Assembly: GCA_035609245.1 (NCBI GenBank) | Contig: CP141202.1 | Span: 558,001 to 622,000, forward strand | DNA: 64,000 bases | Origin: Bacteroidales bacterium MB20-C3-3 | Lineage (GTDB): Bacteria; Bacteroidota; Bacteroidia; Bacteroidales; UBA932 | Reading direction: 5' to 3' | In this document: one piece after another, positions 1-64,000 of the stretch | Layout: every line of letters starts with the position of its first letter | How positions within the stretch are numbered: position 1 is the stretch's first letter | Translations under genes and position numbers: made by a program | Notes under the pieces: model-generated | The model's input: the letters and a program-made list of their open reading frames with translations, nothing else | The model's database searches: none | Told to the model about the DNA's origin: nothing

Positions 1-364
1 TAATTGCCATATCAATAAGGTCTAGGTCATTATCATTATATGCCGCATGGTCATTAATAGACATTGATATTTCACTCTCTGTTATCTTATAAGAGTCAGA
101 TATTCCATTTGTATGCTTTTTAAACACCTCGAATACTTCGCTTAATACCATCTCTAAGATGACTTCAAACGCGCTTTTTTCATCTGCAGAAAGAGCATAT
201 TCCTCTCCAATAACCTCCCCTTTCTCATTCTTCATGGACTTTGTCATAAAGCTTGAGTGCAGGGATACTGTGTCAAATAACTTATCTTTGGACTGTGTGA
301 AAATAATCATCGCAGGAGACTCCGATCCCGGAGTAGTCACTGCATTTTGTTTTGTGTACGCCAT
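1..364 (-). CDS. Unknown phage protein, N-terminal 121 residues only
   Basis: This partial gene starts with ATG at 364-362 and runs off the left edge in an open frame. The protein begins MAYTKQNAVTTPGSESPAM and is acidic and polar, with no signal peptide or membrane segment in the visible part. I do not recognise a family. It follows the portal and the 166-residue gene in the same direction, where head genes such as a scaffold, decoration or capsid-related protein often lie, but nothing in the visible residues proves that. The 67 bases between it and the next upstream gene hold no clear Shine-Dalgarno site; the bases before its start are A-rich. Confidence 0.6.
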   Translation of the reverse strand, partial: MAYTKQNAVTTPGSESPAMIIFTQSKDKLFDTVSLHSSFMTKSMKNEKGEVIGEEYALSADEKSAFEVILEMVLSEVFEVFKKHTNGISDSYKITESEISMSINDHAAYNDNDLDLIDMAI

Positions 365-431
365 TTTTTTTATTTTGTTTTTGTTAAAAATATAGTCTTG
401 ATTATCTTTTGCATGGTTATGTTAGCCATAT

Positions 432-932
432 CTACAAAAGCGGGTCGATCGGTAGTCTTACGCTTTTCTTTCTGTAATGGATGGAGGAGTTAAGCTTGTC
501 AACAGCAGCCTCATATTCTAATCGCACTCCAATTAAATCAGCATCCCTCCCGAACCATTTGACGAGACAATTTTTCTCAATGACTTCCATTATATACCCA
601 GCCATGGCGTACGAAACGGAATCCTTCATTTGCGGGGTTGGATGAATAACTATACTAAAGTCGCCGTCATCATTCATGCTTGAGGGAGTAATCTCATCTT
701 GAAAATATCTTGCAAGAAGAATAATCAAGTCAGATATTGACTCCCTGTAATACTTGTTGAACATAGCCCTGTCCGGCTCTAATAGTTCTCTCCTTTCTCC
801 TCTCTGTTCCTCGGGGAGACTATTGTTAATATACACAGTAGAAACGCTTACTCTTGCAAATACCTCTTCTTTTGGTATTGTAACTTTCCATGTCTTGATC
901 TGAGCAGTTTCATCAATCTTAATCTCGATCAT
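432..932 (-). CDS. Unknown phage protein next to the portal gene
   Basis: This 166-residue protein is soluble in character, mixed alpha and beta, with no signal peptide or transmembrane stretch. Its start lies one base after the portal stop codon, so it is almost surely translated from the same late mRNA and is probably a minor virion or assembly protein. I recognise no motif. The segment around residues 50-80 is rich in charged residues and tyrosine, while residues 105-120 form a more hydrophobic helix. A head-tail joining or decoration role would fit the position, but this is only positional inference. Confidence 0.6.
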   Translation of the reverse strand: MIEIKIDETAQIKTWKVTIPKEEVFARVSVSTVYINNSLPEEQRGERRELLEPDRAMFNKYYRESISDLIILLARYFQDEITPSSMNDDGDFSIVIHPTPQMKDSVSYAMAGYIMEVIEKNCLVKWFGRDADLIGVRLEYEAAVDKLNSSIHYRKKSVRLPIDPLL

Positions 933-933
933 G

Positions 934-2922
934 TTATAATTGATTTATTGGTTGTTTTTGTGATCCTGTATAAAGCCTCTCCATGAGAGCTAGGTTTTGA
1001 GGAGAGGATTGAGGGATTTGCCCCTGTAGTTCTTGTATCATGTCAGGAGACATTCCTTCAGGCATTTGTCCCTGTTCAAGCTGCTCTTTCTGCGTTTTTA
1101 TTGACGCAAGAAGCTTGTCAGAGAATGGGAAAGAGGAGTGTTCTAAGAACATCTCTATTGTTATAAATCTTCCATTAAGCATCTGCCAAAGCATATCATC
1201 TACAATCATTCGATATGTAGGGGTATCTGTACCCTTTGATATCTCATTATCAAACTCAATATTTCTAATCTTATCCGGATCATACCATTTAGCATCCTCA
1301 GAAACATTCTTATTGCCTGCAACTTGGTAATGCCTATCCTTATAGAACTGCTTAATTATTTGTATAATTTTATAATCTCTTCTTTTACAGAATGACGCAA
1401 ATGTTTCTAAGTAGTCAAGGATATTGAGAGAAGCATTAGCTGTTTCTTGCGCATATAGCGCTGCAGGAGTACCGGCGGATGCTTGCTTACCTTGTATAGC
1501 AGAATGAACACCTGTGATATCCTGCATGAATTTTATCTGCAGGTTGATCATATCGTGTATACCAAGATTAGTCGCATTGGCAACAATTTGCTTAGGCAGC
1601 TGAATTCCCTTTTTTGTTTTGACTTTTATAACACCGTTATACTTAACCCATTCTTCAGCAAAATCTTCAATTGTCATATCATCAGGTATAGCTTCCTCAG
1701 GAACCAAGAGAACACCTTTTGCTGATGCCGATATGATGAAGTCCTGCAGAATAACCATTCTATTAACCATTTTTTGCTGGTCAATCATGTCTTCTACCAT
1801 GCTCCATACAGCACCATCAAGCATAGGATAGAATTCAAATACATATGGATGGGAGTTATGATAATATGGATTTTCTGACTCCCATAGACAATGGCCAAAT
1901 GGGGATAAATGATAATATTTCCATTCTTCTGAAAATACCTCTTCGTATTCAATAGGAGGAATTTCGACTCCACTTTCATCAGACAGCGCTTTTCTGGATA
2001 TTGCCTCAGCATTAAGCAGTTCTTTCTCCTCTAATGGATAGAGTTCATATGTACCATCTGCATAGTCATGTACGCGAAGTTTCCATGAACCCTCTTTTAC
2101 GCATACCTTTATTACCCGGCAAAGGCTAGACGACTGGGGGATTAATAAGGATATCGTTTCAAGTTTACTCTCGTCAAATGTTTGACCGTTGACAAAGTCT
2201 CTTACACTAGCATATATGTTTCGCAGTTCCTCTTCGTCTTTTTTAGTTTTTGCATATGTAGATATCAGTTCAAGCAGAGACATATCAACAGCCTCGCCAA
2301 TTATCTTTATATCCTCTCCATTCACATCCTCCATGTTTGCATCACAGAAGAATCTATTAAGCGGAACAGATCTAAACTTAGGAATCGGCCTCATTCTTTC
2401 GTGGTCAAAAGAGTAGGAAGTATTGTATATTGCTGCTGACTTAATCAAAAAAGACTCAAGCATTCTTGCATCCCTTTTTTTCCCGTCATTCATTGAATAT
2501 ACCCCCTCAAGAGCAACCGTCATCATTTCAGAGGCAGCCTGATCCTCCTTATTTCTTGCATAAACAACAGATTTGAAAGGGGAGCTCCTGTATTGGCCGA
2601 TTATATTACGAACTGGAGGACGGATTAGATTCTGTTTAAGAGGAGCCCTCCCCTGTAGTCGCAGGTACTGCTCCTCTGTCATCTTTGTTCCATTAACCTC
2701 AACTATATCTGACCACTGGTCTCCTCGGTAATATCTTTTATTCCTAGCAGAGCGCAACCTAAGATCTAACAGAGCATCATAATTAGCCTGTGACTGCTCA
2801 AGTATATTCAGGTATTTCTTACTGCTTTTAAAGGAGCCGTCATAAAGCGACGAGCTTCCGGTGCTAACCTTCGTTCTTACTTTGCTGACAAATTTGATGT
2901 CTGCTTTGCTTATTCTCTTCAT
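934..2922 (-). CDS. Phage portal protein
   Basis: This 662-residue protein has the features of a large portal protein, the dodecameric ring through which DNA enters and leaves the capsid. An early segment near residues 64-70 has the YYRGDQW motif, followed by PLKQNLIRPPVRNIIGQYR, a pattern typical of portals of P22-like and Bacteroidetes phages. A long middle helical part (residues about 390-500) resembles the portal stem and clip, and the end is Gln- and Met-rich, as in portals with extended barrels. A good Shine-Dalgarno AGGAG precedes the ATG by 6 bases. It is separated by only two bases from the giant gene upstream and one base from the next gene, consistent with a late operon. Family assignment is by motif and length. 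Confidence 0.75.
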   Translation of the reverse strand: MKRISKADIKFVSKVRTKVSTGSSSLYDGSFKSSKKYLNILEQSQANYDALLDLRLRSARNKRYYRGDQWSDIVEVNGTKMTEEQYLRLQGRAPLKQNLIRPPVRNIIGQYRSSPFKSVVYARNKEDQAASEMMTVALEGVYSMNDGKKRDARMLESFLIKSAAIYNTSYSFDHERMRPIPKFRSVPLNRFFCDANMEDVNGEDIKIIGEAVDMSLLELISTYAKTKKDEEELRNIYASVRDFVNGQTFDESKLETISLLIPQSSSLCRVIKVCVKEGSWKLRVHDYADGTYELYPLEEKELLNAEAISRKALSDESGVEIPPIEYEEVFSEEWKYYHLSPFGHCLWESENPYYHNSHPYVFEFYPMLDGAVWSMVEDMIDQQKMVNRMVILQDFIISASAKGVLLVPEEAIPDDMTIEDFAEEWVKYNGVIKVKTKKGIQLPKQIVANATNLGIHDMINLQIKFMQDITGVHSAIQGKQASAGTPAALYAQETANASLNILDYLETFASFCKRRDYKIIQIIKQFYKDRHYQVAGNKNVSEDAKWYDPDKIRNIEFDNEISKGTDTPTYRMIVDDMLWQMLNGRFITIEMFLEHSSFPFSDKLLASIKTQKEQLEQGQMPEGMSPDMIQELQGQIPQSSPQNLALMERLYTGSQKQPINQL

Positions 2923-2924
2923 GC

Positions 2925-5900
2925 CTATCTCCTCTTATTATGATTTGCATCAATGTATTTTATCTCCTCGTTAAACTTGTTTACGAGTTCATCCATTGCC
3001 TTCTCCGCCTGCTTTCTCATAGGGCTTTCTTCCGGCAATTGCTTAATATTGCTTGAGATATTTTTCATTATATCATTATATATCTCAAAAGTTGATATTA
3101 GAGTATTGTTATAGTAGTTATTCAGATTCATGTACTCCTCCATCATCCCCTCTTGCTTTGCTGCTTTCATGGCTTTGGTGATATCATTCACCCTGGATCT
3201 AGTCTCGTAATATTTTTGCCAAGCCAAGCTCTCGTATGGCTCTTGGTATAAACGCCGCACTACAGGGATATTTTGCTTTTCAGGAATATTGCCCTGAATT
3301 GCACTCCTGGTAGTCTTATACATATCGTTGATAAATCTGCCAAGGCCCCCAAAGTAACCTTCAAGAATATGCTCTGTGTATGCAGGACTTACATCTAATA
3401 ACTCCCCGACTTTAGACCTGGATACATTGCCATCTTTATCAACTTTGACGCCGGCGCTCCTACTATCATTTCCTCCTCCTAATCGGTTTAATTCTTTTGC
3501 AAGGCCTACAAGGATAGGGTTTGTGCTTGAATAAGCATTCCGGAATCTTGGTAAATATCCATTGTCTGTCGCGAGGAAATTACCTCTTTCTATTGGCCTT
3601 GACATAAAGTCCATGTTGAGAGCTGTTTCAGCAAAAGGCCTTACAACAGTTGGCAGCATTGTCAACAGAACCTCGTCTGCTTTCCTTGGTATGAAAGCAC
3701 TCTTGTCTAAGCCAACCAGGTTGATTGGAGACAACTCGGATATAATATTCTTAGAATATGTGTCCATTGCTTCAGCTGCGCTCTTCTTACCCATGACAAC
3801 ATCAAGTGCTAGCGGCCCAATATTGGTTAATGCTCTTGCTCCATGAGGCAGTGGAATGGTAATAAACTTACTATCTCCCGCCGGTATAACGAAGTTATTC
3901 TCCTTGATATAATCTGATAGGGCTAGATAACCTTTTTCATCATCGTCGTCACCAAAGAGAGAGAGACACCATGCTGCTAATGCCGTACGGATAGACATCA
4001 TTGCCATGTTGTACAGAACAAATCCCTTTGGATTCTCCTTGGCTAGCTTGATATAGTTTGCGGAACCCTGAACAGATGCATTAAAGAAAGCATAGAAGGA
4101 GTTTACCTGAGAACTCCACTTTCCTTTTCTATTGAAGTTTGTTGTAACCTCTTTTGCCGCTAATGCGGCCTGTTTTTTCATTGTCTCGCTAGGCTGTTTG
4201 GTCCCTGCCTCTTTCGTTAGTCTTTCAACTTCTGTTAGATAAGTCGCAAACCTTACTGCATTTTCAGACATATGAGCAAGATAATCCAGACCATGATTAA
4301 GCACTTTGATTGTTTTCTTAGCATACACAGTCGGGCTTACACTTCCTGCTTTATTGGCCTCCTTAACAAGCTTCTCAACTTTTCTCTTATAATCTTGCTC
4401 TCCTAGCATATGAACATACCCGGTTTCACCACCACTCATCTTAAAGTCGTCATACATCTCTTTCAGGTAAGAGTCTTCCTTCCCTTTTGTGAAGTCTTTA
4501 TGTATTGCAATCCATGCCCGACCAAGGTTTTTTGTCATTGTTAGTGAACTTCCTCCTCTTGCACTATAAGCCATTGTCCCAAAAAAGTAGTCGCGCAAAA
4601 AGTTTGTCAACATGAAGTCTGGATTCTTAGATGTCTTCAAAGCTGCCATTATTCTTGTCAGACGAGCAATACCCTCTGTTCTCTTCCATCTTACAACATC
4701 GTCTCCATTAATTGCAGCTGCTATTCTTGCGCCAATTGGCCCCTTAAATTCAATTAAAACCCTGCTCCCATCAATTAGTACTGGTACTTGATGCTTCTTG
4801 ATATCTCCTCTTGACTTATGCCATTCATAGGTTTTATTGGGACTAAGCCTTCTTGCCATGCCGGCATCAATTAACTCTTGTGTCGGTGGCTCATATGTAG
4901 TCTCCCATATTGGCTCATCACCAATATCTGCTATGTTGACCTCCCACGCTTGTTTAATCAGGAACAAATCAGTCATGTGGTCATTGTTCTTAATCAGCCT
5001 CCATGCGTTTCTCCTGACTTCGTTTTTGCTTCCGGCAACAATAGATGTCTCAGCCATAGAAGCAATAAAGCCTAGCGGATTGTCAGCAAGAGAAGTACGA
5101 CCCTCGGCATGCTTGTTGACAGGATTGAGTATCTCATGGCCCAAATAGTTGTCTCCAAACACGTCTTGATAGTCAATGTCCTCTTTCTCAGCCCAGCTCC
5201 TTAGTGGAACGTAAAACTCATACATATTAGACGTTGCAGCATGAACCTCCTTGCTTATAAGTCCATATTTCAAACTCTTGTCAAGCGAGAATCGGGTTGC
5301 TTTTCTAATATTATCCCAGAACATAACAACATCCTTAACCTCTTTCAATCCTTTCTCAAACTCATTGACGATATCCGCCGCCTCTTCATCTGACAGACCT
5401 GAGCGATTATTGCTCAACTCTGATTCGGCAACCTTGCTCAACATACTTATTGCTCGCTTCTGTATGTTTAGCGCAATCATATAGCTTAAAGAGTCCATTC
5501 CTTCAGGGAGAGGAGACCTGTTATCATGATTAAATGCAACATCATAGGCATTTCTCATTATCTCAGCAATAAGCCCGGCGTTTTCAGCAGAATTAATAAA
5601 ATCAATCTGGCTCTGAATGTTTCTTATTGACTCGTCAATGGCTTTTATATCCTTTTCAGCGGTTGCACTCCTCCTCTTACCCTCGGCTTTGCGCAAATCC
5701 TTGTTAAACCCATAGAGGATTGATTCTCTTGCGTCCCTTATTACTATGTGTCTGTTGCGCTCTGGGGCGTGTTTTGCCATCATGTAGAGCGAAATCTCGT
5801 CTGCGGACTTGCCCTCCTTGGCCCACTTTGCAACTATATCAAGGATTGGTTTATAGTAGTTATCTTCAAAGTCATCAAGCTCAGCTTTTGCCCTTGATGA

Positions 5901-8900
5901 AGACCTGTTTTCCTCGGAAACGAAGTTTGAGAACACGCCTACCTTACCACCTCTTTTTTTAATCTCTTCAATAAGCTTTTTCCCGGATACCATCCTGTCC
6001 TGTAGTGCTTCAATTGTCTTTTCCCACTTGTTAAGAGTAATGTCATTGCTATCAAGAGTGAATGGCTCTCTCTCCTCTCTAAGTAGAACATCCGCCTCTG
6101 AGCGGAGTCTTGATTGTTTCTCCCTGCTCTTGACTATATCCGTCATTACCTCAATTGATGTAGCTTTCGCCTGGTCTTGCAATCTGTTTTTAGATCTCCA
6201 AAGCATGTATTTCATATCAGCATCACTCATATTAATGAAGACACCTACACTCCTAAGAGCATCACGAATAATTCCTTTTATCCTTTGCCACAAAGTTGGG
6301 TGTATATCGTACTTTGTAAGCTCTGAAAGATACTCTTCTGCAGCTGTAACTCGGTTATTGTACCTTGCAAAGTAATCAGCCTGAACACTCTTTGGCAGTG
6401 AAATAAATACCCTTTGCATGGTTTTCTTGAAGGTGTCTCCAAGTAAGTTTCTTAGGCCTTTATGCCCAACAACTTCATGAAGAATAGTTGTTTTAAGATC
6501 ATTAATACTATTGTGTTTGCTAAGCACTATTGTTACCTCTCCACTTATTGGTCTAAACCACCCCTTGGCGCGACGATATCTACTATTGCTTGGATATTGC
6601 TGAGTATCGTATATAATTTTAACTTCTGTGTTAAGACTCCTGGCAAACTCTCTAACGGTATTAACAACTGTCTCAAGAGGTAAGCCCTTATAATCTACCT
6701 GTTCCATACCTGATTCAGGCATATATAAAGGCATTCCTATTGCAGCCTGTTCTTTAATTGCAGGAGTAATAGGGATGGATTGTACTGAGTATACCTCGCC
6801 CTTATATGTTTTCTTTAGATCTATTGGATACCCGGTCTCACTAAGCACAACTTCATAGCCAATATTCTCCATGTCGGAAACATATTGTTCAATAGGGTAA
6901 GAGCCATCGTCCTCTGCAACGGAATCCATATACTTTTGATACAATTCTTCTGCCTCCGGGGTAAGGTTTCTTTCTCCAGCGTCTTCATCATAAACTTTTT
7001 TGCCAATTGCTGGAATTTCAGTAGTCTCAACCTTTGCTCCAAACTTTTTACCAATCTTGTTAACCTGAGCCGGAATAATGTTGTCATAGAAAGCCTTCAT
7101 GCCTGAACCGCCTACTTTGAGGTCGTTGCCTTCAAGCCTTGCTGGGTTGTGTTCTGTTGGATTTGATTTGTCATTTATTATTTTATTCGCTATATCCTTT
7201 CCTAAATAAGACTCTAATTCTGATTCTGTTAATTCAGACGGCTTGTTAAATTCAATAGATAATCCGAAATCATATGTTCCATTATCGTTTTTCCAATAAT
7301 CAATAAAATCTGTTTGCTTACTCAGGTTATACCTATCAGCCTGCATCTCACCATTAGTCCACGCAATCCTGTCAAAACCATTCTCAGCAGCGTAAATCAT
7401 CATTCTGCGGAGAGCGAGGTTTACCCATTGGTCGGTATTCTTGAAAGGCATATCGGGGACACCTTGTTCTTCAAGAATTGGATTTGTCTTAATTATTTCC
7501 TTTGCTTCTTCCTCGGTTTTAGCGTCAAGAAAAAATACACCAGCACCATCATAAACCTTATATATATCACCTTCTTTTTTATAATTAGGTTTGCCTGCAA
7601 ACCCCTCTTTCTTCCCCTTCTGTGCCCAATCGGATTGTATCTCTTCAATAAACAGTACTCTCTCCCCTGATGGGGTTGTTCTCTCATTGAATCGGACATG
7701 AGCGAGGATGTTGGGTTCGTCGAAGTGGGAGGATTTGAATTGACTTTTATTGTCATAAGAATCCCTTCCTTTCTGCATTAGCACCCTAAATCTATCAAGG
7801 TCTTTTTGTGGAAAATCAATCTCATTATTCATTCTTCTTTGTAACACTTCTAACTCTTCCTTTTCAGCAATAGTAATCGTGTTTCCTTTAACCGGCATTG
7901 TCAACAACAACTCCTTGTAATTCTCTCCGCCGGGGAGTTGGTATTGGGAGTATTTGGTGTCTCCTTGTGGATAATAACCTTTGTAAATTTTGTTTTCAAT
8001 ATAATTTTTAGCTTCCTCAAACGTATTTTCCGCTGATAATTGTTTGCTTGTTAAGTCATTATATATTGCAAAATAATTATCTCTTTTGCGAATTGAATAT
8101 AAAAAATTCATACCTGCCTTAGATGCGGAACCAATGGTATTACCGTCCTTTTCAGTCCACTTTATTTCTGGTTTTTCTGACTTCTCCACCTCCTGCACTT
8201 CAATCCTGTTCTGGTTTATCCAATCCTGTATTTCGGATTTGGTGATGATTAGCTTTACTCCCTGTCCTCCAATAGTCATTTTTGGATCAATATGGGCTAC
8301 TCCAAATCGTTCCTCCCATCCCATCCACTCCATTTCAGCCTCTTTTGCGCCATTTTTCAATAGCATGGCCTTCCATTGTTCCGGAGTACCTTTTTCCTGT
8401 TTGATTGAATTCAGGGCCTGTTCTGTTGGGGAATAGAAGTAAGGTTGGCGGAACAACACAGTATTTCCAGTCTCTTCGTCAATTTTCTCGTCAATAGTGC
8501 TAAAGAAAGTATCAAAAGCATTGTTTATATCAAGCCTCTCCTGTCCTTCAGGGTATGGTTTAGCATCATATAAGGCTACATACACAGCGTTATTTACTGA
8601 GTGAACTAAATAGTCATTCTTAGCTCCTACTGCTTTTAGTTTATCATCAACATACGCCTCAAATCCCCTAGCGGCCATTTCAAGATTAGTGCTCCAATAT
8701 GCGCTAGATCTTGATGCGTCCATGTCTTTACTCCCGTTATAGAATGTAGTGTTGACCTTCTTTAAATAGGTCTGGTCGCTCTTTGCATTCTCTAACTGGT
8801 CCTTTGCCATAACAACCCTATGGAAGGAGTAGAAATCAGCCCCTAGTGCGCTTCTGCCTGATATTACCTTTGTCAGCTCAGACAGTTGTTTTTGTACTTC

Positions 8901-11900
8901 ATAAACGCTTTCAAATGAGTATTTCTTTTTTGTCTCGGCTTTTGAGGTAGGGCCAAAGTCATAGTTATTAACCCTTTCAATAAGAGCATCCCAACTCTTT
9001 AACTGTTCTGGGGTGGCTGCCTTTTTTCGTAGCCCCCACTTCCTGTCAACGGCTAACCATCCCCTAGTGTTCTGAAGAGCTCTAACTAAAGAATCCTTAC
9101 TGCTCTCAAGTTTGTTTTCAAGCCTGGTAATGTCATATTCTGCCATTTCCTCCTTGTAGCGCATAGCTTTCCACACGCCATTCCAAGCTTTCACAACTTC
9201 ATCTCTAACCTTCTTGTTATTATAGTAGTCTCCACTCAGGTAATCCCTGCTAGGGTCTGGCGATTTGATAACACCTTCTTCATTTGGAACAAATCCTTGA
9301 TTCCCAAAAACACCAAAGTATGAATCCATCGCGTGAAACCATTCGTGCGCTAGTGCTCCGGCTCCGTTTATCTTCGTGAGGTTAATAACACCTCTATCTG
9401 CTTCAAAATGTGCAGCTGCATTAGACAGACCCTTACCCCTACTACCAAATCCAATTGCAAGTCTGCCTCCTAGCGACAGGGCTCTTGGAGATATATTTAT
9501 TACTGCCGCTAGATCCACAAGCGCATCGTATGCATAATTGAGCATAGACTGTCTCTCATCGGAGGCCACCCAGTTGCCAAACTCTCCTCCTCTGAAGCCA
9601 AAAGTGTCCATAAACTGCTCTGGAGTAATATTGCCTTTGCGTATCTCTATGCCAATTCGTTCTATGTTGTCAAGGTGCGGCCTCTCAACTTTGACGTCCT
9701 TTGCTTCAATGATACTTACTGCGTTTACAGCCATGTGCAACATAGCCTCATCTCTTGACTTAAAGCCTTTTTTAATCTCCCAGAGCTTCCCGCTGCTCCA
9801 TCTGCGATATATAGAATACTCATCATTGCTAGCTGACGAAGGGCGCACGTAATGATTTCTTGCAACCTCTAGTAATGGTATTGCGGATGCCGCCGCCTCA
9901 GGCGTGTCAAAGTTTTTCTGTACTATTTTAAAGAAGTTTCCGCTTACAATAGCAACTTCATACTTCCCATCTTTTGTGTCCCAGTCTGCGTAACTTGTAC
10001 CTTTCTTTTGCTGAAATACTTTGTATTTTTTAGCCCATCCCGGTAATTCACTATCTTTTCCGGTACGGGTAAACCCTCTTTCAGCTACATCTTTACGGGC
10101 CATGCCAATTTTCTGACCAAAGTCTTGCAACTTCTCAGCAGTCTCTTGACTCTCTTTCAACTCAGCTTCTGACATCTCAGCACCCGGTTCTCCAGACTCG
10201 TTATCAACATCGGGCTGTAATACACCCTCCTCAATAGGAGTATCATTTTCAAGTTGCGCAAGTCTTTGCTTTCTCTTCTCTTCGACTCTTAGCTTGGCCT
10301 CATCTGCAGAAATAGTATTTCGCCTTTGTAGTTCGCTCGTTAGAGCAGTGAATTCTGAAAATTCAGCCTCGGTAAGGGTTCCTACCCCTGTATTACTCCC
10401 AGTTATAGGGGTGTTTGAACTCTTTAAATTCTCCTCCCTTTCATTTATTATGGATTCATACTCCGACACTCTTGACTCAATCTCCTCAATAGGAGCATCA
10501 ACAAATGGCTGCTCAGATCGTATTTGCTTATACTCTGCAAACGGTTTAATCTTGCGAGTCTTATTCTCGGTCCACTTCTGGAAATCGTCAATAGATACCT
10601 CGGTGATATTACCAAGGCCCTGCCACCCCTCTTCGTAGTTTGCATTATAGGCCTTTGAAGCATCCTCAATAGAGTCAAATCCGAACATTACCTTGTGTTC
10701 ATCAAATGAACCGTCCTGATTGACCTGGTCAACGACATATACTTTTTCAGATAGTGGATTCTCTCCCACGAAAACGTCTATATGCTCCCCATCCTTGCCT
10801 TTTGTACCAAGAATATAGCCATAGGTGTTATTCATAGTCACGCTCCACTCCTTGCCACCTTTGTCAACTCCTGACCTTGTAGATCCTTTTGGTTGCTCAA
10901 TGGTAACATCGTAGCCAAGGAGCTTGATATGTCCCTTCTGATAATTACCTGCCTCTTTCTGTTTTTCGGTAGGCTCTGTGTTGACTCTTGCTTCTTCTTG
11001 CGCAATTTCCTCAATCTTCAACTGGCCCTGAGCTTCTCTCTCTCCTTGCTCAAGGTTTTTTGTTAAGACCTCAATTTTACGGTCTAATTCTGCAATGATT
11101 TTGTTTTGATTGTCAACAAGTGGCTGTGATGCTGATGGATCAAACCCCTCTCCCCCGAATAAGTCATTGGGGTCTTGTTTTGTGTCACCAAAGAGGCCGA
11201 CACGTTCTGCACTATTAGCTATGAGTCTGTCTCTCTCTGCGATTGCTTCTTTCTTGGATTGATTGAGAGACTCTATCTCCTTTCTTAAAGGATTTACAGA
11301 TTGTTCAGACTGTGCCAGCGCAGCACCTTGGAGAATAGTTTTATCCGTTCCTGTTCGTCCTCCTGGGCCTTCGTTGCTTCTTCCCTCGTTATTATACTGG
11401 CTTTGATTGCCAATGGCAGGGCCTCCCGAAACATCTGTACCAGCTCCTCGTTGGTATACTCCTTCTGCAATATTTCTTCCGGTTTCATCTTCAGGTAAAT
11501 CTTCTGATTCGTTAATAATTCTCCATCTCTCCTCATCCTTTACAGAATCAGCTATTAAATTCAAGATGGTAGATGCATCTTGCTCTGATAAAGGTAGGTA
11601 TTTTTCTGAGAAATAATCATCAATTATTTCTTCATATTCCTCTTCTGTGAGCTCTTCTTTAGAAGCTATATTTGATTTTATTTCCTCTGATTCATAGTAA
11701 TCCTCTTCGTTAAAGCGTCGCTCCTGGTCCCTTCTGCTTGTCTCAATTATTTCAAAGAGAGTCCTTCTAGAGTATGCTTTTCGCATAACCTCTAGAACAT
11801 CTGTAAATATATCAGAGTCCTCAAGGTTAACGAACAGACCATCATCGTCCATCTCTTTAATATAAAGAGCTAGATGCTCAGGGGACATCCCTGTTTTTTC

Positions 11901-14900
11901 ATTTTGCAGACCAAAATATTTCCTATATTCCTTTCCTCCTTTCTTTAGACCTAGATGCCCGGCAAGTCCTTTTATCCCCTCGGCTTTATTGTCGTTCATC
12001 CTGAACTTAATACCGTCTCTTAGGATTGTCATTGCTATTGCCTCCTCTCTTGTAGTTGGCTCTCCAAATTTCATCAGGTCTTGCTGCATTGGTGTCAGCC
12101 TCTTTCCTCCAGGTCGTCTTGTTGGTTTCTGGATAGGCTTTGGATTGGAGATCTCTTGTGCTGATTCTTGTGCAACTTGTACAGAAGAAATATCTTGTTC
12201 AGGAGAGAGCATGGTTTTAGCTTGATTTAGTTTCGCAAGCTCTGTGTTAACAATCTTTATTTTTCTTCTGCGCTCAATTGCGTTTGTAGTCTTCTCAGCC
12301 TTTTTAAGGGCCTCCTTTTGCTCTGCTATCAAATCCTCAAGGACAGACAACGATTCGTCTGCAAACTCTGATTTAAGGGCCTCTGCGTACATCTTTGGCT
12401 CTGCTATCTGAGAGTAATCAATCTGACCTTGCTTGTCAACAGGAATTGATATGCCTCCGGTAATAGAATTGCCTGCTTCTGCTTGCTGTGCCTCTTCTAT
12501 TGTTGCTGCTGATTCAGGCTCTTGGACTGGCTCAATAGGTAACTGCTGAACATCCTGAATTGGCAAATTGACTGCGTTAACATCTGCAGCGGGAGCCTCT
12601 TGTGTTACAGGAGGGACTCTCTGCAGGGACTCAATTTCAACTCTGTGTTCGTTGCCATCTCTGTCAACAACAAATATATCCTCCTCTGTTGCATCAATGA
12701 CGGTTACTATCTCCTCTCCTATTGCAAACTCAGCTCCAGGTATTACCTCTGAAAGGTTTACTGGCTGACTCTGCGCACTCTCTTGTTGCTGAGCTACTTC
12801 ATCGGCTATTTCTTGAGATTGAATGGCTGATTCAATAGGCTTAAGAGCATCCCTTGTTTTCAACCAATCATCTAGCCACGCTTTTGAATCAAATGTGCGA
12901 ATATCTTCGATCTCATCTGAAAGGATGGTTTTTGATTCTCCGGTATTGACATTGCGAACAACCATCAATTCTTTTCCCAACTCAGACTTCAAGACATCGG
13001 TAATATACATTAACTCCTCGTTTGCGTTCTTGCCAATCGCAACTGTATCAGGAGACTTTCTCATTGTCACAGGGCCACCCATCTCTGCCTCTGCAACTGA
13101 TAACAGACCCTCATATGCTCCTGCTCTCTCAGCGTTAATCAAAACAGCTTTTGATGCCGCGTCAATAACCGATTCAAGATCTTCATTAACCCCTTTCTTA
13201 TTGATGACTTCTCTTAGATTTTGAAATGCTTGAATAACTGCACTCTCAGACTTATCTTCGTTGAAATATCCGTTTGAGTTTATTGAGTTCTGGACTCCTT
13301 CTATTGCTTGAATTATGTCCTGGTCATTAAGCTCTGATGCCTTAGTAGCCAGGTTTGCATTAGCGGTTTTTGCAGCAGAATTCAACCTCCCTTTTTCTAC
13401 TGCATTAGCCACTCCTCCGGAGACTAATTGGGTGCCTTTGAAAATACCATTCATCAAAGCGGTATTCACTGCTATTGTGCCATAAAATTCAGGGTCTGCG
13501 AGTTGTTTATAGTCGTCTGAGCCTGTAAGAAGAGAGGATAAAAGAGCATTTGGAACCTCCTCAACGAAAATCTCTGTTGATATACCATGTATCTGAGCTT
13601 TGTCAAGAACACCACCCACCTTCTTATAAACAGGGTTAGCGGTAACTTTTTCAAGCGCACTCACATACTTAGACATCGGCCCAAGAATTCTCTTCTTTGC
13701 CAATAGGCTAGTAAGCGCACCCCTCCCAACAAGGTCACCAAACCCCTCTGTCATGTATTCAAGGGTGTTGGTTACATAGGACTTATAAAGGTCTCCTGCA
13801 AGCGTGTTGTCTCCCTTTTCAATTTGTCCATGTTCGTCTTGTGAGAAATTTCCGACTCTTCGTTTAGCCAGGTCTGTATAAAAAGTAGTCGTTAGAGGCG
13901 AGCGCAACATATTCCCTAGTACAATTGACCCTGTTTTCCTTACTGCATAATCAACAGCCTGTCTCTTACCCCCTTTAATGGCAGCCTTGAATGTCTCGGC
14001 TCCTGCTGCCTTACCAAGATTAACAGCCCCTGCAACACCTCCAGTGGCCATAATGTTGACGATAAAAGGGACCATCATCCTTCCTTGCGCTCCTGCCTTA
14101 TACCAAAACCCATTATCCTTTGACTGCATCTCCTGCAACTTCATGTAAGAGTCAATGAGTTTTTGCTCTTCCGGGTTGATTGAGTTCTTATCCTTACTTG
14201 CCTTCTCAAGCAACTCAATCATATAGACATCATCCCTCATTGTCGATAGACCCATTGTCAGGAAGTCTTTGACGGTTCCTGATTTTGTCAGTCCATCCCA
14301 AAACTTTTTGATTCCCGGACTATTTGGATCTAGTGACTCTTGTTGTTCGGCAAGGTTAGCAACATCCCTACGGATAAGCATAGCCTTCATCTGTTTTTCT
14401 ACATCTTCAAGCCTTTCCTTGTTCTTTTCATAGAACTCTCTCTCTTCCTTTGAAATTTTTGCCTTGCTCAGTAGTCCACCCAGCCCCATCATTCGACTTT
14501 CTCTTGCGTTATATCCTGTGAACGAATCCACATCGGGGATATTCATCTTCTGCTTAATTGCATTGAATTTTGCAAGCTCCTCCTTATGTCTATCATTCAG
14601 TTCCTTTAGCTCACCCTCAACATCACTAACAACGCTGTCTGCAGCTATAGGACTTGCCTGCTGAGCTACTTGATCAACACTCTTCGCAATAGGAGCATTC
14701 GCCTTGCTCATCAACGGCGCAGGAGCCTTATCTTGAATAACAAACGGATTCTGAGGCGCAAATGTAGTTTCCGCAGGCGATGGAAGTGGGAGGTTTCCTC
14801 CTGGTCTTCCGGCTGGAAATGGCCCGGTAATGTCTCTTAGAACATAATCGGTAAATTTCCTCTCATCCCCTATCTCCTCTTCGTCAAAAATTGTTTTGAG

Positions 14901-15056
14901 ATTCTTGTACAAATAGGCTGCATCTGAGGCGCTTGTAATTGAATTCAGAAAGTCCTCTTTTTTGCCAAGCTCCTTTTCTGAAACCCTCCCTGTGCCTATG
15001 AGGTTGTTATACAACTTCTCCCTGCTATCAATTTGCTGAGCTTTTGAGTCTGTCAT
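2925..15056 (-). CDS. Giant polyvalent phage protein (4043 residues)
   Basis: Polyvalent proteins are huge multi-domain proteins of phages and conjugative elements, thought to enter the new host with the DNA and block its defenses. This one is intact over 12.1 kb. In order it shows: an N-terminal part with helical, partly hydrophobic stretches (about 325-350); a long Glu/Gln-rich linker zone; an inorganic-pyrophosphatase-like domain (about 1370-1510, with KGHIKLLGYDVTIEQPKG and DEHKVMFGFDS); a conserved FGFRGGEFGNWV block near 1820; an HEWFH zinc-peptidase-type motif near 1905; a repeat-like AMLLKNGAKEAEMEWMGW block near 2230; an EIQSDWAQKGKKEGF block near 2475; a second zincin motif HEVVGH near 2858; and a C-terminal LPD38-like region (about 3490-3860). 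It sits between ejection-type proteins and the portal, so packaging in the virion is likely. Domain names come from memory of the family, not a search. Confidence 0.75.
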   Translation of the reverse strand: MTDSKAQQIDSREKLYNNLIGTGRVSEKELGKKEDFLNSITSASDAAYLYKNLKTIFDEEEIGDERKFTDYVLRDITGPFPAGRPGGNLPLPSPAETTFAPQNPFVIQDKAPAPLMSKANAPIAKSVDQVAQQASPIAADSVVSDVEGELKELNDRHKEELAKFNAIKQKMNIPDVDSFTGYNARESRMMGLGGLLSKAKISKEEREFYEKNKERLEDVEKQMKAMLIRRDVANLAEQQESLDPNSPGIKKFWDGLTKSGTVKDFLTMGLSTMRDDVYMIELLEKASKDKNSINPEEQKLIDSYMKLQEMQSKDNGFWYKAGAQGRMMVPFIVNIMATGGVAGAVNLGKAAGAETFKAAIKGGKRQAVDYAVRKTGSIVLGNMLRSPLTTTFYTDLAKRRVGNFSQDEHGQIEKGDNTLAGDLYKSYVTNTLEYMTEGFGDLVGRGALTSLLAKKRILGPMSKYVSALEKVTANPVYKKVGGVLDKAQIHGISTEIFVEEVPNALLSSLLTGSDDYKQLADPEFYGTIAVNTALMNGIFKGTQLVSGGVANAVEKGRLNSAAKTANANLATKASELNDQDIIQAIEGVQNSINSNGYFNEDKSESAVIQAFQNLREVINKKGVNEDLESVIDAASKAVLINAERAGAYEGLLSVAEAEMGGPVTMRKSPDTVAIGKNANEELMYITDVLKSELGKELMVVRNVNTGESKTILSDEIEDIRTFDSKAWLDDWLKTRDALKPIESAIQSQEIADEVAQQQESAQSQPVNLSEVIPGAEFAIGEEIVTVIDATEEDIFVVDRDGNEHRVEIESLQRVPPVTQEAPAADVNAVNLPIQDVQQLPIEPVQEPESAATIEEAQQAEAGNSITGGISIPVDKQGQIDYSQIAEPKMYAEALKSEFADESLSVLEDLIAEQKEALKKAEKTTNAIERRRKIKIVNTELAKLNQAKTMLSPEQDISSVQVAQESAQEISNPKPIQKPTRRPGGKRLTPMQQDLMKFGEPTTREEAIAMTILRDGIKFRMNDNKAEGIKGLAGHLGLKKGGKEYRKYFGLQNEKTGMSPEHLALYIKEMDDDGLFVNLEDSDIFTDVLEVMRKAYSRRTLFEIIETSRRDQERRFNEEDYYESEEIKSNIASKEELTEEEYEEIIDDYFSEKYLPLSEQDASTILNLIADSVKDEERWRIINESEDLPEDETGRNIAEGVYQRGAGTDVSGGPAIGNQSQYNNEGRSNEGPGGRTGTDKTILQGAALAQSEQSVNPLRKEIESLNQSKKEAIAERDRLIANSAERVGLFGDTKQDPNDLFGGEGFDPSASQPLVDNQNKIIAELDRKIEVLTKNLEQGEREAQGQLKIEEIAQEEARVNTEPTEKQKEAGNYQKGHIKLLGYDVTIEQPKGSTRSGVDKGGKEWSVTMNNTYGYILGTKGKDGEHIDVFVGENPLSEKVYVVDQVNQDGSFDEHKVMFGFDSIEDASKAYNANYEEGWQGLGNITEVSIDDFQKWTENKTRKIKPFAEYKQIRSEQPFVDAPIEEIESRVSEYESIINEREENLKSSNTPITGSNTGVGTLTEAEFSEFTALTSELQRRNTISADEAKLRVEEKRKQRLAQLENDTPIEEGVLQPDVDNESGEPGAEMSEAELKESQETAEKLQDFGQKIGMARKDVAERGFTRTGKDSELPGWAKKYKVFQQKKGTSYADWDTKDGKYEVAIVSGNFFKIVQKNFDTPEAAASAIPLLEVARNHYVRPSSASNDEYSIYRRWSSGKLWEIKKGFKSRDEAMLHMAVNAVSIIEAKDVKVERPHLDNIERIGIEIRKGNITPEQFMDTFGFRGGEFGNWVASDERQSMLNYAYDALVDLAAVINISPRALSLGGRLAIGFGSRGKGLSNAAAHFEADRGVINLTKINGAGALAHEWFHAMDSYFGVFGNQGFVPNEEGVIKSPDPSRDYLSGDYYNNKKVRDEVVKAWNGVWKAMRYKEEMAEYDITRLENKLESSKDSLVRALQNTRGWLAVDRKWGLRKKAATPEQLKSWDALIERVNNYDFGPTSKAETKKKYSFESVYEVQKQLSELTKVISGRSALGADFYSFHRVVMAKDQLENAKSDQTYLKKVNTTFYNGSKDMDASRSSAYWSTNLEMAARGFEAYVDDKLKAVGAKNDYLVHSVNNAVYVALYDAKPYPEGQERLDINNAFDTFFSTIDEKIDEETGNTVLFRQPYFYSPTEQALNSIKQEKGTPEQWKAMLLKNGAKEAEMEWMGWEERFGVAHIDPKMTIGGQGVKLIITKSEIQDWINQNRIEVQEVEKSEKPEIKWTEKDGNTIGSASKAGMNFLYSIRKRDNYFAIYNDLTSKQLSAENTFEEAKNYIENKIYKGYYPQGDTKYSQYQLPGGENYKELLLTMPVKGNTITIAEKEELEVLQRRMNNEIDFPQKDLDRFRVLMQKGRDSYDNKSQFKSSHFDEPNILAHVRFNERTTPSGERVLFIEEIQSDWAQKGKKEGFAGKPNYKKEGDIYKVYDGAGVFFLDAKTEEEAKEIIKTNPILEEQGVPDMPFKNTDQWVNLALRRMMIYAAENGFDRIAWTNGEMQADRYNLSKQTDFIDYWKNDNGTYDFGLSIEFNKPSELTESELESYLGKDIANKIINDKSNPTEHNPARLEGNDLKVGGSGMKAFYDNIIPAQVNKIGKKFGAKVETTEIPAIGKKVYDEDAGERNLTPEAEELYQKYMDSVAEDDGSYPIEQYVSDMENIGYEVVLSETGYPIDLKKTYKGEVYSVQSIPITPAIKEQAAIGMPLYMPESGMEQVDYKGLPLETVVNTVREFARSLNTEVKIIYDTQQYPSNSRYRRAKGWFRPISGEVTIVLSKHNSINDLKTTILHEVVGHKGLRNLLGDTFKKTMQRVFISLPKSVQADYFARYNNRVTAAEEYLSELTKYDIHPTLWQRIKGIIRDALRSVGVFINMSDADMKYMLWRSKNRLQDQAKATSIEVMTDIVKSREKQSRLRSEADVLLREEREPFTLDSNDITLNKWEKTIEALQDRMVSGKKLIEEIKKRGGKVGVFSNFVSEENRSSSRAKAELDDFEDNYYKPILDIVAKWAKEGKSADEISLYMMAKHAPERNRHIVIRDARESILYGFNKDLRKAEGKRRSATAEKDIKAIDESIRNIQSQIDFINSAENAGLIAEIMRNAYDVAFNHDNRSPLPEGMDSLSYMIALNIQKRAISMLSKVAESELSNNRSGLSDEEAADIVNEFEKGLKEVKDVVMFWDNIRKATRFSLDKSLKYGLISKEVHAATSNMYEFYVPLRSWAEKEDIDYQDVFGDNYLGHEILNPVNKHAEGRTSLADNPLGFIASMAETSIVAGSKNEVRRNAWRLIKNNDHMTDLFLIKQAWEVNIADIGDEPIWETTYEPPTQELIDAGMARRLSPNKTYEWHKSRGDIKKHQVPVLIDGSRVLIEFKGPIGARIAAAINGDDVVRWKRTEGIARLTRIMAALKTSKNPDFMLTNFLRDYFFGTMAYSARGGSSLTMTKNLGRAWIAIHKDFTKGKEDSYLKEMYDDFKMSGGETGYVHMLGEQDYKRKVEKLVKEANKAGSVSPTVYAKKTIKVLNHGLDYLAHMSENAVRFATYLTEVERLTKEAGTKQPSETMKKQAALAAKEVTTNFNRKGKWSSQVNSFYAFFNASVQGSANYIKLAKENPKGFVLYNMAMMSIRTALAAWCLSLFGDDDDEKGYLALSDYIKENNFVIPAGDSKFITIPLPHGARALTNIGPLALDVVMGKKSAAEAMDTYSKNIISELSPINLVGLDKSAFIPRKADEVLLTMLPTVVRPFAETALNMDFMSRPIERGNFLATDNGYLPRFRNAYSSTNPILVGLAKELNRLGGGNDSRSAGVKVDKDGNVSRSKVGELLDVSPAYTEHILEGYFGGLGRFINDMYKTTRSAIQGNIPEKQNIPVVRRLYQEPYESLAWQKYYETRSRVNDITKAMKAAKQEGMMEEYMNLNNYYNNTLISTFEIYNDIMKNISSNIKQLPEESPMRKQAEKAMDELVNKFNEEIKYIDANHNKRR

Positions 15057-15060
15057 ATCC

Positions 15061-16119
15061 TTATTCTTCTAAGAGATTTTTCTTTTGCTGTACTGACTTG
15101 CGAGGCAAAAATGATCCTGCTGATTTATCTGTGCTTTCTACCCCTGTATTTTCTGCGTCAAAATAATGTTGAAAATCTGCGTGGCCATCCTTCAGATACT
15201 TAAGCGCAACTGCACGAATGAGATTGTCTGTTGCTTCAAAATTACCTGTTCCCATCGCCCTGTTGATGTTAGAAATGTCATTCTTAATAGATCTCTCTAG
15301 TGGGGTCAGCTGATCATCAGGTTTAGTTTCAAGCCCCTTGTATCTGTCTGCGACATCATTGATTATCTGTTGAGCCTGCGACTTACCCATTGACCTCTGC
15401 TTCCCGGATGGGTCGGTATATACAAGAAAATTATTCTTTTTGACAGCTGTTTTGTCGGCTGTTGCTCTTGCCATTGAAGCATTTGCAGAAGTGGTAGATG
15501 CATTTGCTGATTGTTGTCTAATAGCCTGGTCTCTTGCTATCCTGTCAGCCTCAAATTGAGTGATGCCTTTTTCTTGAACTGTTGAAACATTAGCATTGAA
15601 CTCATCTGATGCAGCAGAGTTAAGAAATCTGTTATTTTCTCTCTTGCGATTTTGATTGAGTGTTGCAAGTTTCTCTTGTTGCTCAATGTGATTTTTCAGC
15701 TGATTTTGATAATCCTCTTGCTTTGTCTTGCGAGCCAGCTCTTGATAGTACAGGTCTGACTTATATTTCTCATCTTGTATATTTGACAACTGAGATAACG
15801 ACTGTTGAACAATAGGGAGGTGTTGATGCCTTGTCTGTGTATAGCCCCCTCCTGCCAGATTAGCAAGTGCGGAAAGGAAGTTTGTCCATCCCGCCATTTT
15901 CGCTGTTCTCGCTGTTCGTTGCTCCTTGTTTTCGAGCACGCTCTTATGCTGTCTTGCTTGCGCAATAGCATCTATGACTGATTGTCCCTCCTGATAGCGG
16001 AATGGCTGAAATTGCACCTGCTCATCATCAGTGAACACTTGTCTCTGCGCCCCTGGTTGCTTGCGTGTAATTGTAGCCTCAACCGGAATAATGCCTAGTT
16101 TTTCCTTATCTGTGCTCAT
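15061..16119 (-). CDS. Probable virion internal/ejection protein, Gln-rich
   Basis: This 352-residue protein is rich in Gln, Ala and Lys with long predicted helices (about residues 50-220) and a single short hydrophobic Gly-rich segment near 85-95. Such composition is typical of DNA-ejection or internal virion proteins of short-tailed phages. It lies four bases upstream of the giant polyvalent gene and just after another ejection-type gene, in one transcription unit. Its start codon sits next to the upstream gene's stop codon, suggesting coupled translation. No enzyme motif is seen. The assignment is from composition and position; a tail-linked coiled-coil protein is the main alternative. Confidence 0.5.
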   Translation of the reverse strand: MSTDKEKLGIIPVEATITRKQPGAQRQVFTDDEQVQFQPFRYQEGQSVIDAIAQARQHKSVLENKEQRTARTAKMAGWTNFLSALANLAGGGYTQTRHQHLPIVQQSLSQLSNIQDEKYKSDLYYQELARKTKQEDYQNQLKNHIEQQEKLATLNQNRKRENNRFLNSAASDEFNANVSTVQEKGITQFEADRIARDQAIRQQSANASTTSANASMARATADKTAVKKNNFLVYTDPSGKQRSMGKSQAQQIINDVADRYKGLETKPDDQLTPLERSIKNDISNINRAMGTGNFEATDNLIRAVALKYLKDGHADFQHYFDAENTGVESTDKSAGSFLPRKSVQQKKNLLEE

Positions 16120-16121
16120 AG

Positions 16122-16796
16122 CTATTCATAATTAAGTCTTCCGTTTGACTGATTGACATATACAGGTCCGTTGCTTGCCCCTGATACAGGTGTATTGAAT
16201 AACTTCCCGTCACTCATCATATATGCAGAAGCTAGAGATCCGGCAGCAGAAGATATGCCTTGCGCTGTGTCTGCCCACGTCTGAGCCCTCTGAGAATTCA
16301 TCCCCATCTGCGCACCTATCAGCCCTTGTTTTCTATTCAGGTACCCCTGCTTCACAGATTGTTGCCTAGTATCTTCTCTCTCAACAAGCCCCGCAATAGC
16401 ATCTGACATTACGCGATTATTCGACTGCTTAGCCGCTAACACGTTTTCATGTGTTGCTCCTGTTGCTGCGGCTGTATTCTCAGTTGCTTTCGTATTATCC
16501 TCCATCACCGATTCCATCCTTTTCAGATAGGCTTTAGACCCTGGATTATCAAGTGCTCCTCTGTTATATTCACGAACATAGTCTGCATTAGCTTCGCTCT
16601 GCATATTATTAAGCAGCCCCTGATTTTTCTTGTTTTCCTTAGCTGATTTGACTGCTCCGTAGGCGGTTGAGGCAACTGCAAGTGCCCCTAAAATGATAGG
16701 AATAGCAGCTTGATTTGTCTGAATGTGTTCAGGGGAGATCAGATCTAAGACAACTGACAGGACGAGTAACATTAGTAATTGCGCAATTGCTTTCAT
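16122..16796 (-). CDS. Probable virion internal/ejection protein with N-terminal membrane segment
   Basis: This 224-residue protein starts with a hydrophobic helix (residues 4-22) and has a second Ala/Ile-rich stretch at about 30-50 (AAIPIILGALAVASTAYGAV). The rest is polar, Asn/Gln/Ala-rich and helical, with a final Gly/Ser/Ala segment. Phage ejection proteins and internal core proteins commonly look like this: a membrane-active N-terminus and a helical body. It is the first gene of the leftward late operon seen here. The start ATG at 16796 lacks a clear Shine-Dalgarno sequence, unlike the portal gene. Function is inferred from character and neighbours. Confidence 0.5.
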   Translation of the reverse strand: MKAIAQLLMLLVLSVVLDLISPEHIQTNQAAIPIILGALAVASTAYGAVKSAKENKKNQGLLNNMQSEANADYVREYNRGALDNPGSKAYLKRMESVMEDNTKATENTAAATGATHENVLAAKQSNNRVMSDAIAGLVEREDTRQQSVKQGYLNRKQGLIGAQMGMNSQRAQTWADTAQGISSAAGSLASAYMMSDGKLFNTPVSGASNGPVYVNQSNGRLNYE

Positions 16797-16892
16797 ATGT
16801 AATCATTTTGCACAATAGTAATAATTACGAGCTCCGCAAACTGTGCACAATGACCACAATTGCAGCTCTCGGGAGGCTACATTTGTTGAAAA
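16797..16892. promoter_or_regulatory. Divergent intergenic region of the prophage
   Basis: These 96 bases separate the leftward virion operon from the two rightward genes, so both promoters must lie here or further off. The octamer TGCACAAT occurs twice in the same orientation, at 16809-16816 and 16844-16851, the second within a TGTGCACA palindrome. These could be regulator sites. I see no full Bacteroidetes-type promoter that I would defend. Confidence 0.35.
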
Positions 16893-17315
16893 ATGGTCAG
16901 TATGGCAGTCAAACAACTAGGAGAGCCGGGCTTCAAGTACACAGAAGAGCTGAAAATAAATATTGTCTACTTATTATTTTCTCGATACAATGGAGATATA
17001 GATAAGTGTTCAAAAGGGGTTCTTGTCAATAAGGCATTACTTGCAAAATGGAGAGACGAGTTGCAGTCGCTGGTGAAGGGAATGCTACCCGGTGAAGACG
17101 AGGCAATAAATTCTGAACTGATATACAAGAGGGGGATGAAGAGACTTGAAGAGGTAATCAAATCTTCTAAGGATCCTCAGAAAATAACAAGTGCTCTCAA
17201 AATAATGAGAGAGCTTGAAGCCGGGAAAGAAGACAGAGAGAGGGAGAGTATATTCGCAGATATAAACAAAATGATATTAGAGGAGGAGGAACATGATGAA
17301 GAGAATAATAACTAA
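16893..17315 (+). CDS. Possible small terminase-like phage protein
   Basis: This 140-residue protein has an N-terminal helix-turn-helix-like segment (about residues 12-55, ending in LLAKWRDEL) followed by a helical region and a very acidic tail (EEEEHDEENNN). Phage small terminase subunits share this layout: a DNA-binding HTH, an oligomerisation part and an acidic end. An in-frame stop six bases before the ATG fixes the start at or after 16893. It overlaps the next gene by 23 bases, so the pair is translated together. A small transcription regulator is a fair alternative; no large terminase gene follows, which weakens the terminase call. Confidence 0.4.
   Translation: MVSMAVKQLGEPGFKYTEELKINIVYLLFSRYNGDIDKCSKGVLVNKALLAKWRDELQSLVKGMLPGEDEAINSELIYKRGMKRLEEVIKSSKDPQKITSALKIMRELEAGKEDRERESIFADINKMILEEEEHDEENNN
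17281..17289 (+). promoter_or_regulatory. Strong Shine-Dalgarno site inside the upstream gene
   Basis: AGGAGGAGG lies inside the end of the 140-residue gene, just ahead of two adjacent in-frame ATG codons at 17293 and 17296. Spacing favours the second ATG. Strong Shine-Dalgarno sites are uncommon for Bacteroidetes chromosomal genes, so this one stands out. Confidence 0.6.
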
Positions 17316-20300
17316 TTTTCAAGGCATCAATAGAAATAACTCAGGACAATCAGCTGGGGATGGTGCGTGCGAAGAGCTAATTAATGTGCGTAATGACGGG
17401 AATATGCTTAGGGTTGTGCGTAAACATAAGGCTATACTGCAAAACTCTGATGCAATTGAATATTTTGAGCACCGGGTTGGAACTGTTAATAATCGTATAT
17501 CTGTTGGTTTTGACAAAACTAATAACACCTACTATATCAGAGTATTTGAGATTATATACAATGGCAGCGAGGAGATAGTGACCGGTGCCTACACTCAGCT
17601 ATATACATCAAGCGCAAGAATCAGCGTGAAGACATTAAATAATATGCTGATTATTAATGATAACGCAAGAGATAATACTATTGTCTATCATTACCTGAAT
17701 GGAGAGTATAAGTTGCAATATGATGGGCTCCCTTCTCTTCCTGCTTTTTCTATTACTAAGAAAGATTATGATGGAGGCCTCCCTCCTGGATTATCAACGA
17801 CCTATTACACATTCGCTGGGCAGCAGAAACCTATTGTAACGAGAATTGAAGATCTTAAATATGAAACTCCTGAAGGTCGCAAATATCTATACTCAACTCC
17901 ATTTTCTCCAAAAAAAGAGGCATATCTCTCAGAAGAGGTATTTCGTGAAACTATCCTCTCTGCTATCAATGAAGCAAGGCAAAAGTCAGATAATTATTCA
18001 GAAGGGTATTTCTTACTATCACTTAATTATACGCTTGTGAATGGGGATGAAACAAAGATGACAGCTCCGGTTATGATTGAAGTTGGCAAGGCAGAACTAT
18101 CTCCTATCATTGAACAGGTCGTTAATTTAAACGGGGGCGCTCTTGAGAATATAATTGCTGCGATCAAGGGGCAGGCTGTGGATATCACGCTATCTAATGT
18201 TGATTATTCTCAATACAAAGACTTGATTAAGTCTGTGAACATCTACACTACGGAGATAATGTCGCATTTGGACCTTGACGTAAAAAAAATGACACCTGCG
18301 ATTACTCATCCTAATCATCCTTTGCAGTATACATACGAACAGCGAGAGTCCTTTGTGGTTGATAATAAGATAACGCATGAAACTCTTAAGAATAAGCTAT
18401 TTTTCAGGCAAAAAGAATTACTTATTGAAAACCTCAGTGAAGTAGTAAGTCTTGTGTTCAATACAGGCAAGCTGACAACAGAGAAGACGATGAAAGTAGA
18501 TAGCTCCGGATGGCTGCGCACTAAGGGAAAATCGTTCATCTACAATAATAGATTACACCTGTATGATTACGAGAGAAAATTCACCCCTGAAGCTTCTATT
18601 TTCAGCAACATGAATTATGTCAAAGGGGTTGCAAATACAGTTGCAGGAGCTCATGTGAGAGTAAGTAATTCAGACGGTAAGGCAATGTATATCAACGGGA
18701 GCGTGCAGATCTATTTTCTCCTAGACGATTTCACAGAGGATATGAAGGTGTGGCTTGCAGATCTAGTCTCTTTTCCTGATAGTAGGGCCGAGTATCTGTA
18801 TATCTATTTCGGTTTTCAAGGCAAGAAATATGCTGGGAAATTATCCCTCTCCCCTTCCTCTACATATAACTATGCGTACAGCGTTAACATTACTAACGAG
18901 ACAACTCCTACTATGATTTGCAAGGAGGTTGTAAGCTATGATCTAGTTGATGAGGATGTTGACGAATCTGTTCAAAATGCAATTATTGTTTCGTCACCGG
19001 GTGCTCCTTATCATTTCCCGGTTGAGCACTCTTACAGAATAAGCGGAAAGGTCAGGAATCTATGCGTTATGGCTGAGGACATCTCTGCGGCGCAAGTTGG
19101 TCAATACCCTCTGTTTGTTTTCACAGATGCAGGCATTTTTGCGCTGCAACAAGGCAGCGGGACGGTCCTATATAGCAACCTACTCCCTATTTCAAGCGAT
19201 ATAGCAGATTCTGTATGTCAAACAAAATATGGCATTGCATACAGCTCAGGAGGCAATGTATACTTCCTGAGCGGGAGGAATGGGAGTCTGCTCTCTCACG
19301 CTCTTGATGCAGTTCCGGATACCTCTGTACGCAGTGCACAGGGTTATAACGTAGCACACGGATCTATTGAGTTATATAGTGTTTCTTCATTCTTGTCTCA
19401 TTCTAACTTCAAACTCTACGCAAAGCGAGCAAATCTGGTATATGATGCGATTGAGGAAGAGCTGATTGTCAGTAATCCTATTTTCAGCTACTCTTATGTG
19501 TTTAACCTGAGAAACAAGGCATGGCATAAGGTATCAGATACATACTTGAAAAATGATAGCTCAAGCAGGTATGTTACAAGAAGAAGTTGGGTGAGCTTCT
19601 CTCCATCTCAACCGGCGCGAGCGAAAATAAGTATCAATGCAATGACAGTAAGGCCTGCTATGACATTTGCATACCTCAACAGGTGTGAGTTTGCAAATGC
19701 GAATACGATTATCCCTGCTGGTAATCAAATGACTCTTGTAATAGGCACAAATAGGCTTGCTAGTTATTATACACAGACGGCAATGCCTCTGTATCTTGTA
19801 ATAGAGATGATTTGCGCTTCTGTAAGCTTCATTGAACAGGAATATAATAGTTTCGAGAATGTATGCTACATATATACTAATCAGAAATCATACGACAATA
19901 AGATTGTGTTCGTGAAAAATGCCGATTCTACTATACTACACTCAGATGGACTAGTTGAGATGGTCGGCAATGTTATTATTGAGAAAAAAGGCATTGATGA
20001 ACAGGTTATGATTAACATAGCGGGCAGAAGCATACCGGTTGTAATTAACTCTAATGACACTTATGTTAGTCTTGCCGGCAGGATTACAGACATGATTAGA
20101 GCAAGTGCAAGCGACATCGTAAGCGCTGAAAAATCAGGCAATATTATATATCTTACTAGCCGGGCGTATGGAAGTCAAGCGAATGATATAATTCTTACCT
20201 CTCAATCATCTCTATATTGTATCATTAATTCTTCTACCTTCACCGGAGGACAGGATGTAGGCGCTACAGACAATATACAAACTCAGCTTATAGACATATA

Positions 20301-20775
20301 TCTTGCAACAGAAGCGGGCGAAATGGTCACTACAGAAGATGGCTATTATGTAATTCTAGAGCAGGTTCTCAATAACGAATATGATGACACAATAGGTTAC
20401 TCATCGACAGATATTATTGATCTACACGAGCGAGAAGGAGAAGAGGACGATCAGGTGATGATACATATACAGTCAAGGCCTGTAATCCTAGGCTCGGCAG
20501 CCTATAAATCAATTAGGAGAGCATCTCTGAGGGCAGACATCCTTACATCCGGGAGGCCGTTTGGCGCCTACCTCTACGCCTCGAATGACCTGAAAAGCTG
20601 GAGACTCGTAAGCTATAAGCAGGTAGGCAAGGACACAGCAAACATAAGACTTGACAGGGTGCACACATCTTATAGGTATTACATAATCGCAGCTGGAGGA
20701 TATGTCAGAGCGAATAGTAATATATCTTATTTCGAAATTGAAGCTGAAGAAAAATTATCAGGAAAAATCAGATAA
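17293..20775 (+). CDS. Large phage tail/stabilization-type structural protein
   Basis: This 1160-residue protein opens with a segment (NFQGINRNNSGQSAGDGACEELINVRNDG, positions about 9-37) like those of large tail-hub or DNA-stabilization proteins of Bacteroidetes podoviruses, which describe an ordered, beta-rich shell. The body (about 40-780) alternates short beta strands and loops, including a stretch with FVFTDAGIFALQQGSG and YSSGGNVYFLSG, which suggests a beta-propeller. A beta-sandwich-like end (about 1070-1150) could be a binding domain. No enzyme motif is seen. The start could be the ATG at 17296 rather than 17293. It is transcribed opposite to the portal operon, and a hairpin follows its stop. 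Confidence 0.55.
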   Translation: MMKRIITNFQGINRNNSGQSAGDGACEELINVRNDGNMLRVVRKHKAILQNSDAIEYFEHRVGTVNNRISVGFDKTNNTYYIRVFEIIYNGSEEIVTGAYTQLYTSSARISVKTLNNMLIINDNARDNTIVYHYLNGEYKLQYDGLPSLPAFSITKKDYDGGLPPGLSTTYYTFAGQQKPIVTRIEDLKYETPEGRKYLYSTPFSPKKEAYLSEEVFRETILSAINEARQKSDNYSEGYFLLSLNYTLVNGDETKMTAPVMIEVGKAELSPIIEQVVNLNGGALENIIAAIKGQAVDITLSNVDYSQYKDLIKSVNIYTTEIMSHLDLDVKKMTPAITHPNHPLQYTYEQRESFVVDNKITHETLKNKLFFRQKELLIENLSEVVSLVFNTGKLTTEKTMKVDSSGWLRTKGKSFIYNNRLHLYDYERKFTPEASIFSNMNYVKGVANTVAGAHVRVSNSDGKAMYINGSVQIYFLLDDFTEDMKVWLADLVSFPDSRAEYLYIYFGFQGKKYAGKLSLSPSSTYNYAYSVNITNETTPTMICKEVVSYDLVDEDVDESVQNAIIVSSPGAPYHFPVEHSYRISGKVRNLCVMAEDISAAQVGQYPLFVFTDAGIFALQQGSGTVLYSNLLPISSDIADSVCQTKYGIAYSSGGNVYFLSGRNGSLLSHALDAVPDTSVRSAQGYNVAHGSIELYSVSSFLSHSNFKLYAKRANLVYDAIEEELIVSNPIFSYSYVFNLRNKAWHKVSDTYLKNDSSSRYVTRRSWVSFSPSQPARAKISINAMTVRPAMTFAYLNRCEFANANTIIPAGNQMTLVIGTNRLASYYTQTAMPLYLVIEMICASVSFIEQEYNSFENVCYIYTNQKSYDNKIVFVKNADSTILHSDGLVEMVGNVIIEKKGIDEQVMINIAGRSIPVVINSNDTYVSLAGRITDMIRASASDIVSAEKSGNIIYLTSRAYGSQANDIILTSQSSLYCIINSSTFTGGQDVGATDNIQTQLIDIYLATEAGEMVTTEDGYYVILEQVLNNEYDDTIGYSSTDIIDLHEREGEEDDQVMIHIQSRPVILGSAAYKSIRRASLRADILTSGRPFGAYLYASNDLKSWRLVSYKQVGKDTANIRLDRVHTSYRYYIIAAGGYVRANSNISYFEIEAEEKLSGKIR

Positions 20776-20778
20776 CAA

Positions 20779-20807
20779 AAGGCCCTGTATGCGAACTACA
20801 GAGCCTT
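20779..20807 (+). terminator. Stem-loop after the tail gene
   Basis: An 11-base stem with one mismatch and a 7-base loop (arms 20779-20789 and 20797-20807) starts three bases after the stop codon of the 1160-residue gene. There is no long T run afterwards, so it is either a weak intrinsic terminator or an mRNA 3' protective hairpin. Confidence 0.5.
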
Positions 20808-20892
20808 AATGAACCTAAACTTAAACTATGAGAATACAATTGCAAATGTAATTGATGCTTCTGTTAATATGCGATTTCTTGTGTAATTGTTA

Positions 20893-20925
20893 TTGACGAG
20901 TTATTTACAGCCATTATATTTTTGC
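20893..20925 (+). promoter_or_regulatory. Candidate Bacteroidetes promoter for the methyltransferase pair
   Basis: TATTTTTGC at 20917-20925 matches the Bacteroidetes -7 box TAnnTTTGC exactly. A TTG at 20893-20895 lies 21 bases upstream, close to the usual -33 spacing. Transcription would start near 20932, leaving a leader of about 155 bases before the ATG at 21090. The surrounding 314-base gap (20776-21089) holds nothing else I can identify and is very AT-rich. Confidence 0.45.
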
Positions 20926-21089
20926 TATCTATCTCATTATCTTTTATTTATACGAAACACATAAATTAGTATCCTTTGATTTACAAGCACTTATAATTCT
21001 TGTTAATTAAACTTAAAAGGTATTATTTAATATTGTCGCCTACTCATTTAATTTATAACTTTACAGTTTACACATATAAGTCATTAAAG

Positions 21090-22145
21090 ATGAGTAAAAC
21101 AAAGGCTCAAAATAAGAGTTTGCAATTAGCTAAAGAGCATAAAAAAGACGAGTTCTACACGCAACTTTCGGACATAGAAAGAGAGTTAAAGTATTACAAA
21201 CATCACTTTAAAGATAAGGTTGTGTATTGTAATTGCGATGACCCAAGAGTGAGTAATTTCTTTCATTATTTTTCTTACAACTTCGAGAAACTTGGGCTAA
21301 AAAAGCTTATTACCACCTGCTACAAAAACCAAAACATGGATTTGTTTAGCCAAAACGACAGCGAACAAGCCATTTATTTGGAATATACAGGTGATAAGAA
21401 TGGTAATAATGTTCCTGATCCAAATGAAATTGGGATTAAATACTTGAAAGGTGATGGTGATTTTCGTAGCAAAGAAAGCATCGAACTACTCAAACAAGCT
21501 GATATTGTTGTAACCAATCCTCCATTCTCTCTATTTCGTGAGTATGTTTCGCAACTTATAGAATATGATAAAAAATTTGTAATTGTAGGACACCAAAATG
21601 CAATAAAATACAAAGAAATTTTCCCTTTAATCAGGGATAACAAGATTTGGTTGGGTTACGGTTTTAAGGGTGGTGCAGGGCATTTTATCAATGAACATTA
21701 TGAAGATTATGCAACTGCAACAGACCGAAAAGAAGGAATGATCAGAGTTTCAGGGGTTCATTGGTTTACAAACCTTGAAATCAATAAACGGCACGAAGAT
21801 TTGATTCTCTATAAAAAATACACGCCTGAAGAATATCCTAAGTTTGAAAATTATGATGCGATTAATGTCGATGTTACCAAAGATATTCCTGTTGATTATG
21901 ATGGAATGATAGGCGTTCCCATAACTTTTATGGATAAATACAATCCAGACCAATTTGAAATAATTGGAGTAGGCATAGCAAACTTGGGTCTTGAAATAGG
22001 AATACAGCCATATAAGCCTGAACATAAAAAATATAGAAAAGAAATTCAGAAAAGAGGTGCTGTTGATGGGGATTTATATATGATGATAGACGGTGTTGTT
22101 ACTGTTCCGTATTCTCGCATAATTATTAAAAGAAAGAAGAAATGA
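21090..22145 (+). CDS. EcoRI-family adenine-specific DNA methyltransferase
   Basis: This enzyme should transfer a methyl group from S-adenosylmethionine to adenine N6 in a specific DNA site. The 351-residue protein carries the catalytic NPPF motif (IVVTNPPFSLFREY, near residue 145), and the early segment VVYCNCDDPRVSNFFHYF is typical of EcoRI-type methylases, whose usual length is about 330. I chose the ATG at 21090 (MSKTKAQNKSLQLAKEHKKD); a longer form from a TTG at 21000 has an unlikely N-terminus. It overlaps the downstream DUF262-HNH gene by four bases (ATGA), so the two are translationally coupled. It sits at the cargo position of the prophage, is more AT-rich than the virion genes, and may protect DNA from its partner. 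Confidence 0.85.
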   Translation: MSKTKAQNKSLQLAKEHKKDEFYTQLSDIERELKYYKHHFKDKVVYCNCDDPRVSNFFHYFSYNFEKLGLKKLITTCYKNQNMDLFSQNDSEQAIYLEYTGDKNGNNVPDPNEIGIKYLKGDGDFRSKESIELLKQADIVVTNPPFSLFREYVSQLIEYDKKFVIVGHQNAIKYKEIFPLIRDNKIWLGYGFKGGAGHFINEHYEDYATATDRKEGMIRVSGVHWFTNLEINKRHEDLILYKKYTPEEYPKFENYDAINVDVTKDIPVDYDGMIGVPITFMDKYNPDQFEIIGVGIANLGLEIGIQPYKPEHKKYRKEIQKRGAVDGDLYMMIDGVVTVPYSRIIIKRKKK

Positions 22146-23236
22146 AAATAGAGTTAAAAGAAATAACGGTTCGTGAGCTTACCAACGGTTATCAGGATAA
22201 CGAAGAGAATGGAGTTGTCGGATTTGGTGGAAAATTAGATATACGCCCGCCTTACCAAAGAGAATTTATATACAAAGACAAGCAACGTGATGCTGTAATA
22301 AATACAATTACAAATGATTTCCCATTGAACGTAATGTATTGGGCTGTTCGAGAAGATGGCGGCTTTGAAGTAATTGACGGGCAACAACGCACCATTTCAA
22401 TCTGTCAGTTTGTCGAGGGTGATTTTGCTTATAACAATCGCTATTTTCACAATCTACAACAAGATGAGAAAGAACAGATATTGAATTACAAACTGATGGT
22501 TTATTTGTGTTCAGGAACGGACAGCGAAAAATTAGATTGGTTTGAAACAATAAATATTGCAGGCGAAAAACTGACTCCCCAAGAATTGAAAAACGCAGTA
22601 TATTCTGGCTCGTGGGTTTCTGACGCAAAACGCTATTTCAGCAAAAATGGCTGTGCAGCTTATAGCTTAGGAAGCGACTATCTAACAGGTTCACCAATAC
22701 GTCAAGATTATCTGGAAACTGTAATCGGATGGATTTGTGGCAATGCTAGTGATGACGGTATAAAAAACTATATGGCAAAGCAACAGCACGAGCCAAATGC
22801 AAATGAATTATGGTTGTATTTTCAAAACGTTATAAACTGGGTAAAAGTTGTTTTTCCAAAATACCGTAAAGAGATGAAAGGAGTTGAATGGGGTATTTTA
22901 TATAACCAGTTCAAGGAGAAAAAGATTGACCATATAAAGTTAGAGGAAGAAATCACTACACTAATGCAAGATGAGGACGTAACCAGCAAAAAAGGTATCT
23001 TTGAATATGTTTTAACTCGCAAAGAAAAGTACTTGAATATTAGAGCGTTTAGCGACAACCAAAAACGTGAGGCCTACGAACGGCAAAAAGGCATTTGTCC
23101 TGTTTGCACCGAAAACTATAAAATAGAACAGATGGAGGCAGACCACATCACTCCTTGGCACAACGGAGGCAAAACGATTACAGAGAATTGTCAATTACTC
23201 TGCAAAGAAGACAACAGAAGAAAATCCGGAAAGTAA
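22142..23236 (+). CDS. DUF262-HNH nuclease, probable restriction partner
   Basis: The first half (about residues 1-130) is a DUF262/ParB-like domain with the hallmark DGQQR motif (near residue 80), as in GmrS, SspE and related defense nucleases where it hydrolyses nucleotides or senses DNA. The C-terminus (about 310-364) is an HNH nuclease: a CPVC zinc knuckle, then ADHITPWHNGG, then NCQLLC and NRRKSG. The start codon overlaps the methyltransferase stop, so the pair is one unit. The likely role is to cut DNA lacking, or carrying, a given methyl mark, with the methyltransferase as the protecting or marking half. Target site and logic (type II-like or modification-dependent) cannot be read from sequence. 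Confidence 0.75.
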   Translation: MKIELKEITVRELTNGYQDNEENGVVGFGGKLDIRPPYQREFIYKDKQRDAVINTITNDFPLNVMYWAVREDGGFEVIDGQQRTISICQFVEGDFAYNNRYFHNLQQDEKEQILNYKLMVYLCSGTDSEKLDWFETINIAGEKLTPQELKNAVYSGSWVSDAKRYFSKNGCAAYSLGSDYLTGSPIRQDYLETVIGWICGNASDDGIKNYMAKQQHEPNANELWLYFQNVINWVKVVFPKYRKEMKGVEWGILYNQFKEKKIDHIKLEEEITTLMQDEDVTSKKGIFEYVLTRKEKYLNIRAFSDNQKREAYERQKGICPVCTENYKIEQMEADHITPWHNGGKTITENCQLLCKEDNRRKSGK

Positions 23237-23249
23237 TTATTTATTAAAA

Positions 23250-23263
23250 AGCTAGTACTAGCT
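23250..23263. repeat. 14-base perfect palindrome near the prophage end
   Basis: AGCTAGTACTAGCT is a perfect palindrome 13 bases after the nuclease stop codon and about 78 bases before the attachment core. It could be a protein-binding site used by the integrase or a regulator, or a small hairpin at the mRNA end. The rest of 23237-23340 holds no gene. Confidence 0.4.
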
Positions 23264-23340
23264 ACACCAAAGTTGTACCGTGCGGATTTTGATACACACC
23301 TATATACCTTGTTATTAATTACTTATGTTGTGGTATCTTA

Positions 23341-23386
23341 CAGCTTCCCAAGCTGAGGGTCGTGGGTTCGAACCCCATTTACCGCT
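23341..23386 (+). other. attR: 3' fragment of tRNA-Gly(CCC)
   Basis: The sequence forms the 3' part of a tRNA: anticodon arm CAGC-TTCCCAA-GCTG with anticodon CCC, a variable loop, a T arm with TTCGAAC loop (stem 23362-23366 with 23374-23378), the acceptor 3' strand TTACCGC and discriminator T at 23386. No matching 5' acceptor GCGGTAA or full D arm occurs upstream within tRNA length, so the gene is incomplete. This is the usual trace of integration into a tRNA 3' end. The core shared with the phage probably starts around 23340. Confidence 0.85.
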
Positions 23387-23401
23387 CAAATTTTTAAGAG
23401 C

Positions 23402-23761
23402 ATGAAAAGATTTGTTATTTATACGATCTGTATTCTTTTATGCTCAGTTTATGGTTTTTCCCAGAAACGCCAGATTGGACCTCAGTTTCCTGGTGGTATA
23501 CAAGAGTTAAGGAAAGAGCTTAAAGAGAATCTCAAAAAAGAGTTTAAAGATTATAAGGAGCATCCTGCCACAGTAAGGATTAATTTCTCTGTTACAAAAA
23601 AAGGCAGACCTTTTAATGGCTCTGCCCCTGATTTAACCGATCCAAATGTTCAGAAAAAAATTGCCAAGGCTGTCCGTAGACTTCCACGATTCAAACCCGG
23701 AAGTGCAAACGGAGTGGCAATTCTAAGCGACATCAGCATTGAGATTGATTTGAAAAACTAA
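23402..23761 (+). CDS. Small secreted protein with TonB-like C-terminal domain
   Basis: This 119-residue protein has a signal peptide (residues 1-20, MKRFVIYTICILLCSVYGFS) and a body that matches the TonB C-terminal fold pattern seen in many Bacteroidetes proteins: QFPGG near the start of the mature protein, then VRINFSVTKKGR and RLPRFKPGSANG. Without the proline-rich linker and membrane anchor it is not a complete TonB; it is probably a free periplasmic partner of unknown function. It begins only 15 bases after the tRNA fragment, so it may once have been read from the tRNA promoter. Its stop overlaps the stop of the convergent acyl carrier protein gene by two bases, with no terminator between. 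Confidence 0.7.
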   Translation: MKRFVIYTICILLCSVYGFSQKRQIGPQFPGGIQELRKELKENLKKEFKDYKEHPATVRINFSVTKKGRPFNGSAPDLTDPNVQKKIAKAVRRLPRFKPGSANGVAILSDISIEIDLKN

Positions 23762-24015
23762 GCTTTCCTGTTCTGTTCAATAAATTCTGCCAGTGTTCTT
23801 ACTGATCTGAAAACCTCCTTGTTTGCTTTTGGGTCTTCCATTCTTATTCCGTACTCTCTTTCCAGCAATATTACCAGTTCAAGAGCGTCTATTGAGTCTA
23901 AGCCAAGTCCTTCACCAAAAAGAGGAGCATCTGTATCAATATCCTCAGGAGTTATCTCCTCCAGATTGAGAGCTTCAATTATCTGCTGCTTTAGTTTGAG
24001 AATGAGTTCTTCCAT
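23758..24015 (-). CDS. Acyl carrier protein (operon-distal)
   Basis: This 85-residue acidic protein carries growing acyl chains on a phosphopantetheine arm attached to Ser in the motif GLGLDSIDALEL (Ser near residue 40). Length and helix pattern fit a free-standing ACP. It is the last gene of the operon, 16 bases after the ABC permease, and is one of two ACPs that lie near the two ends of the cluster. It probably serves either polyene elongation or the DarA/DarB branch; the sequence does not tell which. It lacks a terminator before the convergent TonB-like gene. Confidence 0.9.
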   Translation of the reverse strand: MEELILKLKQQIIEALNLEEITPEDIDTDAPLFGEGLGLDSIDALELVILLEREYGIRMEDPKANKEVFRSVRTLAEFIEQNRKA

Positions 24016-24031
24016 AATATTGAGTTGTTAA

Positions 24032-25306
24032 TTAAGAGTATATTTTTAATTTTTTTCTTGAGTATAGTGCAATAAGAAAGCATGTAAGACCAAAGATTAA
24101 CAGGGCGATACCTTCAGGCAAAACCGATAAAAACCCTTCGTCTCTCAAAAAGATGCTGTAAAAGCCTGACATCCCCCAGTTCATAGGAGATAGTTTACTA
24201 ATAAGCTGCATTTGAGGAGACATCAGAAAGAGAGGAATCCATACCCCTCCAACTGCAGCAAGGATAACAACAGAGACTGCACCAAAAACAGAGGCCTGCT
24301 GGTATGTCCTGGCCAGATTCCCTATGGCTACTCCATATCCAATAGCAGCAACAGCAACTGAAAATCCCATAAAGAAAAGAGCACTGTATGAATGGCCCAG
24401 TTCCAGAGATGGCAATCCTGTTAGTGGTAAAATTTTAACACCAATAAACAGCATAAGGGAAAATTGGGCAAGAGCTACAACTAAGTATACAATAGACTTG
24501 CTGATAAGATATTCGGCATATGTGCATGGCATTGTAAGAAGTCTTGTAAAACTTCCTCCCTCTCTCTCCTTAATAATATTTCCTCCCAGGGAGATAACAA
24601 TAAAAAAGATTGCAAAGAGGCTCCAGGCAGGAACATTATGCTGAACCGAGTTTGGCATAATATCACTTCCCTCTCTGGTGACGAACTTGTCAACTATAGT
24701 AAACTGCTCTCCGGAAAAGTTTGAGGTATTAACTGCGACCGGAGAAATGTCATTTACCTGATTTGATATCTCTCTCATTATGTACTCAAACTGTACCTTT
24801 TGAGACCTCTCTCTCAGAGTACTCATAAGTACAGAGTGGAACGAGCCTTTGGCAGCAGGATCAACAAGTACATTTATGCTTACTATTTCATCCAGAGGAA
24901 TCTCTTCAATACCATTAAAGGCCCCTACAACAAATTTCTGTACATTCCCCCTAATCCTCTGAGTTGCATCCTCTGGTATAAAAATTCCTATCATATTGTC
25001 ACCCGGTGAGATTCTCCCCTCCATCATAACAGGGCTCTGATACTGAGAAGCAGAGTCATGCTCAATGGCAAATAATCCGGATGACTCTATCTCTTTAACA
25101 ACGGCCGCCCCAAGTTCGCCGGAATCACGGTTAACGAGCAAAAGGGGGATTTTGTTCCCTTTTACAAAATTAAGTGTGCTGTCCTGCAAATTTGCCATTA
25201 AAATGACTAGCAGAACAGGCATAAGGAACATTAGGATAATCCCTCCTACATCCCTTTTTAGCATAAGGTAATCCTTATAGAGCAGGTATTTTATCCTTCT
25301 ATTCAT
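24032..25306 (-). CDS. ABC-2 type transporter permease
   Basis: The 424-residue protein has one N-terminal membrane helix (about residues 20-40), a large extracytoplasmic domain and five to six C-terminal helices (about 220-415), the ABC-2 permease layout. A conserved stretch NIIKEREGGSFTRLLTMP just after the first C-terminal helix matches the family. It overlaps the ATPase gene by eight bases, and the two should form one exporter. In this cluster the cargo is probably the resorcinol or polyene lipid, or a precursor, moved across the inner membrane. The end of the protein is basic, as expected on the cytoplasmic side. Confidence 0.88.
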   Translation of the reverse strand: MNRRIKYLLYKDYLMLKRDVGGIILMFLMPVLLVILMANLQDSTLNFVKGNKIPLLLVNRDSGELGAAVVKEIESSGLFAIEHDSASQYQSPVMMEGRISPGDNMIGIFIPEDATQRIRGNVQKFVVGAFNGIEEIPLDEIVSINVLVDPAAKGSFHSVLMSTLRERSQKVQFEYIMREISNQVNDISPVAVNTSNFSGEQFTIVDKFVTREGSDIMPNSVQHNVPAWSLFAIFFIVISLGGNIIKEREGGSFTRLLTMPCTYAEYLISKSIVYLVVALAQFSLMLFIGVKILPLTGLPSLELGHSYSALFFMGFSVAVAAIGYGVAIGNLARTYQQASVFGAVSVVILAAVGGVWIPLFLMSPQMQLISKLSPMNWGMSGFYSIFLRDEGFLSVLPEGIALLIFGLTCFLIALYSRKKLKIYS

Positions 25307-26060
25307 ATGTGTCTCGCATCTGTTTTCCGGTTAACTTAAAATAGAGGGCTTCCAGATTTTTACACTCTGGATTTGATTTTCCAAGTTCAGCTGGATTCCC
25401 CTCAAGTACAATTTTACCTCCGTCAATAAGACCAACAGTATCGCATATACATTCAGCCTCTTCAAGATAGTGAGATATAAAAAGAACGGTTGTGCCTTCA
25501 CGATTGATTCTGATAAGCTCCTCCAGTATTAAATTCCTTGACTGAGCATCAACTCCAACCGTTGGTTCGTCTAGTATCAGAATCTTTGGTGTGTGAAGGA
25601 GCCCTGCAAGCAAATTTATTCTTCTTTTCATTCCCCCTGAGTATTGACTCAAAGGTCTATCAGCACTGTTCTCAAGGCCAAATCTCTCTAACAACTCATC
25701 AACCCTGTCATTGAGGATTTTACCCTCAACCCCGTACATTCCACCAATAATTCTCAGATTCTCTTTACCGGTTAACATTGGGAAAAGAGCTATCTCCTGC
25801 GGAACTAAACCAATTATTTTTTTAATTTCAGAAAGTTCAGCAGGTACACTTAACCCATCAACCAATACTCTGCCGGAATCAAACCTCTTAAGTCCACACA
25901 AAATATCAATTGTTGTAGTCTTACCGGCTCCATTTGGAGCTAACAAACCATAAAGGGATCCCTTTAAGATTTTAAGATTGAGACCATCCAGAGTAGGATT
26001 GGTTTTTCCTTTATACTTTTTTATTAGTCCCTCTGTAAATATTGCATGTTTTTCAGGCAT
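25299..26060 (-). CDS. ABC transporter ATP-binding protein
   Basis: This 253-residue ATPase powers the neighbouring permease. It shows Walker A (APNGAGKTT, near residue 43), the Q-loop VPQE, the signature YSGGMKRR (near 140), Walker B ILILDEPTVGVD (near 160) and the switch His in FISHYLEEAE. These place it with the DrrA/CcmA-like export ATPases. It overlaps the BtrH-like gene upstream and the permease gene downstream by eight bases each. All catalytic residues appear intact. Confidence 0.93.
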   Translation of the reverse strand: MPEKHAIFTEGLIKKYKGKTNPTLDGLNLKILKGSLYGLLAPNGAGKTTTIDILCGLKRFDSGRVLVDGLSVPAELSEIKKIIGLVPQEIALFPMLTGKENLRIIGGMYGVEGKILNDRVDELLERFGLENSADRPLSQYSGGMKRRINLLAGLLHTPKILILDEPTVGVDAQSRNLILEELIRINREGTTVLFISHYLEEAECICDTVGLIDGGKIVLEGNPAELGKSNPECKNLEALYFKLTGKQMRDTYE

Positions 26061-27063
26061 TCTTCATAAGTTTTTCAAGTCCCCTGAATATTGACTCCTC
26101 TTTGTCTGCAATATTCATCAGTTTATCTGCCAATAAATTATAAGTCATTGTATCTCCGTCCCTCTTTTTAAACATTCTGGCGGCATTATACGAAAAATCT
26201 CGCCATAAATCTCCGGCTGCTGTCATCTCTTCAGAGTAATGCCTAAGTTCCGGCTTGTTCATAACTGAGGCAGCCTCCTGCAGAAATGCTGCATAGATAA
26301 ATCTGAATCCGGCACCTCCTGTTCCAATCTCTTCGTTCATCCTTATTACCTGTGCAAGATTTAGTGCTGCCCTCTTCTTACCCATGCTCCTCTCCCATCT
26401 CCTCATTCTTCTTGCAAGAAATCTTATCCCATTTACACCAAACATAGGAATGGGGATTTTTGTCATTCTGTTGCAGTTAAGCAGTATTGATTTGCGTATT
26501 GTCTCACTGTCAACATCTTTCTTATGGCTTACATCTGTTATGTGATACATCCTGCCACTGGGGGGATAGGTACCCTTGGCAAACCGGACTGTTTTAAGTT
26601 CTTCGTATGTTAAAGTGCATTTCTCTACTACAACCGGATCAGAGACAGTGTATAGATCTCCCTCCTTGCCTATTACACATATATTGTGAGCGTTGAAATG
26701 AAACCTGTATTCTGCAGGAAAGTAAGGAAGATTGTAAACCCCCACTAACATACCAACAGGAGTACCTGAGAACAGAACCTTGTCCAAAGCGGCCATCGAC
26801 TTCTCTTTATCCCGAAATTTATAGCGCTTCATCTTTATTCCTAGCAGGGACATCACTCTTGAAAATATAGCTCCGGGAAGAGGTCTGAATGAAGTGACAG
26901 CCATTCCGTGGAGCTTTATAAATGGCATATGGGCAAAAAATAGTCCGGAGCCCAGCCCAAAAACCATTGCCTCACTAATATTTATTCCGTAAAAACCCAG
27001 TAAGTTACTTACTACACCATTCTCACAATGTCCGGAGGGTTTGTGTTTAAAATCAAGTTGCAT
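26053..27063 (-). CDS. BtrH N-terminal domain protein (peptidase C39-like fold)
   Basis: The 336-residue protein begins with a BtrH-type domain, a papain-like fold first seen in butirosin synthesis, where it transfers an acyl group from an acyl carrier protein. The likely triad is Cys in SGHCENG (near residue 12), His in FNAHNICVIG and Asp in VSDPVV. The C-terminal half is helical. An acyl transfer or thioester role on an ACP-bound intermediate would suit this cluster, but the substrate is not known. I chose the ATG at 27063; a TTG nine bases upstream would overlap the previous gene. Confidence 0.75.
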   Translation of the reverse strand: MQLDFKHKPSGHCENGVVSNLLGFYGINISEAMVFGLGSGLFFAHMPFIKLHGMAVTSFRPLPGAIFSRVMSLLGIKMKRYKFRDKEKSMAALDKVLFSGTPVGMLVGVYNLPYFPAEYRFHFNAHNICVIGKEGDLYTVSDPVVVEKCTLTYEELKTVRFAKGTYPPSGRMYHITDVSHKKDVDSETIRKSILLNCNRMTKIPIPMFGVNGIRFLARRMRRWERSMGKKRAALNLAQVIRMNEEIGTGGAGFRFIYAAFLQEAASVMNKPELRHYSEEMTAAGDLWRDFSYNAARMFKKRDGDTMTYNLLADKLMNIADKEESIFRGLEKLMKNA

Positions 27064-27064
27064 A

Positions 27065-27466
27065 TTAATCAACGGTAACTAATTTTTCCAAATCCATTTT
27101 TAACACCTGAGCAATTATTTCTAATTTCTCTTTATCCAACTTATTAAAATGCCTCGGTTTACACCATCTTTTAATCTCCCTTTTTGTAAAACCTGTATAG
27201 GAGGCAAGTATCTCCGGTGTCATTAGATTTTTGTGTATATGATAGGCCAGCGGGCTTAATTTACCTGCTTTAACATTACTTTTAATAGCCTCAGCCTCCT
27301 CTTCAATAAGGCTCCATGCAAATTTTATCGCCTCATTTTTAGGCTCCCAGCCAACGCTTATTATCTGCTTGTATTCACCATTTTCATCAACAGCATAGCA
27401 GACATCTCTTACCTCTCCGCTCTTCTCCAGTATATTGCCATCCTGTGGAACCTCATTTATCTTCAT
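27065..27466 (-). CDS. Unknown small cluster protein with HTH-like C-terminus
   Basis: This 133-residue acidic protein is not recognised with confidence. Residues 1-50 are polar with a beta character; residues about 55-85 form an acidic helix; the C-terminal part (PEILASYTGFTKREIKRWCK, about 85-104, and on to the end) resembles an Xre-type helix-turn-helix. It sits two bases after darB and one base before the BtrH-like gene, so it belongs to the pathway unit. A regulatory or scaffolding role is possible. The start is taken at the ATG at 27466 rather than the TTG at 27475. Confidence 0.6.
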   Translation of the reverse strand: MKINEVPQDGNILEKSGEVRDVCYAVDENGEYKQIISVGWEPKNEAIKFAWSLIEEEAEAIKSNVKAGKLSPLAYHIHKNLMTPEILASYTGFTKREIKRWCKPRHFNKLDKEKLEIIAQVLKMDLEKLVTVD

Positions 27467-27468
27467 AA

Positions 27469-28605
27469 TCAGCAAACAGTTAAATAGACATAAGCGTATG
27501 AAAATCTGGCACTTTCCGGAACCATAACCAGTATTTTCTCTCCCCTCTTAAGCCTTCCGCTTTTGAGCAGTTCATCAATCATAAGGAAAGCCGATGCTGC
27601 CGCTACATTTCCGAGTTTAGGTAGATTTACAAACCACTTCTCCTCAGGAATAGGGAATCCCAGATTTGAGAGTTCATCAAAAATCTTCTTTCTAAAATAC
27701 ATAGAAGAGAGATGAGGCAGAAACCAGTCAATATCATCAGGTTTAAGATTCCTTTTAGCTGAGATATCCATAAGAAACTTTCCACCTAGCTTAACAATAT
27801 TAGCTCCCAGCAGTTTTGTATCCTGTTTTAGAGAGAAAAGGGATCTCTCAGTCCACTCTCTTTCAGGATATCTGGTCCAGCCCAGAAGCGTATCTCCATC
27901 ATACTGAGCTCCTGCATACATACAGGCAGGCATTGTGTTAGCATAAGATGTCAGCTCTACCCATTCAACTTTAAGAGAAAGCCCTTCAGTGGCCGGCTTG
28001 CTGTTAATAAGAAGAGCCGATGCTCCGTCTGAAAGCATAAATCTTAAGAAATCCTTCTCAAAGGCAATCATTGGATCCTCCATAAGCCTTGCCAGGCTCT
28101 CGTACTCGTCATTAAAGAAAGAGGCTCTCATCCAGGCAGAAAACCTTTCAGAAGCAACTGCCACCGCATTCTCTCTCTCTCCTGATGATACTGCCATTAG
28201 ACAATACTTAAGAGCATGTATACCACTGCAGCAAGATCCCGCGAATGAGACAACCTCAATATCCTTTACTCCGCCCATCTGTCCATGTATCTGAACAGCA
28301 TGAGATGGCATTATCATCTCCTGAGAAGCAGTTCCGGCAGCAAGGAGATCAATTGTATCTGCATCCACTCCATTGCCGTATAGCCCCTCTATAGCCTCAA
28401 CAGCCATATCAAATGCAGAGTGGGTAACTCTCTGCTCTTTGTCAAGTGCGTAATATCTTGTTTTAATTTGATTATTTCGTAAAATGAGCTCTTTTGCTCT
28501 GGAAGGTTTGCCGCCAATCATTCCCAAATACTCCTCAATCTCATGATTTTCAACAGGAGAATTGGGCATGAAGGAGGATGTCTTAGTTATATAAACAGGG
28601 CGCAT
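27469..28605 (-). CDS. darB: Ketoacyl synthase III family protein, DarB-like
   Basis: DarB-type enzymes condense and cyclise two acyl chains with DarA to give cyclohexanediones and then dialkylresorcinols. The 378-residue protein has the KAS III fold: Cys nucleophile in FAGSCCSGIHAL (near residue 127), His in WFLPHLSSMYF (near 291) and Asn in LGNVAAASAF (near 336). The gene follows darA by three bases, as in known dar loci. The presence of both genes is the strongest sign that this cluster makes a dialkylresorcinol. Substrate chain length cannot be read. Confidence 0.85.
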   Translation of the reverse strand: MRPVYITKTSSFMPNSPVENHEIEEYLGMIGGKPSRAKELILRNNQIKTRYYALDKEQRVTHSAFDMAVEAIEGLYGNGVDADTIDLLAAGTASQEMIMPSHAVQIHGQMGGVKDIEVVSFAGSCCSGIHALKYCLMAVSSGERENAVAVASERFSAWMRASFFNDEYESLARLMEDPMIAFEKDFLRFMLSDGASALLINSKPATEGLSLKVEWVELTSYANTMPACMYAGAQYDGDTLLGWTRYPEREWTERSLFSLKQDTKLLGANIVKLGGKFLMDISAKRNLKPDDIDWFLPHLSSMYFRKKIFDELSNLGFPIPEEKWFVNLPKLGNVAAASAFLMIDELLKSGRLKRGEKILVMVPESARFSYAYVYLTVC

Positions 28606-28608
28606 AAT

Positions 28609-29535
28609 TTATTGGTTAGGTTTTAAAAAAAGAATATTGCTCTTTATAGTCTCATATGAACCTCTTCTGAGAGGCCAGGTGAGCTTAAAGAAGAGCGAAC
28701 CAAAGGGTGAGATGGCAAATATAAGAGTTAGTAAATACCACTTAAAAATTTTAAGTCTGGCAGCTCTTGCAGGATCTCCATAACTGCCCTTCTTGAGGAC
28801 CCATCTTGCCCAGGCTCCCCATATTTTGTTACCGTTATTTTCAATAAAGTAGATATTTGGATTGAATTTTAATCCACCTTTATTAACAATTGACCTCTGC
28901 ATCTCCTGAAAATCTTTAGTTTTCAGGGCCAGGCAGATATCCTCAGATATATTGGAAAGAGAGGCTATGTCTGCATCAGAAACACCGGCAGCCGGAAGAA
29001 ATCTTGTTGCCTCCTTTTTGTTCCCGATAAGCCATCTGAATATTGTTAGAACACTCACAAGATTATTATGTTTGTCCTCAAGTGCTATGTGGCCGGAGAG
29101 TCTGGCACCCGAGCCGGCCAGGCTTTCTCTTATACTTTTAATAGCAGAAACCCACATGTTTCTTGTTCCCCCGACAGCTATAACATCTCTTCCCCTTAGA
29201 TAGGCTTTAGTCTCCTCTAATCTCAGAAAAGAAGCGACAGGGATTGACGGTGCAAGAAACCAGGGCTGGTAACCTAGAACAACAAGGTCAGCATCCAGAA
29301 TATCTGAAAAATCCATCGGAATAAGAGGAAAGGGAACTTCTGCTCTGGACTCGGGAAAGATGTCATAAAATTTCTCAGATGTCCATGGAAAATCGAATGG
29401 CTCAACAGGGACTATTTTTTTATAAACCAACTGGCATCCCATCATTTCCAGTGGTGAGAGAAGCGAACTAAGAATCTCAAAAAGCTGTCCTGTTTGAGTA
29501 TAATAAAAAACTGCTATTTTGTATTTTCTCTCCAT
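28609..29535 (-). CDS. darA: Dialkylresorcinol condensing enzyme DarA-like
   Basis: The 308-residue protein matches DarA, the partner of DarB in dialkylresorcinol formation. Its N-terminus has a flavodoxin-like beta strand and loop (KIAVFYYTQTGQLFEI, residues 6-21), and later conserved blocks such as DADLVVLGYQPWF and AVGGTRNMW. A hydrophobic stretch near residues 270-290 suggests membrane attachment. Role names in the family (condensing enzyme) rest on genetics of the darA/darB pair; the flavodoxin-like look hints at a redox or aromatisation step, which is my inference. It lies three bases from darB and from the LolA-like gene. Confidence 0.85.
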   Translation of the reverse strand: MERKYKIAVFYYTQTGQLFEILSSLLSPLEMMGCQLVYKKIVPVEPFDFPWTSEKFYDIFPESRAEVPFPLIPMDFSDILDADLVVLGYQPWFLAPSIPVASFLRLEETKAYLRGRDVIAVGGTRNMWVSAIKSIRESLAGSGARLSGHIALEDKHNNLVSVLTIFRWLIGNKKEATRFLPAAGVSDADIASLSNISEDICLALKTKDFQEMQRSIVNKGGLKFNPNIYFIENNGNKIWGAWARWVLKKGSYGDPARAARLKIFKWYLLTLIFAISPFGSLFFKLTWPLRRGSYETIKSNILFLKPNQ

Positions 29536-29538
29536 AAG

Positions 29539-30150
29539 TCAGGGTTTGAACATATTAGAGGCAAATCTGCTGTTTGTTGAGACTCCTCTGAATCTATAAA
29601 TTGTTACATCATCATTTTTCTCATATAGGTGCAGCTCCTCAATTGAGTAGTCTGCAACAGACAGCCTGAGCTCAATTCTCTTATAAGGGTTGTTCTTTGA
29701 TTTTGTTTTAGGCTCTATTACCAGAGAGTGGCTACCCTCTCCATCAATATAAACAACTCCATAAGAGTCAGGTATTGAAGATATATCACCACCCATACAG
29801 GCCTCCATAACTTTGGCTAAATCAGACAAAGCTTTCTGTTTGTCAAGAGAAAATGAGGTGGTTCCACTTTTAGACAAAATATGGATATTTGACGATGTCA
29901 TAATAATTGACATCATCTTTGGAGAAGTATAGTCAAACCGGACATTCCCCGGTTTACTGAAGAAGAAATTACCTGAAGACTTAACTTTCTGATTAAGAAC
30001 TTTAATCTCTTTCTCTTGCTCAAATGTTCCGGAGACTGTTTTAATTGATGCTGTATGACGGGCCATTGCAGAGAAGAACCTCTCGCCTGATTCGGGAGAG
30101 AACGAGCAGATAAAGAGATATAATATCAGTAACCCGGTAATCTTTTTCAT
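29539..30150 (-). CDS. LolA-like outer-membrane lipoprotein carrier (first copy)
   Basis: The 203-residue protein has a signal peptide (MKKITGLLILYLFICSFS) and the LolA-type pattern: a long helix followed by GTFEQEKEI and GNFFFSKPGNVRFDYTSP, the beta-barrel entry. LolA ferries lipid-anchored proteins across the periplasm; cluster-linked versions probably carry the pigment or a lipid instead. It is one of two LolA-like genes in the operon. The start is the ATG at 30150; a TTG six bases upstream is less likely. The 36-base gap before it is the largest in the operon and has a possible promoter box. Confidence 0.8.
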   Translation of the reverse strand: MKKITGLLILYLFICSFSPESGERFFSAMARHTASIKTVSGTFEQEKEIKVLNQKVKSSGNFFFSKPGNVRFDYTSPKMMSIIMTSSNIHILSKSGTTSFSLDKQKALSDLAKVMEACMGGDISSIPDSYGVVYIDGEGSHSLVIEPKTKSKNNPYKRIELRLSVADYSIEELHLYEKNDDVTIYRFRGVSTNSRFASNMFKP

Positions 30151-30163
30151 ACGCAATTAACTA

Positions 30164-30171
30164 CAAATATA
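30164..30171 (-). promoter_or_regulatory. Possible internal promoter -7 box
   Basis: On the minus strand the largest gap of the operon contains TATATTTG, a fit to TAnnTTTG. No clear -33 TTG lies at the right distance, and transcription would begin only a few bases before the ATG at 30150. It may give the lolA-darA-darB segment extra expression. Confidence 0.25.
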
Positions 30172-30186
30172 AAGAAAAAAGGGGTA

Positions 30187-31482
30187 CTATCTAACATCTA
30201 AAAATTTAACAGCCTTTCTGCTCTGCAATGGCATTATGGCTTTTGAAAGAAGCTCCACAGGTTCAAAACTAATCTCCGGAGCAACTCTTATTCTTGCTCT
30301 GAAATGCTCTTTAATTCTGCGCTCAAATGAGTCAGTTGGGGTCTCTGTTCCTATCTTTATAAGTATTGAGTCTGTTCCAAGTGAATTTGTATAAACCTGA
30401 ACCTGATAATTAATTATTCCGTCAATATTGTCAAGAATGTCATAAAGAGCAGAAGGATATAGTGTTGTCCCTTTATATTTAATCATCTGACCTTTTCTTC
30501 CCAAAATTGGGCTAAGTCTGGTGCTGTTTCTGCCACAACTGCATTGTTTATTAAATGCCCGGCAAAGATCTCCGGTTTTAAATCTTATCAAAGGCATCCC
30601 CTCTACGCCCAGAGTTGTGACTACCAACTCTCCTATCTCTCCTTCCTGTACCGGCATTTCATTTTCATCAAGTATCTCAATAATAATAAGATCTGGCTGA
30701 TGGTGAGCGCCGCATAAATGTTCACACTCTGTAAAAGAGCTTTGCATTTCAGTTGATGCATAAGTTGAGTGAAGAGAGAGATTTGGCCAAAGTTGTTTAA
30801 TCTTTCTGGTCAGAGTGTTATCTGACAGATCAATATCCCTTAGTGGCTCTCCAATACAGATCGCTCTTTTAAGAGATGCATCTCTGCACTCAATGCCATT
30901 CTTTGCAGCATATTCAGCTAACTTTATCAGAAAAGAGGGGACCACAATGCAGGACTCTGGTTTAACACTAAGAATCGAGCTCCATTGGAGTTCCGGTATT
31001 CCGTTTCCAACCCTTACTATTCCGGAACCAAGCGACCTTGCACCCAAAAAATAGGCGAGTCCAGCCATAAACCGTCTGTCAAGAGTGGTCATTATCTGTA
31101 ACACCTCATTACTCTTCAGTCCTGCAGTTGTAAATGAGACCATTTCATTATATGCCAGCCTGTCCAGATCGCTCTCTGTAAGCATAAATGTAACCGGCTC
31201 CCCAAGCGTTCCTGAAGTTGTTACATAATCGATAACCCTCTCCCTTGGAACACAAAGAAACATTTCATTATGCATCTGCAGGTCCTGTTTATCTGTAGTA
31301 GGGAGCAGTGAGAGGTCTGATATGGATTTAATTTTTAAAGGGTCTACTCCGCAATTTTTAAAAAGATTGATGTAGTAGGGTGAACTGGATGCAACATTTG
31401 CCAGAGTCTCCTGTAACGAGCTAATCTGAAATTCTGCGATCTCCTCACGGGACTTGAATTGTATTTGAGGATCTCTTTTCAT
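30187..31482 (-). CDS. Adenylate-forming ligase, PaaK/coenzyme F390 synthetase-like
   Basis: This 431-residue enzyme should activate a carboxylic acid with ATP and load it on CoA or an ACP. It shows the phosphate-binding loop TTSGTLGEPVTF (near residue 90), the aromatic-acid pocket region, STEMQSSFTECEH with nearby Cys/His (CEHLCGAHH) typical of PaaK/F390-type enzymes, and the hinge FKTGDLCRAF followed by CSCGRNSTRLSPILGR. With an ammonia-lyase in the same operon, (hydroxy)cinnamate is the likely substrate, giving the aryl starter unit. It lies one base from the acylase gene upstream. Confidence 0.85.
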   Translation of the reverse strand: MKRDPQIQFKSREEIAEFQISSLQETLANVASSSPYYINLFKNCGVDPLKIKSISDLSLLPTTDKQDLQMHNEMFLCVPRERVIDYVTTSGTLGEPVTFMLTESDLDRLAYNEMVSFTTAGLKSNEVLQIMTTLDRRFMAGLAYFLGARSLGSGIVRVGNGIPELQWSSILSVKPESCIVVPSFLIKLAEYAAKNGIECRDASLKRAICIGEPLRDIDLSDNTLTRKIKQLWPNLSLHSTYASTEMQSSFTECEHLCGAHHQPDLIIIEILDENEMPVQEGEIGELVVTTLGVEGMPLIRFKTGDLCRAFNKQCSCGRNSTRLSPILGRKGQMIKYKGTTLYPSALYDILDNIDGIINYQVQVYTNSLGTDSILIKIGTETPTDSFERRIKEHFRARIRVAPEISFEPVELLSKAIMPLQSRKAVKFLDVR

Positions 31483-31483
31483 G

Positions 31484-33154
31484 TTATTTTAATTTTTCAA
31501 GTTTATTTATAATGTATCTCCTTGTCTCTTCAGACGGGAGCTTCATCTCAAGTGCTTTACTGAACATTGCTGAGGCTGAACTATAATCTCCTGAAGAGAG
31601 AAAATTCTCCCCCAAATTAGTATATGTCTGAAAAAAATATGGATTTATCATGATGTAAGAAGAGACAAACTCCTCATCAGCAGATATTTTTTCCGATGTT
31701 TTTTGAGATAATAATTTTGACATTTTTCTAAAATCTCTGACTTTAGGCTCAAATTCATTTATCTGAACTGAATCAGCAGGAATATCTTTAAAATCATCTT
31801 TTATATTATTGGCAGAGAGGTTAAAAAGCTCGTTTAAGTCATATTTAACCATCTTGCCCAATTGCCAGGGAGCTGTGCTAACCCAAACTACCCTTTGAAC
31901 CGGTTTAAAAATTACTGAATGGTGAGATATATACTGGTTTATTGACATCTCGTTTCCCAATCCCAGCTCTTCATCTGATATACCATTTTTATTACGCAAA
32001 ATCCGGGCAGATCTCTCTGGAGAGAGTGGTTTCATATCAGCAATAAGCTGTTTAAGTCTGTTATATCTATACTGAGAGTGACTCCCCTCAATTGCCTGTA
32101 CAGCCTCTTTGTTCTGTTTGTCATTAAAAAAGCCTGCTGTCTGGAAGTGGTTAGTAGATATAATCAATTCCCCCTGAGTTGTGAATAATCGTGTATTGTC
32201 CGGGCTCTTTTCAATAATAGCAGCACGATTTTCAAGACCAGAACCAATTAAAAGAGACTCTGATACAAATGCATCTCTTTTTGATGCTATAATATATGCC
32301 TCTTCAATATTTGAAGCATATTGCAATATCTCTCTTGCAATTATTGAGATTGGAGTATTAGATCTTACCGGAGGTGAAGATTTTGCTGCATTCATTGTAA
32401 TTGTCAGCCCCTTTTCATTCATCCCTGAGAGTACACCGGACATTCCTGCCCAGCCAACAGATAAAAACTTATAGCCTTTATCCGGCTCCATAATAGTTAC
32501 TACCTTGTTTTTCGCAAAATCGTCACCAACCCAGAAATCAAAATTTCTGCCAATTATAAGTGTTGAATCGTCACTTTCAGAACCCCACGCAGCAAAGGAA
32601 GAGCAACCTACAAGCATATACTCCTGCATTGCATGGCCTAAATCATGTGCAGCGTGATAATTTAATTGTCTGTCATACGGAGATCCTATATAATCGAACT
32701 CACTGCTACTCCCAAGAGATGTCGCATATATCTCTTTTCTGAACTCCTCCTCAATATTTGACCGGATATTTCTGTTGTAAATAATTGTCAGATATTTCAG
32801 GAAAGATAGGTATCTCTCATTGGGAATGATAATTTTTATCTGATCAACAAATGCTCTCTCCTGCTCATGCATTAAAGATTTACACAACTGCCCAAAAGCA
32901 AGGCCTCTCTCCTCAGCATCACCTCTCAGCCTTAAATTCCATAAATCACCCTCACCCTTTTCAAGTGAAGATCTCCCAAAAAGCAAAACTCCTGCTGAGT
33001 CTCGGGTAGATGGTATTACCACTGGTAATGAATTATCCGGGATGCTCCTGTCAGCAGTTACATATAGTATAACTCCCGCAGCAGCCATCAAAAGAATCAG
33101 AGAGAGAATTGTCGCTGCAATATATTTTAAAATCTTCCCAAATACTTTTGTCAT
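31484..33154 (-). CDS. C45-family acyltransferase/amidase with membrane anchor and TPR tail
   Basis: The 556-residue protein has an N-terminal membrane helix (residues about 10-33), then a C45 autoproteolytic domain like isopenicillin acyltransferase and related N-terminal-nucleophile hydrolases. The predicted nucleophile is Cys near residue 182 in LVGCSSFAAWG, with IIGRNFDFWVGDD downstream as in the family. The last 60 residues look like a tetratricopeptide pair (NLGENFLSSGDYSSASAMF). It is probably periplasmic and may transfer or remove an acyl group, for example joining the polyene to the resorcinol. It overlaps the oxidoreductase gene by four bases (ATGA). Confidence 0.78.
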   Translation of the reverse strand: MTKVFGKILKYIAATILSLILLMAAAGVILYVTADRSIPDNSLPVVIPSTRDSAGVLLFGRSSLEKGEGDLWNLRLRGDAEERGLAFGQLCKSLMHEQERAFVDQIKIIIPNERYLSFLKYLTIIYNRNIRSNIEEEFRKEIYATSLGSSSEFDYIGSPYDRQLNYHAAHDLGHAMQEYMLVGCSSFAAWGSESDDSTLIIGRNFDFWVGDDFAKNKVVTIMEPDKGYKFLSVGWAGMSGVLSGMNEKGLTITMNAAKSSPPVRSNTPISIIAREILQYASNIEEAYIIASKRDAFVSESLLIGSGLENRAAIIEKSPDNTRLFTTQGELIISTNHFQTAGFFNDKQNKEAVQAIEGSHSQYRYNRLKQLIADMKPLSPERSARILRNKNGISDEELGLGNEMSINQYISHHSVIFKPVQRVVWVSTAPWQLGKMVKYDLNELFNLSANNIKDDFKDIPADSVQINEFEPKVRDFRKMSKLLSQKTSEKISADEEFVSSYIMINPYFFQTYTNLGENFLSSGDYSSASAMFSKALEMKLPSEETRRYIINKLEKLK

Positions 33155-34593
33155 AATCCCATCTTATTTATAAAACCTGTACCAATAATCTCAGAGCAGG
33201 TGAGTAATGATGTAAATGTCACACCCATAACTCCATGAAGATTAACGCTCTGCCCTGCCAAATACAAATTTCCAACCTTTGTCTTTACCGGCAAAAATGT
33301 TGAAAGTGGTTTTTTGTAATCCTTCATAATTCCATATATTGAACCATCCGGAGATTTTACATAATCTCTGTATGTCAACGGAGTGGCAGAGCAGCTAAAA
33401 TCCACAGACTCTCTGAATCCCGGCAGAACCTCCTCCACCCTTTCAATTAAAATATCAGAATATCTATTTTTAAACTCAAGGTAATCATCGCCCCTGTTAC
33501 CCCGGGTGGTTTGGGACCATTTACCTACCTCGTCAATAGTCATTGGAGTCAAAAGAGTTATAACCTCTGCGAACTCACCTTTACCCTCAGGAGCCTGAAA
33601 TGCAACCATAAGAGGTCTCTCGCCCTGTATATGCAAATTGCTGTTTATATACTTCATATGGTTAGGCTTAAGAATCAGATAAAGGGAGAACATACTGCAA
33701 GAGTTGTGTAATTGGTTAACCCTTCGCCTGTATGTCTCCTTAATACCTGATTCACCGTCAAGCATTCCCACAGTAAGGGATGGATGAATTGTAGAAATAA
33801 CTCTCTTTGAGTAGAATCTTTCACCACTTTCAAGCTCAACTCCACTTACACAGCCATTTTCTGTAATAATTCTTTTAACATTTGCCCCACACCTTACCTC
33901 TCCACCATAGGACATAATAATTCCAGACAATGCTTCTGTGATTTTATAAGCCCCTCCCCTAACTCTCCATGATGATTCGATATATGAATTATTTGCCATT
34001 GCATGTACATAGTAGGGGGTAACTGCAGACTCTCCGCAATATATTATTGAATTGCCTGTTAATATACTTTTTAACCTTTCACTCTTTATAAATGCCGATA
34101 TTGAAACCTCCACAGACTTGGTAACAGATTGCAGAGACTCTGCAGAGAATCCGTTACCCATTCTTACACTATCAACAGAGAGCATTGCTGTTCTCTTTAT
34201 TGAATCCGCATATGCCTCCAGACCCACTCTCTCTTCCGGGAAAAAATCAGATAATTTATCTACAAAATTACTGTGCTCCATTGCAATTGGATAACTCTTA
34301 CCATCAATGTAAACAACATCAAATGAGTCCGGATTCATCCTGACAAAGCCAACCCTGTCCATCAGATCTAAATAAGAGAAAAACCTCTCCATAAACTGAC
34401 CCTTATCCAGACTTCCAATGTAGTGAACAGAGGAATCAATTACGACCCCCCTCCTTTTAAATGGTTGAAAATAGCCCCCCGTACTCTCCCCCTGCTCCAG
34501 AACAAGAACACCCAGACCCTCTTTAGCGAGAATTGCAGCGCATTCAAGTCCTGCAAGACCACCACCAATTACAATTGTATCAATTTTATTCAT
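33151..34593 (-). CDS. FAD-dependent oxidoreductase, phytoene desaturase/retinol saturase-like
   Basis: This 480-residue enzyme begins with a dinucleotide-binding motif (IVIGGGLAGLECA, residues 8-20) and ends with GQSVNLHGVMGVTFTSLL, the family C-terminal FAD contact. The layout matches phytoene desaturase and all-trans-retinol saturase relatives. In flexirubin-type clusters such a gene probably adjusts double bonds or oxidation of the polyene or ring; the exact step is unknown. It overlaps the MMPL fusion gene by eight bases and the acylase gene by four, so translation is coupled. Confidence 0.87.
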   Translation of the reverse strand: MNKIDTIVIGGGLAGLECAAILAKEGLGVLVLEQGESTGGYFQPFKRRGVVIDSSVHYIGSLDKGQFMERFFSYLDLMDRVGFVRMNPDSFDVVYIDGKSYPIAMEHSNFVDKLSDFFPEERVGLEAYADSIKRTAMLSVDSVRMGNGFSAESLQSVTKSVEVSISAFIKSERLKSILTGNSIIYCGESAVTPYYVHAMANNSYIESSWRVRGGAYKITEALSGIIMSYGGEVRCGANVKRIITENGCVSGVELESGERFYSKRVISTIHPSLTVGMLDGESGIKETYRRRVNQLHNSCSMFSLYLILKPNHMKYINSNLHIQGERPLMVAFQAPEGKGEFAEVITLLTPMTIDEVGKWSQTTRGNRGDDYLEFKNRYSDILIERVEEVLPGFRESVDFSCSATPLTYRDYVKSPDGSIYGIMKDYKKPLSTFLPVKTKVGNLYLAGQSVNLHGVMGVTFTSLLTCSEIIGTGFINKMGL

Positions 34594-37500
34594 ATGATGT
34601 ATTTTTGGGCCTAATTGTAAATATTGTATTTGATGTTAAATTATCATTTCTTGTCTCCTCCACAACACAGTTTAACCTGCTGCTAATCTCCCTTATTTTA
34701 CTGCCACTGGTGAAGCAGGGTGAGTGGCTTGCCTTATTGAATTTTAGAATTTTTATGGAAAACCACTCAGTAAGTTTTGTAATTCTATGGTCCCTCTCTC
34801 TCTCAGAGTCACCATCTCTTAATATAATAAATCCCCCCGGTTTTAATGAATTAACAGATCTTATGATTAAGGACTCCTGCTGTTCAGGGAGAAGATAATG
34901 CAACACATCATTAATAACAATTACATCACTCAACGGTAAATTGCAAGTGAGTGCATCTGCACAGGTAAAGTTTATATTACCTCCTGATATCCAAGAACTT
35001 TTGGCCATTTCAATCTTTTCCGAATCATAGTCTATCCCATTCACAACTCTGTCAGGAGAGAGGAGACCAAGCATAAAACAGAGAGGACCATATCCGCATC
35101 CTATATCAGTTACAACTGCCTCAGCAGGAATAATTGTATGAAAAGGTTTGTAGTAGTTCTCCATTCTCATTTTTATCCTTAAATACCACTCAGTGACAGG
35201 CCCTTTATAAATATATCCGGACATAATTTTTTGCATAAAAAAGAGATTGGATGGAGCATCATTTACTGATCTTAAATCTCTGTACTCCTTACGCATAAGA
35301 GCAACAACTGATTTACTGCGCTCTCTGTAGTCCAGACCAAAGCGAACATCTTGGTAAGAGATTCTCTCCAGAATTTTATAACCAATAACCCCTCTCTTGA
35401 CATAAAATGGTTGTCTTTTTGAAACCAGATTACCATTACCATATATAATTATTGGAATTATATCCAGAGACAACTCCTCGGCAATTTTAAAGGCCCCTTT
35501 GTGGAATCTGTGAATCTCCATATCGGCAGAGCGAGTACCCTCAGGAAAGACAAGAAGGGAATACCCCTCTGAAATCTTTGGCTTTATATACTCTATATGA
35601 TTTTCCACCCCATCCTTGTGATAAAGAAAGCCTGCAAACCTGACAATATGACCAAATACAGGAGAATTCCACACCCACTTATTTGTCATCATAATTATTT
35701 TTGGATGGAGGGAGAGTAACATTAAAATATCAATAAATGACTGGTGGTTTGCAACAATAACTGCAGGACGGTTAAAATCCTCATTAAATGGGTTCTCTCT
35801 GAATATTCTTACTGTTGGAGAGAGCTTCACCGGAAAAAATACCAGTACCCTCAGGATCTTTCTAAATAATAGAACTCTTTTGGAATGGTTAACCGGCAGA
35901 AGAGTTAAGATGGGTATAAAAGCAGCAGCAAAGAGACAGCCTGTTGCAAAGGCTGAGAATGTAAGCAACATCTGAAGCACCCCTGAGAATGTGTAAGGGT
36001 GTAATCCCCTTGAAGCCGGAGATGTGATAAAGAACCTGTAAACCAGAGGCTGTATTGTATAAGCAACTAACCATACAGCCGAAATGCCAACAATAGAGAC
36101 AAGGGCAATTGATCTTAAAGCAGGATGAGTTGCAAATGCCATTGAGCCCACACCCGCAAGCACAGTAAACGTCGAAAAGAAAATTGCACTTTTATGTGAT
36201 TCTAACGCGCCCTCTCTCCCCTGATATTCAGCAGATAGACCATCTAATACAAAAATACTGAAGTCATCCCCTATTCCAAATATAAATGTAGCCAGCAGAA
36301 TGTTAAAAATATTAAACTCAATGGAAAAAACATTCATTAATCCCAGTATTATAACCCAGCTCACAGCCATTGGAAGAAAAGCCATAAGAGCCAGTTCAAC
36401 TCTTCCGTACGAGATAAGAAGAGTAAGAAATACAAGGAGAGAAGATATAAGAAGGATTATGTTAAAATCCTCCTTAATAGTTATTGCCCAAACAGAAGAG
36501 AAATGGGCTCTGTCAAGAATCCCGAATGATGTCTCTTCCAGGAGCTCTTCATACAACTTCTCCTTTTGGACATCCTCAGAATGGAGCTGTGTTAAGAAAG
36601 TGTACAAACCATCCCGCTCCTCTGCCCACTCTTTAAAAAAATGCGGCAATGACTCTATTCCACCGGAATAATCAACAGGAGTGTACTCCTTCTCAAGTAT
36701 TGAAATAAAACTGTCAAAGGCATCACTTGAAAAACCAATTTCTTCTCCATTTTGTACCAGGTCAGTTTTCAGTCTTTGGGACTTACCGTCATCCCAGAAT
36801 TTGTTCCATCTCCCTATCCGCTCGGTTTGAATTGATTCAGGAGGAAGAAGCCAGGAGAGAGAGGCACTTCTTATTGATTGGCCGCTATTCCTGAGTGAGT
36901 CAAGTATGAGATTATCTATGTAATATGATTCTGCTGCATTTTTAAGACTTCCGGATGATGACAAGAGAAAAACCCTTGCATCTCCCCCTCCAAAATCCAC
37001 GGAGAAACTCTTCTGAGCTTTTGACAGACTCTCCGGCTCATATCCCAGATTTGAGAAATCACTATCAAATTTTACTCCCGAAGCAAGAAAAATACCAGCA
37101 ACAGCCATAGCAGCAATAAGCCATCTTAACCATATTACCTTTTCATATTTAAATGATGTTATTTTAACAATTGCCCTGTATAATCTAGTCTCTCTCTCCT
37201 CATTATTTACTTTTATAAAATGAGGTAAGAAAATAAGAGAAAAGAGGGTGGTTCCAGTTAGAGTCAAGGCGGAAAAGAGGCCAAAATCCTGTAAAAGAAC
37301 TGAGTTTGTAAAAAGAAGCCCAACAAAGGCACCAATTGTAGTAAAACCTCCAACAGTTAGTGGATAGGCAAGCTCATCTATCAACTGTTCAATAGTCTTA
37401 ACATGCTTTAAATGTGAAATAACATGTATAGAATAACTCAAAGCAATACCCATTACTGTCGCTCCGGCTCCAATTGCAATTGCAGAGACCGGTTCCCCTC

Positions 37501-38455
37501 TTAAAGCCATTATAGAAATGGCAAAAAGAGCACCAAAGAGGGCAGGCGCTATCAATATTGCCAGTGTTCCGGGATTTCTGAAAGAGATCCAAAAAAGCAA
37601 ACCAATTATTATCAGAGCAATAAGACTTGTTGCCAGTGTATCTCTTTTTATAATTCTTGCATTGTAAACAGAGGCAAAAGGTGCACCTGAGAGCATTACA
37701 TCAAGCTCCGGGAACTCTGCTTCAATTTTAATCTCTGCCGCTTCAAGTTGAGATACCAGATAATCGTTATTACCAGAATCTGAAGACTCTGCTGATGGTG
37801 TAATAATAAAAAACAGAGAGTACCAATTTTCAGAAAAAATATAATCTCTGTAGTTATTGTATGACACCCCCATTCTGAGAGAATCGAGTTTTGCAATCAG
37901 GTGTGTACCCAACGAAAGAGGATCTCTGGAGATCATCCCGGATACGGCTGTTCCGGCCGGAGAGTTTATAATTGCAAGTGAATTCTGAAGTTTTTCAAGT
38001 ACTCTCTCACTCTCAATATTATCATCAATTCTCTTATAATCTGATTCCTCCAGAAACAGTGGAAGATTATTATATATATAGCTGATAAATTCGCTCTCTC
38101 CCTCATAGGCCGATTTTTGCATCGGCTCTATCGCTCCCCTCTCAATAAGAGGAATTATTTCAAGATTTAAACTGTCAGCCGCATCTGCAAGAAAATCAGG
38201 TGATATAAAAGCAGAGGTATCCCTGAATTTTATTAATGCAATGATTTTATCTTTTGCCTTTAGCCTTGAAAATGCTTTAGCACTTCCCGCACTCTCTCCC
38301 TCTGTGGGGAATAGCTGCAATGGATCTTCAGTAAATCTGATGTTAAGAGAAGTAATTGCCATTGAAACAGTAAGAAGAGAAAGCAGAATAAATAATAACC
38401 ACCTCCTTTTCTTAAAACCACTATACAAAGCAACAAGAATTTTTCCAAGACTCAT
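34586..38455 (-). CDS. MMPL exporter - PlsC acyltransferase - SAM methyltransferase fusion
   Basis: The 1289-residue protein joins three activities. Residues about 1-830 form an RND/MMPL exporter with a first helix at 16-36, two groups of about five helices and large periplasmic loops. Residues about 870-1050 are a PlsC-type acyltransferase with NHQSFID (the HX4D motif) and FPEGTRS. Residues about 1110-1250 are a class I methyltransferase with DIGCGYG. Most aryl-polyene clusters carry these as separate or partly fused genes. The single chain would couple acyl transfer and methylation to export at the inner membrane. It overlaps its neighbours by four and eight bases. No frame break is seen. 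Confidence 0.88.
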   Translation of the reverse strand: MSLGKILVALYSGFKKRRWLLFILLSLLTVSMAITSLNIRFTEDPLQLFPTEGESAGSAKAFSRLKAKDKIIALIKFRDTSAFISPDFLADAADSLNLEIIPLIERGAIEPMQKSAYEGESEFISYIYNNLPLFLEESDYKRIDDNIESERVLEKLQNSLAIINSPAGTAVSGMISRDPLSLGTHLIAKLDSLRMGVSYNNYRDYIFSENWYSLFFIITPSAESSDSGNNDYLVSQLEAAEIKIEAEFPELDVMLSGAPFASVYNARIIKRDTLATSLIALIIIGLLFWISFRNPGTLAILIAPALFGALFAISIMALRGEPVSAIAIGAGATVMGIALSYSIHVISHLKHVKTIEQLIDELAYPLTVGGFTTIGAFVGLLFTNSVLLQDFGLFSALTLTGTTLFSLIFLPHFIKVNNEERETRLYRAIVKITSFKYEKVIWLRWLIAAMAVAGIFLASGVKFDSDFSNLGYEPESLSKAQKSFSVDFGGGDARVFLLSSSGSLKNAAESYYIDNLILDSLRNSGQSIRSASLSWLLPPESIQTERIGRWNKFWDDGKSQRLKTDLVQNGEEIGFSSDAFDSFISILEKEYTPVDYSGGIESLPHFFKEWAEERDGLYTFLTQLHSEDVQKEKLYEELLEETSFGILDRAHFSSVWAITIKEDFNIILLISSLLVFLTLLISYGRVELALMAFLPMAVSWVIILGLMNVFSIEFNIFNILLATFIFGIGDDFSIFVLDGLSAEYQGREGALESHKSAIFFSTFTVLAGVGSMAFATHPALRSIALVSIVGISAVWLVAYTIQPLVYRFFITSPASRGLHPYTFSGVLQMLLTFSAFATGCLFAAAFIPILTLLPVNHSKRVLLFRKILRVLVFFPVKLSPTVRIFRENPFNEDFNRPAVIVANHQSFIDILMLLSLHPKIIMMTNKWVWNSPVFGHIVRFAGFLYHKDGVENHIEYIKPKISEGYSLLVFPEGTRSADMEIHRFHKGAFKIAEELSLDIIPIIIYGNGNLVSKRQPFYVKRGVIGYKILERISYQDVRFGLDYRERSKSVVALMRKEYRDLRSVNDAPSNLFFMQKIMSGYIYKGPVTEWYLRIKMRMENYYKPFHTIIPAEAVVTDIGCGYGPLCFMLGLLSPDRVVNGIDYDSEKIEMAKSSWISGGNINFTCADALTCNLPLSDVIVINDVLHYLLPEQQESLIIRSVNSLKPGGFIILRDGDSERERDHRITKLTEWFSIKILKFNKASHSPCFTSGSKIREISSRLNCVVEETRNDNLTSNTIFTIRPKNTSYE

Positions 38456-39594
38456 TTTTCACTCCTCCTGAAAATTTTTAAAATAGTATATGTTACAACC
38501 ATTCCAATAAATCCGACACAAATTGCCAGAATTATACTGCCGGCCAGATATTGAGTCAGACTTCCCGATATTGCATCAAAAGTCAGATCAGATGGTATAA
38601 CCTTCATTGACTCCCCAAGCAGAAGAGAACCTGCATAAAAACTTCCGTAAAGAATAAAAGGAATCATTGGAGGGATACTTATATTGGAGGAGACCAGAGT
38701 GAGCACTTTGTTCAGTTTGAGCAGATGTGCAGTTGCTACAGCTGTAATCATCTGATAGCCCCACAGAGGAGATACCCCAAAGAAGAGACCCAGTCCCACT
38801 GATCCGGCAATTTTAAAATTACTGTCAGATGATTCTGTAATATGATCTTTTATAAATGATTTTATATTCTCCTTGGTGAACCATTTAAAAAATTTATAGG
38901 GCCACCACCAAATAAGAGCGATCAGGACCAGAATAGAGTTGAGTATTGAAATTCTTGTAAAATCCAGAAACGGTTTAAAATGCGAAACTCTCTCTTCTTC
39001 AGGCGGATAATAGACCTTAACCGGAGTGTTCTTTACCGGGATACCCATCCAAACAGCTCTTACCAATATTTCCAGTTCCCACTCATATCGTCCGGAAAAC
39101 ATCCTTATTCCGGCTAACCTCTCCAGAGGATAGACTCTAAATCCCGATTGAGTATCTGATAATCTTATACCCGTTTCTGCCCAAAACCAAAAGTTTGAAA
39201 ACTTGTTTGCAAATGTATTTCTCTCAGGCATATTCTCACACCCCATCTCCCTGGCACCAACCCAGAGTACATTTGGTTCGTTCTCAGACACTCCGGCCAG
39301 ATTTTTAATATCTTCCGGATAGTGCTGACCGTCTGCATCAATTGTAACGGCGTGAGTAAAGCCAAGCTCCTTAGCTCTGATTAAAGCGCTACCCAAAGCA
39401 GGACCCTTTCCAATATTTTTATTATGTCTTATAAGGAGAACCCCTTCTAAATTCCCGGCAATATCTGCACCTTCAGGATCAGATCCATCATCAACTACAA
39501 TAATATCTCTGCAAAATGGTTTTACCCCCTCAACTACATCTTTTAGAGTTAAAGGATTGTTATAAGTAGGTATGATTGTTACAAGGTTGAACAT
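38452..39594 (-). CDS. Family 2 glycosyltransferase fused to DUF2062
   Basis: Residues 1-220 are a GT-A family 2 glycosyltransferase of the dolichol-phosphate mannose synthase type: TIIPTYNNP, VVDDGSD and DADGQHYPED (metal site near residue 87). After a membrane helix (about 215-235) the C-terminal 120 residues are a DUF2062 domain with LGLFFGVSPLWGYQM and several hydrophobic helices. Aryl-polyene clusters commonly hold this gene. It may transfer a sugar to a lipid or to the polyene, or act on a lipid carrier. It overlaps the dehydratase gene by 16 bases and the MMPL gene by four. Confidence 0.88.
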   Translation of the reverse strand: MFNLVTIIPTYNNPLTLKDVVEGVKPFCRDIIVVDDGSDPEGADIAGNLEGVLLIRHNKNIGKGPALGSALIRAKELGFTHAVTIDADGQHYPEDIKNLAGVSENEPNVLWVGAREMGCENMPERNTFANKFSNFWFWAETGIRLSDTQSGFRVYPLERLAGIRMFSGRYEWELEILVRAVWMGIPVKNTPVKVYYPPEEERVSHFKPFLDFTRISILNSILVLIALIWWWPYKFFKWFTKENIKSFIKDHITESSDSNFKIAGSVGLGLFFGVSPLWGYQMITAVATAHLLKLNKVLTLVSSNISIPPMIPFILYGSFYAGSLLLGESMKVIPSDLTFDAISGSLTQYLAGSIILAICVGFIGMVVTYTILKIFRRSEK

Positions 39595-39968
39595 TTTCCC
39601 TTAAATTTTAGAATAATCCTGTCACAATCAGTAACTGATACTGTTGCATTAATAAGCAGAAGAGATTCAGAAATTTTCTTCTTTGATATATTAACTGATA
39701 ATTTTTCATCAGCACAAGGATCCACCATTCCTGTGAATTTACATTGAGAGATATCACTAAACAAAAGAGATTCTCCTGTTAATGAGAAGAGACAATCTTT
39801 TAAAATCTGAAGAGTGCACACTCCCGGCAGCACAGGAGTTCCCGGAAAATGGCCGGTAAATATCCTGTGAGATTTATCAAGAGTTACCAGAAAACAAGCG
39901 GCAGATGATAAATCACTTTCATGTGAAATCTCTGATTTATCAATTTTGTATAAATTGTCAATTTTCAT
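39579..39968 (-). CDS. Hotdog-fold 3-hydroxyacyl-ACP dehydratase (with catalytic His)
   Basis: This 129-residue hotdog protein has the FabZ/FabA-type motif TGHFPGTPVLPGV (His near residue 40), so the active-site His is kept. It should remove water from 3-hydroxyacyl-ACP intermediates during polyene growth. The usual length of a FabZ subunit is about 140. The operon's other hotdog dehydratase-like gene, at 46033, lacks this His, so this copy is the better candidate for the real dehydratase. It overlaps the lipoprotein gene by 11 bases. Confidence 0.82.
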   Translation of the reverse strand: MKIDNLYKIDKSEISHESDLSSAACFLVTLDKSHRIFTGHFPGTPVLPGVCTLQILKDCLFSLTGESLLFSDISQCKFTGMVDPCADEKLSVNISKKKISESLLLINATVSVTDCDRIILKFKGKCSTL

Positions 39969-40533
39969 CTGATTTGCTTTTGGTCAATTTTAGTTTAATC
40001 TTGAGCCATGGATGAGTAATTAGCACCTCTTCCGGATACCCTTCTGAATATTTTCCAAATCTCATTAAAGTTCTGGTGATTCCATTACCCTGTTCCAAAG
40101 CAGCAATATTTCCGTTACTTTCAAACAGATACTTTGTTATAGGAGAGTGGTCCGGTTTAAAAAGAATTTCAAAGTCCTTCTTAAGGAGTAAAATTACCTT
40201 CTCTCTGTTTAACTGCTCTATGCAGTAATTTATCTTAATTGTTGCCCCATTTAACTCAAAGTCCAGAAAAGTCATTCCAAAAAAGGAGGTCATAACTACT
40301 CTTTTAGATGTATGACTGTCCGACTTTATAACAACTGTTCCTTCAATAGAGTCATCCCTTCTGGTAAGGATAAAATCAAAAAGAGTTATCTCCTTACTAT
40401 GATTAAAAACAGATGGAATACCTCCTGTTGCATACTGAGTTGAGTGTAGCCAGACACCCTCTTTTAAGGAGGAGCATCCCGCCATTGAAATGAGTAAAAC
40501 CACAAATAGGCTAATTAATCCTGAATATCTCAT
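39958..40533 (-). CDS. Putative outer-membrane lipoprotein of the cluster
   Basis: The 191-residue protein starts with a lipoprotein signal and lipobox (LISMAGC, Cys near residue 19), then a beta-rich domain with no motif I can name. It resembles in position the DUF3261-type lipoproteins of proteobacterial aryl-polyene clusters, which lie beside LolA and MMPL genes, but sequence likeness was not tested. It overlaps the LolA-like gene by 23 bases if the ATG at 40533 is the start; the upstream TTG at 40563 would spoil the signal peptide. It probably takes part in outer-membrane placement of the pigment. Confidence 0.7.
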   Translation of the reverse strand: MRYSGLISLFVVLLISMAGCSSLKEGVWLHSTQYATGGIPSVFNHSKEITLFDFILTRRDDSIEGTVVIKSDSHTSKRVVMTSFFGMTFLDFELNGATIKINYCIEQLNREKVILLLKKDFEILFKPDHSPITKYLFESNGNIAALEQGNGITRTLMRFGKYSEGYPEEVLITHPWLKIKLKLTKSKSDEN

Positions 40534-41173
40534 TATCAATATTTTGGTTAATTGTCTGATCAAAGAATCTGTAATTTGTGGTACCTCCTGATCCCTCCTT
40601 TACAGAGATTTCCAAAATGTCACCTGAATCTTTACTAAACACAATGTTAATAATTGATATTACTGATTGCAATCTGGCTGATTTAGGTTTTACAGAAGCG
40701 TTAATTTTATCGGCTGCCATGCTAAACACAATGTCATAATTGGCCGATTCCTTTAGCTCTCCGGTAAAGACAGCAGTTATGAGCTCCTGCATCTGCTTCA
40801 TCACCGGATTTGCCGACAAATTCATTGTTGAAGTGCCGGAGGCTGTTACCATTTTCATATAAGAGCCGTTCATAATCATCGAATATTTACCTGGCTTCTC
40901 GTACATAAATGCTATTTTATTCTCCTTTGAATAGAGAAATTTACCATGAGAGACTAACTCTCCCTTTATCATCTCCATCCTTTTAACCTGTTCAAAACGG
41001 GCAGAGAGAGCAGTAACCTCTGAAGCCCTCTTAGCTAGCACATCAAGGAACACGGCAACTTCTGTATTACTAAGTATTCCATTCTGTGAGCGCATAGTAT
41101 TTACATTTGTGATTAAAACTATAGCAGTTAATAATATTAATCTATAAAACCCTCCTGTACAATTTTGCCTCAT
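40511..41173 (-). CDS. LolA-like outer-membrane lipoprotein carrier (second copy)
   Basis: This 220-residue protein has a signal peptide (residues 1-30, GFYRLILLTAIVLITNVNT) and the LolA pattern SARFEQVKRMEMIKGELVSHG and GKFLYSKENKIAFMYEKPGKY. It is clearly related in layout to the copy at 29539 but not close in sequence. Two such carriers suggest either two lipid cargos (polyene and resorcinol, for example) or a two-step relay. It overlaps the deacetylase gene by 32 bases and the lipoprotein gene by 23, so the three genes form a tightly coupled block. Confidence 0.8.
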   Translation of the reverse strand: MRQNCTGGFYRLILLTAIVLITNVNTMRSQNGILSNTEVAVFLDVLAKRASEVTALSARFEQVKRMEMIKGELVSHGKFLYSKENKIAFMYEKPGKYSMIMNGSYMKMVTASGTSTMNLSANPVMKQMQELITAVFTGELKESANYDIVFSMAADKINASVKPKSARLQSVISIINIVFSKDSGDILEISVKEGSGGTTNYRFFDQTINQNIDNEIFRIN

Positions 41174-41822
41174 ATCCTGTTGTTTCTAAATAATCAAGTA
41201 TTTTTTCAATTAGTTTTGCACTGAAAGGCAGACGATCATGCAAAAGAATAATTGCTCCATCGTGCATCCCCCTTTTAATCCTCTCCATAACCTTTTCTGT
41301 GTCTGAGTCAGCAATTGTATCAAAGCTTCTCAAACTCCAGCCTACGCTTAAAAGTCCCAAATCTTTAACTGCTCCTCCTATTGATGGATTAGTAACACCA
41401 TATGGAGGTCTGAATAGTTTAATTTTCCCACCTGTCAACTCTTCGAGAATTTTTATTGTAGCATTAAGATCCCTTTTAACCAGCTTTTTTGATGATATGG
41501 TAAATTCCGGAGTGTGTCTTAATGAGTGTATACCTATCATGTGCCCCTCATCTGCAATTCTTCTTACTATCTGAGGATTCTCAATTGCATTCTCACCTAT
41601 CAGAAAGAAAACTGCCTTTACACCTCTCTCCCTTAGAACATCAAGAACCATTGGAGTATAATCCGGATGAGGACCATCATCAAATGTAAGCATAACACTC
41701 TTCATCCCCTCGTTTCTCTCCCTGCAATAGGATCTTAGATATATACCCATATCCATTCTGAAAATTGCAGTAATCAGAAAGGAGAGAACCAGAGTAACAA
41801 TTACTATCAGAAGGTATATCAT
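41142..41822 (-). CDS. Polysaccharide deacetylase (NodB) family protein
   Basis: The 226-residue protein has an N-terminal membrane helix (about 3-22) and a NodB domain with MLTFDDGPHPDYTP (metal and catalytic Asp pair near residue 48), then HMIGIHSLRHTPEF (His pair near 100) and FRPPYGV (near 140). All the usual metal-binding residues are seen, so it should be an active deacetylase. The target in this pathway is unclear; a de-N- or de-O-acetylation of a sugar added by the neighbouring glycosyltransferase would fit. It overlaps the gene upstream by four bases. Confidence 0.85.
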   Translation of the reverse strand: MIYLLIVIVTLVLSFLITAIFRMDMGIYLRSYCRERNEGMKSVMLTFDDGPHPDYTPMVLDVLRERGVKAVFFLIGENAIENPQIVRRIADEGHMIGIHSLRHTPEFTISSKKLVKRDLNATIKILEELTGGKIKLFRPPYGVTNPSIGGAVKDLGLLSVGWSLRSFDTIADSDTEKVMERIKRGMHDGAIILLHDRLPFSAKLIEKILDYLETTGYEAKLYRRVL

Positions 41823-42688
41823 TTTGTAACTTCAATCAGTGTGGCTGGATCCTTAACATATTTATTCACTAAAATTACTTTGGAGCATGATCCTGAAGAT
41901 AGCCTTTCCAATGCTATTAAAAGAGCATATGCAGAAGCTGTCGGGTACTCCCCTGTAATCTCTTTGTAATTTTCAGTTTTACACCCTTCACTCTCTAATA
42001 ACCCCCTTATTACCTCATTTCCACACATATAAAGAGCATCGAGATCCCTCACGGAGATTAGAGACTCAAAAATCTCTGTTTCGCTGTAATGCATAGGGAA
42101 TATCTCAATGGATCTAATTATACCCCTGATATTACCCTCCGGAGAAGAGCCGAGCAGAAAGAAGGCAGCCCCCTCTCCCCCTTTATTATGCCTCCACATA
42201 CCCATTCTGCCCAGAAGATGACTTTTGGTTGGAGTTAATTCATCAAAACCACCTGTCAAAACGCATCCTTTTCCCTCGTTTATCAAAAGCGAAGAGTCAA
42301 AAAGAGCAGATTCAAAAGAACTGCTCCCGTGAACATAGGTACTGTTATAGTGTTTATCTCCCCTCATTAACGCAATTTGAGCACCAACCGTATTTGAAGT
42401 GCTTTGAATAAAGGCAGATGGGTTAAGCAGTCTCTCCTGATTCTGTATAATTGATATAAGGAACTTTTCAGTATCGGCAAGGCAACCCCATCCTGTCCCT
42501 GTAACTATTGCATCAATTTTATCAATACCAGCATCCTTAAGTGTCATTATTGCAGCTGCAACACTCATCCGTATCACCCTGCTCATCCTTCTTCTCAAAC
42601 CTGCATCCAGGATAAACTCCTTGTAATCAGGCTCAACTGAAGAGACTCCGGCTGCTCCGTGTATAACAAGATTTGTATCTATCTTCAT
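41819..42688 (-). CDS. Ketosynthase-like chain-length-factor type protein (no active Cys)
   Basis: The 289-residue protein resembles the N-terminal half of a beta-ketoacyl synthase, but where the nucleophilic Cys should stand the sequence reads YVHGSSSFESAL (near residue 122), so it cannot catalyse condensation itself. This is the hallmark of a chain-length factor or ketosynthase partner; known aryl-polyene systems use a KS with such a partner. It lies three bases after a complete ketosynthase (42692), which would be its heterodimer mate. The shorter length, about 290 rather than 400, also fits a partner protein. Confidence 0.75.
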   Translation of the reverse strand: MKIDTNLVIHGAAGVSSVEPDYKEFILDAGLRRRMSRVIRMSVAAAIMTLKDAGIDKIDAIVTGTGWGCLADTEKFLISIIQNQERLLNPSAFIQSTSNTVGAQIALMRGDKHYNSTYVHGSSSFESALFDSSLLINEGKGCVLTGGFDELTPTKSHLLGRMGMWRHNKGGEGAAFFLLGSSPEGNIRGIIRSIEIFPMHYSETEIFESLISVRDLDALYMCGNEVIRGLLESEGCKTENYKEITGEYPTASAYALLIALERLSSGSCSKVILVNKYVKDPATLIEVTK

Positions 42689-42691
42689 AAT

Positions 42692-43879
42692 CTAAACCTT
42701 ATCAAAAATTAGCGTAGTACAATTCCCTCCAAAGCCAAACGAATTAGTCATCGCAGATCGGATGTGCACCCCTCTCTTAAGAGTTGTTTGAGGCGGAACA
42801 TCACACTCATCCATCATCTCTGAGAAGTTTAGATTTGGCCATATATACCCCCCGTAAACTGAGAGAACGGTAAAGAGTGACTCAATACCGCCTGCTGCTC
42901 CAAGAGTGTGTCCGGTAAATCCCTTTGTAGAACTATAAGGGGGTATTTTATCCCCAAACAATCTCTTCATTGCTATTGCTTCAGAAGAGTCGTTGTTAGG
43001 AGTTCCTGTTCCGTGAACATTGATATACCCAATGTCACATTTATCAATATTACTCATCTCAATAGCTCCGCTCATTGCCATATAGGCACCCTCACCACTT
43101 GCAGAAGAGGCTGTTTGATGAAAAGCATCATTTGCATTTGAATAGCCAGCTACCCTGCTGTACCTTTTAACACTCATAATTTTCTCAGATACCAACAATA
43201 GATAACCTGCCCCCTCTCCAAGATTCAGCCCCTCTCTGGTTGCATCAAAGGGCCTGCAGTTTTTGCTGTCAAGAATACCCAACGATGAAAACCCATTTAC
43301 TGTAAATCTGCATAATGCGTCTGTGCCACCTGCAATTACAGCATCCAGCATACCAGCCTTAATCATTCTGGTTCCCAGCATTATGGCATTATTAGCAGAA
43401 GAGCAGGCTGTATTAATTGTTGTACAAAAACTGTTAAGGCCAAGATGGTCATAAATAAACTGAGTTGATGCCCCGCAATCGTGTCCTATAAGCTGCCTCA
43501 ATCTTCCTCTTCTGTTGTCCGGCAGGTACTCCCTGTAAAATTGCTCACTGACATCCATACCACCTACAGAGGTAGCAGAGATAAGACCGATTCTGTGTTC
43601 TGAAGGGTTCAGACCAGAATCTTCCAGCGCCTCTTTTGCTGCGGTAAGTCCCAGCAAAGTAGTTCTGGAATACTCCTTTCCGGGAGATAATCCCAGCATT
43701 TCACTAAGTTCTGTATTTGATAAAGCCACCTCACCGGCTACAACCTCATGCATAGTTTCAAAAAGAGTTAAAGGGACAATGCCACTCTCCCCTGAAACAA
43801 GAGACTCGATTTGCTTTCCTACTCCACAACCCAGTGCAGAGATGCATCCTAAACCTGCAACATAGACATTATTTACCAT
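42692..43879 (-). CDS. Beta-ketoacyl-ACP synthase, FabF-like (KS with likely KS-CLF role)
   Basis: The 395-residue protein condenses acyl chains with malonyl-ACP. It keeps the Cys-His-His triad: TACSSANN (Cys near residue 154), NVHGTGTPNND (His near 290) and TGHTLGAAGG (His near 325). I take the ATG at 43879 (MVNNVYVAGLGCISALG) since longer forms add residues outside the family start; it overlaps the upstream ketosynthase by 11 bases. With the Cys-lacking gene three bases downstream it probably makes the elongating KS-partner pair. Confidence 0.88.
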   Translation of the reverse strand: MVNNVYVAGLGCISALGCGVGKQIESLVSGESGIVPLTLFETMHEVVAGEVALSNTELSEMLGLSPGKEYSRTTLLGLTAAKEALEDSGLNPSEHRIGLISATSVGGMDVSEQFYREYLPDNRRGRLRQLIGHDCGASTQFIYDHLGLNSFCTTINTACSSANNAIMLGTRMIKAGMLDAVIAGGTDALCRFTVNGFSSLGILDSKNCRPFDATREGLNLGEGAGYLLLVSEKIMSVKRYSRVAGYSNANDAFHQTASSASGEGAYMAMSGAIEMSNIDKCDIGYINVHGTGTPNNDSSEAIAMKRLFGDKIPPYSSTKGFTGHTLGAAGGIESLFTVLSVYGGYIWPNLNFSEMMDECDVPPQTTLKRGVHIRSAMTNSFGFGGNCTTLIFDKV

Positions 43880-45605
43880 AAATTTCCCTTTTGAAGAGTT
43901 TAAAAGAGAGATCATAGCTCCCCCGGAGATACTCACACCATCCACACACTACCATTTCAAGTCTGGAACTCTCTGCCAGTTTAAGCTGGTAATCAAAAAG
44001 AGACTCCTCTCTCATATTATTACTTACAAAGAAAAGATTCTCCCCTTTGAATTTATTTCTAATTGAAATTTCCCCAATAACAATGTTTGGCAAGGTGTAA
44101 ACAAAAACTGCAGGACTGGCGGCAAGATCTCCCCCCTGATCAATAAGTTTCTGATGTTTTATATCAGTCTCAAGAGATGAGGAGTTATTAGAAAGCATAA
44201 AACCAATATTAAAAGGGTCTGTTTCAGACAGATCTCCGGCAATTCTCAGGAGTGAAGCAGCTCCAATCACCCCAAGTCTTGACATACCATCCATTTTGAA
44301 GAACTTAATATCTTTCATATCAAGCTCCTTATATTTTTCACGGATAACAGTATCAAAATCGCTGTCACCACTAAGTTCAAAAGCGGCAATCTCCCTCCAC
44401 CCGGATGCACCTGATCTGTATTTATTTACAGAAGATGACTCAAGAGCCATCACAATTGCTGCATTGCATCCTCCAAAACCCGAAGCGCTCTTTACACATC
44501 TGTACAAGGGCAACTCCTTATGGTGAGCAGTTAGTCTAAGCTCCATAGGAACCCCCGGTTCGCTGAATCCCAGAGTCCCAAAAAGCAGCGAGTTTCTGAT
44601 TTGCCAGGCCGATGCAATAGCCTCCACCACACCTGAGGCACCCAGTGTATGACCAAAAAAAGGTTTCAGGCTCTGTACAGGTACATCTTGCAAAGATGCA
44701 AAATGGACTGCCTTAGACTCCATTTCATCATTATAAAGGGTTGATGTGCCATGAGCATTTATAAATGATATATTTTCAGGTGACACACAGGCATCCTCCA
44801 TTGCCCTTATCATAGCTGTGCCAAGGCCATCTCCGCTTCTGGAGGGAGCAGAGAGATGATTTGCATCATTTGTAATCGCCCCCCCCTCTACTATCACAGG
44901 ATCTGAATCTCTGCACAAACCCCTGTCAGATGAGAGTATGACTACTCCCACAGCCTCTCCCAGATTCAGCCCATCTCTGTTTATGTCATAGGGACGACAA
45001 ATCTTAGAGCTAACAGATTTAAAAGATTCAAACCCAGAGATAACAAATCTTGTCAGGAGATCAGCTCCTACAACTACTACATTATCAGATAAATTATTCT
45101 CAATCAGCCTTGAGCCCTCTATAATTGCATTGACACCGGAAATACAGGCACTGGAAATTACTATCGGCTCCCTCTCCATCCCAAGCCATCCGGCTATTCT
45201 CTTTGCACTGTATCCCAAAAATGCCCTTTGATCTAAATCCTCTTCAATACCTGAAATAACATCAATATTGCCTTTTGTTGTAGCAAAGATTAGCTGGGAA
45301 CGGGGTAGAATTTCATCACCTTTATCTGAAGAGAGCAATGAAGAGGCATTGTACACAGCTGCAATTACTCTCTTTTCCAGAATAGTTGCATCATCAGGAA
45401 TTCCATCAACATTAAGGGCATTAGAATCATCAATTATCCTTGCAGCCATGAAGGGAGATGAGTAAAGTGATTTATCATCAATCTCCGTCACCCCGGACTG
45501 ATAGAGTGAGACCCTTCTCATATTCTCATCGGTTCCCAAACCTAACGGAGAGAGAATTGAGTCAGATACGATATATGCCCTGTTTGTTACTCTTCCTTTA
45601 TCCAT
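43869..45605 (-). CDS. Ketosynthase with extra KS-like C-terminal domain
   Basis: The 578-residue protein has a full FabF-type ketosynthase in its first 400 residues, with SSACISGVNA (Cys near residue 165), NAHGTSTLYND and FGHTLGASG. A second part (about 415-578) looks like a separate KS-like N-terminal module (KMDGMSRLGVIGAASL, LSNNSSSLETDI and SPAVFVYTLPNIVIGEI) but has no active Cys. In related clusters this second part is often its own gene, so a fusion is likely. The start is the ATG at 45605; the TTG at 45617 is weaker. The gene overlaps the thioesterase by 19 bases. Confidence 0.82.
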   Translation of the reverse strand: MDKGRVTNRAYIVSDSILSPLGLGTDENMRRVSLYQSGVTEIDDKSLYSSPFMAARIIDDSNALNVDGIPDDATILEKRVIAAVYNASSLLSSDKGDEILPRSQLIFATTKGNIDVISGIEEDLDQRAFLGYSAKRIAGWLGMEREPIVISSACISGVNAIIEGSRLIENNLSDNVVVVGADLLTRFVISGFESFKSVSSKICRPYDINRDGLNLGEAVGVVILSSDRGLCRDSDPVIVEGGAITNDANHLSAPSRSGDGLGTAMIRAMEDACVSPENISFINAHGTSTLYNDEMESKAVHFASLQDVPVQSLKPFFGHTLGASGVVEAIASAWQIRNSLLFGTLGFSEPGVPMELRLTAHHKELPLYRCVKSASGFGGCNAAIVMALESSSVNKYRSGASGWREIAAFELSGDSDFDTVIREKYKELDMKDIKFFKMDGMSRLGVIGAASLLRIAGDLSETDPFNIGFMLSNNSSSLETDIKHQKLIDQGGDLAASPAVFVYTLPNIVIGEISIRNKFKGENLFFVSNNMREESLFDYQLKLAESSRLEMVVCGWCEYLRGSYDLSFKLFKREIYGK

Positions 45606-46033
45606 TTTCTCTTCCAATTTAGGTAGAATTCGGGGTTATTCCACTCCAGATTACCATCTTTATCAAGAAAAACCTGCATGGAAAATCCCGTTGCAACTAA
45701 TGTATTATCACTCTCTCTGAAAATATCATACTCAAACCTTACCTTAGCTGAGGGGAGATTAATGAATCTGGTCTCTATTACAGCAGAATCACCATATTTT
45801 AAAGGCTGAATATATGCACACTGCAACTCCACTACAGGTGCGGTATATCCTGCTGCGTAAATATCTAGATAACCAATACCATAGTGCTTTCCAAATGACT
45901 CTCTGCCATCTTCAAAAAACTTTACATAATTGCCATGCCAGACAATGTTCATAGAGTCAACCTCGGAGAACCTAATCTCAATTCTATGCCTGTGAATAAG
46001 CGCAGGCTTGTTGAGACCTCTGTTTTTTCTCAT
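45587..46033 (-). CDS. Hotdog-fold thioesterase (4HBT family)
   Basis: This 148-residue protein carries the 4-hydroxybenzoyl-CoA thioesterase signature RFSEVDSMNIVWHGNYVKFFEDGRESF (residues about 19-45), with the catalytic Asp in SEVD and the HGNY turn. It would free an acyl chain from ACP or CoA, or edit stalled intermediates. Its start codon shares one base with the stop codon of the dehydratase-like gene, TAATG, a typical coupling junction. A role in chain release or proofreading for the polyene or resorcinol branch is inferred. Confidence 0.87.
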   Translation of the reverse strand: MRKNRGLNKPALIHRHRIEIRFSEVDSMNIVWHGNYVKFFEDGRESFGKHYGIGYLDIYAAGYTAPVVELQCAYIQPLKYGDSAVIETRFINLPSAKVRFEYDIFRESDNTLVATGFSMQVFLDKDGNLEWNNPEFYLNWKRKWIKEE

Positions 46034-46479
46034 TATTCCTTTTCTTTATCAATAAATATCTTCAGTTTACCTTTTGCAAAGGTCTCACCATTCTGAAAAC
46101 TCTCAGCCTCCACCAGTGATATACCCCCAAACTCTCCTGAGAATCTTATGTTTGTTCTTATCTCTGCACCACAGACTGGTAAATACTTCAATTCAAAATC
46201 GGCAACTGCACCAATAAAACCAACAGGGATCTTCTCCCCTCTCTCCCTGTAACTCCATCCGCTTGAAGCAGCGGCAGACTGCGCCATATGCTCAATAACT
46301 CCCGGCTCGGTAAGATATCCATCCACTACAAAGTAGTTACCCTCATCCGGAGTAAAACCAGCCTGAAAGAGGGTATTGTTCTCCCCGTAAAAAGCATCAA
46401 CAAACACAAAAGGAGTTCTTTGCGGAATAAGTTCAACCATCTGCTCTCCAAATACTACGGCTTTCTCAAATACTCCCAT
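46033..46479 (-). CDS. Hotdog-fold dehydratase-like protein lacking the usual His
   Basis: The 148-residue hotdog protein has the FabZ-like opening PQRTPFVFVDAFYG and the later EPGVIEHMAQSAAASSGW (near residue 70), but the segment that would read GHFP in FabZ is VVDGYLTEPG, so the standard His is missing. It may be an inactive partner of the other dehydratase, an ACP-binding subunit or an enzyme with a shifted active site. ApeP-like dehydratase partners of aryl-polyene systems are a possible match. It overlaps the radical SAM gene by 25 bases. Confidence 0.75.
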   Translation of the reverse strand: MGVFEKAVVFGEQMVELIPQRTPFVFVDAFYGENNTLFQAGFTPDEGNYFVVDGYLTEPGVIEHMAQSAAASSGWSYRERGEKIPVGFIGAVADFELKYLPVCGAEIRTNIRFSGEFGGISLVEAESFQNGETFAKGKLKIFIDKEKE

Positions 46480-47822
46480 ATTAATCCCTTTTTCTTCTTA
46501 ACAACTCTCATTCTCTCAATATCATCCGCAAGTGGATCATCCGGAAATATCCACGCCTTACCTGTCTCTGCTGCCATCCTTCTGCACTCTGCAAGATTAA
46601 AATCATCTGACAAATAATAGGTTGGTTCAAGCAGAGTATCCTCTGCCAATATCTTCCCATCTGCAATAGCCATCCTCTGAAGTGGAGTTCCGGGGTAAAT
46701 TCTCATACCAATATAGGGAAAGAAAACGGAGTATTTTATCTTCAACGAGTTTTCCATAGTCTCCCTCAGCGTCTTATCAGTCTCACCAATTCCTCCAAGA
46801 ATCAGAAAATGCGCATAAAAAACATTGTGTTTAAGGCATAATTCTGAGCTGAATAAAACATCATCAAATGAGAAATTTTTCCCATATCTGTGCATCTGCT
46901 CAGTACATAGAGATTCAGTGCCAAATTCAATATGTTTGAGGCCGGATCTTCTGAACAGCCCCATAAGATCATCTGTGAGATTATGAGGTGAGAAATAGGC
47001 CCCCCAGTTTATCTTTATTTCACTTTTAATAATTTTCTCTGCCAGTTCGGCATTATAACTGTTATGGATATTAAAAACCGAATCTGTGAAAAAAACATAG
47101 TTTATACCCTTCTCTTTATAGAGCCTAACTAAAGTATCTACGATAAGATCTGTATCAAGGGTTCTTACTTTTCTGCCGTCAATTATTGGATAAGAGCAGT
47201 AAATACAATTGTAGCAACACCCTCTTTTTGTTTGAATATTGAGCATCCCGCTCTTTTCCCAGTAAAAATCAGAGAGCCTTTCATCAAACGATAAATTAAG
47301 AGAGCTGAGGTACTTTGTGTGAGGATGCTGCACCTTTCCGGATGTACCGGCAGAGATAAGCCCCTCAATTCCATCTTTTGACCCTCCACTCTCTATAGCC
47401 TCAAGCAGTAACCTTAGACTCTCCTCTCCTTCACCAACAATACCATAGTCAGGAGAGAGAATTTTAAAAAGAATCTCGGGATATACAGAGAATCCTGCTC
47501 CACCGATAATTAACGGAGAATCCGATGTTTCCCTTACTGCTTTGACAATTTCACTGTAACCGGGGATGAAACTTGTTCTGTCCAGAGAGTTTGCCCCGTC
47601 AATATTTCTAAAAGAGATTCCAATATAATCCGGAGAGTACCCGGTTATCCTTTTTTTCAACCCTTCAATATCTGTCAGGTTCATATCACACAGTTCTGTC
47701 TCAATCCACGGAGCCCTCTCTTTGAGATAGGTTTGAAGGTATGATAATCCTATCGGGTAAACCGGATAGGGGTCTGCAAGTCTGTTTGCAGAGATAAAGA
47801 GTAATCTTTTAATCTCTCTCAT
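46455..47822 (-). CDS. B12-binding radical SAM enzyme
   Basis: The 455-residue protein has a cobalamin-binding-type N-terminal domain (about 1-150) and a radical SAM core with the iron-sulfur motif CCYNCIYC (CxxxCxxC, near residue 202). It is of the same kind as the radical SAM/B12 proteins found in lipid clusters, including ladderane-type ones. A difficult step, such as methylation at an unreactive carbon or C-C bond formation on the acyl chain or ring, is likely; which one is unknown. I take the ATG at 47822, which overlaps the acyltransferase stop by four bases (ATGA), over a TTG at 47828. Confidence 0.87.
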   Translation of the reverse strand: MREIKRLLFISANRLADPYPVYPIGLSYLQTYLKERAPWIETELCDMNLTDIEGLKKRITGYSPDYIGISFRNIDGANSLDRTSFIPGYSEIVKAVRETSDSPLIIGGAGFSVYPEILFKILSPDYGIVGEGEESLRLLLEAIESGGSKDGIEGLISAGTSGKVQHPHTKYLSSLNLSFDERLSDFYWEKSGMLNIQTKRGCCYNCIYCSYPIIDGRKVRTLDTDLIVDTLVRLYKEKGINYVFFTDSVFNIHNSYNAELAEKIIKSEIKINWGAYFSPHNLTDDLMGLFRRSGLKHIEFGTESLCTEQMHRYGKNFSFDDVLFSSELCLKHNVFYAHFLILGGIGETDKTLRETMENSLKIKYSVFFPYIGMRIYPGTPLQRMAIADGKILAEDTLLEPTYYLSDDFNLAECRRMAAETGKAWIFPDDPLADDIERMRVVKKKKGLIWEYLRKP

Positions 47823-48715
47823 AGCCAAAATTTATAAAAATTATACCACTGTTCCGGAGCAGAAATTACTGCCCTCTCCAGCTCATCCACATAGGCATTG
47901 AGGATAATCCTCTCACCACCCCTCTTTCTGCTCATCTCATCTCCTTTGAACAGCCTGAAAATGAATCTGTACTTTTTAAAACCCTCCCTGACAGCAAAAT
48001 AAAAAATCACCGGAGAATCAGTTCTTGATGCCAGAACAAATGGTCCCAAAGGGAAATGCGCTCCCTGTCCAAGAAACTTTGCCTCCATATTTTTACCATT
48101 AGGTGTAAGCCTGTCACCCTGCATGGCAACATACCCGCCGCCTGAAATTGCATCTCGTATATGAAATATATGATCCAGAGAGTCTTCAGAGACCGGAATT
48201 ACAGAGAAGGCTCCCAGTTTGTTCTCTCTATCCAGAATAGATTTAATATTTCTATACTCTTCATCCATCATAACCACGCTCATCTTTTTTCCATATTTGC
48301 CAAAATATGGCGCACCCACCTCCCAATTACCAAAATGGGCTCCAATTATTAATGCTCCTGAATCTCCGGACAATATCTCCTTCACATCATCAGGTTCATC
48401 AAAAAGAAAAGTGAATTTACTGTACAATCCTGAAGATGCCGCTGTTTTATCAATCAGAGCAATACCAAGATTGAAATAATTAAGATACAAAAACTTAAGG
48501 GAGGCTAATCTGCTTTTATGCAATATATGTCTGGAATAAAACCAGACCCATTTTGTTGATGAGGGTGCAAAGGGAATAAAATAGAGAGCAACAAATGAAA
48601 GTAATACATAAGCTGCCCCGAGACCAAATCTTTTTATCAGAAATACAAAGATAAGGTATCCGGCTGCTCCGCCACGGGATTTTCCATTCCAATCATTCGG
48701 GTGCCCCTTTTTCAT
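47819..48715 (-). CDS. LpxL/HtrB-like lipid acyltransferase
   Basis: The 298-residue protein has an N-terminal membrane helix (about 20-50) and the lysophospholipid acyltransferase motif HFGNWE (HX4E, near residue 125), with a later GDRLTPNGK block and RTDSPVIFYFAV. These fit the LpxL/HtrB family, which moves acyl chains from ACP to lipid A; aryl-polyene clusters use such an enzyme to place the polyene on a lipid. The start ATG overlaps the upstream ACP gene by 23 bases. The polyene-ACP is the likely donor. Confidence 0.85.
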   Translation of the reverse strand: MKKGHPNDWNGKSRGGAAGYLIFVFLIKRFGLGAAYVLLSFVALYFIPFAPSSTKWVWFYSRHILHKSRLASLKFLYLNYFNLGIALIDKTAASSGLYSKFTFLFDEPDDVKEILSGDSGALIIGAHFGNWEVGAPYFGKYGKKMSVVMMDEEYRNIKSILDRENKLGAFSVIPVSEDSLDHIFHIRDAISGGGYVAMQGDRLTPNGKNMEAKFLGQGAHFPLGPFVLASRTDSPVIFYFAVREGFKKYRFIFRLFKGDEMSRKRGGERIILNAYVDELERAVISAPEQWYNFYKFWL

Positions 48716-48953
48716 TTAACCTGTTGTTGATAAAGTGATAAAAATCATTGAAGGTCTTAATACCAACAAAATCCTTGGCAACGACCGTAAAGCCAAAGTT
48801 ATGCTCAATGAGAACCACCATATCCACTAAGTCCAGGCTGTCCAGATCAAGGGTCTGCATCAGGGGAGCCTCAGGTGAAATTGTTTCAATATCTACTTCA
48901 AACTCCTCTGCCAGTACATTGTTTATTTTTTCTATAAGGGCTTGATCTATCAT
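48693..48953 (-). CDS. Acyl carrier protein (operon-proximal)
   Basis: This 86-residue acidic protein has the phosphopantetheine site LDLDSLDLVDMVV (Ser near residue 38) and the ACP helix pattern. It is one of two ACPs of the operon, here next to a ketosynthase and the LpxL-like acyltransferase, so it is the better candidate for the polyene carrier. It lies 19 bases after the ketosynthase and overlaps the acyltransferase by 23 bases. Confidence 0.92.
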   Translation of the reverse strand: MIDQALIEKINNVLAEEFEVDIETISPEAPLMQTLDLDSLDLVDMVVLIEHNFGFTVVAKDFVGIKTFNDFYHFINNRLNEKGAPE

Positions 48954-48972
48954 CTTAGTTTAGGTCTATTAC

Positions 48973-50190
48973 TTATAATTTCTTAATAATGAGCGACGAA
49001 TTAGTTCCTCCAAAGCCAAAAGAGTTTGAGAGAAATGTTTCAAACTCAAAGTTAACTATCTTATTGTTAATATTAAGCTTTTCCGATGCTTCATCCGGAT
49101 TTTCAAAGTTTATTGTTGGTGCTATAAATGAGTTTTGCATCATTAAAATGGAATAGACTACCTCACTTGCACCTGCCATCCACATCTCGTGGCCGGTCAT
49201 ACTCTTGGTTGAACCCACATATGGCCTCAAATCTCCGAACACCTCAGAGATTGCTTTTGCTTCATTAAAGTCACCAACAGGAGTTGAAGTAGCATGAGCA
49301 TTTATATACTGAATATCAGAAGGATTAAGGCAGGCCTGTTTAAGTGCCATCTCCAGAGATCTTCTTGGTCCGTCAATATTTGGAACAGATATATGATCTC
49401 CATTCGAGGAGAAACCATAGGCAGTAATTTCTGCAAGAATAGGGGCACCCCTTTTTATGGCCGACTCGTAACTCTCCAGCACCAAACTTGCCGCTCCTCC
49501 GCTTGGAACAAGGCCATCCCTCTCAGCATCAAATGGTCTTGATGCTTCCTGTGGCTTATCATTTCTTACTGAAAAGGCATTTAAACCATCAAAGCTTGAT
49601 ACGGCATAAGCATTCACCTCCTGGGCTCCTCCACATATAATGCAATCCTGGAGACCATTCTTTATCATAATGTACCCCATGCCGATAGCATGAGAACCAC
49701 TGGCACACGCTCCCGCAATTGTAAGATTAATACCTTTTAGCCTGTAAATAACAGAGAGATTCATACTCACTGTTGAGTTCATTGACTGAAAAACAGAACC
49801 TGATCCAACAAGCGTTGTGTTCTTCTTCTCCCTTATTATATCTACCCCATCTATCACTGCCTGAGCGCTGCTATCGTTTCCGTAAAGTATCCCAACCTCT
49901 CTGGAATTAAGAAATGCATCATCAATTCCTGCGTTTTTAAGCGCCTCCTCTGTCGCTAAATAGGCGTATGAGGCCTCTTCTGACATAGAGAGCCTTTTTC
50001 TTCTGTCTAATCTTTTTGTAAGATCAGGTTTTGGAAGGATTCCTGTAAGGTATGACCTAAAGCCCATCTCTTCCCTGGCAGGGTCAATCCCCACTCCTGA
50101 TCTTCCACTCTTAAGAGACTCAAGTACAGTATCCAAATCCTGACCTATACAAGAGTAAATCCCCATTCCTGTTATAACAACTCTACTCAT
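48973..50190 (-). CDS. Beta-ketoacyl-ACP synthase II-like (FabF family)
   Basis: This 405-residue ketosynthase keeps the Cys-His-His triad: AGACASGSHAIG (Cys near residue 164), NAHATSTPVGD (His near 300) and STKSMTGHEMWMAG (His near 335). The GHEMWMAG form is seen in aryl-polyene ketosynthases near FabG and an ACP. It lies six bases after fabG with the ATG at 50190; a TTG six bases upstream is possible. The enzyme probably takes part in polyene elongation. It and the two other KS genes may differ in starter or length preference. Confidence 0.9.
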   Translation of the reverse strand: MSRVVITGMGIYSCIGQDLDTVLESLKSGRSGVGIDPAREEMGFRSYLTGILPKPDLTKRLDRRKRLSMSEEASYAYLATEEALKNAGIDDAFLNSREVGILYGNDSSAQAVIDGVDIIREKKNTTLVGSGSVFQSMNSTVSMNLSVIYRLKGINLTIAGACASGSHAIGMGYIMIKNGLQDCIICGGAQEVNAYAVSSFDGLNAFSVRNDKPQEASRPFDAERDGLVPSGGAASLVLESYESAIKRGAPILAEITAYGFSSNGDHISVPNIDGPRRSLEMALKQACLNPSDIQYINAHATSTPVGDFNEAKAISEVFGDLRPYVGSTKSMTGHEMWMAGASEVVYSILMMQNSFIAPTINFENPDEASEKLNINNKIVNFEFETFLSNSFGFGGTNSSLIIKKL

Positions 50191-50196
50191 ATTCAA

Positions 50197-50925
50197 TTAA
50201 GTATAAAGCCCGCCATTAATGGAAATAATCTCTCCGGTAATGTAAGAGGCATCCTTTGATACAAGAAAACCCACAAGAGAGGCAACCTCTTCAGGTTTGC
50301 CGAATCTCTCTGCAGGAATTTGTTTTTTTAAAGCCCCCTCATCCAGATCTGCTGTCATGTCGCTTTTAATAAACCCTGGAGCAACTCCATTCACTGTGAT
50401 TCCTCTTTTTGCAACCTCCTGGGCCAGGGCCTTGGTTGCAGCAATCACCCCGCCTTTAGCGGCCGAGTAGTTGGTCTGTCCCGGCAAGCCCTTTATTCCG
50501 GACAAAGAGACAACATTTATTATTCTGCCATATCTCTTCACCATCATATCCTTAACCAAAGGTCTGGTAACATTGTAAAACCCGTTCAGGTTTGTGTCAA
50601 TTACCTCACTCCAGTCGCCGGCCTCCATCCATATTAATAAATTATCTTTTCTGATTCCGGCATTATTTACAAGCACTTCAACAGTGGCATCGTTATTTCT
50701 GCTCTTCCATTCACTTAGAGCTCTCTCTGTTTCCAATCTGTCAGAGACATCAAATTTCATTAATTCTGCATCTCCTCCCCTCTCTCTTATCTCCTTTAAT
50801 GTATCCAACGCTGCATCACTATTAGAGCGGAAGTTAACAAGAACAAAATAGCCCATCTCTGCAAGTTTTAAAGAGATGGCCCTACCTATCCCCCTGGCGC
50901 CTCCGGTAACAAGAGCATATTTCAT
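50197..50925 (-). CDS. fabG: 3-oxoacyl-ACP reductase, FabG family
   Basis: The 242-residue short-chain dehydrogenase reduces 3-oxoacyl-ACP with NADPH. It has the cofactor motif TGGARGIGRAIS (residues 7-18), NNAGIRKDN and the catalytic YSAAKGG with upstream Ser in VVSLSGIKG (Ser near 138). All active-site residues are intact. It is one base from the ammonia-lyase stop codon, so the first enzymes of the operon are made together. A pathway copy is more likely than the household fabG, given its place. Confidence 0.9.
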   Translation of the reverse strand: MKYALVTGGARGIGRAISLKLAEMGYFVLVNFRSNSDAALDTLKEIRERGGDAELMKFDVSDRLETERALSEWKSRNNDATVEVLVNNAGIRKDNLLIWMEAGDWSEVIDTNLNGFYNVTRPLVKDMMVKRYGRIINVVSLSGIKGLPGQTNYSAAKGGVIAATKALAQEVAKRGITVNGVAPGFIKSDMTADLDEGALKKQIPAERFGKPEEVASLVGFLVSKDASYITGEIISINGGLYT

Positions 50926-50926
50926 A

Positions 50927-52447
50927 TTAATTATTTTTTAAATAATCAGTAATCCTTTCAATATCTCCGCACAATGGAGAGTCATCCACAAAGAGCGGAA
51001 ATATCTCCCTGATCTCTGAATAGACTTTTTTGCTCTCAACAGAGATCTTATCTTTAATTTCAAGATAGTCAATCGCCTGCAAAAGCGCCATATACTGAAT
51101 TGACATCACTTGGAATGCATTTTCAATAACCTTAGCAGTCATAAGAGCTGCGTTAGTCCCCATACTCACTATGTCCTGGTTGTCGTTGTTGTTTGGTATT
51201 GAGTGAATATACACAGGCATGCAAAGAGACTGCGATTCGGCTGTGGTTGAAGTAGCTGTAAACTGAGCAGCCTGAAGACCATAATTTAAACCAAGAGTTC
51301 CAAGATTGACAAAAGGTGGAAGAATTCCGTTTATTCTGTCGTGGAACAGATAGTTCAGTTGCCTCTCTGCCAACATTGTAAGCTTAGTTACAGCAATTTT
51401 TACCTTATCCATCTCAAGACTTACATAGTCTCCGTGAAAATTCCCGCCATGATATATACTTCCTGTATCAGGATCCACAACAGGATTGTCGCATACACTA
51501 TTAAACTCTCTCTCAACTGTTGAAATCGCGTATTGTAATGTGTCATAAACGGGGCCCAGTACCTGAGGAACACATCTGAGAGAGTAATATCCCTGAACCT
51601 TATGCTCAAATATTCGCTCATCATTCTTTCCATTATAGAGAGAGTGCTCCCGTTTTCTAAGCCTTGATGATGTTGCAAAATGATCTCTCATTAATGATGC
51701 AACATAAACCTGACCCGGATGCGGCCTGCTCTCAGCAAGAGGTTCAGATACAAAATCATCATATGATTCAGCAATCTCATTCATAATAACAGATGCAAGA
51801 AGAGACCATCTGAATAATTTTTCTGCCATAAAAAGATTTACAGATGCAATTCCTGACATTACACTGGTCCCGTTTGCTATTGCAAGTCCCTCTCTTATTT
51901 TTATTTCAAGTGGTTTTAATCCGCAATCCTCCATTGCTTTTGAGGCTGGAACAACAAACCCCTTATAGGAGACATTTCCTTCACCAATTAGTGCCAGTCC
52001 TATGTGAGCCATCTGAACAAGGTCTCCGCTCGCTCCAACTCCTCCGTGCTCAGGAACAACCGGATAAATTTCGTTGTTTAGAAAATCTACAAGGAGCTCT
52101 GCAAGCTGTATTGTAATCCCTGATTTACCCTCTGAGAAATTTGCGAGTCTTGCAAGCATTGCAGCTCTTACAAACTTATTGTCAAGAGGCCTGCCCGCTC
52201 CACATGAATGAGATCTGATAATATTGAACTGAAGCTCCCTCAGATGATTGTCGTCAACTCTGTACTGAGCCATTGGTCCAAAACCGGTGTTAATACCGTA
52301 TATTACTTTCTTCTCAGCAAATGAACCAAGAAAATTAAAACTCCGTAAAATTCTTTCAGACGCCTCAACGCCCAGCTCTACAAGTTCATTCTCTTCGACT
52401 GCTCTGGCAATCTTTTCGAATGTTAGTCCTTCAGATATATTTATCAC
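50927..52447 (-). CDS. Aromatic amino acid ammonia-lyase (HAL/TAL/PAL family)
   Basis: The 506-residue protein belongs to the histidine/tyrosine/phenylalanine ammonia-lyase family, with the self-cyclising Ala-Ser-Gly of the MIO cofactor in GGVGASGDLVQMAHIG (near residue 145) and YGINTGFGPM (near 52). The selectivity loop reads IIRSHSCGAG, which differs from the classic His-lyase form, so tyrosine or phenylalanine is likely and the product would be 4-coumarate or cinnamate, the aryl starter. The start is a GTG at 52447; an in-frame TAA lies two codons upstream and the next ATG is far inside, so no other start is possible except rare codons. It is the first gene of the operon. Confidence 0.88.
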   Translation of the reverse strand: MINISEGLTFEKIARAVEENELVELGVEASERILRSFNFLGSFAEKKVIYGINTGFGPMAQYRVDDNHLRELQFNIIRSHSCGAGRPLDNKFVRAAMLARLANFSEGKSGITIQLAELLVDFLNNEIYPVVPEHGGVGASGDLVQMAHIGLALIGEGNVSYKGFVVPASKAMEDCGLKPLEIKIREGLAIANGTSVMSGIASVNLFMAEKLFRWSLLASVIMNEIAESYDDFVSEPLAESRPHPGQVYVASLMRDHFATSSRLRKREHSLYNGKNDERIFEHKVQGYYSLRCVPQVLGPVYDTLQYAISTVEREFNSVCDNPVVDPDTGSIYHGGNFHGDYVSLEMDKVKIAVTKLTMLAERQLNYLFHDRINGILPPFVNLGTLGLNYGLQAAQFTATSTTAESQSLCMPVYIHSIPNNNDNQDIVSMGTNAALMTAKVIENAFQVMSIQYMALLQAIDYLEIKDKISVESKKVYSEIREIFPLFVDDSPLCGDIERITDYLKNN

Positions 52448-52462
52448 CGTTTACAAATCATT
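52448..52462 (-). repeat. Direct repeat copy 1 (candidate regulator site)
   Basis: CGTTTACAAATCATT on the plus strand matches copy 2 at 13 of 15 bases, in the same orientation and 43 bases away, about four helical turns. It lies directly against the GTG start codon in the transcript leader, a place where a bound protein would block transcription. Confidence 0.55.
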
Positions 52463-52471
52463 TTAATTTGG

Positions 52472-52500
52472 CAAATTTATAAAAAATAATCGTTTGCAAA
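52472..52500 (-). promoter_or_regulatory. Promoter of the biosynthetic operon
   Basis: On the minus strand, TTTG (52500-52497) and TAAATTTGC (52479-52471) fit the Bacteroidetes -33/-7 promoter, 17 bases apart, a little shorter than usual. Transcription would begin near 52465 and the leader would be about 18 bases. One of two direct repeats covers the -33 box and the other lies in the leader. Confidence 0.5.
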
Positions 52501-52505
52501 TAATT
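52491..52505 (-). repeat. Direct repeat copy 2 (candidate regulator site)
   Basis: CGTTTGCAAATAATT on the plus strand is the second copy of the repeat and covers the -33 TTTG. It also reaches into the stop end of the WYL regulator gene, whose last codons are at 52504-52506. Being in the regulator's own vicinity, it is a good candidate operator for that protein. Confidence 0.55.
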
Positions 52506-53403
52506 AAAACTTACTGCTAAGGCGTTTTTCATTAAGGTATTTCAAGAATTCATCACTTTCAATAATTTCGATTTCATTACACAACCCCAGAACGAATCTC
52601 GCCGCTCCCTGATAATCAAACAAATCACACTCAAGTACAAATTCATTGTCGTTTAACTGAGTTAGATACTGTTCGCTTAAAGGAAACTCCTCTGTAAGAA
52701 GTGTTGCTGCCACCATGCTTAATTTAAGTTTAACCGGTTTAGGACTCTCTCCGGAAAACCTAAAGATATCTGTAGCCACACTCCTGTGTTGCCCTTTGTT
52801 CTGCCAGGAGACTTCAGAAACATCTACAGAGCCTATCCTTTCAACCCTGAAGTATTTGCACAAACCGGTTGAAACCTCATAACAAAATATACTAACCATA
52901 TTCACTGAGAAGGAGATGGGTTCAACCAGCCTGTCAGTTACACCCCTGGTATTTATAGAGTGATAATCTTTGAGAGTGACCTGCCTCTCCTCTGCGATTG
53001 AGAAGAGCAAGCTGCTTATTACATTTTCACGGCCGGGCCTTGTTAAAAGTGTTGCAACTTCTGAGAAGTCATAGATATTGGCAAGTTTTCTTTTAACAGA
53101 CTGAACAGCCTGACTATCCGGAGCAAAGACCTCCATAGCTCTCTTTATAATATAAGCCTCCTCTTTATTAAAATATGCAAGCTCAGATATCATTCTGAAA
53201 TATTTCGAGTCTCTAGAGAGAGAGATTCTGCCACCCTCCCGCTCAAGCAAAAGACCTGCAGATTCAAATGTGTCAAGATACCTGTATGCTGTTCTCTGTG
53301 AAATATCCAGCGAATGTGCAAGAGTTTCAACAGTACAGACTCTGGACCTGTCTGTTAAAAGTTGCATTACTCTGAGAAGTCGTTCAATTTTGGGCTGATC
53401 CAT
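52504..53403 (-). CDS. HTH-WYL transcription regulator
   Basis: This 299-residue protein has an N-terminal winged helix (about 1-60; VETLAHSLDISQRTAYRYLDTFESAGLL is the HTH) followed by a WYL-type ligand-sensing part (about 130-290). It lies immediately upstream of the biosynthetic operon in the same direction, 56 bases from the GTG start of the ammonia-lyase. Control of the operon is likely, with the two 15-base repeats as binding sites. The typical WYL tripeptide itself is not visible, so the sensor is diverged. The sensed molecule is not known. Confidence 0.8.
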   Translation of the reverse strand: MDQPKIERLLRVMQLLTDRSRVCTVETLAHSLDISQRTAYRYLDTFESAGLLLEREGGRISLSRDSKYFRMISELAYFNKEEAYIIKRAMEVFAPDSQAVQSVKRKLANIYDFSEVATLLTRPGRENVISSLLFSIAEERQVTLKDYHSINTRGVTDRLVEPISFSVNMVSIFCYEVSTGLCKYFRVERIGSVDVSEVSWQNKGQHRSVATDIFRFSGESPKPVKLKLSMVAATLLTEEFPLSEQYLTQLNDNEFVLECDLFDYQGAARFVLGLCNEIEIIESDEFLKYLNEKRLSSKF

Positions 53404-53469
53404 AGGTTTGGGGATTATTCATTTTGCTAATTTAGCCATTTTTAGGTTACTTTGTCAAAAAGAGAGCCA

Positions 53470-54891
53470 ATGAGCAAAACAGAAAAGATGTTGGCAATTT
53501 TCGGCGTAACTACAGATGAACTGAGGAGGCTGCTATCTGTTGCGCTGTCAAAAGGGGGCGACTACGCAGATATCTATTTTGAACACAGTATATCAAACGA
53601 ACTTAACCTCAGGGATTCTGAGGTTAACGGAGCCGGCACCCATATAGACTACGGCGTTGGAATACGCGTTATAAGCGGAGAGGGAACAGGATACGCCTAC
53701 ACCGAGATTACAACTATGAAAGAGATGGAGAGAGCTGCCAGGACTGCTGCCGCCATCGCGACGCAAGGGATTGTAAAGAGTATACCTGAAGAGATAAAAT
53801 CTCCCCTTTTTAAGGAGAGGTACAGAGCGGAGATACCATGGGAAGGGATAAATTTTTCTGACAGAATTCCCACACTTCTTGAACTGGATTCACTTGTATT
53901 TCAATCAGACAAAAGGGTTATCAAGGTTCTTGCAAAGATAACTGACTCAAACACTAAAATTCTATTTTTCAACTCAGAGGGACTACTTATATCAGATGAA
54001 AGGCCAATGGCTTCTCTTACTGTCACCTGTATAATGCAGCATGAGGGCAAAACAGAAAACAGCAGCTCATCCAGAAGCTTCAGGATGGGATACGAGATGC
54101 TCTCTAAAGAGATGGTAAAAGAGATGGCCGGTGAAGTAATTGCCAGAACATCTCTGCTTTTTGAAGCCGGAAGACCTCTTGGTGGCGAGATGCCTGTAGT
54201 AATGGGAGCAGGTAGCTCCGGAATACTGCTTCACGAAGCAATCGGGCACGCATTTGAGGCCGATTTTAACAGGATGGGGACATCCATATTTTCCGACAAA
54301 CTTGGGAAAAAGATATGCTCAGAGAATATATCTGTAGTGGATGACGGGACTATTTTTGCAAACAGGGGGTCTATTACCTTTGATGATGAGGGGATAGAGT
54401 CACAAAAAACCTATATGGTTAAGGATGGAATCCTCAACTCATATCTTCACGACAGAATAAGTGCCTCATATTACAAAACCGCCCCTACCGGAAACGGGAG
54501 AAGAGAGTCGTTCAGATTTATGCCTCTGCCCAGAATGAGGGCAACATATATGGAATCCGGAAAATCAAAAGAGGAGGATTTAATTAAATCAGTAAAAACA
54601 GGTATTTTCGTTAATAATTTCTCAAACGGGCAGGTTCAGATTGGAGCTGGAGACTTTACATTTTTTGTAAAATCGGGTTATCTGATAGAGGGAGGAAAAC
54701 TGACAAGGCCAATAAAAGATGTTAATATAATTGGTAACGGGCCGGAGGCTCTTGCAGATATTGTAGGTATTGCGGATAACTCTTTTATTGATAATGGAAC
54801 CTGGGTATGTGGCAAAGAGCAATACTGCGCTGTCTCCTGCGGAATGCCATCAGTACTTGTAAACAAACTTACTGTAGGAGGGGTATCCTGA
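53470..54891 (+). CDS. tldD: Metalloprotease TldD
   Basis: TldD and TldE form a zinc protease that processes peptides such as modified microcin precursors and removes unfolded peptides. The 473-residue protein carries the active-site HEAIGH (near residue 257 in ILLHEAIGHAFEADF) and the family end region. I use the ATG at 53470; a TTG at 53452 (six codons upstream) is less likely. It is followed after one base by pmbA/tldE. The pair is common in Bacteroidetes and is not tied to the pigment cluster, being on the other strand across a 66-base gap. Confidence 0.92.
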   Translation: MSKTEKMLAIFGVTTDELRRLLSVALSKGGDYADIYFEHSISNELNLRDSEVNGAGTHIDYGVGIRVISGEGTGYAYTEITTMKEMERAARTAAAIATQGIVKSIPEEIKSPLFKERYRAEIPWEGINFSDRIPTLLELDSLVFQSDKRVIKVLAKITDSNTKILFFNSEGLLISDERPMASLTVTCIMQHEGKTENSSSSRSFRMGYEMLSKEMVKEMAGEVIARTSLLFEAGRPLGGEMPVVMGAGSSGILLHEAIGHAFEADFNRMGTSIFSDKLGKKICSENISVVDDGTIFANRGSITFDDEGIESQKTYMVKDGILNSYLHDRISASYYKTAPTGNGRRESFRFMPLPRMRATYMESGKSKEEDLIKSVKTGIFVNNFSNGQVQIGAGDFTFFVKSGYLIEGGKLTRPIKDVNIIGNGPEALADIVGIADNSFIDNGTWVCGKEQYCAVSCGMPSVLVNKLTVGGVS

Positions 54892-54892
54892 T

Positions 54893-56233
54893 ATGGAGGA
54901 GAATCTGAAAAACATAGTAAATATTGCACTGGAGCTGACAAAGGCTGCAGGATGCAATGCGACAAGGGCAGGAGCAGAAATATCTGTTCAAAGTTCATTC
55001 TCGGTAAGAAATAATACGCTTGACAGACTCCAGAGTTCAACAGGATCTACTCTTTTTATTCAACTTTTTATAGATGGCAGATTCGGTTTTTATTCAACAA
55101 ACAGAACAGAAAAAGACGAACTTAAAGAGTTTATAAATAAAGCAGCTGAAGCAACAAGATTAATTGCGCCGGATCCTGACAGAATACTCCCTCCCAGGGA
55201 GCTGCTATTTTACGGAAAAGAGGAGGATTTAGGTCAGTTTGATTCAAAATATCATGACATTACTCCAGAAGAGAAGAGAGAGATTGCATTCGCCTGTGCT
55301 TCAGAAATTCACGGAAAAGATACCCGGATAATTTCATCAAACTGCGAATACGGAGATACCCTTGAATTATACTATATGGCAGATAGTGAAGGATTCTCCG
55401 GAGGATCATGCCAGACTTCATTTACCGTGAGTGCAGAGTGCTCTGTAAAAGACAAAGGCGGTTCCAGACCTGAAGCCTGGTGGTACGAGAGCTCAATGAA
55501 ACTGGAAGATTTAAAAAGAGAGGGGTGTGGAGCGAAAGCTATGGAGCGTGCGCTTGCCAGGCTTGGCCCAAAAAAACTGAAATCGGGAAAATACAACATG
55601 GTTTTAGAGAACAGCGTAGCAAGCAGGGTTGTCTCTCCAATTATATCAGCCCTTAATGGTGGTGCAATTCATCAGAAAAACTCATTTCTTTCAGGCAAAA
55701 TTGGAGAGAGAGTTTTTCCCGATAATCTTTTCATAATGGACAGGCCTCACCTTTTTGGTTACGAAGGCTCCCGATACTTTGACAGCGAAGGAATTGCAAC
55801 AAAGTCTATGAATATTGTGGACAAGGGAGTTGTTACAAATTATTATCTGAGTACATATAATGCCAGGAAGCTTGGTATGACACCCACAATTGAGGGGCCT
55901 TCACTACTCTCAGTTTCAACTGACGGTAAATTCCCGGGTGATATTCCTAATACCAATCTTGAAAAGATTCTCAATCTTTCCGGAAAAGGGATTTTTGTAA
56001 CAGGATTCAACGGTGGCAACAGTAACTCCTCAAGTGGGGATTTCTCATTTGGAATTCAGGGCTTCTATTTTGAGAACGGAATTATACTTCATCCTATTAA
56101 AGAGATGAATATTACCGGAAATATAATCGACCTTTGGGAGCGCCTTGCAATGGCAGGTGATGATCCAAGAAGAGCGAGCAGATGGCTGATCCCTACCCTC
56201 TTTTTTGAATCTGTAATATTTAACGGAAACTAA
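54893..56233 (+). CDS. pmbA: Metalloprotease TldE/PmbA
   Basis: The 446-residue TldE/PmbA partner lacks the HExxH zinc site of TldD and serves as the other half of the heterodimer. The fold is the same, with a C-terminal part (GFNGGNSNSSSGDFSFGIQG, about 375-395) like that of TldD. It starts one base after the tldD stop codon, with GGAGGGG upstream as ribosome site. The length is usual for the family. Confidence 0.92.
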   Translation: MEENLKNIVNIALELTKAAGCNATRAGAEISVQSSFSVRNNTLDRLQSSTGSTLFIQLFIDGRFGFYSTNRTEKDELKEFINKAAEATRLIAPDPDRILPPRELLFYGKEEDLGQFDSKYHDITPEEKREIAFACASEIHGKDTRIISSNCEYGDTLELYYMADSEGFSGGSCQTSFTVSAECSVKDKGGSRPEAWWYESSMKLEDLKREGCGAKAMERALARLGPKKLKSGKYNMVLENSVASRVVSPIISALNGGAIHQKNSFLSGKIGERVFPDNLFIMDRPHLFGYEGSRYFDSEGIATKSMNIVDKGVVTNYYLSTYNARKLGMTPTIEGPSLLSVSTDGKFPGDIPNTNLEKILNLSGKGIFVTGFNGGNSNSSSGDFSFGIQGFYFENGIILHPIKEMNITGNIIDLWERLAMAGDDPRRASRWLIPTLFFESVIFNGN

Positions 56234-56238
56234 ACTAT

Positions 56239-57663
56239 ATGAAAAAACCCGGACTTGCCCTCTCCCTTTTACCAATATTGGTGCTGGTTTCTATGATTTC
56301 TCTGGGAGTCAGAATATTTGGGGAGGAGATCTCTTCAGGAACATCTCAGATATCTCTTTTACTTACAACGGTCATTACTGCTGTAATCTCAATTGTTATA
56401 CTAAAAATTCCCTGGAAGAAGATTGAGGAGGGGATGATGAATCATCTCTCCAAAACAGGTTCTGCTATTTTTATTTTACTAATGATTGGGGCACTTACAG
56501 GATCATGGATGATTAGCGGGGTTGTTCCTGCAATGATCTATTATGGCCTGAAATTAATACACCCATCCGTTTTTCTGACTGTTACATTTATCCTTACTTC
56601 AATTGTCTCCCTAATGGCAGGGAGCTCATGGACTACAGTGGGTACCATTGGGGTGGCTATGCTGTCGGCAGGGCAAATTCTTGGCATCCCTGCTCCGTGG
56701 CTTGCGGGTGCGATTATTTCAGGAGCCTATTTTGGTGATAAGCTTTCGCCTCTCTCTGATACAACAAATCTTGCTGCCGCAGTTGCAGAAGTAGATCTCT
56801 ACACCCATATAAGATATATGCTCATTACTGTTACACCTGCCTTTCTTATTTCCCTTGTGATTTATACTGTAGCCGGATTTGTGATGCCTCTTAACAGCTC
56901 TGTTAATGTAGATGCAAATCTTGGTTCAATTTCATCTATATTTAATATTTCCCCGTTCCTGCTTCTTGTACCTCTTTTTACTATTGCAATGATTGTAAAA
57001 AAGGTATCACCATTTATTACCCTTTTTCTTTCTGCAGTTGCCGGTGCAGTTGTTGCCTGCCTCTTTCAACCCGGTTTATGCAGCCAGATAGCCGGAGATG
57101 GAAGAGCCGGAGGTGTAATGTATCTGGTTGCATCATTAAAGATGATGTATGGAAGTGTCTCTCTTGAGACTGGTGATGCAATTTTAAACTCTCTTACTGC
57201 AACAAAAGGTATGGCAGGAATGTTAAATACAGTATGGCTGATACTTTGCGTGGTGACTTTTGGAGGGGCTATGGAGGCCAGCGGAATGATACAGGTTATA
57301 ACAGAAAGGATGGTTAAACTGGTTAAAAGCACATTCTCTCTGGTGGGTTCAACTGTTGCTACTACACTGTTCTGCAATATTACACTATCTGATCAGTATA
57401 TGGCTATTCTGCTGCCGGGAAAAATGTTTGCATCAACATATAAAAAAATGGGGTACGAGCCGCAGTTGTTGAGCAGAACCCTGGAAGACTCTGGTACAGT
57501 TACCTCAGTACTTGTACCATGGAATACTTGCGGTGTTGCACAGTCAGGGGTATTAGGAATAGCAACATTAGCTTATCTTCCATATAGTTTTTTCAATCTT
57601 CTGACACCTTTGATGACTCTTATAGTTGCTGCAATTGGCTATAAGATAAAGAGAAAACTCTAG
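56239..57663 (+). CDS. nhaC: Na+/H+ antiporter, NhaC family
   Basis: The 474-residue protein has about twelve hydrophobic helices and the NhaC-type motifs AGSSWTTVGTIGVAML (near residue 130) and GDKLSPLSDTTNLAAA (near 170), the likely ion-binding region. NhaC exports sodium for protons, or in some members exchanges malate or lactate. It begins five bases after the pmbA stop codon, so it shares the transcript. Other solute exchange cannot be excluded from sequence. Confidence 0.88.
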   Translation: MKKPGLALSLLPILVLVSMISLGVRIFGEEISSGTSQISLLLTTVITAVISIVILKIPWKKIEEGMMNHLSKTGSAIFILLMIGALTGSWMISGVVPAMIYYGLKLIHPSVFLTVTFILTSIVSLMAGSSWTTVGTIGVAMLSAGQILGIPAPWLAGAIISGAYFGDKLSPLSDTTNLAAAVAEVDLYTHIRYMLITVTPAFLISLVIYTVAGFVMPLNSSVNVDANLGSISSIFNISPFLLLVPLFTIAMIVKKVSPFITLFLSAVAGAVVACLFQPGLCSQIAGDGRAGGVMYLVASLKMMYGSVSLETGDAILNSLTATKGMAGMLNTVWLILCVVTFGGAMEASGMIQVITERMVKLVKSTFSLVGSTVATTLFCNITLSDQYMAILLPGKMFASTYKKMGYEPQLLSRTLEDSGTVTSVLVPWNTCGVAQSGVLGIATLAYLPYSFFNLLTPLMTLIVAAIGYKIKRKL

Positions 57664-57728
57664 CATAATTTTTGCATAAAGCAATTTTTTTTATTAAAAA
57701 ACAAACTATTCACATAATTAAATAAATA

Positions 57729-58259
57729 ATGAAAATCGGTAAAGACAAAGTAGTATCTCTATCCTATACACTAACAGTAGATGGTGATGTAGTTGAAACT
57801 GTAACATCAGACAAACCAATGGACTTCATTTTTGGAACAGGATATCTTCTTCCTAAGTTTGAGCAAAATGTTGAAGGCAAAGAGGTTGGCGACACTTTTG
57901 ATTTTATGCTTACTGCAACTGAAGGATATGGAGAGGTTAGCGAAGAGGCAATAATTGAGCTCCCAAAAGATATGTTTATGGTTGACGGTAAGGTAGAAGA
58001 TGGTCTGCTTACAGTTGGCAATGTTCTTCCAATGCAGGATTCTGATGGGAACAAACTTAACGGAACAATTGATGAGGTTAAGGATGATGTAGTTGTAATG
58101 AATTTTAACCACCCGCTTGCAGGAGCAGACCTCAACTTTAAAGGAGTTGTAGTAGCTGTTCGCGAGGCTACCCAGCAAGAGATAGTTGGCGGTTTATACG
58201 GAGAAAAACTTCAATCATCTTGCAGCAGCGGAAGCTGCTCAGGTTGCAGCGGCTGCTAA
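57729..58259 (+). CDS. slyD: FKBP-type peptidyl-prolyl isomerase, SlyD-like
   Basis: This 176-residue protein has an FKBP domain with an IF insert, as in SlyD: residues 1-70 and 125-150 form the isomerase core and the insert lies between (GEVSEEAIIELPKDMFMV on). The last 15 residues are Cys-rich (CSSGSCSGCSGC), a nickel- or zinc-binding tail as in SlyD. A weak promoter-like AATTTTTGC lies near 57667-57675, about 55 bases upstream of the start. A strong hairpin follows its stop. SlyD assists folding and metal delivery in the cytoplasm. Confidence 0.88.
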   Translation: MKIGKDKVVSLSYTLTVDGDVVETVTSDKPMDFIFGTGYLLPKFEQNVEGKEVGDTFDFMLTATEGYGEVSEEAIIELPKDMFMVDGKVEDGLLTVGNVLPMQDSDGNKLNGTIDEVKDDVVVMNFNHPLAGADLNFKGVVVAVREATQQEIVGGLYGEKLQSSCSSGSCSGCSGC

Positions 58260-58282
58260 TCAAATTTGTATATAGAAAAAAA

Positions 58283-58315
58283 AGAGGATGGCAAATTGCC
58301 ATCCTCTAATTTTTT
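58283..58315. terminator. Bidirectional terminator between slyD and susD
   Basis: A perfect 12-base stem (arms 58283-58294 and 58296-58307, AGAGGATGGCAA and its complement) is flanked by an A run upstream and a T run (58311-58315) downstream. It fits an intrinsic terminator for both the plus-strand slyD and the minus-strand susD. Confidence 0.85.
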
Positions 58316-58328
58316 GTATTCGTAAGAG

Positions 58329-59831
58329 TTAAGCAGGATTCTGCTCAAGTTCTTTGTTAGTGTCAACCTCAGCCTTTGGTATCATCCATACCCAGTTATT
58401 ACTTCCTGCAGGTTCTGTTACCTTAACTGCAAAAGATTCAACATGTGATCCCTGACCTGCATTTGCAGCAGTTGGGCGTACCAATGGAAGATTTAACCTC
58501 TTAAGATCTGTCCAGTTTCTTCCTTCACCCCAAAGTTCAACTCTTCTTTGCGTAAGAATTTCATCAATAAGAGCCTGACCGCTGTTTGAAGACAATGTAT
58601 ACTGAGGGTCTCTGTTTTTAGCAAGAAGGAAAAGGACATCTCTAGCTTGAGCCTCTTTTCCGGTTTGCCTTGCCAAAGCTTCAGCCTCGATAAGGTACAT
58701 TTCAGCAACTCTTAACCAAGGGAAGTCACCTCTACCATCAGCAGATGAAACTGCCTGGAACTTAGAGTTCATATAATTAAATCTAACACCAGTTGGTTGA
58801 ACAAACGGCTGTTTATCTGCTACTGCATTTGGATACCAAAAGCCCTTCCTGATATCTGTAGAAGAGATCTTGTCATATAGTTCTTTGTTAATGGACTTAG
58901 GACTCTGACGGATTGCCGTAGAGTTAAAGTTATTTGACATATATGCGTAGAAGGAGTAGAAGTACATTGTCTGATCCTCCTGAACATAAGATGCCCACAG
59001 ATTTTCAGGATTGTTCTGTTTGCTGTAACCCTCAAGGTGCTGCGCGGCTGACATAAAGCTGTAACCTTGTCTTGCCGCATTTGCAGATGTGGCAGCCTGT
59101 GCCCAGTTACCCTGAACAAGAGCAACTTGTGCCTGAATACCCTGTGCAACTGATTTGTTAATATGAGACTTGTTAGGTCTTGAATAGCCATCCAAAAGTG
59201 CAATCGCTTCAGTCAGGTCAGTGTTAATCTTAGCATAAACCTCAGCAACAGTATTTCTTTTCTGACCTTCAAATGTAACAGTCTCCATATACGGAACTCC
59301 CGGATGTGAATTTGCTCCACCCGGAACAAATCTTTGAGCATAAAGCTGTACCAACATAAAGTGTCCCCAGGCTCTGTAAGTAAGAGCCTGCCCTTTAATT
59401 GCTTTTTTCTCGGCATCAGCTCCCGGAATAGCATCAATCTGAGTAATTATTTGGTTAATATTACTCATCATTCTGTAAATGTTAGTCCAGTATAAAACCA
59501 TAGAAGACCTGTCATTTCTGTGGTCTACCCACTGGTAAGCACTTCTGAACCATCCATTTGCGGTTGTGTTAAAAACAATATCTGTACCTAACATATCAAT
59601 ATACAAATACATTCCGGCCATTCCCCCGTGGGCCTGGCTACTGTTATATTGTATGTACATTGTTCTGTGAACACCATTCAGGGCTCCCCAGGCTCCCTTG
59701 ACAGAGCTGAACACTAGATTTCCTGAAAGCTGGTCTGTAGGTGCAGTCTCCAGGAACTCTTTTGAGCAGGACTGAGGTACCATTAGTAAACCTGCAGCTA
59801 GCGTCAATATAAATAATTTAATTTTTTTCAT
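58329..59831 (-). CDS. SusD/RagB family nutrient-binding outer-membrane lipoprotein
   Basis: The 500-residue protein has a lipoprotein signal (MKKIKLFILTLAAGLLMVPQSC, Cys near residue 22), then the SusD fold with TPR-like helices (about 60-260) and an end rich in conserved SusD blocks (ERRVELWGEGRNWTDLKRLNLPLVR, about 430-455). It binds a polysaccharide or peptide at the cell surface for a SusC partner. The SusC gene beside it is truncated, so the pair cannot work as encoded here. The gene itself appears intact. Confidence 0.9.
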   Translation of the reverse strand: MKKIKLFILTLAAGLLMVPQSCSKEFLETAPTDQLSGNLVFSSVKGAWGALNGVHRTMYIQYNSSQAHGGMAGMYLYIDMLGTDIVFNTTANGWFRSAYQWVDHRNDRSSMVLYWTNIYRMMSNINQIITQIDAIPGADAEKKAIKGQALTYRAWGHFMLVQLYAQRFVPGGANSHPGVPYMETVTFEGQKRNTVAEVYAKINTDLTEAIALLDGYSRPNKSHINKSVAQGIQAQVALVQGNWAQAATSANAARQGYSFMSAAQHLEGYSKQNNPENLWASYVQEDQTMYFYSFYAYMSNNFNSTAIRQSPKSINKELYDKISSTDIRKGFWYPNAVADKQPFVQPTGVRFNYMNSKFQAVSSADGRGDFPWLRVAEMYLIEAEALARQTGKEAQARDVLFLLAKNRDPQYTLSSNSGQALIDEILTQRRVELWGEGRNWTDLKRLNLPLVRPTAANAGQGSHVESFAVKVTEPAGSNNWVWMIPKAEVDTNKELEQNPA

Positions 59832-59846
59832 CTCAAAAAATCTGAA

Positions 59847-60908
59847 TTAGAAGTTAACATTTACACCCAAAGTTACTGTACGGTTGAATCCAACATCGTT
59901 GAATACATCACCATTAAAGCTCTGAGAAGGGTTCATACCCTTGCGGGCAGAGAATAGTGCAAGATTTTCAGCAGAAATATAAGCTCTTAAACCTTTCACA
60001 TTAAGGGTTTTAAGAATATTCTCTCCAAAGTTGTATGAGATATTCACATTTCTGATTGCAAGATATGATGCATTAACAAGCCATCTTGTTGAGGCTGCGT
60101 TGAATGCAGTAGTTTTGGAGTTGTCCATTCTAGGAACATTTGTAACCTGTCCCGGAGTTGTCCATCTGTCAAGTATTTCAACAGCTTTAGCAGTACCAAA
60201 TCCACCAGTAGACATTAGAGCGGCCCAGTTATAATCGTAAGCTTTTCCACCAATTGAATAGTTTAACTGCACAGAAACATCAACCCCAAAAATTTTAAAT
60301 GAAGGGGTAACTGCACCAAACACCTTAGGAATACTTGTTCCTGCCCAGTCATATTTAGCTTTGGCCTGATTCGAAGTAACCTTGGTACCATCAGCAAGAG
60401 TTTTACAATCTGTATCAGCCCAAACCTGAGCATCATCAAATATATAAAGTGCATTTCCATTATCAGGATCAACTCCATGCCATTGACGAAGCCAATAGTC
60501 ATAAATTGAACCACCTTCAACTCGTTTGAAATTACCAGAGATTATTCCACTCTCTCTGTTCTCTTCTGGAAGCTTGGTTATCTCATTTTTATAAGTAGTA
60601 GCGTTTAAATTTAGTGCTGCCTCAAAATTTTTGCATGAGTATATAACACCAGTCAAATCAAGTTCCAAACCTCTGTTAAACAGGTTACCAATGTTTCTGT
60701 CTTGTGATACATAACCAGTAGATGGTGAAAGTGGAACAGAGAAAATCAGATCTTTAGACTGTTTGTTGAACCAATCAAGAGAACCTCTTAACCTATTTCC
60801 AAAAAGGTTGAATTCAAGTCCAATGTCTGTCTGAACTGTAGTCTCCCATTTCAGGTTAGGGTTGCCTGGAACTGTTGACTGTATAAAGCCCGGCTCAGCA
60901 GAGTTATA
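59847..60908 (-). pseudogene. SusC/RagA TonB-dependent transporter, C-terminal third only
   Basis: About 354 residues of a SusC C-terminus remain (GNPNLKWETTVQTDIGLEFNLFG, then barrel strands and the closing VTLGVNVNF). A complete SusC is near 1000 residues. The frame runs on into the insertion element, giving a start codon inside it at 60926, which is not real. No plug or N-terminal carboxypeptidase-like domain and no promoter lie between the element and tsaD, so about two thirds of the gene is missing. The loss is either a deletion at the insertion site or an assembly artefact. Confidence 0.88.
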
Positions 60909-60935
60909 ATACTCCCCATCTTTCAACCACCGGGG
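60909..60935 (+). repeat. Left inverted repeat of the IS3-like element
   Basis: These 27 bases pair with the right end at eight straight terminal bases and, allowing one gap, most of TTCA-ACCACCGGG further in. They fix the left border of the element. Confidence 0.6.
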
Positions 60936-60955
60936 ATGTTTTTTATGTTTAAATC

Positions 60956-61813
60956 CTATGCTGCAATTTCATACCAGTCATAAGGTGTTTTTCTGTCCAG
61001 ACCTTGGTGGGTTCTCTGATTATTGTAATAGTTCATGTATTCCTTTATACCACTTACAAGTGTGTTTCCATCCACAGCCGGCCAAATGTAAATGTACTCT
61101 TGTTTAATTGTTCTCCAAAATCTTTCTATATAAATGTTATCAAGTGCCCTGCCTCTGCCATCCATACTAATCGTGATTCCTTGTTCTTAAAGATACTCTG
61201 TCCACAATGGGCAGGTAAATTGCGATCCCTGGTCAGAATTTATAATCTCTGGATTTCCACAATCTTTAATAGCCTGCTTGAGAACTTTAAGAGTGCATTC
61301 GGCATTAAGAGTATTGGAAAGATTCCAGCCAACAATATAACGGCTGTAAACATCAATAATTGCTGTAAGATATAGAAACCCGCGCTCCATTGGAATGTAT
61401 GTAATATCAATGCACCAAACCTGGTTTGAATGTGTTATGTCTAACCCTTTGAGTTTGTATGAATGAATGTATTTTGCCATCCCCAACTTGCTGAGATTTT
61501 TCCCTGGATAAATGGCCATAACTCCCATTTTTCTAAGGAGTCTTCTTACTTTCTTGGGACCAATCAATATGCCAAATTTCTTTATAAAGTCTACCATGCC
61601 AAGAACTCCTTTAGTAGGATATTGATGATACTCCTTATCCATCTTGAGCATCAGATCAAGATCTTCGGCACTTTCTTCAACAGGTTTATAATAAATAGAA
61701 CTCCTGTTCAAACCAAGCAGTTCGCATTGTCTGCGGACACTAAGTTTACAATCTGGAGAGACTATTTTTTTGAGGACTTCAGTATCCCCAGTTTTTCTAA
61801 GGCCCTCTTGCAA
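60956..61813 (-). pseudogene. IS3 orfB transposase, nonsense-interrupted
   Basis: The DDE catalytic domain is split by a TAA at 61189-61187. Reading the frame straight through gives CPLWTEYL-stop-EQGITISMDGRG, where relatives have a lysine at the stop, so a single A-to-T change explains it. The first two catalytic Asp residues (ITYIPMERGF region and NSDQGSQF) lie before the stop; the Glu (IYIERFWRTIKQEY) lies after it, so the truncated product would be inactive. The frame entry is through a -1 shift from orfA. Suppression of the stop is the only way to an active protein. Confidence 0.85.
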
Positions 61814-62085
61814 AAATCCACCTCTACTTCCAATCTTCCTATCTTTTCATACAATGCCTGCTCTCTCCTTTCCGCCTCCTCATCTGGAGCTTTTGTTGAG
61901 AAGATCTCAGGACTGCGAGAGAGAAACTCTCTCTTCCAGTTTGAAATCATTTGCGGGTGGATCCCAAAGCGTTTAGACAGATCACTAAGAGTCTCCTGTT
62001 CCTTAATAGCTTCAATGGCTACTTGCGCCTTAAACGCGGCACTGTGTTTTTTCCTGCTTGTGTTCATACGAGTAAAATTAATCAT
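61762..62085 (-). CDS. IS3 orfA transposase subunit (HTH)
   Basis: The 107-residue protein has an HTH_8-type helix-turn-helix (AFKAQVAIEAIKEQETLSDLSKRFGIHPQMISNWK, about 16-50) and a C-terminal leucine-zipper-like helix (LEVEVDFCKRALEKL). This is the standard IS3 OrfA that binds the element ends. It ends in a run of A's just before TAG, where the ribosome can shift to give the OrfAB fusion. Start is the ATG at 62085 or the one at 62067. Confidence 0.88.
   Translation of the reverse strand: MINFTRMNTSRKKHSAAFKAQVAIEAIKEQETLSDLSKRFGIHPQMISNWKREFLSRSPEIFSTKAPDEEAERREQALYEKIGRLEVEVDFCKRALEKLGILKSSKK
61765..61771 (-). promoter_or_regulatory. Slippery A7 site for the orfA-orfB frameshift
   Basis: On the minus strand, seven A's are followed directly by TAG, giving the heptamer A AAA AAA in the orfA frame. 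A -1 slip joins TCA AAA AAA to ATA GTC in orfB. IS3 elements use this to make the OrfAB transposase. Confidence 0.7.
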
Positions 62086-62098
62086 TTTATTAAATTTA

Positions 62099-62125
62099 CC
62101 CAGTGGTCTGAATTTGCGGGAGTAT
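62099..62125 (-). repeat. Right inverted repeat of the IS3-like element
   Basis: This is the complement of the left repeat apart from a few changes, including one extra base; it ends at the T of 62125. The TATA just beyond it mirrors the one beside the left end. Confidence 0.6.
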
Positions 62126-62129
62126 TATA

Positions 62130-62143
62130 TTTGAATATTCAAA
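62130..62143. repeat. 14-base palindrome beside the insertion element
   Basis: TTTGAATATTCAAA is a perfect palindrome five bases beyond the right end of the element. It may be a target-site feature or a regulator site. The 77 bases between the element and tsaD hold nothing else I recognise. Confidence 0.3.
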
Positions 62144-62202
62144 ACATCTTTTTTCTTAACACAAATAAAATAGTCTGCAGACAAAAAAAGAGAAATAAGA
62201 AG

Positions 62203-63234
62203 CTACAAAAGGTAATCCATTGACCTGGAAACTGGTACAATATCAAGAGGTGATCTGTACCCGGATATATATTTATAGTATCCTGCTATTGCAATCATAG
62301 CGGCGTTATCAGTAGTGAACCTTAATTCAGGAATATGGCTTCTCCATCCCCTCTCAATCCCCTCACTAATTATACGCTCTCTAAGTCCGGAATTTGCAGA
62401 GACTCCTCCGGCAATTGTAATCTCATTAATACCTGTCATTACTGAAGCTTTGACAAGTTTATCCATAAGTATATCAATTAAGGTACTCTGGAAAGAGGCA
62501 CATAAATCGGTTTTATTCTTATCAATAAATGCAGGATCCTCAGCGATTCTCTCTCTCAGAAAATATAGCAGAGATGTCTTGACACCGCTGAAACTATAAT
62601 TCAATCCATCAACTCTGGGTTTAGAAAATTTAAAAGCAACCTTATTCCCCTCTTTTGCCAGTTTGTCAACAACAGGCCCCCCCGGGTAGCCGAGCCCCAT
62701 AATTTTTGCACATTTGTCAAATGCCTCTCCCACTGCATCATCAATTGTCTCGCCAATAACAGTAAATGAAGAGTAGCTCTCAACCCTTACAATCTGAGTA
62801 TGCCCGCCGGAGACTAAAAGAGAGAGAAATGGAAATGATGGCTGAGTGTTAACCTTCTTTTCAGGAACTTTTATAAAATGTGATAAAATATGCCCCTGAA
62901 GATGGTTTACATCAATAACCGGAATGCCGGTTGCAATAGATAAACCCTTAGTAAATGAAGTACCAACCAGTAGTGAACCCAGCAGGCCCGGGCCTCTTGT
63001 AAAGGCGATAGCATCAATATCCCGGATTTTTACTCCTGCAATTTTTAAGGCACTGTCAACTACCGGAAGAATATTCTGCTGATGTGCCCTTGAAGCGAGT
63101 TCAGGGACTACTCCTCCATACTTCATGTGAACATCCTGATTTGACATAACATTGGAAAGCAGAAATTCATCTCTGATAACTGCTGCAGAGGTATCATCAC
63201 AAGAAGATTCAATTCCCAGAATAGTAATGCTCAT
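62203..63234 (-). CDS. tsaD: tRNA N6-threonylcarbamoyladenosine synthase TsaD
   Basis: TsaD transfers the threonylcarbamoyl group to A37 of tRNAs that read ANN codons. The 343-residue protein has the ASKHA fold with ILGIESSCDDTSAAV at the start, the iron-binding ELASRAHQQNILPVV (His pair near residue 110 in the family numbering) and SGGHTQIV, plus the late TIAGGVSANSGLR. I take the ATG at 63234; the TTG at 63240 is less likely. The size is normal for TsaD (about 340). It is divergent from the tamB-like gene, with an 86-base gap. Confidence 0.95.
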   Translation of the reverse strand: MSITILGIESSCDDTSAAVIRDEFLLSNVMSNQDVHMKYGGVVPELASRAHQQNILPVVDSALKIAGVKIRDIDAIAFTRGPGLLGSLLVGTSFTKGLSIATGIPVIDVNHLQGHILSHFIKVPEKKVNTQPSFPFLSLLVSGGHTQIVRVESYSSFTVIGETIDDAVGEAFDKCAKIMGLGYPGGPVVDKLAKEGNKVAFKFSKPRVDGLNYSFSGVKTSLLYFLRERIAEDPAFIDKNKTDLCASFQSTLIDILMDKLVKASVMTGINEITIAGGVSANSGLRERIISEGIERGWRSHIPELRFTTDNAAMIAIAGYYKYISGYRSPLDIVPVSRSMDYLL

Positions 63235-63320
63235 TTTCAAATTTTAAAACTTTGCAAAATTGGCTTTTTTTTAACAAACTCCTTGATTTAATTGTTTATT
63301 TTTGCGCAAAAGGAGACACT

Positions 63321-64000
63321 ATTAGAATCTTAAGAAAAATATTAACTGTATTGCTCTTCCTGGTGGCTCTGGCACCGGTTGCGGCGTATGTTGCCCTGCA
63401 AATTCCTGCTATACAGACCTATTCTGCCCGTAGAGTGGCCTCTGTACTCTCTGAAAAATTTAGTGCCGATGTTTCTATTGGAAGGGTCTATTACATCTTT
63501 TTTAACAAGCTCATTGTAAATGATTTCCACATTCTATATTCAGAGAAGGATACACTGGTCAATTGCGATAAACTATCCGTTTCAATATCAGCTACAGACC
63601 TGATAATGAATTCAGAAATAACTCTTAAAAGACTTCATTTACACGACGGGATAATAAATTTGGTCAACGAAACAGATTCATCAACAAACCTTTCTCGCAT
63701 TTTCAATTTTAAAAAAGAGAAAAATGACACATCTGGTTTTAAACTTCCCGATTTCATTGCAGGAGAGGTTAAACTTCACAATTTCAGATTTAGTTACAGA
63801 AACCCTTATTCCGGAACAGAGACTAAAGATGGAGTGATAAATTTTTCCAACTTATATTTAAATAAAATCAATATTCATATAAGAGGTATCGAATCTCACA
63901 GTGATACCCTATACGCAGAGGTTAAGAATATATCATTTGAAGAGAGAAGTGGTTTCAATATAAAAAGTTTACAAGCCTCACTTAAATTCACATCTAATAA
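63321..64000 (+). CDS. TamB-like translocation/assembly protein, N-terminal part
   Basis: This open frame runs off the right edge. The start shows a membrane helix (residues 5-25, TVLLFLVALAPVAAYVALQI) followed by beta-helix-like repeats, as in the large TamB-like proteins of Bacteroidetes, which move lipids or help outer-membrane assembly. The only likely start is ATT at 63321 with AAAGGAG at the ideal distance before it; no ATG, GTG or TTG is in frame upstream, and the next TTG is ten codons inside. TATTTTTGC at 63297-63305 is a good -7 box but lies very close. Confidence 0.78.
   Translation, partial: MRILRKILTVLLFLVALAPVAAYVALQIPAIQTYSARRVASVLSEKFSADVSIGRVYYIFFNKLIVNDFHILYSEKDTLVNCDKLSVSISATDLIMNSEITLKRLHLHDGIINLVNETDSSTNLSRIFNFKKEKNDTSGFKLPDFIAGEVKLHNFRFSYRNPYSGTETKDGVINFSNLYLNKINIHIRGIESHSDTLYAEVKNISFEERSGFNIKSLQASLKFTSN

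Follow-up and report, generated by a model that had tools for sequence, protein, structure and literature searches.

The locus described here raises the question of which of two adjoining proteins, a methylase related to M.EcoRI or a nuclease of the DUF262 family, decides the DNA sequence on which the pair acts. Both genes lie on the forward strand of the window, by which we mean the whole 64,000-nucleotide stretch of DNA that was analysed. The first gene (M; 21090..22145) is uninterrupted from the ATG at 21090 to the stop at 22145 and encodes a putative adenine methyltransferase of 351 amino acids (P0001), in which PF13651 (EcoRI_methylase) covers residues 11–349 with 465 bits. The second (R; 22142..23236) is likewise open from the ATG at 22142 to the stop at 23236, reads in the same direction, shares the bases ATGA with the end of M and encodes 364 amino acids (P0002) with a GmrSD_N (DUF262) domain (69 bits) and an HNH domain (42 bits). 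The original prediction of an M.EcoRI-family methylase overlapping a DUF262-HNH nuclease by ATGA is thus borne out by the Pfam assignments and the open reading frames. Both proteins also give full-length matches to PADLOC models, M to MTase_II (PDLC03297, 403 bits) and R to REase_II (PDLC03418, 457 bits over residues 1–364). At E ≤ 1, R has no Pfam match to the EcoRI-family nuclease (PF02963) or to DUF1524, the nuclease of GmrD, and a helicase motor was not found in the Pfam domain search.

The sequence motifs expected of active proteins are intact. The NPPF motif of M (residues 143–146; 21516..21527, forward strand), which is presumed to be catalytic and which we take to be motif IV of the adenine methylases, is invariant at N143, P144, P145 and F146 in an alignment of 60 rows. 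In R, the HNH domain (PF01844; residues 319–362; 23096..23227, forward strand) retains D334, H335, N349 and N358 in 21 of 21 aligned rows. The same 21 proteins all match PDLC03418 and keep both Y/F38-Q39-R40 and an invariant DGQQR motif (residues 79–83; 22376..22390, forward strand), which is described as the NTP pocket motif of the DUF262 family in the portions consulted of work on GmrSD and SspE (PMC4619093, PMC9646914). An AlphaFold2 model of R (pLDDT 86, pTM 0.67) returned BrxU as its first Foldseek match (E = 0.0036), after which came an HNH nuclease and ParB/Srx folds; none of these matches reached E ≤ 0.001. The model of M (pLDDT 86) gave no Foldseek match in the PDB at E ≤ 0.001, and a PDB sequence search with P0001 returned nothing relevant.

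The two genes form the final item of cargo ahead of attR in a prophage of about 61 kb inserted at a tRNA-Gly gene. The attR copy (23341..23390, forward strand) comprises the 3′ end of tRNA-Gly(CCC) plus 3 bases beyond it, and is one half of an exact 50-base direct repeat whose other half is at the 3′ end of the intact tRNA-Gly(CCC) of the same genome, about 60.9 kb upstream. An integrase-like protein of 444 amino acids (Phage_int_SAM_5, 51 bits) is encoded just inside the far end of the prophage and a portal protein is encoded within the window. The placing of the pair at the cargo edge just inside attR therefore stands on the repeat, the tRNA gene, the integrase and the portal. The G+C content of the two genes is 0.345, compared with about 0.40 in their surroundings. 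The promoter-like box that had been attributed to the pair did not hold up: sigma-70-like matches in 20700–23500 were not above chance (10 observed, 11.4 expected), and a single TAnnTTTG lies 173 bases upstream of M with no paired TTTG box found with it. We also note that the prophage carries a single open reading frame of 4043 amino acids (window 2925–15056), and that the half with the integrase contains a gene for a C5-cytosine methylase (PF00145, 99 bits; L176:14285–15919). Just outside attR (window 23758–26060) are genes for an acyl-carrier-type protein (PF00550) and for an ABC-2 transporter with its ATPase (PF12698, PF00005).

A search of other genomes for the same two genes showed that they occur together very widely. 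Among viral contigs, M was near R at 24 of the 27 loci found by means of R; two of the three exceptions are cut by a contig end and the third (L029) is only a 64-residue piece of R. All seven viral-contig loci found by means of M contain R, whole or as a 5′ piece. On genome contigs, M was near R at 78 of 80 loci (the best 80 of 535 confirmed), the other two being cut by contig ends. In 296 genomes of the window's own phylum, PF13651 adjoins 16 of the 17 full-length R places (bits of 367 or more, a cut chosen in this analysis), as a fragment only in one case and split in one; the 17th begins 213 bases from a contig end, and one of the 17 has an internal stop. The phylum to which G302 belongs (L044, Paenibacillus) was sampled through 299 genomes; M is present at all six of their full-length R places (E ≤ 1e-40), and one genome, G465, has a broken R without M. 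Over four surveys, five of the six R loci that are without M are cut by contig ends, the sixth being the piece at L029. Plasmids gave 712 records with a match to R, in 44 of which the match covers at least 80%; 37 of the 40 records listed from these 44 also carry M, not always adjacent, and the other three are from Apilactobacillus. Aeromonas and Vibrio plasmids are among those with pairs, and distant R proteins (38–40% identity) on an Enterococcus plasmid, a Moraxella plasmid and a Flavobacterium phage are each adjoined by M. The pair is spread over many bacterial phyla and one archaeal bin (L075), most loci being from metagenome bins. It is therefore real and common, and the view of the two genes as one unit agrees with this co-occurrence. 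The methylase is not solitary, as had been supposed, but has a partner here and in almost every close relative of the pair that we read. Nor is the pairing unusual: it is found widely, and as both proteins are already covered by PADLOC models for Type II restriction–modification, there is nothing new in filing it as a candidate Type II system.

The arrangement of the genes was compared in 108 full pairs (M of at least 290 and R of at least 340 amino acids) from 136 loci scanned. The two genes are on the same strand in all 108 and M is first in 107, L081 being reversed. A four-base overlap is found in 50 of the 108, duplicates included, and a gap of more than 250 bases between M and R in 12. 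Natural fusions of M to R were absent from the 136 loci. It could be argued that an orphan methylase and a Type IV nuclease simply lie side by side as unrelated cargo, as GmrSD relatives are Type IV enzymes and a few M genes (L165, L169) have no detected R; the pairing in nearly all loci across phyla and the frequency of the overlap make this reading scarcely credible. No third component was counted, because the genes found in the M–R gaps differ among loci (Fic, BRO-like and others); Pfam identification of these genes covered L078 and L048. Four Paludibacteraceae bins (L078, L082, L084 and L088) have a nearly identical Fic-domain gene between M and R (4021–4950), and L048 and L050 have a BRO-like gene in this position. 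A Lactiplantibacillus plasmid (L134:2115–4217) encodes a 700-residue fusion of an EcoRI-family adenine methylase with a C5-cytosine methylase.

For comparison of the sequences, nine duplicates of the same place and L136, which has two M genes, were removed from the 108 full pairs to leave 98 rows. L117 is the same record as L106, which leaves 97 distinct pairs; the main counts were repeated with these 97 and agree with those from 98. L050 and L007, in which M is short, were added only in the conservation profile and the cassette comparison. M is conserved apart from two hypervariable segments at about residues 188–224 and 293–341 of P0001, which we refer to as cassette 1 (21651..21761) and cassette 2 (21966..22112), both on the forward strand; the conservation profile indicates no comparable hypervariable region in R. 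Across the 97 distinct pairs the mean pairwise identity is 0.70 for core 1 and 0.67 for core 2 of M, whereas cassettes 1 and 2 average 0.32 and 0.21, respectively. Clustering at a distance of 0.4 gives 23 types of cassette 1 and 48 types of cassette 2 in 73 combinations, and the distances for the two cassettes are nearly independent of one another (r = 0.075, p = 0.001; 97 pairs). The window's cassette 1 is found at 60% identity or more in 30 M proteins, the window included, and its cassette 2 is also common to six of these 30 (again with the window included) at the same level. A PF13651 search of 11 genomes for silent stores of cassettes found one place in nine of them, two in G299 and three partial ones in G304, and no cassette-shuffling locus. 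On a Variovorax plasmid (L136:4983–7706), two EcoRI-family methylase genes stand in tandem ahead of one DUF262 gene, which is a possible setting for cassette exchange.

As a control we examined eight M proteins with a neighbour of the R.EcoRI family, drawn from 6 of 19 plasmid records (E. coli, two Klebsiella, Leuconostoc, Staphylococcus and Rhodococcus) and from two genomes of the window's phylum, so that Pseudomonadota, Bacillota, Actinomycetota and the window's own phylum are represented. At L166 the neighbouring nuclease shares 72% identity with R.EcoRI, and the one at L167 matches PF02963. In these eight proteins the cassettes are the most conserved part of M, with mean identities of 0.80 (cassette 1) and 0.81 (cassette 2) compared with 0.61 for core 1. 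When gaps were scored as mismatches, the best of 20,000 random subsets of eight from the DUF262 group reached 0.73 for cassette 1 and 0.36 for cassette 2; when gaps were disregarded, the corresponding values were 0.81 and 0.46. The control group thus stands out at cassette 2 by either measure but at cassette 1 only when gaps are counted, because one type of cassette 1 is very common. An Acinetobacter plasmid (L138:917–2807), in which an EcoRI-family nuclease adjoins a methylase of PF01555 and not PF13651, was left out of the control for that reason; such an exchange of methylase family can fit a nuclease that reads its site independently. A query resembling R.EcoRI found nothing in the viral contigs.

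We consider that the cassettes are probably the target-recognition regions of M, mainly because they vary when the partner is a DUF262-HNH nuclease and are fixed when it is R.EcoRI, which itself fixes the site. Recognition regions of some classes of methylase lie after an NPPF-type motif, and both cassettes of M are located after this motif. Tyr204 of M.EcoRI, which we understand to cross-link to DNA, falls within cassette 1 if the first methionine is not counted. The cassettes might instead vary to evade phage-borne inhibitors, with every M keeping a single target; hypervariable surface segments are indeed common in defence proteins. We find this quite improbable, as it is in these very segments that the R.EcoRI-paired methylases of four phyla are most conserved, and the positions of NPPF and of Tyr204 (methionine uncounted) also count against it. 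A further segment of M, resembling an EF-hand (about residues 101–114 of P0001), was considered as a binding site for R and dropped. Its strict pattern is present in 45 of the 98 DUF262-paired M proteins and in none of the eight paired with R.EcoRI. However, L092 and L103 have R proteins that are 93.6% identical and two different versions of M over residues 78–120 or so, which would be odd if this segment bound R, because it differs beside nearly the same R.

R distances are correlated with those of the M core (r = 0.70), and their raw correlations with the cassettes are 0.13 (p = 0.002) for cassette 1 and 0.10 (p = 0.004) for cassette 2. Given the core, no relationship between R and the cassettes was detectable in the 97 pairs (partial r of −0.05, p = 0.91, and 0.03, p = 0.20, respectively), and restriction to R identities below 90% (90 pairs) gave partial correlations of −0.059 and 0.023. 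A tree of R built for the 98 rows requires 45 changes of cassette-1 type over 86 rows, where the minimum is 7 and shuffling gave 51.3 (s.d. 1.9). For cassette 2 it requires 36 changes of type over 57 rows, with a minimum of 12 and a shuffled value of 43.1 (s.d. 1.6); on a tree of the M core the changes number 31 and 34. As there are fewer changes on the R tree than in the shuffles, some co-inheritance of R and the cassettes remains; it is weak, and cassette 1 follows its own core more closely. Among the 97 pairs, 17 comparisons from 12 loci involve R proteins that are at least 90% identical, and both cassettes are shared in only one of these.

Individual loci illustrate the same point, with R proteins that are 97–99% identical adjoining M proteins that have different cassettes. 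In L048 and L050, R is 97% identical (11 residues differ) and both cassettes have been replaced. The DNA of the M core is 90–100% identical per 60-base step and that of the M core, intervening gene and R taken together is 87–100% identical, compared with 35–70% in the cassettes; the core and cassette limits of L050 were placed by protein alignment, and its M lacks the N-terminus where the contig starts. Both cassettes of L048 are of the M.EcoRI type (identities of 0.78 and 0.95), for which reason we predict that its site is GAATTC and that L050 has another. L047 also has two cassettes of this type, yet its R is about as similar to the R of L050 (0.742) as to the R of L048 (0.747). In L082 and L084 both cassettes differ and R differs at four residues. 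L048/L050 and L082/L084 therefore represent natural near-isogenic pairs, which make the question of the site reader directly testable.

Loci with damaged genes bear on whether R acts without M. The only PF13651 gene is interrupted and R is open in four of the five genomes searched, by a TAG codon in L058 (Rothia; 4306) and L087 (4630) and by a frameshift in L079 and L091. This suggests that R is harmless without M, which would be at odds with an ordinary Type II enzyme and with toxicity of the DndI kind, although three of the four genomes are metagenome bins and the interruptions may be errors or read-through. The in-frame TAG of L058 and L087 may denote a pseudogene, read-through or a sequence error. 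In the fifth genome, a Gracilibacteria bin (L086), M has one in-frame TGA (4475) where its relatives have glycine; TGA may be read as glycine there, which would account for it. At L178 an open R adjoins a truncated M, and the genome (G270) has other M places. The converse, a broken R with M present, is found in L125 and L022.

These observations bear most directly on the possibility that the pair is an ordinary Type II system, in which R alone reads and cuts the unmethylated site of M, a few of its residues shifting with the cassettes. Such an assignment has in its favour the PADLOC models and the adjacency of the two genes with M first. It would nevertheless require a nuclease that has no variable region, and that diverges independently of the cassettes given the M core, to follow them all the same; four residue differences in L082 and L084 would have to accompany two different cassettes, and R would have to be tolerated beside a sole, interrupted M in four genomes. 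We therefore regard it as unlikely. Of the two alternatives offered by the original prediction, a Type II-like or a methylase-guided system, both are possible in outline, but the cassettes, which that prediction had not noted, argue against a Type II system with two independent readers of the site. R seems to lack a fixed site of its own, and the target appears to be set by M.

The reading to which we incline, with somewhat better than even confidence, is that the two genes form a methylase-targeted restriction–modification system in which M, and not the nuclease, decides the target. M would carry two exchangeable recognition cassettes and write m6A at the site that they specify. R, which has no matching recognition region and would be the same for all targets, would act where M directs it, most probably by joining M in a complex or by engaging it on the DNA. 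At an unmethylated site, the NTP-dependent DUF262 domain would then release the HNH nuclease, and phage DNA would be restricted in this way. That M supplies the target is suggested in part because movement of recognition regions is known from Type I and Type III systems. Against this reading stand the lack of any M–R fusion among the 136 loci scanned and the differing M segments at about residues 78–120 in L092 and L103.

The main competitor is a nuclease that senses the m6A mark and is switched by it, so that one R could serve any target of M in the manner of DndI or SspE. This explains a constant R and a variable M equally well, and the tolerance of R for quite different M proteins, as in L092 and L103, favours it. 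Aeromonas and Vibrio hosts are Dam+, however, and a general reader of m6A should be blunted there, although pairs occur on their plasmids. In addition, the PF13651 partner is kept down to 38–40% identity of R in the loci read, and in these loci, found by a search for PF13651, no R was seen with a methylase of another family instead. According to the parts consulted of two reports, DndI and SspE are DUF262 and HNH proteins that act as NTPases and nickases under the control of a separately made mark (PMC9646914, PMC11662687), and SspE needs Y30 and Q31 (PMC9646914, in part); R keeps Y/F38-Q39-R40 together with DGQQR, but the likeness of Y38/Q39 to Y30/Q31 is by motif only. We regard a mark-sensing R as a lesser possibility, though a more serious one than an ordinary Type II enzyme, and favour a complex of R with M with Type III-like logic, because a single methylase family serves as partner and the genes overlap.

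Should the methylase-targeted reading be correct, a widespread system that is filed as plain Type II works differently, and M.EcoRI, among the best known of all methylases, belongs to a family in which targets are exchanged by swapping cassettes. A DUF262-HNH nuclease could then be guided by a separate small methylase, and the system would be a compact source of new sequence specificities. It is, in our judgement, slightly more probable than its opposite that these arise by recombination within one gene while the nuclease is unchanged.

Neither the pair nor its cassettes were found described in the open literature searched, although knowledge may exist in databases or subscription sources. The parts seen of reviews of DUF262 proteins and restriction (PMC10952713, PMC12707154, PMC3874153) and of a report on the GmrSD family (PMC4619093) make no mention of it. 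The pairing itself is not new; what is new is the cassette pattern, which we have not found in print in the open literature. The PADLOC model descriptions name the parts as Type II only and are silent on which of them sets the target. The system of M.EcoRI and R.EcoRI (GAATTC) has the same methylase family, and the cassettes of L047 and L048 are of its type, but its nuclease is PF02963 and not GmrSD_N with HNH, R precedes M in the eight EcoRI-type loci read, and its cassettes are conserved where those described here are variable. GmrSD and BrxU of Type IV share with R the GmrSD_N domain with DGQQR and a C-terminal nuclease of the His-Me type, BrxU being the top Foldseek match noted above; they have DUF1524, in contrast to the HNH domain (PF01844) and tie to a methylase observed here. 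The sections consulted of two reviews (PMC10952713, PMC12707154) describe Type IV enzymes as cutting modified DNA without requiring a methylase as partner. SspE and DndI resemble R in that a DUF262 and HNH effector is coupled to a separate DNA-marking module (PMC9646914, PMC11662687, each seen in part), but their mark is phosphorothioate, while here it would be m6A from one methylase. In the four records whose annotations were read, none of the genes adjoining the pair is annotated as dnd or ssp.

There is a parallel in pattern with Type I and Type III systems, in which the nuclease is constant while the recognition segments move. These segments move within the specificity subunit (HsdS) or the methylase (Mod), as described in the part consulted of PMC3983042. 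The likeness to Type III lies in a constant nuclease with exchangeable methylase segments, as a sequence pattern only, and the Pfam families of Mod and Res differ from those of M and R. On balance, we lean towards a separate class of restriction system, in which a constant DUF262-HNH nuclease would take its target from an M.EcoRI-family methylase with independently swapped cassettes.
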